A DNA stretch of 41,371 nucleotides, taken from NCBI GenBank assembly GCA_031257115.1, contig JAIRPF010000199.1:1-41371 (forward strand), in the 5' to 3' direction. How positions within the stretch are numbered: position 1 is the first letter of the stretch; every line of letters begins with the position of its first letter. The DNA comes from Accumulibacter sp. (GTDB lineage Bacteria; Pseudomonadota; Gammaproteobacteria; Burkholderiales; Rhodocyclaceae). Of this stretch, positions 1-41,371 are shown one piece after another. A program made the position numbers and the translations under genes. The notes under the pieces are model-generated. The model ran no database searches and was not told the DNA's origin. It saw only the letters and a program-made list of their open reading frames with translations.

Positions 1-690
1 TCGGGCCGGAGACAACGAACTGGATTCCCGCTTTCGCGGGAATGACGGGAATTCGCGGGCGTTTGATTCAAAGACGCTTTATTCGCGCGCATCGTTTTTT
101 CGTCATTTCCTTGATAAACAGGAATCGTCGATGGCGATTCCCTAGCGCTCGCGCCGTTCCGTTTCCCCGTCATTCCCGCGAACGCGGGAATCCAGCGCGT
201 ATACTCCGGCGCGTAGCGCCGCATTTCAACGGGAGCGCGAGCGTCCTGCCCGAAAAGTGAACGATGCGGGCGAGGCGCCCGCGCTCCATCCGATATTCGC
301 GGCCCTTCGGGCCGGAGATCACGAACTGGATTCCCGCTTTCGCGGGAATGACGGGAATTCGCGGGTGTTTGATTCAAAGACGATTTATTCGCGCGCATCG
401 TTTTTTCGTCATTTCCTTGATAAACGGGGATCGACGGCGGCGATTCCTCGACATTCGCGCCATTCCGTTTCCCCGTCATTCCCGCGAACGCGGGAATCCA
501 GCGCGTATACTCCGGCGCGAAGCGCCGCATTTCAACGGGGGCGCGGGCATTCTGCCCGCAGAAAAGCGAACGATGCGGGCGGGACGCCCGCGCTCCATTC
601 GATATTCGCGGCCCTTCGGGCCGGAGACAACGAACTGGATTCCCGCTTTCGCGGGAATGACGGGAATTCGCGGGGATTCGATTCAAAAAC
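1..690. repeat. Tandem array of composite dRS3-like repeat units
   Basis: No gene is supported here. A unit of about 306-309 bp is repeated: the 20-bp palindrome ATTCCC-N8-GGGAAT occurs at 24-43, 330-349 and 639-658 (centre GCTTTCGC) and at 172-191 and 478-497 (centre GCGAACGC). Offsets between equivalent positions are 306-309 bp. Each unit has a module between two facing palindromes (172-349 and 478-658) with a GC-rich inverted-repeat core (GCGGGC...GCCCGC). A spacer follows that carries GTTTGATTCAAA and a segment beginning near TATTCGCGCGCATCG. Open frames across it are compositional by-products. The palindrome matches the neisserial dRS3 consensus, a known repeat type. Relationship by descent is not shown. 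Confidence 0.85.
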
Positions 691-709
691 ACTCCAGGGG
701 CTTCCGGCT

Positions 710-1603
710 TCACTGTTCCAGCAATTCATCCAGCGTTCGCCGCGCGCCGGCGCGCCAGTCGGGGAGACACAGCCCGAACGCCTGTCGCAGCTTGCCCGTG
801 TCGAGCCTCGAATTGAGCGGCCGCCGGGCGGGAGTGGGATACGCCGAGGTCGGAATCGCCTCGATCCGGTCGGCGGCGAGGCGCAAGGGGCGTCCGGCGC
901 GGCGCGCCCGTTCGACCACGAAACGGGCGTAGGCGTGCCAGCTCGTCTCGCCCGCCGCCGCGAGATGATACAGACCGGCCAGTTCCGGTTTGTCCTGGAC
1001 GGCGCGGATGGCGTGCGCCGTCACGTCGGCCAGGAGATCGGCGCCCGTCGGCGCGCCGATCTGGTCGCTCACGACGCGCAGCGTGTCGCGCTCGGCGGCC
1101 AGACGCAGCACGGCCTTGGCGAAATTCGCGCCGCGCGCCGCGTAAACCCAGCTGGTGCGGAAAACCAGATGCTTCGCGCAACGCGCCACCGCCTGCTCGC
1201 CTTCGAGCTTGGTTCGGCCATAGACGGAGAGCGGGCCGGTCGGATCGGTTTCCGCGCGCGGTTTGTCGCCGCTGCCGTCGAACACGTAATCGGTCGAATA
1301 ATGCACGAGCCACGCGCCGAGTTCTTCCGCCGCGCCGGCCAGGGCGGCCGGCGACCGGGCATTGATCCGCCGCGCCAGGTCGGGTTCCGACTCGGCCTTG
1401 TCCACCGCCGTATGGGCCGCCGCGTTGACGATGACGCGCGGCGCCACGCGGCGGACGGTTTCCGCCAGCTCGTCCGGGCGGGTAAAGTCGCCGCACAAGC
1501 CGTCCGAATCGAAATCGAGCGCCACGACCTCGCCCAGGGGCGCCAGGCTGCGCTGCAACTCCCAGCCGACCTGGCCATTCTTGCCGAACAGAAGAATCTT
1601 CAT
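710..1603 (-). CDS. rfbD: dTDP-4-dehydrorhamnose reductase RfbD/RmlD
   Basis: Cytoplasmic NAD(P)H-dependent reductase making dTDP-L-rhamnose, the last step of the rhamnose donor pathway for O-antigen or exopolysaccharide. The 297-residue product is normal for RmlD. An N-terminal Rossmann motif (GKNGQVG, residues 7-13), the STDYVFDG block and the YGRTK YxxxK catalytic pair of the extended SDR family are visible. The ATG at 1603 is chosen because GGAG lies 8 bases upstream and the family N-terminus (MKILLFGKNGQ) begins there; the frame stays open further upstream only through repeat DNA. It lies downstream of rfbB in the same direction, separated by 526 bp of repeat DNA, so transcription from the rfbB promoter is possible but not assured. 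rfbA and rfbC are not in the window. Confidence 0.95.
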   Translation of the reverse strand: MKILLFGKNGQVGWELQRSLAPLGEVVALDFDSDGLCGDFTRPDELAETVRRVAPRVIVNAAAHTAVDKAESEPDLARRINARSPAALAGAAEELGAWLVHYSTDYVFDGSGDKPRAETDPTGPLSVYGRTKLEGEQAVARCAKHLVFRTSWVYAARGANFAKAVLRLAAERDTLRVVSDQIGAPTGADLLADVTAHAIRAVQDKPELAGLYHLAAAGETSWHAYARFVVERARRAGRPLRLAADRIEAIPTSAYPTPARRPLNSRLDTGKLRQAFGLCLPDWRAGARRTLDELLEQ

Positions 1604-2129
1604 CGCGGACACTCCGGATTCATGAAGGCCCCGCCCACGGCGGGCGCGGCGGAAACCAGGATCGTCATTCCCGCGAACGCGGGAATCCGGCGCGCACATT
1701 CCGGCGCAAAGCGCCGCGTTTCAACGGGAACGCGGGCGTCCCGCCCGCAGAAAAGCGAACGGAGCGGGCGAGACGCCCGCGCTCCATCCGATATTCGCGG
1801 CCCTTCGGGCCGGAGGCAACGGACTGGATTCCCGCTTTCGCGGGAATGACGGGAATGTGGGGGCGCGGGATTCCCGCCCGCGTGGAAATGACGGAAATTC
1901 GCGGGCGTTTGGTTCAAAAACGCTCTGGAGTATTTTCGATTCGGATGTTTACGCATTTCAGCGGCGTCGACCGATCATTCCATCCCGGTTCGTTCATCAA
2001 ATTTCCTGGATTCCGGCAGGCAAAGGAATGACGGGCGGGGATTGGCGGCTGTCACCCCGTGAATCCTCCAGTGAGTCCGGTTTTTCGCCGTGTTCGCCAT
2101 ATTCGCCGTGGTTGCGCCCTTTTCCACTT
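1604..2129. repeat. Composite dRS3-like element between rfbB and rfbD
   Basis: This 526-bp gap has no supported gene. It contains a third copy of the module seen at 172-349 and 478-658: facing ATTCCC-N8-GGGAAT palindromes at 1667-1686 and 1828-1847 enclose the GCGGGC/GCCCGC core. A GTTTGGTTCAAAAACGCTC boundary motif follows near 1907-1925. Positions about 2080-2130 carry a short run of CCGTG/CGCCGT units of the kind seen again near 6740, 22380, 26640 and 32600. The element sits inside what would otherwise be an rfbBD operon and may weaken or end transcription between the two genes. Confidence 0.75.
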
Positions 2130-3194
2130 TCATCGCTCCGCGTAGTTCTTTTCCAGCCAGTCGCGGTAAGCGCCGGACTGGACGTTGGCCAGCCATTCCG
2201 GGTGATCGAGGTACCAGCGCACGGTCTTGCGGAGGCCGGTGGCGAAGGTTTCGGCCGGACGCCAGGAGAGTTCGCGCTCGATCTTGCCGGCGTCGATGGC
2301 ATAGCGCCGGTCGTGGCCGGGACGATCGGCGACGTAGGCGATCTGTTCGCCGTAGGATCGGCCGTCGGCGCGGGGACGCCATTCGTCGAGCAGACCGGCG
2401 ATGGCGCGAACGATATCGAGATTGGGCTTTTCGTTCCAGCCGCCGATGTTGTAGGTCTCGCCCGGACGGCCCGCGTCGAGGACGCGGCGGATCGCCGCGC
2501 AATGGTCACTCACGTACAGCCAGTCGCGGATCTGCATCCCGTCGCCGTAGATGGGCAGGCTTTTTCCGGCGAGCGCGTTGACGATCATCAGCGGGATGAG
2601 CTTTTCGGGGAACTGAAAGGGGCCGTAGTTGTTCGAACAGTTCGTTGTCAGGACCGGCAGGCCATAGGTGCGATGATAGGCGCGCGCGAGGTGGTCGGAA
2701 GCCGCCTTGGACGCGGAATACGGACTGTTGGGCGCATAGCGGTGGGTTTCGGAAAAGGCCGGGGCGTCAACGTCGAGCGAGCCATAAACTTCGTCGGTGG
2801 ACACATGCAGGAAACGAAACGCGGATTTTGCGGCGTCGTTCAGCGCCGAATGATGGGCGCGGACACATTCGAGCAGATTGAAAGCGCCGACGATGTTGGT
2901 CTGGATGAAATCGCCCGGCCCGTGGATCGAGCGGTCGACGTGGCTTTCCGCGGCGAAGTTGATTACCGCGCGCGGCGCGTGTTTTTGCAGCAGGTTTTCG
3001 ACGAGCGGCCTGTCGCCGATGTCGCCCCGGACGAAGGCGTAACGCGGATCGCCGCGCAATTCCGCGAGATTTTCCAGGTTTCCGGCGTAGGTCAGCCTGT
3101 CCAGGTTGATGACCGGCTCATCGCGCTCTTCCAGCCAGTCGAGGATGAAATTGCTGCCGATGAAACCCGCGCCTCCCGTCACCAGAATGGTCAT
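2130..3194 (-). CDS. rfbB: dTDP-glucose 4,6-dehydratase RfbB/RmlB
   Basis: Converts dTDP-glucose to dTDP-4-keto-6-deoxyglucose, the second step of dTDP-rhamnose synthesis, in the cytoplasm. At 354 residues it has the normal length. Visible features are the NAD-binding GGAGFIG at residues 7-13, the STDEVYG segment carrying the catalytic Asp-Glu pair, and the YSASK YxxxK motif followed by the conserved SDHL. The ATG at 3194 is preceded by a G-rich Shine-Dalgarno (GGGGGGA) four bases upstream. A TATGAT -10-like hexamer lies about 45 bp upstream. It is followed by rfbD after a repeat-filled gap, so the usual rfbBDAC order is only partly preserved and rfbA/rfbC must lie elsewhere. Confidence 0.97.
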   Translation of the reverse strand: MTILVTGGAGFIGSNFILDWLEERDEPVINLDRLTYAGNLENLAELRGDPRYAFVRGDIGDRPLVENLLQKHAPRAVINFAAESHVDRSIHGPGDFIQTNIVGAFNLLECVRAHHSALNDAAKSAFRFLHVSTDEVYGSLDVDAPAFSETHRYAPNSPYSASKAASDHLARAYHRTYGLPVLTTNCSNNYGPFQFPEKLIPLMIVNALAGKSLPIYGDGMQIRDWLYVSDHCAAIRRVLDAGRPGETYNIGGWNEKPNLDIVRAIAGLLDEWRPRADGRSYGEQIAYVADRPGHDRRYAIDAGKIERELSWRPAETFATGLRKTVRWYLDHPEWLANVQSGAYRDWLEKNYAER

Positions 3195-3235
3195 CGCATC
3201 CCCCCTGGGCGGCCCGCCCGATCCGCAAAGATGGA

Positions 3236-3264
3236 ATCATAGCGAAAAGTCCGGCGGAAAATCA
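3236..3264 (-). promoter_or_regulatory. Possible rfbB promoter
   Basis: On the minus strand TATGAT (3241-3236) is a near-consensus -10 hexamer about 45 bp upstream of the rfbB ATG. The -35 region 17 bp further up (TGATTT) is poor, so an activator or an extended context would be needed. Confidence 0.3.
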
Positions 3265-3387
3265 GCGGCGGGCCGCCACCTCGGCCTTCGGGGTGGGATT
3301 CCGGCACGGCGCCGGTTTCATTTCGCGGACGGCGCAGGTGGCGCGGCAGGGCGAAGCCGGCAAAATCAGCGATGATTCGGCAATGGA

Positions 3388-3535
3388 GTGGCGAGCAACT
3401 CATTAGCGGCAGGCATTCATGCCTGTCGCGGTCAACGAACTTGGAAGGTGGCTACGTCTACACCCCTCCCAGGTGGCCACGGCCGGAACCCCGGCCTTCG
3501 CACCGCCCTGAAGGGCGGGGTTTCAGACCGGAGCC
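3388..3535. mobile_element. Hairpin-rich IS200/IS605-like end or MITE remnant
   Basis: The gap 3195-3568 contains no gene. Three strong hairpins cluster in it: 3406-3429 (GCGGCAGGCAT against ATGCCTGTCGC, one mismatch), 3481-3496 (GGCCGG-aacc-CCGGCC) and 3503-3518 (CCGCCCT-ga-AGGGCGG, followed by GGTTTC). Subterminal palindromes of this type, including a CCGCCCTGAAGGGCGGGG block, are typical of IS200/IS605-family ends and of TnpB-associated right ends. No tnpA or tnpB frame is present, so this would be a non-autonomous or decayed copy. The assignment is by resemblance only; the hairpin at 3503-3518 could instead act as a terminator. Confidence 0.35.
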
Positions 3536-3568
3536 GGTTTTACGATGAATTTTCCGAAGGATGGCACG

Positions 3569-4300
3569 ATGGAACAGATGGAACAGATGGAACAGATGAA
3601 ACAGGCCACGCAGACACGCCGCTGGCTTCGCGCCCGCGACGACGGCGCTTTCCGGCGGCGGGCCGTCGAAACGATTCTCGCCACGGCCGGAGCGGCGATC
3701 CGGGAGCGCGGACGATTTCTTCTGGCTCTGGCCGGCGGCGGCACGCCGCGCGGGATTTACGAAACGCTCCGCTCCGTCCGGGCCGACTGGGCGAAATGGC
3801 ATCTTTATTTCGGCGACGAACGCTGCGCGCCCAGGGACGATCCCGAACGCAACTCGCGCATGGCCGCCGACGCCTGGCTGTCCCACGTCCCCATTCCGCC
3901 CGCGCAAATCCACGTCATCCCCGGCGAACTGGGCGCGCGCGAGGCGGCGGCGGCCTACGCGGCGTCGCTGCGGGGCGTGGGCGATTTCGACCTGGTGCTG
4001 CTTGGCCTGGGCGAGGACGGCCATACGGCCAGTCTGTTTCCCGGCGGCGACTGGGAAACCGCGCCCGCGTCGGCGGACGTCTTGCCGGTATTCGACGCGC
4101 CCAAGCCGCCTCCGGAGCGCGTGAGCCTGAGCGCCGCCCGGCTGAGCCGCGCCGGCAAGGCGCTGTTCCTGGTGAGCGGCGAATCCAAGCGCCAAGCCAT
4201 CGCCGACTGGCGATCCGGCCGTCCCATCCCCGCCGCCGCGATCCGCCCGCCGGCGGGCGTCGATGTGCTGGTGTCGGCGGAACTGTGGGAAAGCCGTTGA
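3569..4300 (+). CDS. pgl: 6-phosphogluconolactonase (DevB/Pgl type)
   Basis: Hydrolyses 6-phosphogluconolactone to 6-phosphogluconate, the second step of the oxidative pentose phosphate branch, in the cytoplasm. The GlcN6P-isomerase-like fold signature is clear: GGGTPRG near the N-terminus, the FGDERC block with the following DDPERNSR, and the LLGLGEDGHTASLFPG block. The ATG at 3569 has AAGGA seven bases upstream; an earlier in-frame ATG at 3545 has a more distant GGAG. The start is ambiguous because the 9-bp unit ATGGAACAG is repeated three times plus one variant (3569-3604), giving MEQMEQMEQMKQ before the conserved domain. zwf follows on the same strand after 643 bp, consistent with one functional pair but probably not one tight operon. 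Confidence 0.93.
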   Translation: MEQMEQMEQMKQATQTRRWLRARDDGAFRRRAVETILATAGAAIRERGRFLLALAGGGTPRGIYETLRSVRADWAKWHLYFGDERCAPRDDPERNSRMAADAWLSHVPIPPAQIHVIPGELGAREAAAAYAASLRGVGDFDLVLLGLGEDGHTASLFPGGDWETAPASADVLPVFDAPKPPPERVSLSAARLSRAGKALFLVSGESKRQAIADWRSGRPIPAAAIRPPAGVDVLVSAELWESR

Positions 4301-4943
4301 TTCCATTCCTGGAACGTTTTCGGTTCGACCATGCGTCATGAAGGGCGAAAAAGCGAACGAGAGGTAAGGGGACGATACCCGCCCCCTCCCGGCAATACAA
4401 AAGATGCGGCGCCGCGCACCGGAAGGTACGTGCTGGATTCCCGCTTTCGCGGGAATGACGGGAATTTGTTGGCGGTTACGGGGATTTTGCGGACGTTTGA
4501 TTCAAAAACGCTCTAAAAAGTAAACGAGGCTGGCGAGACGGAGGAAGCTTGGCGGTTGAATTCCCGGACGTGATCAAACAGAAATAGGAATCGTCATTCT
4601 CTTGATAAACCGGAATCCGGTTCGTCCATCAAACATTACGTCTGAAACTCGACCGCCCGACTCCTTCCGACCCGCGGCTTCGCCGCGGGCCACTTCCTTC
4701 AAGAGGGAGGTTTCTGGTCAGCGTGCTGCGCGCGGAAGAGGCGGGCGAGGGCGCTCGCTCCTGCGGTTTTCCGCGAAACGCCCGGCTTGTGTCGTGAGGG
4801 AATGAACGAAAAACGCCCCAGACCATCGTTGATTTTGCCGCCCTCGCCTTGCCGCGCCGCGCGCGGGGCGAAGGCGACAAAAGCGCGGACAATTCAGGAA
4901 TGGAATAAATTATCGTTTTCTCCAACGAATGAGGCCAATCGAG
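4301..4943. repeat. Repeat-bearing gap between pgl and zwf
   Basis: No gene is supported. A dRS3-like palindrome lies at 4437-4456, followed at about 4491-4515 by GTTTGATTCAAAAACGCTC, in which GCGTTT-like and AAACGC-like arms flank GATTCAA. Positions about 4690-4770 contain a short stretch related to other gap DNA in this window (CTTCAAGAGGGAGGTTT). The 80 bp before zwf are AT-richer and could hold its promoter, but no clear hexamer pair is visible. Confidence 0.6.
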
Positions 4944-6362
4944 ATGACCACGACTTCCCTGCGGCAATCGGACGCGCTGGTGCTTTTCGGAGCGACGGGC
5001 GATCTGGCGTACAAGAAACTGTTTCCGGCCCTCCATGCCATGATCCGGAACGGCGCGCTGGACGCGCCCAAGGTGCCGGTCGTCGGCGTCGCTTCGGCGA
5101 AATGGCGGGAAGACGAGGTGCGCGAGCGGATCGTCCGGAGCGTCGGGGAACACGGCGGCGTCGCCGATTCCGGGGCGCTCGGCCGCCTGCTCGCCGGATT
5201 CCGCTACGTCGGTGGCGACTACGGTGACGCCGGCGTTTTCCGGGCGATCCGCGAGGCGCTGCCCGACGCGCGGCGTCCCACTCACTACCTGGCGATTCCT
5301 CCGGCGATGTTCGAGACCGTGATCGCCGGACTGGGCGCGGCGGGCTTGGCCGAAAACGCCCGCGTCATCGTGGAAAAGCCTTTCGGCAGGGATCTGGCGT
5401 CGGCGCGCGAACTCAACCGCATCGCCCAGGCCGCCTTTCCGGAGAAATCGATCTTCCGCATCGATCACTACCTTGGCAAGGAGGCGATCATGAACATTCT
5501 TTACTTTCGCTTCGCCAATTCGTTTCTCGAACCGATCTGGAACCGCAATTACATCGACAACGTCCAGATCACCCTTTCGGAACGCTTCGGCGTGGAAGGC
5601 CGGGGCGCGTTTTACGAAACGGCCGGATGCCTGCGCGACGTGATCCAGAACCATCTGTTCCAGATCGTCGCCCTGCTGGCCATGGAGCCGCCGGTGTACC
5701 GGGGATACGGCGCCGTCCAGGACAAGACGGCGGAAGTGTTCCGCGCCATGCGGCCGCTCAGGCCGGGCGATCTCGTCCGGGGGCAGTACGCGGGCTATCT
5801 GGACGAGGCGGGCGTCGACCGCGATTCGGACGTCGAAACATTTTGCGCGTTGCGGCTCTTCATCGACTCGTGGCGCTGGGAAGGCGTTCCCTGGTTCCTG
5901 CGCGCCGGCAAGGCCCTGGCGGGAACGGTGGCCGAGGTGCTCGTCCAGCTGAAGCGCCCGCCGCAGCGCCTGTTCGAGGACAGCGCCGTCCAGGCCGGCC
6001 GGGCCAACTATCTCCGCTTCAGGATATCCCCGGACGCCGCCGTCGCTCTGGCCGCGCGGGTCAAGACGACCGGCGAGGAATTCGCCGGGGAGCAGCGCGA
6101 GCTCTACCTGCTGAACGAGCGTTCCGGGGAAGCCTCCCCTTACGAGCGCCTGCTGACCGACGCGCTGGCCGGAAAAGGCGCGCTGTTCATCCGCCAGGAC
6201 GCCGTCGAAGCGGCGTGGGCCGTCGTCGATCCGGTGCTCGCGGATCGCCCCCGCGCCCTGCCTTATCCCCGCGGCAGCTGGGGGCCGCCGGACGCGGACA
6301 GGCTCGTCGAAGCGCACGGCGGATGGACCCTCCCGGAAATCCATCAGGATATTTCACGATAG
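4944..6362 (+). CDS. zwf: Glucose-6-phosphate 1-dehydrogenase
   Basis: Oxidises glucose 6-phosphate to 6-phosphogluconolactone with NAD(P)+, feeding Pgl and the oxidative pentose phosphate or Entner-Doudoroff route. The 472-residue length is typical. The nucleotide-binding GATGDLAYKKLFPAL lies near the N-terminus; the substrate/catalytic signature RIDHYLGKE is present (about residue 177), followed by the conserved NRNYIDNVQIT block and, in the C-terminal domain, RAGKAL. The ATG at 4944 is preferred over one at 4929 because AGG sits 9 bases upstream, whereas nothing ribosome-binding precedes 4929. Pgl lies upstream on the same strand; no gnd or edd is in the window. Confidence 0.97.
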   Translation: MTTTSLRQSDALVLFGATGDLAYKKLFPALHAMIRNGALDAPKVPVVGVASAKWREDEVRERIVRSVGEHGGVADSGALGRLLAGFRYVGGDYGDAGVFRAIREALPDARRPTHYLAIPPAMFETVIAGLGAAGLAENARVIVEKPFGRDLASARELNRIAQAAFPEKSIFRIDHYLGKEAIMNILYFRFANSFLEPIWNRNYIDNVQITLSERFGVEGRGAFYETAGCLRDVIQNHLFQIVALLAMEPPVYRGYGAVQDKTAEVFRAMRPLRPGDLVRGQYAGYLDEAGVDRDSDVETFCALRLFIDSWRWEGVPWFLRAGKALAGTVAEVLVQLKRPPQRLFEDSAVQAGRANYLRFRISPDAAVALAARVKTTGEEFAGEQRELYLLNERSGEASPYERLLTDALAGKGALFIRQDAVEAAWAVVDPVLADRPRALPYPRGSWGPPDADRLVEAHGGWTLPEIHQDISR

Positions 6363-6830
6363 CCATGTCCGCATTTGGGGGAAGAGTGAAGGGGAAGGGG
6401 AAGGGTAAAACCGCGTGGAAGGTGAAACATGAAAGGTGACAAATCTTCCCAGGAATCGACCGTCATCCCTTTTCTGCAAGGGAAAGGGGCGCGAAGCGCT
6501 TTGGGCAAGCATCCCTCGATAGGGAGGATTGTCTTGTGGCCTTCGCGCCGGTGACTTTGGCCTTTCTCTTGAAGAAGGCGGCTCGCGCGGCGGCGTGTTT
6601 TTGAATCAACCGCCCGCGAATCCTCGTCATTCCCGCTTTCGCGGGAATGACGAGGAGGGGGGCCAGCGAAGGCAGCGGTGAACTGGATTCCCGCATATCA
6701 GGGGGATGGAGAAGAGATGGAACGGTCATCAATTTGGGTCGAAAATTTCCGTTGTGCCCGCCGTATTCGTCGTGGTTGACTCGCCTTTCTCCGCATCCAC
6801 CGTGGTCAAACCAAAAAAAGCGCCTGCCGG
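6363..6830. repeat. Repeat-bearing gap upstream of the tRNA genes
   Basis: No protein gene is supported. A purine-rich run (about 6380-6440) follows zwf. At about 6597-6648 a composite end occurs in inverted orientation: GTTTTTGAATCAACCGCCCG leads into a dRS3-like palindrome at 6629-6648. Positions about 6740-6815 contain CCGTATTCGTCGTGGTTGAC and related CCGTGGT units of the second repeat family seen near 2090, 22400, 26640 and 32620. Confidence 0.6.
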
Positions 6831-6831
6831 G

Positions 6832-6860
6832 TTGACGTTCCAATCTCACCATGACAGAAT
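6832..6860 (+). promoter_or_regulatory. Promoter of the tRNA-Tyr/tRNA-Gly unit
   Basis: TTGACG (6832-6837) and CAGAAT (6855-6860) are separated by exactly 17 bp, close to the sigma-70 consensus. The implied start near 6867 lies just ahead of tRNA-Tyr at 6876, as expected for a stable-RNA promoter. This is the best-formed housekeeping promoter on the plus strand of the window. Confidence 0.7.
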
Positions 6861-6875
6861 AAGCAGTTCCGAGTC

Positions 6876-6963
<88 letters not shown>

Positions 6964-7011
6964 TGTTGGCGCTGCAAGGATCGTGGTTTGCAATGTTGTG
7001 AGCGCGGTTTC

Positions 7012-7085
7012 GCGGGTGTAGCTCAATGGTAGAGCCGAAGCCTTCCAAGCTTAAGACGAGGGTTCGATTCCCTTCACCCGCTCCA
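7012..7085 (+). tRNA. tRNA-Gly (anticodon TCC)
   Basis: A 74-nt tRNA with encoded CCA at 7083-7085. Acceptor arms GCGGGTG/CACCCGC, the D-arm GCTCAATGGTAGAGC, the anticodon loop CTTCCAA (TCC at 7044-7046) and T-arm GGGTTCGATTCCC are all visible. One mismatch is seen at the base of the anticodon stem (G against A). It is probably co-transcribed with tRNA-Tyr. Confidence 0.96.
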
Positions 7086-7256
7086 GCATGACTTCCACGG
7101 ATATCCGCTGATTTCTGCAAGCGGTTGGCACTCACCAAAATCCGCTTTACCCGTAGCTGGACTGAATCAGTCCATTCCTCACCACCAGAACAGCTGGGGC
7201 GATTCCGGATTGTTGCCGGGGTTGGGTGGTTCATGGGAAAAGTATCCGACTCCTGA

Positions 7257-7469
7257 CTTTATTCAGGCGCGGACACGGCGCTTGCCGGCATTGTCGTCCG
7301 GCGAGCCAAGGCCGCCGGAAAAGAGCGCGCCATCCCCAACTTTGATGAGCCGTCATTGGCCGTCCCGGCCACGGGCGCGAAATTTTCCATTTTGCGTGAC
7401 AAAGGCATTATTCACGGCGACTCGAATCACTCACGAGTCATTCAACGCGAATATGCCCGATCCGCATGA
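7257..7469 (+). pseudogene. Unidentified open-frame remnant after the tRNA genes
   Basis: The gap 7086-7477 has no complete gene. Frame 7257-7469 is open for 70 codons and ends in TGA at 7467. Its translation has a protein-like composition (for example AGIVVRRAKAAGKERAIPNF and later FSILRDKGIIHGDSNHSRV) and uses more AT-rich codons than its neighbours. There is no start codon after the TGA at 7254, so it would be the 3' end of a broken gene. I do not recognise the family. It could be chance. Confidence 0.25.
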
Positions 7470-7477
7470 TCCTGGAA

Positions 7478-10400
7478 TCACGTTTTCGCCGCCTCGCGCA
7501 TCCCTTCGGCCAGCGAATCCTCGATGTCTCCCTCCGCCTCCAGCAGCAGCGCTTCGAGCGCATCCTTGTCGGCGCCGGGGTTTTCCCACAGCCCGCGCGC
7601 GATCGCTTCGAGCAGGCGTTCGGCGATGTTCTGCAATGCGTAAGGATTATGCCGTTTGAAAAATCGCCGCATTTCCGGGTCGAGCGCGTAGGTCCTGGCC
7701 AGTTCCTTGTACTGCCAGTCCTCCAGGATGCCGGACGAGGCGTCCCACTGGTAGCAGATGTCGACGAGGCGCGACATGTCGCCCGCGCCCTTGTAGCCGT
7801 GCCGCTTCATGCCTTCGATCCATTTGGGATTGAGCACGCGCGCGCGAAAGATGAAACGCCCTTCCTCGCCGGTCGAGCGGATGCGCGGCTGGCGCGGATC
7901 GGACGAATCGCCCGAATAGCTCGGCGCGTATTTGCCGGTCACCGCTTTAACCGCCGCGTTCATGCCGCCGTGATAATTGTTGAAGTCGACGCAACTGAAG
8001 ATGTCATATTCGCGCGTCGGTTCGTTCTTCACCGTCAGGTCCAGTTTCCCCATGCGGCGGCGGAAATCGTCCTGGCGCGCCTCGCCGTAACGGCCCTGGC
8101 CGTAGGCGTAGCCGCCCCAGGCGATGTAGATTTCGCCGAGATCGGCGACTTCCCGCCACTGGCCGCCGTCGAGCAGGTCGGCGACGCCGGCGCCGTAGCA
8201 GCCCGGCTTGTCCGAATAGACGCGAAAGGCGGCGCGCCGGTCGGCTTCCTCCGGCGACAGGCCGGCCGCGATCAGTGCCTCGCGGTCGATGGCGACGTTG
8301 CGCGCCAGCGGGTTCATTTCCGGCGGCTCGTCGAGCGCCGCGACCATGCGCGCCGCGCCGTCGAGCATTTCCATCAGGTTGGGAAAGGCGTCGCGGAAGA
8401 AGCCGGAACCGCGGATGGTGACATCGATGCGCGGGTACGCGCGCTCTTCGAGCGGAATGATCTCGACGCCGTCGACGCGGCCGCTGTGCCGGTTCCACAC
8501 CGGGCGCGCGCCCATCATGTACAGGATTTGCGCCAGATCGTCGCCGCGCGTGCTCATCGTCGGCGTGCCCCACAGCACCATGCCGACCTGGCGCGGTACG
8601 CGGCCCTCGTCCCGGCGATAGCGTTCGACGAGCGCGTCGGCCTGACGCACGCCGACCTCCCAGGCTTCGCGCGTCGGAATCTTGAACGGATCGACGGAGT
8701 AGAAATTGCGCCCGGTGGGCATCACGTCGATGCGCCCGCGCGTCGGGCTGCCCGAACCGCCCGGCGGTACGAAACGGCCTTCGAGACCGCGCAGCGCGTG
8801 GTCGATTTCGTCGGTGATCCCTTCGAGCCTCGGACGAACGCCGTCGCGCACGAAACGCAGAACGTCGGCGACCCGCTGTGATGCGGCGAAGCGTTCGCGC
8901 GCCTCGCGCTCGATCGCCGCGTCGGACCAGCCGGCCTCGTCGAGCGCGTCGAAGGCGGCGCGGACATCCCTGAGAATCTGGCCGAGCACCTGCCCCTTGG
9001 TCTTGCCGAGCGCCTCCACGATCTCGCCCGGATGGTCGCGCAAGTCCTCGCCGTCGAAGCCGCGCGCGGCGGCGACGGAATCCCACAGCGAGGCCGCGCC
9101 GCCGTTGGGCAGGCGCGTCAGATGCACCATCGTCTCGTTGAAGCGCGGCGGCGGCGGTACTTGTCCCAGCGTGTGCAAACCATCGTTGATCGAGGAAACG
9201 TCGACGGTTTCCAGATAACCGTGCAGCTTGCCGAAAAAGGCGAACGGGTCGGCCTCGGCCTCGTCGCGCGTCATGCCGATGTCGGCGTCGAGATGCGCCT
9301 CGGCCGCCAGATTCCACGCCTTTTCCAGGATCAGCGGGATTTTCTTGGCGTCTTCCCGCCGCGCGTGATAGGCCGATTCCAGCAGATCCTCGATCTTCAG
9401 AAAGGCTTCGGTCATGCCGGCGTTGGTCTGCGGCGGAATCATGTGGTCGAGGATGACGCAATACGAGCGCCGCTTGGCCTGCGTGCCCTCGCCGGGATTG
9501 TTGACGATGTACGGATAGAGATGCGGAATGTCGGCGATCGCCGCGTCCGGGTAGCAGTCGCGCGACAGCCCGGCGCTCTTGCCCGGCAGCCATTCGAGCG
9601 AGCCGTGCGTGCCGACGTGGATCACCGCGTGCGCGCCGAAATCGTCGCGCAGCCAGCGGTAATAGCCCAGATAGTGGTGCGTCGCCGGCAGGAAGGGATC
9701 GTGGATCGTTTTGCCGTCCGGTTGCAGCGACGGCTGGTCGGCCTCCTCCATGCGCGCGCGCGGCGGCTGCACGCCGAGAAAGACGTTGCCGATCACCAGG
9801 CCGCCGACGAGCAGCTTGCCGTCGTGACAGAACGTGACGCCCGGCGCCGGCCCCCATTTCTCGTCCATCTCGCGCCGCATTTTTTCGCCGCGTTCGGCGT
9901 GCCAGCGCAAGGCCGTCGGCGTGTCGATCGCCGCCGCCGCGCGTTCGGCCATCTGTTCCGGCGCGAGATAGCGCCGGTCGCCGGTCAAACGGTCGAGCAT
10001 CTCGAAGGCCATCGCCTCGCCGCTCTCGAATTCCCGGTCGACGCGATAGCCCTCGGCGCGCATCCGGTCGAGCAGCGCCTTGACGCTCTCGAACGAATCG
10101 AGGCCCGCCGCGCAGCCGAGCTTGTCGTTGCGCGGCGGATACTGGTGGAAAATGATCGCCACCTTGCGCTCGGCGGGCGGCGCGCGGCGGAGGCGCGCCC
10201 AGTTCATCGCCCATTTCACCGTATGCCGGCAGCGTTCGGCGACCGGCTGGCGCATCAGCAGACGCGCGCCGGTCGCCGGATCGACGCCGGCGTCGTCGCG
10301 CGTGCCGGCCACCGTGCCGACGATCGCGCCGTCGAATTCCGGCTGCGCGATGTTGACCGACACGTCCATCGGCGACACGCCCTGCTCGGTTTCCTCCCAT

Positions 10401-11293
10401 TGCGCGCGCGGATTGTAGGTCAGGATCACCTGCAAGACCGGCGCGTCGAGATCGGGCAGCACGTGTTCCATGCCCGGCGTGGCCTGCGTGATCGAAAAGC
10501 TCATCGGCGAGAGCAGCGCCTCGATCAGCGTCCCGCCGTCGCGTTTGAAGAACGTGTCGGCGACCTCGGCGACGCTCATGTTGCCGATTTCAGCGTCGTG
10601 AAAACGATTGTGGAAGACCGCCAGCGGCACGCCGCCCTGCGCTTCGATTTCGGCGATCAGCGCGTCGAAGACCGCCAGGTCGCCGTTCTGCCAGGCGTAC
10701 TGCCCGAACCACAGGCCGATCACCGGCGCGTTCTTCGGCAAGCGCGCCGCGGCCCATTCGAGGTAGGCGTCGCGGTCGCGCAACCCGCCGCGCCATTCGG
10801 GGTGATAGAGGCCCTCGCGCGGCAGTTTTTCCGGCGCGGGCGGTTCCGGCAGGTCGGCGCCGAGTTCGCGCGCCACCGTCAGCAGCAGGCCGCGCAGGTT
10901 GTTCACGCCGCCCTCGCGCAGATAGGCGTGGCGGGCCGCGTAGGCCGGCGAGCCGAAATCGCCGCCGAGCGTTTGCGCCAGTTCGACGTCCTCGGCCGAC
11001 ATGCCGCTGGCCTGGACGTGGATCAGCCGTCCCGCCGCCGCCTCGGCCAGGCTTTCGACACCGGGAATCGAACCGCCGCCGCCGTGCGGCAGGAGGATCA
11101 GCGCGTCGGCGGCGCGGATCGTCCCGGCCATCGCCGCGATGCGCCTGGAATCGAACAGCTCGTCGCGCCCCGCCGCGACCACGCGTACACAGGCTTTTTC
11201 CTCCGGCGACAGCGCCGCCACGGCGCGTCCGAGCAGCGGCAGGTGGATGGCGGTGGCGTCGATCACGACGATCGTGCGTTGGGTCGTTGTCAT
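7478..11293 (-). CDS. cobN: CobN-family cobaltochelatase large subunit (or HmuS-like dechelatase)
   Basis: A 1271-residue cytoplasmic class I chelatase subunit, the usual CobN length. The conserved chelatase core is clear: HVGTHGSLEWLPGK at about residues 556-569 followed by the NNPGEGTQAKRR block, an upstream HQYPPRNDKLG segment, and the C-terminal NPKWIEGMKRHGYKGA block. The ATG at 11293 matches the family start (MTTTQRTIVVID), with AGGAA upstream. CobN normally inserts cobalt into hydrogenobyrinic acid diamide with the ATPase partners CobS and CobT, neither of which is here. Instead the gene follows tonB-exbB-exbD and a receptor, with 82 bp to exbD. That context also fits the related HmuS proteins that remove metal from imported tetrapyrroles. 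Family assignment is secure; direction of the reaction is not. Confidence 0.92.
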   Translation of the reverse strand: MTTTQRTIVVIDATAIHLPLLGRAVAALSPEEKACVRVVAAGRDELFDSRRIAAMAGTIRAADALILLPHGGGGSIPGVESLAEAAAGRLIHVQASGMSAEDVELAQTLGGDFGSPAYAARHAYLREGGVNNLRGLLLTVARELGADLPEPPAPEKLPREGLYHPEWRGGLRDRDAYLEWAAARLPKNAPVIGLWFGQYAWQNGDLAVFDALIAEIEAQGGVPLAVFHNRFHDAEIGNMSVAEVADTFFKRDGGTLIEALLSPMSFSITQATPGMEHVLPDLDAPVLQVILTYNPRAQWEETEQGVSPMDVSVNIAQPEFDGAIVGTVAGTRDDAGVDPATGARLLMRQPVAERCRHTVKWAMNWARLRRAPPAERKVAIIFHQYPPRNDKLGCAAGLDSFESVKALLDRMRAEGYRVDREFESGEAMAFEMLDRLTGDRRYLAPEQMAERAAAAIDTPTALRWHAERGEKMRREMDEKWGPAPGVTFCHDGKLLVGGLVIGNVFLGVQPPRARMEEADQPSLQPDGKTIHDPFLPATHHYLGYYRWLRDDFGAHAVIHVGTHGSLEWLPGKSAGLSRDCYPDAAIADIPHLYPYIVNNPGEGTQAKRRSYCVILDHMIPPQTNAGMTEAFLKIEDLLESAYHARREDAKKIPLILEKAWNLAAEAHLDADIGMTRDEAEADPFAFFGKLHGYLETVDVSSINDGLHTLGQVPPPPRFNETMVHLTRLPNGGAASLWDSVAAARGFDGEDLRDHPGEIVEALGKTKGQVLGQILRDVRAAFDALDEAGWSDAAIEREARERFAASQRVADVLRFVRDGVRPRLEGITDEIDHALRGLEGRFVPPGGSGSPTRGRIDVMPTGRNFYSVDPFKIPTREAWEVGVRQADALVERYRRDEGRVPRQVGMVLWGTPTMSTRGDDLAQILYMMGARPVWNRHSGRVDGVEIIPLEERAYPRIDVTIRGSGFFRDAFPNLMEMLDGAARMVAALDEPPEMNPLARNVAIDREALIAAGLSPEEADRRAAFRVYSDKPGCYGAGVADLLDGGQWREVADLGEIYIAWGGYAYGQGRYGEARQDDFRRRMGKLDLTVKNEPTREYDIFSCVDFNNYHGGMNAAVKAVTGKYAPSYSGDSSDPRQPRIRSTGEEGRFIFRARVLNPKWIEGMKRHGYKGAGDMSRLVDICYQWDASSGILEDWQYKELARTYALDPEMRRFFKRHNPYALQNIAERLLEAIARGLWENPGADKDALEALLLEAEGDIEDSLAEGMREAAKT

Positions 11294-11375
11294 TTTTCCG
11301 ATTCCTTTCTGAACGGAGGACAGGGATGGGGCCGGCATTTCGTATCCAGCGCTTCCGCCGATTGCCGGACATTGA

Positions 11376-11804
11376 TTACGAATCCGTCTTTTGCTCCGGT
11401 TGCGTGACGAAGCCGATGCGGGTGACGCCGGCGCGGCGGGCGGCGCTCATCGTTTCGGCGACGGCGCCGTAGCGCGCCGCGCGGTCGGCCATCAGATGCA
11501 GTTCGGCGTTGCGGTCGCGCGCGATGGCTTCGCGGAAACGTTCTTCCAGCATGTCGCTGGCCAGCTTTTCGCCGTCGAGGAAAACCTCGCCGTCGGCGGT
11601 GATCGACACCGGCAGCGTCAGCGGCTTGTCGGGCGTCGGTTCGCTCGCGGCGCGCGGCAGGTCGACTTGCACCGTATGCGTCATCAGCGGCGCGGTGATG
11701 ATGAAAATGATCAGCAGGACGAGCATCACGTCGACCAGCGGCGTGGTGTTGATCTCGGCCATCGGCGCTTGCGCGCCGGAGGAGTCGAAGCGGCCCATCG
11801 CCAT
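11376..11804 (-). CDS. exbD: Biopolymer transport protein ExbD
   Basis: Inner-membrane proton-channel partner of ExbB that energises TonB. The 142-residue product has one N-terminal transmembrane helix (about residues 22-41) with the essential aspartate at D25 in TPLVDVMLVLLIIF, the same position as in E. coli ExbD, followed by a periplasmic domain. AAGG lies about 8 bases before the ATG. Three bases separate it from the exbB stop, so the two are translated from one message, with tonB upstream and cobN downstream. Confidence 0.95.
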   Translation of the reverse strand: MAMGRFDSSGAQAPMAEINTTPLVDVMLVLLIIFIITAPLMTHTVQVDLPRAASEPTPDKPLTLPVSITADGEVFLDGEKLASDMLEERFREAIARDRNAELHLMADRAARYGAVAETMSAARRAGVTRIGFVTQPEQKTDS

Positions 11805-11807
11805 TTT

Positions 11808-12554
11808 TCAAGCCTTTCCAAAAGCCAGCCGGACGCGCGGCGGATTCTCGCGCGCGTCGTTGGCGGCGAAGTGTTTGCCGACGGTGAAGAAAACGTACAG
11901 ATCGTGCGCGAAGGCGTCGAGGCCGGTCAGGATCACGCGGTTGGCGCGGGTGAAGGCGTTGTAGGCGAAAACCGCCGGCAGCGCCACGGCCAGCCCGGCG
12001 GCGGTCATGATGAGCGCCTCGCCGACGGGGCCGGCGACCTTTTCCAGCGCGGCCTGGCCGGAAACGCCGATCGCCACGAGCGCGTGGTAGATGCCCCAGA
12101 CGGTGCCGAACAGCCCGACGAAAGGCGCGGTCGCGCCCGTCGTGGCGAGCAGCGTCAGGCCGTTTTCCATGACTGCCTGCGCGCCTTGCAATTGCTGACG
12201 CAGCGCGCGCTCCATCTGCCCGGCGGGATCGAAGCACGCCGCCAGTTGGCCGGAGGCCGCCTCGTTGCAATGCGCGTGGCAGCTGACGGCCCGCGCCGCG
12301 AGTTCCAGATAGGGCGAACCGATCCTCTCGCCGTCGAGCGCCGCGAGGCCGGACTCCAGGCTGTCCGACGCCCAGAAAGCGGCCACCTGGCGCGCCGCGC
12401 CGCGCAAGCGCCACCAGTCGAGGGCCTTGACCAGGATCAGGTACCAGCTGGCGATCGACATCAGCGCCAGAAGGACGGCGACGGCATGGGAAACGGCGTC
12501 GCCGCTGGCCCACAGATGAGCCAGGCCGAAAGCGTTCAGTGAAGAATCCTGCAT
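11808..12554 (-). CDS. exbB: MotA/TolQ/ExbB proton channel protein ExbB
   Basis: Inner-membrane proton channel that with ExbD drives TonB. The 248-residue product shows three hydrophobic helices: about 22-45, about 130-157 (TLLATTGATAPFVGLFGTVW, the conserved ExbB/TolQ motif) and about 180-203. The ATG is one base after the tonB stop (TGAAATG), and its GGAG ribosome-binding site lies inside the end of tonB, implying coupled translation. Order tonB-exbB-exbD and position beside TonB-dependent receptor genes identify it as ExbB rather than TolQ. Confidence 0.95.
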   Translation of the reverse strand: MQDSSLNAFGLAHLWASGDAVSHAVAVLLALMSIASWYLILVKALDWWRLRGAARQVAAFWASDSLESGLAALDGERIGSPYLELAARAVSCHAHCNEAASGQLAACFDPAGQMERALRQQLQGAQAVMENGLTLLATTGATAPFVGLFGTVWGIYHALVAIGVSGQAALEKVAGPVGEALIMTAAGLAVALPAVFAYNAFTRANRVILTGLDAFAHDLYVFFTVGKHFAANDARENPPRVRLAFGKA

Positions 12555-12555
12555 T

Positions 12556-13368
12556 TCATTGCTCCAGTTTGAACAAAATGGGAACGAGCACCCGGCTTTC
12601 GACGGGCGCGCCGCCGCGCCGGGCGGGGACGAATTTCCACCGGCGCACGGCGCGCAAGGCCGATTCGTCGAGACGGCCGCTGCCGGACGAGACGTCGAGA
12701 TCGACTTCCAGCGCGTCGCCGTCCTTCGAGACGAGCACGCGCAGGATGACCTTGCCTTCCTCGCCGAGGCGGCGCGATTGCGGCGGATACGGCGGCGCGG
12801 GGTTGTTCAGGTAAGCGGCATCGAAGCGCGCGCCGGTCACGGCGCCACCGGCGGCGCCGCGGTCATCGCCCGTTGCCGGGGCGGTGTTTTCGTTCCCGGC
12901 GGCCTTCGCCGGTTCGGGATCGGCGGCGATCATCGCGTCATTCCCCGCCGGTTCGTCGCTCTCCGTCGTTTCCAGCGGCGGGCGCGGGGATGGGGGCGCG
13001 GTTTTGGGTTTTGGCGCGAATTTGTAGACGGGCTTGGGAACAGGCGTGGGTTCCGGCGGCGGCTCGGCCCGCGCCGGGGGAGACAGGGGCAACGGCTCCG
13101 GGGCGATTTCGACCGGCCTTGGCGGTTCGGGCGGCGGCTCGATGAAATGAACCATCAAAGGCTTTTCGGGCGGCGCGGGAACCGCCGGTTTTAGCGTCAG
13201 CGCCGCCGCCAACGCCATGCCGTGCAGAACCAGCACGATCCCCAGCAGGCCGCCGCGCCGGAAAAGGCCGGAAGGATGGAACGGCGCGCCGCCCGTCCCG
13301 AAAATACGGATCGATCCCGCCTCGTTCCAGGATTCGCCACGGCCGAAAATAAAAATTCCAGACCCCAT
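12556..13368 (-). CDS. tonB: TonB energy-transducing protein
   Basis: Couples the ExbBD proton motive force to outer-membrane receptors. In 270 residues: a cytoplasmic N-terminus with a single transmembrane anchor at about 40-59, a Pro/Glu/Lys-rich periplasmic spacer at about 62-130, and a C-terminal TonB domain at about 184-270 including PYPPQSRRLGEEGKVILRV and WKFVPARR. The start at 13368 has only a weak GGA upstream and the N-terminus is longer than most, but no better start lies before the membrane helix. It begins 23 bp after the stop of the receptor gene at 13392-15521, so receptor, tonB, exbB, exbD and probably cobN form an operon. Confidence 0.93.
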   Translation of the reverse strand: MGSGIFIFGRGESWNEAGSIRIFGTGGAPFHPSGLFRRGGLLGIVLVLHGMALAAALTLKPAVPAPPEKPLMVHFIEPPPEPPRPVEIAPEPLPLSPPARAEPPPEPTPVPKPVYKFAPKPKTAPPSPRPPLETTESDEPAGNDAMIAADPEPAKAAGNENTAPATGDDRGAAGGAVTGARFDAAYLNNPAPPYPPQSRRLGEEGKVILRVLVSKDGDALEVDLDVSSGSGRLDESALRAVRRWKFVPARRGGAPVESRVLVPILFKLEQ

Positions 13369-13391
13369 TTTTGTCCGTATCCGATACCCGT

Positions 13392-15521
13392 TTACCAGCG
13401 CCCCTCGATCGCCACCATGACGGCGCGCGGCCGCGCGTCATCGCCGCCGAGCCGCCATTCCCGCCCGCCGGACCAGGCGCGCTGATTCCTGGATAAATCC
13501 TCGCCGAGGATGTTTTGCAGCGTGAAACGCAGGTTGGTCGCGCGATCGAGCCGGCGCACCCAATAGGCGTCGAGCGCCGAGCGTCCCCTGGTTTTCGCCC
13601 ATTGCTCGCCGGCGACGCTGGTGCGCGTATCACCGGCGCGCTGGAGCAGGAAGCCGGCGCTGGAAGAAAGCGCCGGCAGCGCCTGGTCGTAGCCGATGCT
13701 CAGGATGTAGCGGGGAAGTTCGCGCGCGTCGCGCGTGACGCCAAGCCGCCGGTCGTCGACCCGCGCCCACGGCAGGGTGAGATGAAGACGCAGCGAACCG
13801 CCTTTCGGCCCGAACGGATCGGACTTCATCTTGGCGTCGAATTCCACGCCCCAATGCCTCGCCTCGCCTTCGTTGAAAGGCCGTTCGATCCAGCGCGCGC
13901 CCTCCAGCCCGGCGCGGCGCTCGATGAAATCGCGCGTTCGGCGGTAATAGAAATTCACGCCGGCGACGGCGGACTCGTTGGGCCAATAATGTTCAACGCC
14001 GGCCTCGAAGCTGACGCCGCGCTCCGGCTTGAGAGCGGCATTGCCGCGCCGGTCGGGGTCGAGCGGCGAATTGACGCCGGTCGTCCTGACCGGCGCGTCG
14101 CTGATTTCGTCCAGCCGGGGCATCTTGAAAACGCCGCCGAGCGAAGAGCGCAGCAGCCAGCGTTCGTCGATCTCCCAGCGGGCCGCGAGCGTTGGCGACA
14201 GCGCCCCGCGCGAACGGGAATCGCCATCGGTTTCGAGAACGGCCGATTCGCCGCGCAAACCGCCGGTCAGCGTCACCGCGTCGCCGATCATCCATTCGTC
14301 CTGCACCCACAGCGTGCGCTGCCGCTCGCGCGCGCGGTACCGGCCACCGTCGACGAAAACGCCTCCGTAAGCCTGTTTTTCGTCACGCCTGAGCGCGGCG
14401 TATTCCAGGCCGACGCTGGTCACGTGTTTTCCCCAGCCGCGATCGAGGCGGAAAGCGGCATTTAGTTCGTTCTCGTCGCGCAGGATCGCTTCGCGGGCCT
14501 GCCCGGCGGAATCGTCGCGCGCGGTACGGGCATCGCGGCGGCCATCCATCAGCGACACGCGCCCGGAGAACTTGCCGCCCGCCACGGCGGTTTCGCCTTC
14601 GAGGCGCAGGCGCTTGGTGAGGTAATGGACTTTTTCGTGGCTGTCGCGCTCGAATGCCCTGAACGGCCCGTCGCCGCCCGCCGGGTCGGCGTACTGGAAG
14701 CGTTCGAGGTCGAGCCAGCGGTTGCCGCGCGCATGGAACAGCATCGGCCAGACGCTGAAACTCGCCGCGCCATCCTTCCAGTTGATTTTTGGTGCGAAAT
14801 ACTGCTCGAAGAACTCGTAACGGCCTTTTTCCGTTTCATCCTGCCACAGCGTCCGGACGCCGCCCGCGAAATCCTGCCGCCGCGCGCGCCGCTCCATCGG
14901 CGACTGATGGTCGTTGAGCGTCAGCGGCAGCGTCCAGGACCACGGGCCGCTGTATCCCTCCGCCGTCAGCGACGCCTGCGATACGGCCCGTCCGCCGCGC
15001 CGGTCGACGGCCAGCTTGTAGCCCAGGTTTTGCCTGCGCTGGCCGCGCGTGGTCACCAGGTTGACGGTCACTGGCGCGCCGCCGAATTCGGCGCTGGCGC
15101 CCTTCATGATCTCGACGCGCTCCAGCTCGCCGGACGGCATGCGCGAAACGATCAGCATGGCGTGCCGCGAATTCGACGCCGGGCGTTCGCCGTCGATCAG
15201 CACCTGCACCGAATCGCGCGCCATGCCGCGCGAACGCAGATTCACCGTCCCGTCGCTGCTCGGCGCGCCGGCGTCGACGCCCGGTAGCTTGCTAAGCACC
15301 TCGCCGACCGTCAGCCCGCCGGTCGCCTCGATGGCCTGCCGGTCCAGCACGAGCTTTTGCGTCACGGCGGCGCGTTGATCTTCAAGCGGAGATACTTTCC
15401 CGCTGACCATGACTTCCGGCAACAGGGTCCCTTCGGCGAAAGCCTCCGGCATCCAGGAAAACAGTAATCCACACGCCATCGCTCCAGCAAACCGGAATAA
15501 TCGCAAAAATATGTCTGTCAT
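13392..15521 (-). CDS. TonB-dependent outer-membrane receptor, first gene of the tonB operon
   Basis: A 709-residue outer-membrane receptor. The ATG at 15521 opens a signal peptide (about residues 1-29, hydrophobic AMACGLLFSW, cleavage near AFA-EG), then a TonB-box-like LLPEVMVSG, a plug domain (RRAVTQ-like start to SGELERVEIMKGASAEFGG) and a beta-barrel ending in an aromatic residue (EGRW). The frame runs upstream to 15713 only through degenerate gap DNA, so that part is not counted. No good Shine-Dalgarno is visible before 15521, which makes the start less certain. The ligand is unknown; its operon with tonB-exbBD-cobN suggests a metallo-tetrapyrrole or corrinoid. A broken paralogue of its N-terminus lies at 17736-18044. 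Confidence 0.85.
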   Translation of the reverse strand: MTDIFLRLFRFAGAMACGLLFSWMPEAFAEGTLLPEVMVSGKVSPLEDQRAAVTQKLVLDRQAIEATGGLTVGEVLSKLPGVDAGAPSSDGTVNLRSRGMARDSVQVLIDGERPASNSRHAMLIVSRMPSGELERVEIMKGASAEFGGAPVTVNLVTTRGQRRQNLGYKLAVDRRGGRAVSQASLTAEGYSGPWSWTLPLTLNDHQSPMERRARRQDFAGGVRTLWQDETEKGRYEFFEQYFAPKINWKDGAASFSVWPMLFHARGNRWLDLERFQYADPAGGDGPFRAFERDSHEKVHYLTKRLRLEGETAVAGGKFSGRVSLMDGRRDARTARDDSAGQAREAILRDENELNAAFRLDRGWGKHVTSVGLEYAALRRDEKQAYGGVFVDGGRYRARERQRTLWVQDEWMIGDAVTLTGGLRGESAVLETDGDSRSRGALSPTLAARWEIDERWLLRSSLGGVFKMPRLDEISDAPVRTTGVNSPLDPDRRGNAALKPERGVSFEAGVEHYWPNESAVAGVNFYYRRTRDFIERRAGLEGARWIERPFNEGEARHWGVEFDAKMKSDPFGPKGGSLRLHLTLPWARVDDRRLGVTRDARELPRYILSIGYDQALPALSSSAGFLLQRAGDTRTSVAGEQWAKTRGRSALDAYWVRRLDRATNLRFTLQNILGEDLSRNQRAWSGGREWRLGGDDARPRAVMVAIEGRW

Positions 15522-15714
15522 GGCGAAGAAGGCGGAGGTGGTTCGCAAACCGCCCCTGCTTTCCATCCCCTCTTGTGAAGAAGGGATCAGGGAAGAGCGG
15601 GAAACCCCGCAAAAGGGGAGGGTAATTGACCGCCGTGCTCCGCAAGAAGCGTCGTCTGTCATTCCAGGCGCATTCATGCGATTGTCCTGTAATTTTCTCT
15701 CTGATCTCATCATG

Positions 15715-17703
15715 TCATTTGAAGTCGTAACGCAGTCCTACGTAGAAACTCCGTCCGGCGCCGGGATAGCCCCAATACATTTCGTTCTTGCGGTCAAAGA
15801 GGTTGATGACTTCCGTGCGTAAAGTCAGCAAGCCGTAGTTGTCGCTGAAATCCGCCAATTCCTTTTCGAGACTCCAATTCACTACCGTACCCGTTGGACG
15901 GTGAATATACGGGTTTCCCGGCAGGCCATATCCTCTCGTCAGGGTAGTGCCGTAGTAATTGGCGTTAATCCGGCTCTTGATCCTGTGGTCCGGATGCGCA
16001 TAATCGACGCCGTAGCTGACCAGCCATTCCGGCGTATTGAGCAGCGTGTCATCCGGGCGACCGTGATAAATGACGCTTTTATATTGCTCGTAATCCTTGT
16101 TTTTCCGCTTTCCGAGCCAAGTGAAATTGACATAGGGTTTCAGACTGTATCTTTGTTGAAACGCTTTGCCGGCATCCACGCTCAATGAAGCTTCCAGACC
16201 GGCGATGGTCGCGTCCTTGATGTTCTGCCACTGATAGGCGCGAGGCGATCCCATCGGTGATGAGTTTCTCACGATCTTGTCTTTCCAGTCGGAATGGAAC
16301 CAGGTCAGGCTGCTGGCGATGTAGTTCCAGTGGATGTCCGCCCCGAATTCGTAAGTCTTGCTCTCTTCAGGCCGCAGCGAGGTGTTGGAAATGTCATACG
16401 GAGCGCTGCCGCCGATCTGCCGGGGCGACGGCATCTTGAAACCTTCGGCATAATTGGCGCGAAGCTTCAGCCAGTCTGCCGGCAGGTAAGCGACCCCGAG
16501 CGAGCCGCCCGTATGGTTCTTCGTATTGCTCGAGGCTTCGTTGCTTTTGTTCGTGTATTGATCGTGTCGCAGACCCGCGGAAAAAATCAGCTTTTCATCC
16601 AGAAAGCGCAGCTTGCCTGTCGCATAAAGCCCCTTGTCTTCCATCGTGCTTTTGTAGCTCTGGTTATTCTGCGAATTTTTGTATTCCAGATAATCGACAC
16701 CCGCGGAAATTGACGCCATCAGGCCGTTGTAGCCGCCCTGCGCGTTGAACGCCGTGGTTTCGAGCGTAGCCGTATAGCCGGAGGCGCTGGTGTTGGTGAG
16801 TTCCTTGTTGCGCCCGTTGGAATAGTTGGCCGACCAGTCGAAACGTTTGTCCTCCGTGCTGCCCGTATAGGAAAGCGCGGTGTTGGTATTGCGCCGGCTT
16901 GGATCGTTGTACGCCTTGGTCGGCGTGTTCGGCCGGACACCGTTCGACGAAGACAATTCGTAATCGCTGTCGGCATAGTTGTAATTGATCCCGACGCGGT
17001 GGTATTTGTTGAAGTTGTAGCCGAGGTCGAGGTTCGCCGCCGTGTTGTGTTTGATCGACGAATTGTACCAGCGTCCGAATTCCTTGGTCGTTACGTCGCC
17101 GCGCTTGGTATTCATCGCGCTCAACGCGAAATCGAAACCATTCGCCGAGTCACCAAGGGCGAGCTTTTCACGTTTCAAGCCGTCGCTACCCAGCCCGAGT
17201 TCAAGCGACGCGAACGGTGCCGCTCCACGCTTGGTGATGATATTGACGATGCCGCCCATCGCCGACGAGCCGTATTGCACAGCCGCCGGCCCGCGGATGA
17301 TTTCGATCCGTTCGATATTCGCCAGTCCCGCGAGCGCGAGGTTGGAAAGGCCCATGCGGCGGCCGTTCAGCAGTATCAGCGTCTGGTTTTCATCTTCGTG
17401 AACCATCGTCGTGGTGCCGTAACCGCGAATCGTGAGGTTGCTCGAATTGCCGGTCGTGATTATCTGAAAACCCTGCTGAACCAAAAGATCGGCAACTGTC
17501 GTCCCGGTCGATGCCTTGATATCTTCCTCGCCAAGGACAGTGATATTGCTGGAAATTTCGCGTCTGGTTTCCTGAGTGCGGTTGGCCGTCACCACGACTT
17601 CATTGAGCGTATTTGCATCCTGCGCCCAGAGCGCTTGCGGTCCTCCGAGTGCCAGAAAAGTCAGCGCCAGCGTTTTTCGTACCTTCCCTTTGCCTTGTTT
17701 CAT
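15715..17703 (-). CDS. BtuB-like TonB-dependent receptor (copy A)
   Basis: A 662-residue outer-membrane receptor. It has a signal peptide (about 1-27, ending ALWA-Q), a TonB box LNEVVVTA at about 33-40, a plug domain with the typical IERIEIIRGPAAVQYGSSA segment, and a 22-strand-type barrel ending in VGLRYDFK with a terminal-region aromatic. AAGGA lies 7 bases before the ATG. It is closely related along its length to the receptor at 22932-24989; both end in NEMYWGYPGAGRSFY, so they are a duplicated pair. The B12 setting and BtuB-like architecture suggest corrinoid uptake, but ligand residues cannot be read from sequence alone. It is inserted directly after the truncated receptor remnant at 17736-18044. 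Confidence 0.9.
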   Translation of the reverse strand: MKQGKGKVRKTLALTFLALGGPQALWAQDANTLNEVVVTANRTQETRREISSNITVLGEEDIKASTGTTVADLLVQQGFQIITTGNSSNLTIRGYGTTTMVHEDENQTLILLNGRRMGLSNLALAGLANIERIEIIRGPAAVQYGSSAMGGIVNIITKRGAAPFASLELGLGSDGLKREKLALGDSANGFDFALSAMNTKRGDVTTKEFGRWYNSSIKHNTAANLDLGYNFNKYHRVGINYNYADSDYELSSSNGVRPNTPTKAYNDPSRRNTNTALSYTGSTEDKRFDWSANYSNGRNKELTNTSASGYTATLETTAFNAQGGYNGLMASISAGVDYLEYKNSQNNQSYKSTMEDKGLYATGKLRFLDEKLIFSAGLRHDQYTNKSNEASSNTKNHTGGSLGVAYLPADWLKLRANYAEGFKMPSPRQIGGSAPYDISNTSLRPEESKTYEFGADIHWNYIASSLTWFHSDWKDKIVRNSSPMGSPRAYQWQNIKDATIAGLEASLSVDAGKAFQQRYSLKPYVNFTWLGKRKNKDYEQYKSVIYHGRPDDTLLNTPEWLVSYGVDYAHPDHRIKSRINANYYGTTLTRGYGLPGNPYIHRPTGTVVNWSLEKELADFSDNYGLLTLRTEVINLFDRKNEMYWGYPGAGRSFYVGLRYDFK

Positions 17704-17735
17704 GTTGCATTCCTTCTTTTACGTAGTTGAAATAA

Positions 17736-18044
17736 TCCAGCTCGCCGGACGGCATGCGCGAAACGATCAGCATGGCGTACCGCGAGTTCGACGCCGGGCA
17801 GCTTGCCGAGCACCTCGCCGACCGTCAGCCCGCCGGTCGCCTCGATGGCCTGGCGATCGAGAACGGTTTTCCGCGTCACCGCCGCGCGTCGTTCCTCGAA
17901 CGGCGACGCCTGCCCGCTGACGACGATTTCGGAGAGCCTATGTTCGGCTTCCGCGGCAAGACCGGCCAGCGGCGCGAACGCGCAGGCCAAGGCGAGTGCC
18001 CGGCACGGCGCGCCCCGGAAATCAAAATTTGACATCGCGTTCAT
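17736..18044 (-). pseudogene. 5' remnant of a TonB-dependent receptor gene
   Basis: The first 85 or so codons encode a signal peptide and plug start strongly similar to the receptor at 13392-15521 (shared DRQAIEATGGLTVGEVL, then KLPGV). After KLPGV the frame shifts: the DNA then matches the other gene 101 bp further along, where SRYAMLIVSRMPSGEL is encoded in another frame. In the intact paralogue the two points are marked by the direct repeat TCGACGCC (15173-15180 and 15274-15281), so a 101-bp deletion between short repeats explains the break. Homology ends at about 17736, just before the ribosome-binding site of the next gene, so the 3' remainder is also lost. No clear Shine-Dalgarno precedes it. 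Confidence 0.85.
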
Positions 18045-18060
18045 CGATTCTAGGAGGCGA

Positions 18061-20298
18061 TCAGAACGCGGCGCGAATTTCCAGGGAGACGTTTCTTCCG
18101 GGCATCAGGTAATACTCGTAATACTTTTTGTCGAACAGGTTATTGATTGCCAGGGTCGCCTTGAAGTTCTTGTCGATCCGGTAGCCGACGCGCAGATTGG
18201 AAAGCCAGTATTTGGCCGAACCGCCATAAACATTTTCCACGCGGTCGGAGTTGTCTTCTTGGCCGTAACGCTTGCCGACATATGTTGTCATCAGGTTGGC
18301 GGACCAATCCCGCCATCGGGCGTCCAAACCGATACTGGCCATGTTTTTCGGCACATAACGCACGAATTTGCCTTTGAGCGAGGCTCCCGTATCGTCCTTC
18401 GTGATTTTCGCGTCGGTCCAGGTATAGCTCGCCGAGGCGCGCAACCACGATGCAAGCGGCATTTCGCCGGAAAGTTCGATGCCTTTTGTCAGCGATTCGC
18501 CCGCGTTGGTCATTCTGGAAAGCTCCGTGATCGGAACACCGCCCAGGTAATCGTAGCTGCCGTCCGAGGGGAAAACCTTGCGATAAAGCATGTCTTTCAG
18601 TTTCGTCCGGTAAACGGCCGCCTTGACGAAGCCGTTTCCGGGTAGCGCTTTTTCGACGCCAAAATCGATCGCCGTCGCTGTTTCCGGCTTGACGCCCGGG
18701 TCGGGAACGAGTATGCGGGCGCCGGAAGTGCCGTTTTTATCGGTGCTCCTGCTCAATGCGTACATATCGTTATTGGTCGGCGCGCGGAAGGCTTTCCCGA
18801 CCGAGGCGCGGAAACTCAAGGTGTCGTTCCAGCGGTAAACGACGGCGAGCTTCGGTGAAAACGCCGATTTCGACGCTTTCGACTTCAGCGTGCCCACGGA
18901 ATTCCAGACCGTACCATCGCTTGTCCATTTGTCATAGCGTCCACCGGCGTAAAGCGTCAGCGCGTCCGTCACGAAAATCTGGTCCTGGATGAAGAAGGCG
19001 TTGATCCGGCTATCGGCGTCGGTGGTATCCCGCAATCCGGTATGGTGGCCTTCGGGATGCCGCCAGTTGCTGACGTTGTAGCTTTTGCGATCCAGTTCAT
19101 TGCGCGCCGAGGAGAGGCCAAGGATCAGGTATTGCTTCTGGCCGATGGCGGAACCAAGCTGGATCGAACCTTCGAGATTATTCGACGGCGTACCGGTTTG
19201 ATAGCCCAGGCCGCCGTTGAACGTCGCGCCCGACAGGGACGTGACGTAGTAATAATCCTGTTTGGCATAACTGATGTTGGCGTTCAGGTCGAAATTCTGG
19301 CCCAGCTTGCCGTCGTACCCGGCAAAATAGCGGTATTCCTCGTTATACGTCGGGGCGCTGGTGTTCCACAGCGTCGTTCCCGTGACCGCGGGGCCGCTGA
19401 TGTATTGGTGATAATTCCGGTAGCCTTGCTTGGCTTCAAAATAACCAAAACCGGCGTAGAACCGCGATTTCCGGTCGAGTTCGTAAAAAATCCTGGCGTT
19501 GACGCGGGAAATACGCGAAGGAATCGCGCCGCTGTCGCCAATCAGATACGTGGGATCCCCTTTGGTATTGGTCGACACATCCTTGGGGTCACGCGACGCA
19601 TAGGACTTTGTGGCGCTCCATACCTGATTCTGCTTCCTGGAACCCTCCCTTTCCTCGTAGCCCGCGCTGAACGACAGGGCCAGTCCATTCTCCCAGCGGT
19701 TGCGGTAGCTGGCGGAATAGCCATCGCGTTTGACCTCGTCGAAGCCGTGAATGTATTTGGCGTTGATTTCCTGCTTCGTCGGAACCTTGGTGATGACATT
19801 GACGACGCCGCCGATCGCGTCGCTGCCGTAAAGCGCCGAAGAGACGCCTGGGACGACCTCGATGCGCTCGATGTCGTCCATCTCGATGCCGACAAGACTG
19901 CGGTTCTGCCCGGAGTTGCCGTCGGCGAGGCTGACGCCGTCGAGCATGATTTTCACGCGGCTCAGGTTCTGGCCGCGCAGCGAATGCGTCGAACCCGTGA
20001 TGGCGCGATCCGCGATACCCGTCGGGCCGCGCCAATAGAAGCCTGGCACCCTGGCCGTCAAGGCGTCGGTCGGGCGCGCCGCGCCGGTTTCTTCGAGCTT
20101 TTCGGCGCTCACGACGGAAACGCTCGCGGGCGCTTCGAGCGAATGTTGTTCGATGCGCGAAGCGGTCACGACGACTTCACCGAGACTTTCGTCGGCGCGC
20201 GCGGGTTCTTGCGCCGACGCCTGCCACGTTCCCGTCAGGGCGGCCATGCCAAGCGCCCCGATCAGTTTCTTCCGTTTTTTCTCTTGCCGCATTTTCAT
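18061..20298 (-). CDS. TonB-dependent outer-membrane receptor
   Basis: A 745-residue receptor with a Lys/Arg-rich signal peptide (about 1-29, ending ASA-Q), a TonB box (SLGEVVVTASR, about 38-48), a plug domain with IERIEVVPGVSSALYGSDA and VVNVITK, and a barrel ending NVSLEIRAAF. A strong AGGAG lies five bases before the ATG at 20298. It differs in sequence from the two BtuB-like copies and the operon receptor, so it may take a different ligand; siderophore, haem and corrinoid remain possible. Only 91 bp separate it from the CbiZ-nitrilase gene upstream, and part of that is repeat DNA, so co-transcription is plausible. Confidence 0.92.
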   Translation of the reverse strand: MKMRQEKKRKKLIGALGMAALTGTWQASAQEPARADESLGEVVVTASRIEQHSLEAPASVSVVSAEKLEETGAARPTDALTARVPGFYWRGPTGIADRAITGSTHSLRGQNLSRVKIMLDGVSLADGNSGQNRSLVGIEMDDIERIEVVPGVSSALYGSDAIGGVVNVITKVPTKQEINAKYIHGFDEVKRDGYSASYRNRWENGLALSFSAGYEEREGSRKQNQVWSATKSYASRDPKDVSTNTKGDPTYLIGDSGAIPSRISRVNARIFYELDRKSRFYAGFGYFEAKQGYRNYHQYISGPAVTGTTLWNTSAPTYNEEYRYFAGYDGKLGQNFDLNANISYAKQDYYYVTSLSGATFNGGLGYQTGTPSNNLEGSIQLGSAIGQKQYLILGLSSARNELDRKSYNVSNWRHPEGHHTGLRDTTDADSRINAFFIQDQIFVTDALTLYAGGRYDKWTSDGTVWNSVGTLKSKASKSAFSPKLAVVYRWNDTLSFRASVGKAFRAPTNNDMYALSRSTDKNGTSGARILVPDPGVKPETATAIDFGVEKALPGNGFVKAAVYRTKLKDMLYRKVFPSDGSYDYLGGVPITELSRMTNAGESLTKGIELSGEMPLASWLRASASYTWTDAKITKDDTGASLKGKFVRYVPKNMASIGLDARWRDWSANLMTTYVGKRYGQEDNSDRVENVYGGSAKYWLSNLRVGYRIDKNFKATLAINNLFDKKYYEYYLMPGRNVSLEIRAAF

Positions 20299-20310
20299 GG
20301 TTCTCCTCCA

Positions 20311-20366
20311 AAGAGTTTTTGATCAAACACCCGTGAATTCCCGTCATTCCCGCGAACACGGAATGA
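20311..20366. repeat. Degenerate composite-repeat end
   Basis: GTTTTTGATCAAACACCCGT is followed by a degenerate dRS3-like palindrome (20346-20364, one base short). It has the same inverted orientation as the copies near 6597 and 22125 and fills most of the gap between two B12-locus genes. Confidence 0.6.
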
Positions 20367-20389
20367 CGTGGAAAATTGGATTGTCATCA

Positions 20390-22087
20390 TTACGGCGACA
20401 CTTCGGAAAACCCTTGCCCGCCGTCCCAATCGACATAAAACACCCGCGTTTGCGATGAAGTAAACGTAAACAGCCGCCGCCCATTCACCGAAACGGCGCT
20501 TTGTCCTTGCGTGAAATCGAGTTCCGGTTCGACGCCGGTGCGGTTGTTCGCCACCAGCGGCAAGCCGGTTTCGCGCGAGCGGTCTTCCCACGCGCTTTTC
20601 GGCCCCATGTCGCCGACCGGCGGCCAGTTGGCCGGCGAGAGCAGGATCGCGGCCCCGTTTTCGCGCAAAAGCGCGGCATATTCCGGCCCGTGGGCGTCGG
20701 AACAGATCAGCAGGCCGACGGGAACGCCGTCGACCACGAAAGGCTCGTTTTCCTTGCCGGGCTTCGCCCACGCCTCGGCGGAGCCATGCACGAACCGTTT
20801 GCGGTACGCGCCGGCAATGACGCCCTGGCGATCGATGGCCGCCACGCTGTTGTGCAGTTCGCCGGTTTTCGCGTCGCGCTCGGCGAAGCCGATGAACAGC
20901 GCAATGCCGTTGTCGTGGGCAATCGCCGCCATGCCGCGCATCCAGGCGCCGGGAAAAGGCTCGATCCAGTTCGTGCCGATGCGCCGATTGAAGTTGTAGC
21001 CGGTCTCGGCGAGTTCCGGCGTCACCACCCAATCGGCCCCGTGCGCCCACGCCTCGGCAATGCCCGCCTCGATGCGCGCGCGATTGCCGGCCACGTCGTC
21101 CGGCGCGCTGTCCATGTGCAGCAACGCGATGCGCAGGGCATTTTCCGGCTTGCCGGCGGCGCTACGCTTGCCCGTAAACTTTTTCGCGCCGGGCAGGAAG
21201 AATCCATTCTGTTTGCCCAGCGCCTCGATGACGGCTTCATGCGCGGCCGCGCCGATCAGCCCGCCGACGCGGCTGTGTCCGCCGGCGTAAGTCACGTTCG
21301 GGCCGCTCGTTCCGGAAACGACAGTGACGCTGTCGGTGCCGGTGCCGGTCGCCTGGGCGGCGGGGGTATAGGTGCTCGGCACCCGCAAATCCTGCAAGGC
21401 CGCGGTCTTGGCTTCGGTGACGGCGACGATGGCGCGCGCCATCGCGCCGTCGGTCAGCCGCGCGTTGGTCAGCAGCATGATGTTGATCGTCCCGTGAGTG
21501 TCGTTTTCGCCTTCGGTGTGCTCGCCCATGTCGACGCCGGCGCGCTGGGCGTTGGAACGCGCTCCGGCGGTCGCCAGAATGGTGACTGTCAGCGGGCCGT
21601 GGGTCTTCGTCACCACGGCCAGGTTGTCGAGATCGGCCGCCGTCGCCATCTGGACGACGCTCGCCGGTTCGACGCCGGTGCGCGCCGCCATCCGTTCGCG
21701 GATGAATTCGACATAGGCCTGGCCGCCGCGCCTCCCCTTGTGCGTAAAGTTGGGCGTCACGCGCTCAAAAAGCCACGGGTGCCCCGAATGATTGATGGCG
21801 GCCCTGGCTTCCGTCAGGCCATCGTAGGTCGACAATGCGCGGCGCTTTTGCGGGAAGGTGACGAGCAGGGTTTTTTCCCAAAGCCCCTCGCGCTCGCCGC
21901 GCAGAATAGTTGCCGTGGCTTCGAGTTCGGGCGGCACGGCGAGATACTCCTCCGCCGGCGGCGCGGCGAGGACAGCGGAGGCAACGAACAGGAACGCCGT
22001 TGCCAGGCATTCCGTCATCATGCGCTTCGCCGTGCCGCGCGACCGATTGGAAATCGATGGACCTTCGTGTGTTTGTGAAAAATTCAT
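20390..22087 (-). CDS. Exported CbiZ (adenosylcobinamide amidohydrolase)-nitrilase fusion
   Basis: A 565-residue two-domain protein. Residues about 22-41 form a signal peptide (ECLATAFLFVASAVLA then APP), predicting export. Residues about 55-290 match CbiZ: NHSGHPWLFER-like start, ATAGARSNAQRAG, HGTINIMLLTNARL, VTEAKTAALQDL, QATGTGTDSVTV and YAGGHSRVGGLIG. CbiZ cleaves the aminopropanol side arm from adenosylcobinamide to give adenosylcobyric acid. Residues about 318-565 are a carbon-nitrogen hydrolase with a full Glu-Lys-Cys set: E358 (TPELAETGYN), K430 (YRKRF), C462 (LLICSDAHG). The ATG at 22087 has GGAG nine bases upstream; the frame extends further only through repeat DNA. Known CbiZ proteins act in the cytoplasm, so export and fusion are unusual. 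The hydrolase substrate is unknown; a corrinoid amide or the released arm is inference. Confidence 0.88.
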   Translation of the reverse strand: MNFSQTHEGPSISNRSRGTAKRMMTECLATAFLFVASAVLAAPPAEEYLAVPPELEATATILRGEREGLWEKTLLVTFPQKRRALSTYDGLTEARAAINHSGHPWLFERVTPNFTHKGRRGGQAYVEFIRERMAARTGVEPASVVQMATAADLDNLAVVTKTHGPLTVTILATAGARSNAQRAGVDMGEHTEGENDTHGTINIMLLTNARLTDGAMARAIVAVTEAKTAALQDLRVPSTYTPAAQATGTGTDSVTVVSGTSGPNVTYAGGHSRVGGLIGAAAHEAVIEALGKQNGFFLPGAKKFTGKRSAAGKPENALRIALLHMDSAPDDVAGNRARIEAGIAEAWAHGADWVVTPELAETGYNFNRRIGTNWIEPFPGAWMRGMAAIAHDNGIALFIGFAERDAKTGELHNSVAAIDRQGVIAGAYRKRFVHGSAEAWAKPGKENEPFVVDGVPVGLLICSDAHGPEYAALLRENGAAILLSPANWPPVGDMGPKSAWEDRSRETGLPLVANNRTGVEPELDFTQGQSAVSVNGRRLFTFTSSQTRVFYVDWDGGQGFSEVSP

Positions 22088-22931
22088 CGTCATTGACTCC
22101 GATTGAAAACCTGGTTCCTGGAACATTTTTGAATCAAGCGCCTGCAAACTTCCGTCATTCGCCCATGAATCTCCGTCATCCGCCTATAAACTCCCGCCAT
22201 TCGCCTATAAACCCCCGTCATTCTCGCGAAAGCGGGAATCCAGTTTGTTACCTCCAGTCCGAAGGACTGCGAATTCAAAAAATGCGCCGCTTCGCGCCGG
22301 AGTGTACGCGCTGGATTCCCGCGTTCGCGGGAATGACGGGGAAATGGAATGGTCATCGCTTGATTCGAAAACGCCCTGACCACAGAGGAAACCTTTTCAG
22401 CCACGGGAGCCACGGAGGGGTACTGAGGAAATCCTGTGAAAAATCCTTGTTTTTCTTCGTATCTATCGTGGTTAAAAAGGCTTCCACCGCGCACGCCACA
22501 GGTGGAGCATTTTTCAATCAACCGCCCGTGAATTCCCGATCGCCCATGAATTTCCGTCATTCCCGCGAACGCGGGAATCCAGTTCATTCCTTCCAGTCCG
22601 AAGGACTGCGAATTCAAAAAATGCGCCGCTTCGCGCCGGAGTGTACGCGCTGGATTCCCGCGTTCGCGGGAATGACGATGAAATGGAATGGTCATTTGAT
22701 TCAAAGATGCTTCAGTTGCTGGATCGATCCCGATTGGAACCGCATCGGGCGCGGACCGCCCGATTCCTGAATCGACGCCACCGTTCCCGTTTCACTTCTC
22801 TTGAAAAGGGAATGGGGCCGGAACCGGAACGGGGTGGAGAACGCGCGGGACGATCGTCATTTCCACCAAGGGGAAGGGAGGTCATGAAAATTTCCCGGTG
22901 TTCTCCAAAGCGTCAGATGCGGTTTCCCGGC
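22088..22931. repeat. Two composite repeats flanking an inverted ACGGAG-type repeat
   Basis: This 844-bp gap has no supported gene. Two near-identical modules, offset by about 339 bp, lie at about 22215-22340 and 22555-22680. They share GTCCGAAGGACTGCGAATTC and the following 60 bp, and are bounded by dRS3-like palindromes at 22220-22239 (one base off consensus), 22315-22334, 22559-22578 and 22654-22673. Outer GATTCAA boundary motifs lie near 22128, 22362, 22512 and 22690 in inverted pairs. Between the modules, 22378-22478 begins ACCACAG...CACGGAGG and ends CTATCGTGGTTAA, so its ends can pair. Downstream of 22700 nothing recognisable is seen before the receptor stop at 22932. Confidence 0.75.
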
Positions 22932-24989
22932 TTATTTGTAGTCATAGCGCAGGCCGATGTAGAAGCTGCGTCCCGCGCCGGGATAGCCCCAATACATCTC
23001 GTTGGAACTGTCGAAGAGGTTGATGACTTCGGTGCGCAGTGTCAGCGTGCCGGACGGCCCGCCCAGGTCGACGAGTTCCTTTTCGAGACTCCAATTGACG
23101 ACGGTGCCGCCGCCTTTCATGAAATAGCCGGAAGGCCGGGTCGAGCCGTAATTGTTGGTATACCTCTTGCCGGAATGATTGGCGTTGAGCCGGCTCTTGA
23201 TTTTGTAGCCCGGATGCGCGTAGTCGATGCCGAAACTCGCCATCCATTCCGGCGTGTTGGGCAGGACTTTTTTCAGGCTCCCGTCATAAGTGGTGAACCA
23301 CCGGCTCTCGTCCTTGTTCTTGCGGGTTCCCAGCCATGTGAAGCTGGCATAGGGCGCGAGGCTGTAATTCTGCTTGAACGCCTTGCCAACGTCCCATTTG
23401 ATCGAACCTTCCACGCCGGCGAGTTCGGACTTCTTGATGTTCTGGTACTGATAGCACCCGTAGCCTCCGGTGCAGACGCCGCCCGGATAGGACAAGGCAA
23501 TAATCTTCTCTTCCCAGCTGGAATGGAACCAGGTCAGGCCCGCGTCGACGTGATTCCAGTTGAAGTCCGCGCCGAATTCATATGTCTTGTTCTTTTCCGG
23601 CTTGAGGCTGGGGTTGGGCGCGTAATACATTCCCCCGTCTCCGCCGACCTGGCTGGGCGACGGCATCTTGAAACCTTCCGCGTAGTTGGCGCGCAGTTTC
23701 AGCCATTTTATTGGCAGGAAGGCCGCGCCGACCGCCCCGGTCGTCTGGTTTTCCTTGTGGCTGGAATCGCCCTTGTTTTTGTTGGTATACCGGTCATGGC
23801 GCAGACCGGCGGAGAAAATCAGGCGTTCGTCGAGCAGCCGCAGCTTGCCCGTCGCATACGCGCCGGTATCCTCCATCGTCGATTTGGCGGTATAGGCATC
23901 GATGTCATAGGTATAGCGATCCAGACCGGCGGAAACCGAAATCAGCGAACCGTTGTAACCGCCCTGCGCGTTGAAGAAATCGGTATCGACACGGCTTTTG
24001 TTCGAGCTGCGCCTGGCTTGGCCGGGGCTCCAGTAGACCTGGTCGTAATCCCCGAAGGAATACGTCGCCGACCAGTCGTATTTCCGGTCCTCCGTGCTCC
24101 CCGCATAGGTCAGCGCCGTGTTCTTGACTTTCTTGTGATAGTGGTTATACGGATTGTCGCGGTCGTTCACTGGATAACCGGCGCTCCAGGCGCTTGGCGC
24201 ATCGCCGCGAATGCCGCCATTCGTTGACGACAGATCGGACTTGATGTCGCCGTGGTTGTAGCCGATGCCGACGCGGTTGTATTTGTTGAAGCTGTAACCC
24301 AGATCGAGATTCGCCATCGTGTCTTTCACCGACGAGTGATACCAGCGCCCGAAGTCGGCGGTCGTCACGTCGCCGCGCTTGTAATTCGACGCGCCGAGGG
24401 CGAAATCGAAGCCGTTGGCCGCGCCGGACAAGGCGAGTTTTTCACGCGACATATGGTCGCTGCCGAGTCCCGCTTCGATGGAAATGACGGGTTTGCCTTC
24501 CTTTCCCTGTTTGGTGATGATGTTGACGACGCCGCCCAGCGCGGACGAGCCGTACTGTACCGCCGACGGCCCGCGGATGATTTCGATCCGCTCGACGTTT
24601 CCCAGTCCCATGACCGCCAGGTTGGAAGTGCCGGTGCGCCGGCCGTTCAACAGGATCAGCACGGTGTTTTCATACTCCGTGGTCATCGAAAGATTGCCGA
24701 AGCCGCGAATCTGGATGTTGGTCGTATCGCCCGTCGTGACGGCGTTGAACCCCTGTTCGACCATGATGTCGGCCACCGTCGAGGCGGTCGACGCCTTGAT
24801 GTCGCTCTCGGTGATGACGGTGACATTGCTGCTCACTTCGCGCTTCGATTCCTGCGCGCGGCTCGCGGTCACCACCATCGTGTTCAGCGTGGCTTCCTGC
24901 GCCGACGCGTCAAGCGGCGCGGCGAACGCGGCGATCCCCGCGACGGCCGTGGCCATCGCGCCTTGTTTCCCTGCATTGCGTCTTTTCAT
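22932..24989 (-). CDS. BtuB-like TonB-dependent receptor (copy B)
   Basis: A 685-residue outer-membrane receptor with a signal peptide (about 1-30, ending ASA-Q), TonB box LNTMVVTAS at about 35-43, a plug domain containing VERIEIIRGPSAVQYGSSA, and a barrel ending YIGLRYDYK. AGGAG lies about eight bases before the ATG. It is a clear paralogue of the receptor at 15715-17703, matching through most barrel strands, with loop differences such as an extra GGVCTGGYGCYQ segment whose two cysteines could form a surface-loop disulphide. It is the first receptor after the mutase-meaB genes. Its first 19 or so codons and leader are duplicated in the small ORF at 25091-25348. Corrinoid transport is the likeliest role from context. 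Confidence 0.91.
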   Translation of the reverse strand: MKRRNAGKQGAMATAVAGIAAFAAPLDASAQEATLNTMVVTASRAQESKREVSSNVTVITESDIKASTASTVADIMVEQGFNAVTTGDTTNIQIRGFGNLSMTTEYENTVLILLNGRRTGTSNLAVMGLGNVERIEIIRGPSAVQYGSSALGGVVNIITKQGKEGKPVISIEAGLGSDHMSREKLALSGAANGFDFALGASNYKRGDVTTADFGRWYHSSVKDTMANLDLGYSFNKYNRVGIGYNHGDIKSDLSSTNGGIRGDAPSAWSAGYPVNDRDNPYNHYHKKVKNTALTYAGSTEDRKYDWSATYSFGDYDQVYWSPGQARRSSNKSRVDTDFFNAQGGYNGSLISVSAGLDRYTYDIDAYTAKSTMEDTGAYATGKLRLLDERLIFSAGLRHDRYTNKNKGDSSHKENQTTGAVGAAFLPIKWLKLRANYAEGFKMPSPSQVGGDGGMYYAPNPSLKPEKNKTYEFGADFNWNHVDAGLTWFHSSWEEKIIALSYPGGVCTGGYGCYQYQNIKKSELAGVEGSIKWDVGKAFKQNYSLAPYASFTWLGTRKNKDESRWFTTYDGSLKKVLPNTPEWMASFGIDYAHPGYKIKSRLNANHSGKRYTNNYGSTRPSGYFMKGGGTVVNWSLEKELVDLGGPSGTLTLRTEVINLFDSSNEMYWGYPGAGRSFYIGLRYDYK

Positions 24990-25090
24990 TTTGCTGCTCT
25001 CCTTTTTTGATGAAAGTCGTGTTCTTCAAAAAACAAACCGCCGCGCCCCAAGGATCACGGGGTACGAAAACCCTTCCGGTCTCGGCCGCC

Positions 25091-25348
25091 CTATTCGACC
25101 GCCAGCAGCCGCATGGCGGCCTGCGTGGGCGACATCCGGCCTTCGAGGACTTCCCGGTCGATTTTCGACAGGCGCGCCTTGACCTCCGGGTTTCCATGGA
25201 ACGCGCGCCGGATCTGCTCGATGATCATGTTGTGGATCGCGTCGAGACTCTGCTGTTGGCGGCGGCGTCCGAACAGACCGGGGATCGCGGCGATTCCCGC
25301 GACGGCCGCGGCCATCGCGCCTTGTTTGTCCGTATTGCGTCTTTTCAT
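25091..25348 (-). CDS. 85-residue chimera: receptor signal-peptide start plus MeaB C-terminal tail
   Basis: The first 20 or so residues (MKRRNTDKQGAMAAAVAGIA) copy the start of the receptor at 22932-24989. From about residue 25 (LFGRRRQQQ) to the end (MSPTQAAMRLLAVE) it copies the MeaB C-terminus, about 70% identical by eye. The upstream AGGAG-type leader is also shared. Equivalent bases are 350-359 bp apart, so a tandem duplication of the segment spanning the meaB 3' end to the receptor 5' end created it. The frame is intact, with a good ribosome-binding site. It could be a relic still read by ribosomes, or a small protein able to mimic the MeaB dimerisation tail. A functional signal peptide is doubtful because the hydrophobic stretch is cut short and followed by RRR. 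Confidence 0.6.
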   Translation of the reverse strand: MKRRNTDKQGAMAAAVAGIAAIPGLFGRRRQQQSLDAIHNMIIEQIRRAFHGNPEVKARLSKIDREVLEGRMSPTQAAMRLLAVE

Positions 25349-25413
25349 TTGCTACTCTCCTTTTCCTGATGGAAATTGCGCTCTCAAAGAAACAAAACAC
25401 CGCGGCTCAACGG

Positions 25414-26601
25414 TCACGGCCCGAAAAATCCTTCGCCTCCCTTTTCCACGGCGAGCAGGCGCGTGGCGGCCAGGGTTGGCGACATGCGGCCTTCGATGAC
25501 CTCCCGCTCGATCCCCGGCAGGCGCGCCCTGACCCCGGAGTTTCCATAGAACGCGCGCCTAATCTGTTCGAGGATCAGGTTGTGCATCCAGTCGAGGTTC
25601 TGTTGCTGGCGGCGGCGCTCGAATACGCCGGAGACCGTGGTGCTCGCGCGGAAAGCCTCGACCGCGCGCCACAGTTCGTCGATGCCCTCGCCGGTGTAGG
25701 CCGAGCAGGCGAGCGCCTGCGTTTTCCACCCTTCCGTCGACGGCTGGAGGTAGCGCAGGATGCGTTCGTAGTCGGCGCGGGCGGCGGCGGCGCGCGTCTT
25801 GTTGTCGCCGTCGGCCTTGTTGACCACGATGAGGTCGCAGCGCTCCATGACGCCCTTCTTGATGCCCTGCAACTCGTCGCCCGCGCCGGCGATCTGGAGG
25901 AGCAGGAAGAGGTCGACCATCGAGCGGACGGTGATCTCGCTCTGGCCGACGCCGACCGTTTCGACGAGGATCACGTCGAAGCCGGCCGCTTCGCAGACGA
26001 TCATCGTCTCGCGGCTTTTGCGCGCCACGCCGCCGAGCACGCCGCCGGAGGGCGACGGGCGGATATAGGCGTTGCGGTTGCGCGAGAGCTGCTCCATGCG
26101 CGTCTTGTCGCCGAGGATGCTGCCGCCGGTGACGCTGCTGGAGGGATCCACCGCCAGCACGGCGAGCCGGCGGCCTTGCCCGCACAGGCGCAGTCCGAGC
26201 GTTTCGATCAGCGAGCTTTTGCCGGAACCGGGCACGCCCGTGATGCCGACGCGGATCGTTTGCCCGGCGTGGGGAATCAGGCGCGTGAGCATTTCCTGCG
26301 CCTTTTCCTGGTGGCGCTCGGCGTTGCTTTCGACGAGCGTGATCGCGCGCGCGAGCACGCTCCGGTCGCCCGACAGCACGCCGTCGACGTAATCGTCGAT
26401 GGCAAGCTCCGGACGTTTCCCGCGCGCCGGAAAAGTGGTGATTTCCCTCGCGGTGACTTCCGCCGCCGCGCCGCCGGGCAAGCCGTCGTGCCGGCTCTTG
26501 ATCCCCGGCATGACGTTGGTGGTAAAGCCTTCCGCCTCGCCGGCCCGCTCCGGCACCCATTCGGGGCGGTGGTGCGTGTCATGCGCGTTTTCGCCGTTCA
26601 T
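25414..26601 (-). CDS. meaB: MeaB/ArgK-type G-protein chaperone of methylmalonyl-CoA mutase
   Basis: A GTPase that gates cofactor loading and protects methylmalonyl-CoA mutase from inactivation. In 395 residues: Walker A GVPGSGKSS at about 122-130, the family-specific VDPSSSVTGGSILGDKTRM, the switch segment VETVGVGQSE, the guanine-specificity motif NKAD at about 261-264, and a C-terminal helical dimerisation tail. The ATG at 26601 is chosen because AGGGGA lies five bases upstream and the frame further up is repeat-derived. The N-terminus is about 60-80 residues longer than most MeaB proteins. It directly follows the mutase genes, as in many bacteria, but the 165-bp gap is filled with an inverted repeat. 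Confidence 0.95.
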   Translation of the reverse strand: MNGENAHDTHHRPEWVPERAGEAEGFTTNVMPGIKSRHDGLPGGAAAEVTAREITTFPARGKRPELAIDDYVDGVLSGDRSVLARAITLVESNAERHQEKAQEMLTRLIPHAGQTIRVGITGVPGSGKSSLIETLGLRLCGQGRRLAVLAVDPSSSVTGGSILGDKTRMEQLSRNRNAYIRPSPSGGVLGGVARKSRETMIVCEAAGFDVILVETVGVGQSEITVRSMVDLFLLLQIAGAGDELQGIKKGVMERCDLIVVNKADGDNKTRAAAARADYERILRYLQPSTEGWKTQALACSAYTGEGIDELWRAVEAFRASTTVSGVFERRRQQQNLDWMHNLILEQIRRAFYGNSGVRARLPGIEREVIEGRMSPTLAATRLLAVEKGGEGFFGP

Positions 26602-26627
26602 CCGCGTCCCCTGTCGATTCATTTCAT

Positions 26628-26748
26628 TGACCACGGGAAACACGGAGGGCGCGGAGAAAGGCAAAACCCTGAAAATTCCGTCCGGCGAAATTTGCTCGTC
26701 ATGCAATGCTCCATCTTTCTCCATGTTCTCCGTGCTCTCCGTGAGCGA
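26628..26748. repeat. Inverted ACGGAG-type repeat between scpA and meaB
   Basis: ACCACGGGAAACACGGAGG (from about 26630, continuing GCGCGGAGAAAGG) and the facing CTTTCTCCATGTTCTCCGTG (from about 26715) form long imperfect complementary arms around a 45-bp loop. The mutase-meaB message would therefore carry a large hairpin just upstream of the meaB ribosome-binding site. Related single or paired copies lie near 2090, 6750, 22400 and 32600. Confidence 0.65.
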
Positions 26749-26766
26749 TGCTTTTCCCGCGTTCCA

Positions 26767-28941
26767 TCAGCCATCGAGCGCCGCGTTGAGTTTTTCCAGC
26801 ACCTTCCGGGCCGCCACGGGGATCACGGTGCCCGGCCCGAAGATCAGCGCCGCGCCGTTCTGGTAGAGGAAGTCGTAGTCCTGCGCCGGAATGACGCCGC
26901 CGATGCAGGCCAGGATGTCGCCGCGCCCGCGTTCTTCGAGCGCCCGCACGAGCTGCGGCAAAAGCGTGTTGTGCCCGGCGGCGAGCGAGCTGAAGCCGAC
27001 GACGTGCACGTCGTTTTCCACGGCCATGTCGGCGGCCTCCTCCGGCGTCATGAACAGGGGACTCACGTCGACGTCGAAACCGAGATCGGAGAACGCCGTG
27101 GCGATCACCTTGGCGCCCCGGTCGTGCCCGTCCTGGCCGATCTTGGCGACCAACATGCGCGGACGCCGTCCGTGTCTTTGTTCGAATTCGGCGCACATCG
27201 TCTGCACCGTCGCCAGTTCCGCGTTCTCGGCGTATTCGGCGCTATAGACGCCGGAAATCGAGCGGATCACCGCCTTGTGGCGCGGAAAGACTTCCTCGAT
27301 GGCGTCCGATATTTCGCCCAGACTGGCGCGCGCCTTGGCCGCCTCGACCGCGAGTTCGAGCAGGTTGCCGTTCTCGCGCGACTCGGCGGCGCGGGTGATC
27401 GCGCGGAGCAGTTGGCGCACGCGCGCGTTGTCGCGCCCGGCCTTGAGCTTCTTCAGGCGTTCGATCTGCGCGGCGCGCACGGCGGTGTTGTCGATCGACA
27501 GAATGTCGATCGGGTCCTCGTGTTCCAGCCGGTATTTGTTGACGCCGATGATCGGTTCGGCGCGCGAATCGATGCGCGCCTGCCGGCGCGCCGCCGCTTC
27601 TTCGATACGCATTTTGGGCAGGCCGGTTTCGATGGCCTTGGCCATGCCGCCGAGCTTTTCGACTTCGACGATGTGGCCCCACGCTTTCTTGCGCAACTGG
27701 TCGGTCAGCCATTCGACATAGTACGAACCGCCCCACGGGTCGATCGACTTGCAGATGCCGGTCTCGCTTTGCAGGTAGATTTGCGTGTTGCGGGCGATCC
27801 GCGCGGAAAAGTCGGTCGGCAGCGCGATCGCCTCGTCGAGCGCGTTGGTGTGCAGCGACTGGGTGTGACCGAGCGTCGCGGCCATCGCCTCGATGCAGGT
27901 GCGCGCGACGTTGTTGAACGGGTCCTGCTCCGTGAGGCTCCAGCCCGAAGTCTGCGAATGCGTGCGCAGCGCCAGCGATTTCGGGTTCCTGGGATTGAAC
28001 TGCTTCAGGAGCTTGGCCCACAGCAGGCGGCCGGCGCGCAGCTTGGAAACCTCCATGAAATGATTCATGCCCTCGGCCCAGAAGAAGGAGAGACGCGGCG
28101 CGAACTTGTCGACGTCGATGCCGGCGGCGATGCCGGTGCGCACGTATTCGAGGCCGTCGGCGATGGTGTAGGCGAGTTCGATGTCCGCCGTCGCGCCGGC
28201 TTCCTGCATGTGGTAGCCGGAAATGCTGATGCTGTTGAACTTGGGCATGCACTTCGAGGTGTACTCGAAGATGTCGCCGATGATGCGCATCGAGCCTTTC
28301 GGCTCGTAAATGTAGGTGTTGCGCACCATGAATTCCTTGAGGATGTCGTTCTGGATCGTGCCCGAAAGCTGATCGAGACGCGCGCCCTGCTCCAGCCCGG
28401 CGACGATGTAAAAAGCCAATACCGGCAGCACCGCGCCGTTCATGGTCATCGAAACGGACATTTCGGAGAGCGGAATCCCGGAAAAGAGGATTTCCGCGTC
28501 GAGGATCGAATCGACCGCGACGCCGGCCTTGCCGACGTCGCCGACGACGCGCGGATGGTCGGAATCGTAGCCCCGGTGCGTGGCGAGGTCGAAGGCCACC
28601 GACAATCCCTTCTGTCCCATCGCCAGGTTGCGGCGATAGAAGGCGTTGCTCTCCTCCGCCGTCGAAAAACCCGCGTACTGGCGGATCGTCCAGGGCCGCT
28701 GCACGTACATCGTCGGGTACGGGCCGCGCAGGTTGGGCGCGATGCCGGCCGAAAAGCCCAGATGCTCGATACCGGCGGTATCCTCCTCGGTATAGAGCGC
28801 CTTGACCGGAATCTGCTCGTTGGTCATCCACACCGGCGCTTCGCCGGCGCGCGCCGCGAACGCCTTCTCCCAGGCTTTTTCGCTGACCGCCCGCATGGCC
28901 GGACGGTAGGCCATTTCACTGAAATTCGGAAACGTGCTCAT
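26767..28941 (-). CDS. scpA: Methylmalonyl-CoA mutase large (B12-binding) subunit
   Basis: Adenosylcobalamin-dependent interconversion of succinyl-CoA and (R)-methylmalonyl-CoA, used in propionate formation or degradation. The 724-residue protein has the N-terminal TIM-barrel domain ([20 protein letters not shown], and the active-site region with [15 protein letters not shown]), a linker, and a C-terminal cobalamin domain with the base-off DxHxxG motif in [11 protein letters not shown] at about residue 604. This identifies the catalytic subunit (MutB/McmA2). The ATG at 28941 lies five bases after the small-subunit stop, and the ribosome-binding GGGTGA overlaps that stop. It therefore forms a translationally coupled pair with the small subunit. 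Confidence 0.97.
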
Positions 28942-28945
28942 CTTT

Positions 28946-31126
28946 TCACCCTATGTATTTGTCGTGCAGTTTTCTGTTGATCTCGTAGCAATTGGCGCGC
29001 ACGTGGATGTAGTCGTCCACGCCGGCGGCGTTGAACGCCTCGGTCGCCTCGGGCGGCTGCTTGCCGGCGACGATGACCGTGGTATCGGGCTTGACCGCCT
29101 TGATGCGCCGGGTCAGTCTCGGCACATAATCGGGATAGGTGGCGTCGGTCGAACAGATCACCGCCACCAGCGCGCCGGAAGCGAACATCGCGTCGGCGGC
29201 CGCCTCGACGGTCTCGAAGCCCTCGTTGCCGAGCACCTCGAAACCCGCCACTTCAAAGAAGCCGCGCGAAAAATCCGCGCGCGGCTTATGCTGCGGAATC
29301 GGCCCCATGTTGGCGAGGAAAATGCGCAGCTTGCGGCCCTCCCCGGCGAATTTCGTCTCGACCCGCCGGCGCAGGTTCTCGAACGATTCGGCGAGGCGCG
29401 CGATCCTGAGCGGCGGCGCTTCCGGCCGGGCGGCGTCGAGTCCGGCGAGCACCTCGGAGAGTTCGCCGAGCGTCGCGCCGCTGGCGACCGCGTCGATCGC
29501 CAGTTCCACCGCGTCGCCGCCCGCGCCGGAAAAACCTTCTTCGATCCGGGTCAGGTCGAAACCGAGTGAAAAAAGCCGGTACGCGCGCCGTTGCCCGGCC
29601 ACTTCGTCCACGCGCGCCTTCTTCAGCGCGGCGCGGTCGACGCGCGGCGCTTCGATCTTCTTCTCGGCCAGGTTGGCGTACATGTTGGTGCCAAGGATCA
29701 CGTCGACGCGCGTCTCGACGGCCTTCGCGCGCTTCGCGGCGGTCGCCGCCGCCATCGCCCTCGGCGCGCCGGCCGCGAGCGCGGCGGCCATGCCGCCGTT
29801 CTTTTCGATGTCCTGGAAGAGCCGCCACGCGGTCTCGGCGAACTCGTGCGTCAACCTTTCGATGGTGTAGGAGCCGCCGCCCATGTCGATCGGCATGACG
29901 AAACGCGCTTCCTCTTGCAGCATGATTTGCGCGTTGCGCGCGATGCGCCGCGAAAAACGGTCGGGCGTGCGGATCGGCTCGTCGAACGGCGCGAGGTGCA
30001 TACTGTCAACGCCGCCCACCGCGCCGGAAAAACCTTCGCTCGTCACGCGCAGCATGTTCACGTAAGGGTCGAAAACCGTCTTGTTGAACGCCGAGGAGCG
30101 GGCATGGAGGGTCATCTTGCGCGCCTCGTCCGATCCGCCGAACGCTTCGACGATTTGCGCCCACAGGATGCGCGCGGCGCGCAGCTTGGCGATCTCCATG
30201 AAGAAATTCGAGCCGAGCGAGAGACCGAAACGGATGCGCGGCGCGACCTCGTCGACCGTCAATCCGCGCCGGATCGTCTCGCGCAGGTATTCGGTCGCGG
30301 TCGCCAGCGCGAAAGCGACTTCCTCCGTCGAACTCGCGCCGGCGTCGTGGTACGGATGGCCCCGCGCGAGAATCGTTTGCAGTTTCGGCGCTTTCTTCAG
30401 CGCCCACGCGGTGGTCTGGTACAGGCAGTCATAAGCCGTGCCGAGCGAGACGGCGAGTTTTCCGTCGGCGGCCAGCTCGCCGAGCGGATCGCCGCCGACG
30501 CAGCCTTCGAGTCCGTAAATGTGATTGACGCCTTTCCCGTTGTCCTGCAACGCGACGGCCAGCATGGCCAGGAGCGGCAGGGCGGCCGCGCCCGCGTGGC
30601 AATGCACGGCGACGCGCGCCAGATCGATGTCGCGGAAAAGCGTCGCCACGTCGGCGAGCGTCGCGAGCGAGACGCCGCGCGCGCCCACCTCGTCATCGGG
30701 CGCGTCCGCCGGATCCTGCCCGGCGCGCGTCGGGGAATCGAGCACGATATTGAGCGCCGTCTGGCCGCGCGCGATGTCGTGGCGCGCTTCCTCGTTGAAC
30801 TCCCTCGGAAAGGCCAGCGTGATTTCCTGACTGATGCGCCACGGCTCTCCAATAAAACCGTTGGGCCGCGCGCCGCGCGCGAAGGGCGGAAAGCCGGGCT
30901 TCGCGCCGAGATGCGGCAATCCCGCGATGTCCTCGGCGCAATAGATCGGCTGGATGGTCAGGCCCTCGCAGGTCTTGGTATACATGACCTTGTCGAAGGG
31001 CGCGCCCTTGAGCGCGGCGACCGCCTCTTCCTTCCAGCGCGCCTTGTCCGGCGTTTCGAATTCGGCGAAAAAGCCGCGCTCGGCATCGATCGCCGTGATG
31101 TCGACCGCCGCGGTCTGGTCTTCCAT
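28946..31126 (-). CDS. mutA: Methylmalonyl-CoA mutase small subunit
   Basis: The non-catalytic partner of the heterodimeric methylmalonyl-CoA mutase. The 726-residue protein resembles the large subunit in its barrel domain ([37 protein letters not shown]-like region, [14 protein letters not shown]) but lacks the DxHxxG cobalamin motif; the equivalent site reads [19 protein letters not shown], as expected of the small subunit. The ATG at 31126 has AGGAG about nine bases upstream and matches the family start; the frame extends further without support. It is the first gene after the tandem cobalamin riboswitches, with a 470-nt untranslated stretch in between. Confidence 0.95.
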
Positions 31127-31567
31127 GAATGTGCTCTCCTTGAAGGTTCCGTCAGTTGATTTCAAATCGCGTGTTCCGCCGGGCGCTTCCGCCCGGCAAC
31201 CGCGCATGGGGTGCCGCCTCCACCGTCGCGGCCATCATGTCCAGTGGAGCTTTGGCGGCTTCGGCGACATTGATCGGAGGCGTCAGGCGGGCTGTCGCCC
31301 GGCCCGACGCCGAATCGGGAGAAAAAGAAAGAGAACGCGAAAGACCGCGTTCCGCGCCGCCGCGCGTGGACGGCGGACGCGCGCAAAAGACGCGCTCCGG
31401 CGGAACGGCAAACATTTCAGCGGGAAAACCGCCCTGGCGTCGCACGATCAGACTCCCTCGTCTGACCTTCTGCCCGAATGGCGGCTGATTGAACCGGGCG
31501 GAACCATGATCTGCCGCCCTTTCGTTTCCGGCCGCCCTCCGCACCCCACAGAAGGTCGATTGCACCG
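31127..31567 (-). other. Long leader between riboswitch and mutA
   Basis: This 441-nt stretch has no supported gene. A frame here gives Ser/Arg/Pro-rich low-complexity protein. Several GC-rich inverted repeats occur, for example around 31360-31385. Positions 31391-31412 carry CTCCGGCGGAACGGCAAAC, similar to 31889-31907 downstream of the other riboswitch, suggesting that riboswitch plus spacer were duplicated together. It may regulate or may be the residue of a lost gene. Confidence 0.4.
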
Positions 31568-31587
31568 GCCGCCGGACTTCCGGCGGC
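31568..31587 (-). terminator. Hairpin just after the first riboswitch (expression platform candidate)
   Basis: A perfect palindrome, GCCGCCGGA-AG-TCCGGCGGC, nine bp of stem, nine bases downstream of the B12 box. No U-run follows, so it is not a classical intrinsic terminator; Rho-dependent termination or an anti-structure role is possible. Confidence 0.4.
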
Positions 31588-31596
31588 GCTTCGAGC

Positions 31597-31842
31597 GACA
31601 GGCCGGTCTCCGGACTCGCGAGGAGGGCCGGAGAATCCGGCTCCCGATGACACCACCTTCCCAGGCCGTTCGCGCGCGTCGTCGACGCCACGTAGCGGCC
31701 CAGTGGTCGGCTCTTCCGGGGAGGAAAAGCCTTGGCGCATCCTTGCTCGCCTACCGTTGCGGGGGCAGTCGGGGCTTGGCGGCCAGGCCGCGCACCCCAT
31801 TCCCGTTTCACCCGTCAGCGAAGCTGAACGGGCACCTGTCGA
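31597..31842 (-). promoter_or_regulatory. Cobalamin riboswitch 1 (proximal to mutA)
   Basis: Read on the minus strand the region has the adenosylcobalamin-class order: ACAGGTGCCCG at the 5' end (about 31840), GGGTGAAACGGGAA, the CCCCGCAACGGTA core (31765-31752), GACCACTGG, GGGAAGG, and the B12 box AGTCCGGAGACCGGCCTG near the 3' end (31615-31598). These match the known conserved elements closely. B12 binding normally switches expression off. The first intact gene downstream is mutA at 31126. Confidence 0.92.
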
Positions 31843-31954
31843 TCCATCCACTACCGCCGTTCTCCGGCGCAAGGCCCGCGAGGGCCACGCTCCGGCGAAC
31901 GGCGAAACAATCCAGAACCCAGGGAGAAATTTGCCGCGTCGCGCGGCGACAGGA

Positions 31955-31977
31955 GTTCGGAACGAAACACTCCGAAC
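31955..31977 (-). terminator. Hairpin after the second riboswitch
   Basis: GTTCGGA and TCCGAAC form a 7-bp stem with a 9-nt loop, about 45 nt downstream of the riboswitch 2 B12 box. No U-run follows. It may belong to the expression platform. Confidence 0.3.
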
Positions 31978-32018
31978 GGCCGGCCCCACCCCACCCCGGG
32001 GTACACCAAACCTCGATT

Positions 32019-32206
32019 TCTGGGCCGGTCTTCTGACTCGCCGTCATCCTCCTTCAGCGCCTTCCCATGCAAAACGCACAGTGGTTCTCACCGAAGTCGT
32101 CGGGCCTACAGCAGCGGGGGCTGTGCCGGAATATCCACGAGACTGGAATCACCGGCTTCCCGTTTCACCCTGCGCCACGGTCGCGGAGCAGGGCACCCAA
32201 AAACAG
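32019..32206 (-). promoter_or_regulatory. Cobalamin riboswitch 2 (promoter-proximal)
   Basis: A second adenosylcobalamin-type riboswitch lies 177 nt upstream of the first on the same strand. It shows GGTGCCCTG at the 5' end, GGGTGAAACGGGAAGCCGGT, CAGCCCCCGCTGCTGTAGGC (a variant of the usual core), AACCACTGTG, ATGGGAAGGCGC and the B12 box AGTCAGAAGACCGGCCCA (32038-32021). It begins at the predicted transcription start of the promoter at 32213-32241. The core is more divergent than in riboswitch 1. Confidence 0.92.
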
Positions 32207-32212
32207 GAGGGC

Positions 32213-32241
32213 ACTCTATGCCCGTTCCGGATGTCTGTCAA
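32213..32241 (-). promoter_or_regulatory. Promoter of the cobalamin-riboswitch leader
   Basis: On the minus strand a perfect TTGACA (32241-32236), a 17-bp spacer and TAGAGT (32218-32213) form a near-consensus sigma-70 promoter. The implied start near 32206 coincides with the 5' end of riboswitch 2. No comparable promoter is visible between the two riboswitches, so both are probably read in one transcript. Confidence 0.8.
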
Positions 32242-32260
32242 TGTTCGGAAAACCGCAGCA

Positions 32261-32468
32261 TCAGAAAAACCGCGCCGCGCCTTGCGCCCTGATACGCGCC
32301 GCCTCCCGAATCGCTTCCTTGCAGTCTTTTTTCGAGACCATCGCAAAGCGGCATTTGCCGTTGCTCAGTCTTGCCCAGGGTTCGCCGATCGGCATCTGGG
32401 CGACGAAATCGGGGTAAAACCAATCGGTGGAGGTGTAATACGGAGAAAACCCCGGAGCGTTTTCGATT
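32261..32468 (-). pseudogene. 3' fragment of an unidentified gene
   Basis: An open frame ending in TGA at 32261 encodes a protein-like tail (FSPYYTSTDWFYPDFVAQMP, then EPWARLSNGKCRFAMVSKKD and a charged helix ending AARFF). The frame is cut at about 32460 by a repeat end (GTTTTCGATTCAAG), so the 5' part appears lost; an internal ATG at 32395 could still start a 44-residue peptide. I do not recognise the family. The riboswitch promoter lies 20 bp downstream of its stop. Confidence 0.4.
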
Positions 32469-32690
32469 CAAGTGACGGCCATTCCATTTCCCGTCATTTC
32501 CACGTTCGCGGGAATGACGGGAATTTTGGGGCGTTTGATTCGAGAACGCTCTGAAACCGGGATTCTCTCCATGTTTTCCGCGCTTCTCGCGGCGAATGTT
32601 TCTGGTTCTCGCCCTTGCTTTTCACCGCGCTCGCCGTGGTCGATCGACTTCCGCTTTTCTCCGCGCGCTGTCCGGCGAACGCGCGCCGTT
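32450..32690. repeat. Composite repeat end plus ACGGAG-type repeat
   Basis: GTTTTCGATTCAAG (near 32459) and GTTTGATTCGAGAACGCTC (near 32533) face each other around a degenerate dRS3-like palindrome at 32496-32515. This makes a short element of about 95 bp with inverted ends. It is followed at about 32565-32660 by CTCCATGTTTTCCGCG and CGCTCGCCGTGGTCGATCG units related to the 26628-26748 repeat. It lies between the MerR gene and the gene fragment. Confidence 0.6.
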
Positions 32691-32700
32691 CGTTCCGCGG

Positions 32701-33510
32701 TCACGGCCCGGAGACTCGTACCGACGCTCTCGCCAGATAATCGTCGGGAGTCTTGATGCTGATTTCATCGTGCAGGTAAATGACGTGCACGGGGCCGGAA
32801 AGAGTCAGGGAATGCTCGTCCGCGTAGGCTTTCATCCGCAGGGGCAAGTCGCCCATTTCCCCGTAATAGCCGCGCGTGTAGCCGATCAGATAGTTTCCGG
32901 CCTCGCATTTGTCGTTACCCGATGGGTCCGCGGAAAAAAACCGCGCCGGCAGGGAGGGCCTTTGCAGAAAACGATCCATGTCCTCGAAATACCCGCCCAC
33001 GGGATAATTGAGGTTGATGCGCAGCTTGGGCGCCTGTTCGCAAAACTGGATGTAACTCCGGTAGAACGCCTCGTCCATGTCGTCGACCTGGTTGGGATCT
33101 CCGAGAACGACGCGCATCTCATCCTTGGCGAGGACGGAAATTCTACCCGTGTCCGCCGAGAGTCCTTCCTTGATCAGCTTGCGGAAGGTGTGGACCACCG
33201 AATAGGCTTCGTACAGGCGACGCAAATCCGCGTCCAGTTTGAATTCCTGCTGTTCGATCAAATCCAGAATGTCCTGGGGCGCGCGGCGCACGCCCAGCTC
33301 GCTGATCCGCTTCAGGGGAAATTTCAGGCTGCTCAACACGTTGATCAGGTTGACGGTGACGATTTGCGTGGGAGAGTAATAGCGGTATCCGTTGTCCCCC
33401 CGCTTGACCGGTGAAAACAGGCCAATCTCATCGTAATACCGCAGCGTGGAGTCCTCGATACCCGTGAAGGCGGAAAATTTCTTGATGGACAACAAGTTTT
33501 TATCGCTCAT
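32701..33510 (-). CDS. MerR-family transcriptional regulator with C-terminal effector domain
   Basis: A 269-residue one-component regulator. Residues about 7-75 are a MerR winged helix-turn-helix (LLSIKKFSAFTGIEDSTLRY YDEIGLF, then NGYRYYS), followed by a dimerisation helix at about 80-120 and a C-terminal region at about 125-269 that resembles GyrI-like/BmrR-type small-molecule binding domains. There are no metal-site cysteines of the MerR/CueR kind. The ATG at 33510 has AGGAGA four bases upstream and begins the canonical domain. It is divergent from the PEP-CTERM gene at 33955; MerR proteins often control a divergent neighbour, so that gene is a candidate target. The ligand is unknown. Confidence 0.88.
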   Translation of the reverse strand: MSDKNLLSIKKFSAFTGIEDSTLRYYDEIGLFSPVKRGDNGYRYYSPTQIVTVNLINVLSSLKFPLKRISELGVRRAPQDILDLIEQQEFKLDADLRRLYEAYSVVHTFRKLIKEGLSADTGRISVLAKDEMRVVLGDPNQVDDMDEAFYRSYIQFCEQAPKLRINLNYPVGGYFEDMDRFLQRPSLPARFFSADPSGNDKCEAGNYLIGYTRGYYGEMGDLPLRMKAYADEHSLTLSGPVHVIYLHDEISIKTPDDYLARASVRVSGP

Positions 33511-33954
33511 GGCATCTCCTTTCTTACCCAAAACCGGCGGCGCATTTTCAGGCATGGCCGCCAAACGTTTTCCGATTCCAAAAACAGTTCCTTGGAACTC
33601 ATATATTACTACCATTACCACTTCACGCGCCCGGAAACGGAAACGACACGCGCTGATGTGCCGTCGAACTTTGAGGGTAATCAAAGATTATCGGGCAATT
33701 TTTCCCGAAAAATGCGCGCGGATATCCCTCTCGTGGACAACCCGCGTTTTGGCGCGGCCTGTCTTGAAATGCGCCGAATCGCCCAGTAATCAAGCGATAT
33801 TCTCGAAACAGGGAACCATCGGGCGCGCGAAAATAAAAAAATTTGTAAAAACCCCTTGACATTCGCGTTTCTTGAACCTGCACACTGAGATTGCAGTGGT
33901 AGTTCAAGTATGTGCCGGCGGCAGCATCGGCCGGCAAATGTTATGAGGTGCGGC
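33511..33954. other. AT-richer divergent intergenic region
   Basis: This 444-bp gap is noticeably AT-richer than its surroundings and no gene is supported. TTGACA at 33856-33861 is a perfect -35 toward the PEP-CTERM gene, but the -10 position 17 bp on (TGCACA) is poor, suggesting activator dependence. On the minus strand TAATAT near 33605-33610 could serve merR. Confidence 0.5.
33871..33908 (+). promoter_or_regulatory. Dyad operator or 5'-UTR hairpin upstream of the PEP-CTERM gene
   Basis: CTTGAACCTGCA (33871-33882) is answered by TGCAG and then GTTCAAG (to 33908) with a 5-base interruption, giving 12 complementary pairs in a 38-bp element. It lies just downstream of TTGACA and about 50 bp before the start codon. 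It could be a regulator site, perhaps for the divergent MerR protein, or an RNA stem-loop. Confidence 0.45.
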
Positions 33955-34851
33955 ATGAAGCGTTTCAATTCTCTTTTGACCATACAGGCGGCCATCCTCG
34001 CGGCAGCGATGGGAATGTGCGAGAAAGGATGGGCCAACATGATGCCGGGCATTTCCCTGGATGCCCAGTCCGTCGTCAATTCGTTCAACAGCATGAACGG
34101 CGGTTCCGGAATTCATTTCGACACGAGTTCCTATCCGGGATTTTTCTTCGCCATCAGAAACATGCCGGGATATAACTTCGCCGATACCGGCGCCTATATC
34201 GGCAATGGCGCGGCGGACTATTTTTACTCCCTGTGCGTGGAACCCGATATCCCCGGCCCGGCCAAGGGCAGCACCGGAAAGCTCAATTACAGCGACGGGA
34301 AAACCCAAACGGCCAACGGGCCACGGGTCGGCAGCAGCCTGACGGTGGGCGCGGCCTATCTCTATACGATGTTTTCCACGAGCCAGATCTCCGGAACCTT
34401 CACGAATAATTCCATGAGGGAGCTGGGCGCCGCCATCCGCTTCCTGGTGGGCGATTTGTATCCTTCCGAATCGTCGACGAACTGGAGAAACAACAAATAC
34501 CTCAACGAGCTGCTGGGAATCAACAGCAGCAGCTATTGGCAGTCGATCTACGATCCGAACGCCTATTACAGCGAAATCGGCAATTTCAGCATCTTCGTGG
34601 TGAACACGGAATTCAACGGAAAGTATTACCAGGATTTCCTTTATCTCGCCAATGCCGTCAATCCATACATCGAAGAACCGCCTCCCGGCGTGGAGCCGCC
34701 TTCCGGCACGAAACCGCCGTCGCCTGGTACGTCCGAGGTTCCCGAGCCGGCGGCCTGGTCACTTTTTGCGCTGGGCCTGACGGGAATTTCGATTACCCGG
34801 CGTTTCGGCGCGAAAACGGTCAAAAGCAAGAAAAGCAAGCTTGGTTGTTAG
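33955..34851 (+). CDS. PEP-CTERM sorting-signal protein
   Basis: A 298-residue exported protein. The N-terminal signal peptide (about 1-28, MKRFNSLLTIQAAILAAAMG) and the C-terminal PEP-CTERM tail are clear: VPEPAAW, a hydrophobic helix (SLFALGLTGISIT) and a basic end (RRFGAK...KSKK). Such proteins are processed by exosortase/EpsH and associated with exopolysaccharide. A Pro-rich linker (EEPPPGVEPPSGTKPPSPG) precedes the tail. The body is rich in Ser, Asn, Tyr and Gly, and I do not recognise a catalytic domain; YFYSLCVEP resembles thioester-type Cys segments, but this is weak. The start at 33955 has GAGGTG four bases upstream. No exosortase gene is in the window. It is divergent from the MerR regulator. 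Confidence 0.9.
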   Translation: MKRFNSLLTIQAAILAAAMGMCEKGWANMMPGISLDAQSVVNSFNSMNGGSGIHFDTSSYPGFFFAIRNMPGYNFADTGAYIGNGAADYFYSLCVEPDIPGPAKGSTGKLNYSDGKTQTANGPRVGSSLTVGAAYLYTMFSTSQISGTFTNNSMRELGAAIRFLVGDLYPSESSTNWRNNKYLNELLGINSSSYWQSIYDPNAYYSEIGNFSIFVVNTEFNGKYYQDFLYLANAVNPYIEEPPPGVEPPSGTKPPSPGTSEVPEPAAWSLFALGLTGISITRRFGAKTVKSKKSKLGC

Positions 34852-34924
34852 TGGGGAGATGGGGTAGGGAGGGGGCGCAAGCCGCATTTCGGTTCCAGGC
34901 CGGGGACTGCGATGCGATGACAAA

Positions 34925-34982
34925 GTTCCGCGCCGCGCCGGGCTTTCCGGCCAGGAAATGAAAGCCCGGCGCGGCGCGGAAC
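34925..34982. terminator. Perfect 23-bp inverted repeat, 12-nt loop
   Basis: 34925-34947 and 34960-34982 are exact reverse complements over 23 bp (GTTCCGCGCCGCGCCGGGCT plus TTC), separated by 12 bases. It lies 73 bp after the PEP-CTERM stop and 158 bp before pyrK. There is no T-run, so it is not a textbook terminator, but an RNA hairpin of this strength should halt or insulate transcription. The 289-bp gap holds nothing else clear except TAGAAT at 35081-35086, a possible -10 for pyrK. Confidence 0.6.
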
Positions 34983-35140
34983 AACACTCCCCATCGGCGC
35001 GCCACGGAAATATCGGGGAAGCGCAAGAGATTCCGGCGCGGCAAGGCGAAACCGGCGCCGCCCATGACGCGGAAATGGAATAGAATGGTCGGGGACGCCT
35101 GCCTGCCGATCCGGCCTGGGTCACTCACCGGAGACATGCC

Positions 35141-35971
35141 ATGCAATTCGCTTCGAGGATTCTGTCCAATGTCGAAGTCTCTCCCCGTTATTGGCGCATT
35201 CGCCTGACCGCTCCGCAAGAGTTCATCTCCGCGAGGCCCGGCCAGTTCGTCATGGCGCGCATCGGCGACGGCATCGATCCGCTGCTGCGCCGGCCCCTGG
35301 CCGTCTTCGGCCTTGGAACGTCGGAAAAGAGCGGCGGCGTTCCGCAAACCTGGTTCGAAATGCTCTACAAGGTCGTCGGCAAGGGCACGGCCAAACTCTC
35401 GTCCCTGCGCGAAGCCGATTCCGTCGACATCCTGGGTCCGCTGGGAACCGGCTTCGACGCGGGCGGCGGCGATGAGAGCGATGAAGACGAGGAAAAATTG
35501 CTCGTCGGCGGCGGCATCGGCCTTGCGCCGCTCCACCTGCTGGCCACGGAACTCGCCGGACGCCGGGCGACGGTGCGGCTGTTCGCCGGCGGACGCACGC
35601 GCGGCGACCTCCCGTGCATCGCCGATTTCGAGCGCCTCGGCGTCGAATGCCACTGCGCCACCGAGGACGGGTCATTCGGCGCGCGCGGCTTCGTCACCGC
35701 GGCGCTCGACCGCCATCTCGACGCGCTCCGGGGCAAGGCCACGCTCTATGCCTGCGGGCCGGACGGCATGTTGCGCGCGCTGGCCGGAATCGCCGCCGAA
35801 CGCGGCATTGCCTGCCAAGTCTCGCTCGAAGGCCGCATGGCCTGCGGCGTCGGGGCCTGCCTGGGCTGCGTGGCCCCCGGCAGGGCGCATTCGCCGCGAA
35901 CCCCGGACTACCGCTGCATCTGCACCGAGGGGCCGGTTTTCGATTCCCGCGAACTCGCGTGGGGGGCATGA
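35141..35971 (+). CDS. pyrK: Dihydroorotate dehydrogenase electron-transfer subunit PyrK
   Basis: Iron-sulfur flavoprotein partner of class 1B dihydroorotate dehydrogenase that passes electrons from PyrD to NAD+. The 276-residue protein has an FAD-binding domain ([11 protein letters not shown], about 47-57), an NAD domain ([13 protein letters not shown] at about 123-135 and ACGPDGM) and a C-terminal [2Fe-2S] site with C235, C240, C243 and C261 ([10 protein letters not shown] and CTEGPVF). An acidic insert, DESDEDEE, sits at 111-118. GGAGA is six bases before the ATG. Its stop overlaps the pyrD start (ATGA), indicating translational coupling. Confidence 0.95.
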
Positions 35972-36897
35972 ACATGACGGCGGAAAAAACGCGGATGGGC
36001 GTCACGCTGGCCGGGCTGGAGCTGCGCAACCCGGTGATGACGGCTTCCGGAACCTTCGGCTACGGCGAGGAGTTTTCCGCCTACGTCGACCTCGAACGGC
36101 TCGGCGCTTTCGTCACCAAGGGGTTGTCGCTGCGGCCGCGCCCCGGCAATCCGACGCCGCGCATCGTCGAGACGCCGGGCGGCATGCTCAACGCCATCGG
36201 CCTCCAGAACGTCGGCATCGACGCCTTCATCGAGAAAAAGCTGCCGTTCATCCGCGCCGTCGATACGCCGTGCATCGCCAATTTTTTCGGCGAGACGGTG
36301 GAGGAATACGGCGAAATGGCCCGGCGGCTCGATGAATTGCCGGAAATCGCCGCGCTCGAAATGAACATTTCCTGCCCCAACGTCAAGCACGGCGGCATCG
36401 TTTTCGGCAGCGATCCGGCGTGCGCCGCCGAAGTCGTCGCCGCCTGCCGCAAGGCCACCGGGAAGCCGCTGATCGTCAAGCTCTCGCCCAACGTCACCGA
36501 CATCGTGGCCCTGGCCCGCGCCTGCGCCGACGCCGGCGCCGACGCGCTTTCGCTGATCAACACGCTGATCGGCATGGCGATCGACATCGGCTCGCGCCGC
36601 CCGGTGCTCTCCAACGTCACCGGCGGCCTTTCCGGGCCGGCGATCAAGCCCGTCGCCCTGCGCATGGTGTGGGCCGTGTCCCGCGCCGTGAAGCTGCCGA
36701 TCGTCGGCGTCGGCGGCATCATGACGGCGAGCGACGCGATCGAGTTCATCCTCGCCGGAGCCACGGCCGTGCAGGTCGGCACCGCCAGTTTCATCGCGCC
36801 GGACGCAGCGCAAAGAATCGCCGAGGGAATGGAAGCCTGGATGCTCTCCCAGGGCGAGACCGACATCCGCAACCTGGTCGGCGCCCTGCGCGTTTGA
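35968..36897 (+). CDS. pyrD: Dihydroorotate dehydrogenase, class 1B catalytic subunit
   Basis: Oxidises dihydroorotate to orotate in pyrimidine synthesis. The 309-residue FMN barrel has [13 protein letters not shown] near the N-terminus, the active-site cysteine C136 in [11 protein letters not shown], and the FMN-binding [12 protein letters not shown] and VGTASF segments. A cysteine rather than serine base marks class 1, and pairing with PyrK marks 1B; many proteobacteria use class 2 instead. The ATG at 35968 overlaps the pyrK stop; a second ATG two codons later is possible. The DUF1841 gene follows after 6 bp. Confidence 0.96.
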
Positions 36898-36903
36898 ACG
36901 GCC

Positions 36904-37338
36904 ATGTTCAATCCGTCCCGCGAACAGGTCCGCCGGTTTTTCTGCGAATCCTGGCGCAAGCACCGCGAGCGCCTGATCCTGGAAGGCGCGGAAGCCACGG
37001 CGGCCGACCTGATCGCCGGGCACCCCGAATACCACGGCCTGCTGGAGAATCCGCAAGCGGCGGTCGAACGGGAATTCACGCCAGAAGGCGGACAGGCGAA
37101 TCCTTTCCTGCACCTCTCGCTGCATCTGGCCATCGCCGAGCAGATCGGCATCGACCAGCCGCGCGGCATCAAGGCGGCCTACTCCGCCCTGCGCCGGACG
37201 CTGGAAGCGCACGACGCCGAACACGCCATCATGGAATGTCTTGGCGAAACGATCTGGCGTTCGCAGCGCAACGAAACGCCGCTGGACGGCGAAGCCTATC
37301 TGGACTGCGTCCGGCGCAAAACCGGAAAACCCGCGTAG
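36904..37338 (+). CDS. DUF1841 family protein
   Basis: A 144-residue soluble protein of the DUF1841 family, which is widespread in betaproteobacteria and has no known function. It has the family opening MFNPSREQVRRFFCESWRKH, then ADLIAGHPEYHGLLENP, NPFLHLSLHLAIAEQ and a helical C-terminal half with ALRRTLEAHDAEHAIMECLGE. The conserved His and Glu residues are metal-ligand-like but untested. It starts 6 bp after the pyrD stop, so it is probably in the pyrKD operon. serA follows after 76 bp. Confidence 0.88.
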   Translation: MFNPSREQVRRFFCESWRKHRERLILEGAEATAADLIAGHPEYHGLLENPQAAVEREFTPEGGQANPFLHLSLHLAIAEQIGIDQPRGIKAAYSALRRTLEAHDAEHAIMECLGETIWRSQRNETPLDGEAYLDCVRRKTGKPA

Positions 37339-37414
37339 ACTAATATGAAGACACGCCGCCGCCCTGGACGGTAGGCGAGCCAGAGCCGAATGACCCACCC
37401 GCAAAGGAACTTCC

Positions 37415-38602
37415 ATGATAATCCTGATTGCCGACAAGGTATCCGCGAAAATGGCCGCCGATCTCAGGGCGCTGGGCTGCGAGGTCACGCTCTCGCCCGA
37501 TCTGTCCGCCGAGGCGCTGCCCTCGGCGCTGACCGGCGTGGAAATCCTGATCGTCCGCTCCAAGAAAGTCACCGCCGCGGCCATCGAGGCCGGAAACTCG
37601 CTGTCGATGATCGTCCGCGCCGGCGCGGGCGTCAACACCATCGACGTCAGGAAAGCCAGCGAAAAGGGCATCTATGTCGCCAACTGTCCGGGCAAGAATA
37701 CCGACGCCGTCGCCGAACTGGCCATCGGCCTCCTGATCGCCGCCGACCGCCGCATTCCGGACGCGCTCGCCAGCCTGCGCGCGGGGTTTTGGCGCAAGAA
37801 GGAATACGGCAAGGCGCGCGGCCTGAAGGGGCGCACCCTCGGCATCGTCGGCCTGGGCAACATCGGCTGCGCCGTCGCCCGCCGCGCGCTCGGCCTGGAA
37901 ATGAACGTCGCCGGCTGGTCGCGCGGCCTGACGCCGGGCCGGGCCAAGGCGCTCGGCATCGCCCATTGCGCGACGCTCGACGAACTGGCCGGCGTCGCCG
38001 ACGCCGTCAGCGTGCATCTGGCGCTGTCCGGCGACACCCGCGGCCTGCTTGGCGCCGCCTTCTTCGAACGCCTGAAGCCAGGCGCGCTTTTCGTCAACAC
38101 CGCGCGCAGCGAGGTCGTCGACGCCGCCGCGCTCCGGGCCGCGCTGGCCGCCGGGAAAATCCGCGCCGCGCTCGACGTGTTCGAAAACGAGCCAGCGGGC
38201 GGCGAAGCCCCGTTCGCCGACGCGGAACTCGCCGGACGGCTCGCCGCCGCGTCGCCGCACATCGGCGCTTCCACCGACCAGGCCGAGGAAGCCATCGCCG
38301 AGGAGACCGTGCGCGTGGTGAGGATATTCATGGAAACCGGCAAGCCGGCCAACGCGGTCAACCCGCGCAAATTGCACGACGGCGTCCCGCTGGTCATCCG
38401 CCACTACAACCGCGTTGGCGTCCTGGCCGGCGTGCTGGGCGAGCTTCGCGCCGAAGGCATCAACATCGAGGAGATGGAGAACACCATCTTCGAGGGCGAA
38501 CTGGCCGCCTGTTGCGCGCTGGTGCTCGACAAGACGCCGTCCGAGGCCCTGATGCAGCGCCTCGCCAAGGCGGAAAACGTCATCCAGGCAACGCTGAAAT
38601 AG
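37415..38602 (+). CDS. serA: D-3-phosphoglycerate dehydrogenase SerA (ACT-domain type)
   Basis: First step of serine synthesis, oxidising 3-phosphoglycerate with NAD+. The 395-residue protein has a split substrate-binding domain, a nucleotide-binding domain with GLGNIG at 146-151, and the catalytic set R231 (NTARSE), E259 (FENEP) and H282 (SPHIGAST). A C-terminal ACT domain (about 325-395, VGVLAGVLGELRAEGINIEE) could give serine feedback control. The length matches short SerA enzymes without an intervening domain. AAGGAA lies five bases before the ATG. It is on the same strand as the pyr genes but may have its own promoter in the 76-bp gap. Confidence 0.95.
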   Translation: MIILIADKVSAKMAADLRALGCEVTLSPDLSAEALPSALTGVEILIVRSKKVTAAAIEAGNSLSMIVRAGAGVNTIDVRKASEKGIYVANCPGKNTDAVAELAIGLLIAADRRIPDALASLRAGFWRKKEYGKARGLKGRTLGIVGLGNIGCAVARRALGLEMNVAGWSRGLTPGRAKALGIAHCATLDELAGVADAVSVHLALSGDTRGLLGAAFFERLKPGALFVNTARSEVVDAAALRAALAAGKIRAALDVFENEPAGGEAPFADAELAGRLAAASPHIGASTDQAEEAIAEETVRVVRIFMETGKPANAVNPRKLHDGVPLVIRHYNRVGVLAGVLGELRAEGINIEEMENTIFEGELAACCALVLDKTPSEALMQRLAKAENVIQATLK

Positions 38603-38708
38603 GCGTCCGCCCGAAGATGAATCCCGCTTTCCGCCCCGACACCGGACGGCCCGCCGTGGCCCGATGCGTCATGACGCCGGCGGCGCGCCATGCCAGGGAG
38701 CTGGCTCC

Positions 38709-39572
38709 ATGAACGATACCGTGCGGCGTTTCCTGCTCGACGACCTGGACATCCGCGGCGCCGTGGTGCGTCTCGACGCCGTCTGGCGGAAACTGATGAA
38801 CGGGCGCGGCTACCCCGCGCCCGTCGTCGACCTGCTCGGCCAGATGAGCGCGACCGCCGTGCTGCTGGCCGACAATCTCAAGCAATCCGGCCGGCTGACC
38901 ATCCAGTTGCGCGGCGACGGCCCCGTGTCGCGGCTGGTGATCGATTGCAGCGAACGGCTGAACCTGCGCTGCATGGCCCATCATGCCGAAAGGATCGCCG
39001 CCGCGCCGGTGGCCGACCTGCTCGGTCGCGGCCAGATGCTGCTTTCGCTGGACACGCCCGAACGGCGTGAACCCTACCAGAGCCTCGTGCCGCTCGAAGG
39101 CGAAACGGTCGCCGAAATCTTTGAACACTATCTGCGGCATTCCGAGCAGGTAAGCTCGCGCCTGTTCCTTGCCGCCTCGCCGGCTTGCGCCGCCGGCCTG
39201 TACGTGCAAAAGATGCACACCGCCGACCGGCGCGACCCGGACGGCTGGACGCGCATCGAGGCGCTGGCCGCCACCGTGCGCCCCGATGAACTGACCGGAC
39301 TGAGCGACGAGGAACTGCTGACCCGCCTGTTCCACCGGGAAGCCGTGCGCGTGTTCGACGCCCGCGCGGTAACCAGCGATTTTCCGCCAGACCCCGCCAG
39401 GATGGGCCACATGCTGCTGGCCCTGGGACGCGAGGACGTTTACGCCAATCTCACGCAAAACGGCGTCATCATCATCCACGACGAACTCTCCAACCACGAA
39501 TACCGCTTCACCAAGGAAGAGATCGACGTCCTGTTCAGCCGCACGCCGGAAACGCCGAAATGGGTGCATTAG
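38709..39572 (+). CDS. hslO: Hsp33-family chaperone homologue lacking the zinc cysteines
   Basis: A 287-residue member of the Hsp33 family. The N-terminal core fits well (MNDTVRRFLLDDLDIRGAVV, GYPAPVVDLLGQM, SATAVLLADNLKQSGRLTIQ, GPVSRLVIDC). Normal Hsp33 is a redox-activated cytoplasmic holdase using a C-terminal zinc site, CxC and CxxC. Here the first site reads VTSDFPPDPARM (about 221-232) and the second IIHDELSNHEYRF (about 255-267), so all four cysteines are absent; the only cysteines are C80, C88 and C160. The fold around both sites is otherwise recognisable, so this is substitution rather than truncation. The ATG at 38709 has AGGGAG eight bases upstream. Oxidative activation by the standard mechanism should not be possible. 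Confidence 0.88.
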   Translation: MNDTVRRFLLDDLDIRGAVVRLDAVWRKLMNGRGYPAPVVDLLGQMSATAVLLADNLKQSGRLTIQLRGDGPVSRLVIDCSERLNLRCMAHHAERIAAAPVADLLGRGQMLLSLDTPERREPYQSLVPLEGETVAEIFEHYLRHSEQVSSRLFLAASPACAAGLYVQKMHTADRRDPDGWTRIEALAATVRPDELTGLSDEELLTRLFHREAVRVFDARAVTSDFPPDPARMGHMLLALGREDVYANLTQNGVIIIHDELSNHEYRFTKEEIDVLFSRTPETPKWVH

Positions 39573-39925
39573 CGCCTTCCCGTTCCGGTCATTCACCCAT
39601 CCCGCCGTGGAAGGATTGAAACGGTGGCGGTTACGGCAAAGGGTAAAGAAACCATTCACCCACGGTGGGCGGGCGAAAACCTTTTCCCGCGAGGCCAGTC
39701 CAGAATGGCGCTTGAACGCGGCAGGCCGGGCTGAAAAATGGAGCACGGGCGGTCTCGCCCGCTTCGTTCGCTTTGCGGGCGAGACGCCCGCGCTCCATTT
39801 TGGCATCCCTCAGGAGAGGGAGGTTTTTTGTGCGGCGCTTTGCGCCGGGGAAAACGATCGTCGGGCCGTCAAGCCATGTCAGAAGCCGGGAACAGGCCCA
39901 CCCGGCTTCCGATTCCTGATTTTCT
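39573..39925. repeat. Repeat-bearing gap with a long GC-rich hairpin
   Basis: No gene is supported in these 353 bp. At 39735-39801 arms beginning AAAATGGAGC and ending GCTCCATTTT pair over about 25 bp with two short bulges, around a 14-nt loop. The arms contain GTCTCGCCCG/CGGGCGAGAC, the same core as in the composite repeats near 260, 570 and 1760. The hairpin lies between the convergent ends of hslO and tyrS and could act as a bidirectional terminator. A direct repeat CATTCACCCA occurs at about 39590 and 39653. Confidence 0.6.
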
Positions 39926-41200
39926 TCACTTCCAGTCGATCAGCGCGTAATTCTTCTTGCCGCGCCGCAGCAGGGTGAAACGGCCGAAGCGGCGTTCGGC
40001 GTCTGAAATCCGGTGATCCAGCGCCGTGACGCCGGTTCCGTTGACCGTGACGCTGCCGCTTTGCAGGAAGCCGCGCGCTTCGCTTTTCGACTTGGCGAGG
40101 CCGGCGGCGACCAGCGACTCGATCAGGCCGGCCGCCGTCTTTTCCAGCGTCACGCCGGGCACGCCGTCCTGCGCCAGTTGCTCGAAATCGGACTCGGTGA
40201 GCGCCTCCACGCTGCCCGAAAAGAGGCTCTGGCTGATGCGCCGCGCCGCTGTCAGCGCCGCCTGGCCGTGCACCAGGCCGGTGGTCTGTTCGGCGAGGAT
40301 GCGCTGCGCTTCCGGCTTGCCGCCGCTCTCGCGGTCGGCGGCCTCGATGGCCTCGATCTCGGCGGCGGACAGGAAGGTGAAGTAGCGCAGGAATTTGTAG
40401 ACGTCGGCGTCGGCGGCGTTCAGCCAGAACTGGTAGAAGGCGTAGGGCGAGGTCTTGCGGGCGTCGAGCCAGACGGCGCCGGATTCGGTCTTGCCGAATT
40501 TGGTGCCGTCGGCCTTGGTCACCAGCGGCAGGGTCAGGCCGAAAACCGGCTTCTGGTTCAACCGCCGGGTGAGATCCACGCCGGCGGTGATGTTGCCCCA
40601 TTGATCCGAGCCGCCGATCTGCAACGCGCAGCCGTGGCGGCGGTTGAGTTCGGCGAAGTCGTAGCTTTGCAGCAGGCTGTAGGAAAACTCGGTGTAGGAG
40701 ATGCCCTGCTCGTCGCGGCCGATGCGCTGCTGGACGGATTCCTTGCGGATCATGGCGTTGACCGAGAAATGCTTGCCGATGTCGCGCAAAAAATCGAGCG
40801 CGCCCATCGTTCCGAACCAGTCGTGATTGTTGACCATGATCGCCGCGTTGGCGCCGTCGAAATCGAGGAAAGGCGACAGTTGCCCCCGGATTTTATCGCT
40901 CCATCCGGCGATGACGTCGGGCGTATTGAGCTTGCGTTCGGTGGCCTTGAAACTCGGATCGCCGATCATTCCGGTCGCGCCGCCGACCAGGGCGATCGGC
41001 CGGTGTCCGGCCTGCTGGAAACGCCTGAGCAGCAGCGCCGGCACCAGGTGTCCGAGATGCAGGCTGTCGGCGGTCGGGTCGAAGCCGCAATACAGCGTCA
41101 CCGATTCCCTGGTCAGCAGTTCGTCGAGCGCGGCGGCGTCCGTGATCTGGGCAATGAGGCCGCGCGCCTGCAAATCCCGGAGCAGGGCGGACTGGTACAT
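39926..41200 (-). CDS. tyrS: Tyrosyl-tRNA synthetase
   Basis: Charges tRNA-Tyr with tyrosine in the cytoplasm. The protein is of the E. coli TyrRS type: [16 protein letters not shown] carries the HIGH-like motif (HLGH), [12 protein letters not shown] follows, the tyrosine site includes [14 protein letters not shown] is the KMSKS equivalent, and an S4-like RNA-binding domain forms the C-terminus ([12 protein letters not shown]). The ATG at 41200 gives 424 residues and aligns with the E. coli N-terminus ([15 protein letters not shown] against MASSNLIKQLQERGL); an ATG four codons upstream at 41212 has no better ribosome-binding site. The cognate tRNA-Tyr gene lies at 6876 in this window. Confidence 0.96.
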
Positions 41201-41252
41201 CGAATTTTCCATGAAAAAAAGCGGGAAAGCGCCGCAACGATAGAAACGGGGG

Positions 41253-41258
41253 ATTCTA
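41253..41258 (-). promoter_or_regulatory. Possible -10 element of tyrS
   Basis: TAGAAT on the minus strand, 53 bp upstream of the tyrS start, is a good -10 hexamer of the kind common in betaproteobacteria. No convincing -35 is seen, and it overlaps the stop of the partial frame that follows. Confidence 0.4.
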
Positions 41259-41371
41259 ACATGCGCCCGCCACGCCGCCCGGCGGCGTCCAGACGGGATG
41301 ATGGCCGGAGGCGGCGGACGCGGTTTCCGTTACCCGGCGATGGATGGCGTCGAAATCGCGCAATCCGTTTT
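41256..41371 (-). CDS. Possible C-terminal end of an unidentified gene (cut by window edge)
   Basis: A minus-strand frame is open from the window edge to TAG at 41256, giving 38 codons ([20 protein letters not shown], then [12 protein letters not shown]). The first half is protein-like and its codons suit the local GC-rich bias. It is on the same strand and just upstream of tyrS. I do not recognise it, and a plus-strand gene starting here cannot be excluded. Confidence 0.3.

What the first reader, a model, noticed from the sequence alone, without database searches (positions are those of the whole stretch)
20390..22087. Exported fusion of CbiZ with a carbon-nitrogen hydrolase
Seen: a signal peptide, then CbiZ motifs, then a nitrilase-superfamily domain with E358, K430 and C462 all present. 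Known: CbiZ removes the aminopropanol arm of adenosylcobinamide inside the cell for corrinoid remodelling. An exported CbiZ joined to a second amidase suggests corrinoid processing in the periplasm before uptake or at the inner membrane. It sits among receptor genes of a B12-riboswitch locus, so guilt by association is strong. The hydrolase substrate (a corrin side-chain amide, the released arm, or something unrelated) is unknown.
Basis: partly seen in the sequence, partly recalled or inferred. Interest (0 to 1): 0.85.

Follow-up and report, generated by a model that had tools for sequence, protein, structure and literature searches.

The report
Periplasmic vitamin B12-cutting double enzyme
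A bacterium appears to export, into the space between its two membranes, a two-part enzyme whose first half resembles an enzyme that cuts the tail off vitamin B12-like molecules and whose second half looks like an amide-cutting enzyme, which suggests that incoming B12 relatives are taken apart before they enter the cell.

Summary
Window 20390-22087 (minus) encodes one intact 565-aa protein: signal peptide, full-length CbiZ (PF01955, E 2.8e-48) and CN_hydrolase (PF00795, E 1.7e-26). E358, K430 and C462 are invariant in 34 of 34 aligned fusions. It is no frameshift artefact: a genome scan gave 36 fusion loci (2 cut by contig ends) and 14 unfused relatives. A home-made signal-peptide test passes 49 of 52 of this group against 2 of 24 other CbiZ proteins; a 100/99 branch separates the group. 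36 of 50 loci hold a cobalamin-riboswitch core, 31 of them upstream on the same strand. Neighbours are TonB receptors, BtuCDF, CobO, exported CobN-like chelatases, or nrdA/nrdB. Also found: a BtuF-CbiZ fusion; an unfused, overlapping gene pair of exported CbiZ and exported CN hydrolase; two clusters with a cytoplasmic CN hydrolase of the same clade about 5 kb from a cytoplasmic CbiZ. The amidase seems to follow CbiZ and its compartment. Best reading: periplasmic cobamide cleavage during uptake, keeping CbiZ away from the cell's own cobamides, with the second domain hydrolysing a primary amide of the same corrinoid. CbiZ activity and location are inferred; the amidase substrate is a guess. New variant of a known kind.

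The parts
20390..22087 (-). exported CbiZ - CN hydrolase fusion, 565 aa
   Evidence: fusions of the same design
21965..22087 (-). signal peptide, residues 1-41, long n-region (starts M1, M23 or M24)
   Evidence: home-made test; fails the strict form
21230..21856 (-). CbiZ domain, residues 78-286, PF01955
   Evidence: conserved columns
21140..21187 (-). variable linker, about residues 301-316
   Evidence: alignment A1
20468..21133 (-). CN_hydrolase domain, residues 319-540, PF00795
21014..21016 (-). codon of E358 (catalytic Glu by homology)
   Evidence: 34 of 34 rows
20798..20800 (-). codon of K430 (catalytic Lys by homology)
   Evidence: 34 of 34 rows
20774..20776 (-). codon of E438 (probable second Glu)
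   Evidence: 34 of 34 rows; role inferred
20702..20704 (-). codon of C462 (nucleophile by homology)
   Evidence: 34 of 34 rows
32006..32215 (-). cobalamin riboswitch
   Evidence: RF00174, 114.8 bits
31584..31854 (-). second, tandem cobalamin riboswitch
   Evidence: RF00174, 81.6 bits
28946..31207 (-). methylmalonyl-CoA mutase, small-subunit-like
26767..28941 (-). methylmalonyl-CoA mutase with B12-binding domain
25414..26724 (-). MeaB GTPase
22932..24989 (-). TonB-dependent receptor upstream of the fusion
18061..20298 (-). TonB-dependent receptor directly downstream of the fusion
15715..17703 (-). TonB-dependent receptor
13392..15713 (-). TonB-dependent receptor
12556..13368 (-). TonB
11808..12554 (-). 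ExbB
   Evidence: PF01618
11376..11804 (-). ExbD
   Evidence: PF02472
7478..11338 (-). CobN, cytoplasmic type (no N- or C-terminal hydrophobic stretch)
   Evidence: best solved chain 7c6o CobN

Best explanation
It is an exported, periplasmic corrinoid-processing enzyme that works during uptake. A TonB-dependent receptor brings cobamides or cobinamide into the periplasm. The CbiZ domain cuts the amide that holds the aminopropanol arm (the nucleotide loop), leaving a cobyric-acid-type corrinoid. This is passed to BtuF/BtuCD and rebuilt inside with the cell's own lower ligand (CobO, CbiB and de novo genes are present). The CN hydrolase domain, a Glu-Lys-Cys amidase, hydrolyses a primary carboxamide of the same corrinoid, before or after the first cut. 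Keeping CbiZ outside the cytoplasm spares the cell's own cobamides from a futile cycle. Shown (by sequence): fusion, catalytic residues, signal-peptide-like N-termini, B12-riboswitch and uptake context, recurrent linkage of this amidase clade to CbiZ. Inferred: export, CbiZ activity, substrate of the amidase, hand-over to BtuF.
Against: I know of no measured activity of an exported CbiZ or of this amidase clade. Known CbiZ enzymes were assayed on adenosyl-corrinoids (recalled), and the periplasm has no ATP for adenosylation. One clade member (Peribacillus plasmid) lies beside germination genes, not B12 genes. As far as the loci reach, no amidase of this clade lies near the 14 unfused exported CbiZ genes (the CN hydrolases in L071 and L079 fall in other branches), nor in the 7 other CbiZ loci read at 12-19 kb (L100-L106) or in the BtuF-CbiZ locus L139. 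9 of 34 complete fusion loci and 5 of the 16 other rows show no riboswitch core; most Zoogloea loci and the G336 locus lack clear B12 neighbours. In the window the riboswitches are 9.5 kb off and an 844-bp repeat-bearing gap precedes the gene. The window copy's signal peptide is atypical.
Confidence: 0.6

Rival explanations
1. Periplasmic corrinoid dismantling that runs late B12 biosynthesis backwards: CbiZ removes the arm at f, the amidase turns side-chain amides into carboxylates, and an exported CobN/HmuS-like chelatase takes out the cobalt.
For: Of 12 CobN-like ORFs clustered from the relatives' loci (the window's own set aside), 9 have both an N-terminal and a C-terminal hydrophobic stretch; L074 and L087 are cut at the locus end, L041 shows only the C-terminal one. 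The two tested in the PDB, from L099 and L139, hit HmuS heme dechelatase first. BtuF-CbiZ overlaps such a gene in L139; L099 has it in the same gene run. HmuS removes iron from heme (PMC12583661, passages).
Against: The window's own CobN is cytoplasmic-type and nearest to solved CobN chains, and its genome has no other PF02514 match. The HmuS lead is small: 16 bits over CobN for L139, 19 over ChlH and 42 over CobN for L099. The weaker of the two strong GATase_3 matches per genome, which I take to be CbiA, is single in G111, G363 and G336 and also present in G218 and G307, which lack the fusion, so CbiA in the fusion operons gives no support for re-amidation. No enzymatic cobalt removal is known to me.
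Confidence: 0.12
2. Periplasmic CbiZ as above, but the CN hydrolase acts on something else that comes with B12 uptake (a released fragment, cyanide or a nitrile, or a general small amide).
For: The nitrilase superfamily is broad, the released arm has no primary amide (recalled chemistry), and one clade member is not near B12 genes. Sequence hits are spread over many activities.
Against: Recurrent, compartment-matched linkage to CbiZ; the top fold rows are mostly amidases (ties are many, and one of the top rows is titled nitrilase).
Confidence: 0.2
3. The protein is not exported, or the start is internal to the hydrophobic stretch, and it acts in the cytoplasm as ordinary CbiZ.
For: The window copy fails the strict test and its start is uncertain.
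Against: 49 of 52 in the relaxed test; separate exported CN hydrolase in L099 and BtuF fusion in L139.
Confidence: 0.06

Closest known systems
CbiZ of Rhodobacter sphaeroides and archaea (PF01955)
   Same: whole domain and conserved columns; B12 salvage context
   Different: known ones have no signal peptide and stand alone (recalled; PMC7733943 passages give the reaction); this one is exported and fused, in a separate branch from 24 cytoplasmic-type ones (the R. sphaeroides and archaeal enzymes themselves were not in the tree)
CbiS (CbiZ - alpha-ribazole phosphatase fusion, NF038002)
   Same: a bifunctional CbiZ fusion; partial match over the CbiZ part
   Different: second domain is a phosphatase, score far under the cut-off (65.2 against 250 bits)
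CbiR of Akkermansia muciniphila
   Same: starts cobamide remodelling; possible coupling to uptake was discussed (PMC7733943, passages)
   Different: unrelated family, cuts the phosphoribosyl bond
CbiZ-CobN-transporter operon of Dehalobacter restrictus
   Same: CbiZ beside a CobN and a corrinoid-type ABC transporter, induced by corrinoid starvation (PMC4285132, passages)
   Different: export and an amidase partner are not mentioned in the passages seen; its sequences were not compared here
Nitrilase-superfamily amidases (P. horikoshii amidase 6ypa, Nesterenkonia amidase, formamidases)
   Different: no CbiZ partner known to me; 16-29% identity
HmuS / BtuS CobN-like dechelatases
   Same: an exported, membrane-anchored chelatase of this type sits beside exported CbiZ in relatives
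   Different: HmuS acts on heme; the window has only a cytoplasmic-type CobN

Membership tests
CbiZ (PF01955) | full-length profile match over the curated cut-off | tested here: met
   164.9 bits against 27, profile 2-191 of 191
CbiZ (PF01955) | residues conserved between exported and cytoplasmic CbiZ | tested here: met
   14 columns identical in 37 of 37 proteins, window included
CbiZ (PF01955) | hydrolysis of the amide to aminopropanol in cobinamide or pseudocobalamin | not testable with these tools
   needs an assay
Carbon-nitrogen hydrolase (nitrilase superfamily) | profile match over the cut-off | tested here: met
   93.5 bits against 23.2
Carbon-nitrogen hydrolase (nitrilase superfamily) | Glu-Lys-Cys catalytic residues | tested here: met
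   E358, K430, C462 in 34 of 34
Carbon-nitrogen hydrolase (nitrilase superfamily) | superfamily fold | tested here: met
CbiS | CbiZ plus phosphatase domain | tested here: not met
   NF038002 65.2 bits against 250, CbiZ part only; the C-terminal domain is CN_hydrolase
Exported protein | Sec signal peptide with AxA-type cleavage site | tested here: inconclusive
   home-made test: relaxed form passed, strict form failed for the window copy; 47 of the 52 proteins (window and relatives) pass the strict form; no standard predictor available

The most novel reading that the evidence does not exclude
The fusion is part of a periplasmic corrinoid-disassembly line that reverses the last steps of B12 synthesis: arm removal by CbiZ, amide removal by the CN hydrolase, and cobalt removal by an exported HmuS/BtuS-type chelatase in those relatives that have one, so that foreign corrinoids serve as a source of both ring and cobalt.
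Probability: 0.12. Interest if true: 0.92.

Novelty: new variant of a known kind. Interest (0 to 1): 0.76.

Why it matters
CbiZ- or CbiR-based remodelling has a standing puzzle: what stops the enzyme from destroying the cell's own cobamide (raised for CbiR, with coupling to uptake suggested for CbiZ, in PMC7733943, passages)? Moving CbiZ to the periplasm, or onto BtuF, would answer it by compartment, and makes it testable in named strains that carry such genes (Azonexus, Dechloromonas, Propionivibrio, Trichlorobacter). A corrinoid-directed side-chain amidase would be a new activity in B12 metabolism as far as I know (recalled, not shown).

Tried and rejected
Frameshift or assembly artefact: rejected, since 34 complete in-frame fusions occur in other genomes. 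Cytoplasmic CbiZ: see rivals. A plasmid-borne fusion: none; of 292 plasmid records matched by the whole protein none held 80% of it, and the CbiZ part matched only one Dehalococcoides record at 32.6%. A riboswitch directly upstream in the window: none. CbiA in the operon as a sign of re-amidation: rejected (which GATase_3 match is CbiA is inferred from its lower score). In G000 only one strong GATase_3 match was found, so its CbiA was not found. CN hydrolases in L071 and L079: in other branches and not adjacent to CbiZ. Promoter and terminator scan: nothing over chance. PDB sequence search gave no chain for the CbiZ half at E 0.01; the fold listing covered only the amidase half, so the CbiZ fold stays untested.

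Papers: the listings of searches show no report of an exported or nitrilase-fused CbiZ by title and start of abstract; two listed no paper at all. Of the listed papers I saw passages of PMC8620254, PMC7733943, PMC3541065, PMC4758666, PMC5723603 (reference list only), PMC4285132 and PMC8305020, and none of these passages mentions export of CbiZ or an amidase partner; the other listed papers were not opened. One search was badly framed (any two of four terms) and tells nothing. The key CbiZ papers (PMC3062942, PMC2602876) are not held. Only an open-licence library was searched.

An earlier count said 12 of 13 CobN-like ORFs are exported; the closer count is given under the first rival. The signal-peptide test of the 24 cytoplasmic-type proteins is a rough control: for several of them the profile match starts inside the protein, so the stretch tested is not the true N-terminus.

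Full report
What is there. The minus-strand frame 20390-22087 gives a 565-residue protein without internal stops. Pfam finds CbiZ at 78-286 (E 2.8e-48, nearly the whole profile) and CN_hydrolase at 319-540 (E 1.7e-26) and nothing else at E 0.001. NCBIfam matches only parts: the CbiZ part of CbiS and seven nitrilase-type models, all far under their cut-offs. The whole-genome search finds this as the only CbiZ of the organism.

It is real and conserved. A scan of genome contigs with an alignment of the four gave 50 loci: 34 complete fusions, 2 more cut by the contig end inside the amidase (L063, L066), and 14 without the amidase. The fusion hosts named to genus are Propionivibrio, Dechloromonas, Azonexus and Zoogloea; the rest have only broader names. 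Records near the window's own genome may have been left out of that scan. Of the 14 others, five (L069, L071, L074, L076, L087) carry DUF4019 after CbiZ, and nine have CbiZ alone, among them Trichlorobacter, Geobacteraceae, Syntrophaceae and Holophagaceae.

Catalytic residues. E358, K430, E438 and C462 are identical in 34 of 34 rows with a complete amidase: the window and 33 of the 34 complete fusions (L060 was not aligned); the other 11 rows of A2 have no amidase. In 37 aligned CbiZ proteins (the window, 12 exported ones picked from the 50 loci, L099, L126 and 22 cytoplasmic-type; L091, L137 and the duplicate L088 left out) 14 columns are identical throughout.

Export. With a home-made test (charged n-region, uncharged 10-residue core, small residues at -3 and -1), the strict form passes 47 of 52 exported-type proteins (the window, the 50 loci, L099; misses: window, L038, L067, L076, L079) against 2 of 24 cytoplasmic-type. 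With a longer n-region allowed it is 49 of 52, window included (misses: L038, L067, L079), against 2 of 24; shuffled N-termini pass 193 of 1040. The control is rough, since for several of the 24 the stretch tested is not the true N-terminus. No standard predictor was available. L099 has exported CbiZ and, as a separate gene that overlaps it, a CN hydrolase with its own hydrophobic N-terminus.

One branch. In a tree of 68 CbiZ proteins, the exported-type ones (44 rows) lie on one side of a 100/99 branch from 24 cytoplasmic-type ones; nine near-duplicates (L042, L046, L058, L059, L060, L065, L080, L082, L084) and L088 were left out beforehand. One row first labelled cytoplasmic, L126, fell inside the exported set. 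It proved to be a BtuF-CbiZ fusion: Peripla_BP_2 (E 8.4e-20) and CbiZ (E 2.8e-55) in one frame behind a hydrophobic N-terminus; in the longer locus L139 the frame is 690 aa. My strict test does not pass it from the start I chose. Its gene run holds a cobalamin riboswitch, DUF2162, a CobN-like protein with hydrophobic ends and CbiK; a TonB receptor, ExbB-like proteins, a second BtuF-like protein, ExbD and TonB are named by eye. The tree program warns of long branches for several rows.

Context. In the window the order is two cobalamin riboswitches, two methylmalonyl-CoA mutase genes, meaB, receptor, the fusion, three more receptors with a stub between (17700-18044), tonB, exbB, exbD and cobN, all on the minus strand. 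Elsewhere three settings recur: (i) riboswitch-btuB-btuC-btuD-(btuF)-cobO-fusion-(CobN-like, ExbB-like, DUF2149)-cbiA; (ii) nrdA-fusion-nrdB, sometimes with btuF between; (iii) receptor-ExbB/D-CobN. Over 36 fusion loci: TonB receptor 26, BtuD-like 24 (this query also meets other ABC ATPases), CobO 19, BtuC 18, CobN 16, CbiA 14, NrdA 9, NrdB 8. A home-made riboswitch pattern hits 36 of 50 loci, 31 of them upstream of CbiZ on the same strand, and none of 20 base-shuffled loci. cmscan, run on 15 sources (window, L032, L034, L036, L038, L049, L056, L062, L072, L077, L099, L126, L139, L156, L157), gave cobalamin riboswitches in all but L036, L099 and the short L126. That CbiZ can sit with a CobN and transporters and rise under corrinoid starvation is already in print for Dehalobacter restrictus (PMC4285132, passages).

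The amidase follows CbiZ. A profile of ten CN domains against 398 genomes of the phylum found only two genomes above 280 bits: the window's own and G930, which has two copies; the next best match had 118 bits. G930 also has two CbiZ genes, and the two clusters share CN hydrolase, TonB receptor, DUF7676, a membrane protein and CbiZ in that order, with a cobalamin riboswitch between the CN gene and the receptor (Pfam for receptor and DUF7676 on one copy). No signal peptide is seen on the CN hydrolases there (by eye) or on the CbiZ proteins (L133, L138). In a tree of 33 CN hydrolases the fused, paired and G930 domains share a 100/99 branch with one other row, the Peribacillus plasmid protein, away from 20 others. 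That protein has no B12 neighbours within 9 kb. So the clade is linked to CbiZ in three arrangements, in each with the compartment matched, but is not strictly confined to it, and most CbiZ loci without fusion lack it. The window genome was in the survey by design, so the independent cases are G540 and G930.

Host metabolism. The window's genome has CbiC, CbiD, CbiX, CobO and CbiB, a FecCD permease on the contig that holds CbiC and one CobN, so it is a likely B12 maker that can rebuild cobyric acid. It also has a DUF71-type protein beside CobO. A 2012 survey reported strict anti-correlation of DUF71-B12 and CbiZ in bacteria (PMC3541065, passages); an exported CbiZ need not obey it. That this DUF71 protein is of the B12 subgroup was not tested.

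How it most likely works. A receptor delivers foreign cobamides to the periplasm; CbiZ cuts the loop; the amidase cuts a further primary amide; the corrinoid is handed to BtuF/BtuCD. CbiR work names the puzzle of how a cell protects its own cobamide (PMC7733943, passages); export would solve it. The cleavage steps and the substrate of the amidase are inferred. The boldest extension adds cobalt removal by the exported, HmuS-like chelatases of the relatives: 9 of 12 such ORFs have both terminal hydrophobic stretches, two are cut by the locus end, one shows only the C-terminal stretch, and the two tested hit HmuS first in the PDB, by a small margin. The window's own CobN is an ordinary one. HmuS is a heme dechelatase (PMC12583661, passages), and the BtuS group was named for CobN-like proteins, with periplasmic anchoring predicted in B. 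fragilis (PMC6460266, passages).

Novelty. Both domains are known families. Exported CbiZ, its fusion to a CN hydrolase, DUF4019 or BtuF, and the linkage of this amidase clade to CbiZ were not seen in the listings of searches of an open-licence library, nor in the passages opened. I file it as a new variant of a known kind.

Noticed in passing
L139:7993-10065 (-), genome G988: BtuF-CbiZ fusion with N-terminal hydrophobic stretch, overlapping an exported CobN-like gene, downstream of a cobalamin riboswitch, with CbiK nearby.
   Followed up: partly
L056, L057, L059, L062, L067, L083, L085: By gene order the fusion lies between nrdA and nrdB (ribonucleotide reductase); a B12 riboswitch core is upstream in L056, L057, L059, L062 and L085.
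   Followed up: partly
L038, L039, L041, L047, L049, L051, L058, L069, L073, L074, L087, L099, L139: CobN-like (HmuS/BtuS type) chelatases with hydrophobic ends in the loci of exported CbiZ; L041 shows only the C-terminal stretch, L074 and L087 are cut.
   Followed up: partly
L069, L071, L074, L076, L087: Exported CbiZ fused to DUF4019 in Accumulibacter and Zoogloeaceae bins.
   Followed up: yes
L156:8107-14161 and L157:8645-14397, genome G930: Duplicated cluster: CN hydrolase, riboswitch, TonB receptor, DUF7676, membrane protein, cytoplasmic CbiZ.
   Followed up: partly
window 17700-18044 (-): 114-aa remnant that resembles the N-terminus of a TonB receptor (57.7% over 78 aa to the 13392-15713 receptor; Plug match under the cut-off).
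   Followed up: no
window 22139-22695: Two 156-nt repeat copies (92% identical) and inverted repeats in the 844-bp gap before the fusion gene.
   Followed up: no
L144:15554-16243 (-), window's genome: DUF71-type (PF01902) protein beside CobO in the B12 cluster of a genome that also has CbiZ, against a reported anti-correlation in bacteria.
   Followed up: partly
window 22932-24989 and 15715-17703: Two of the receptors are about 57-58% identical to each other, perhaps a local duplication.
   Followed up: no
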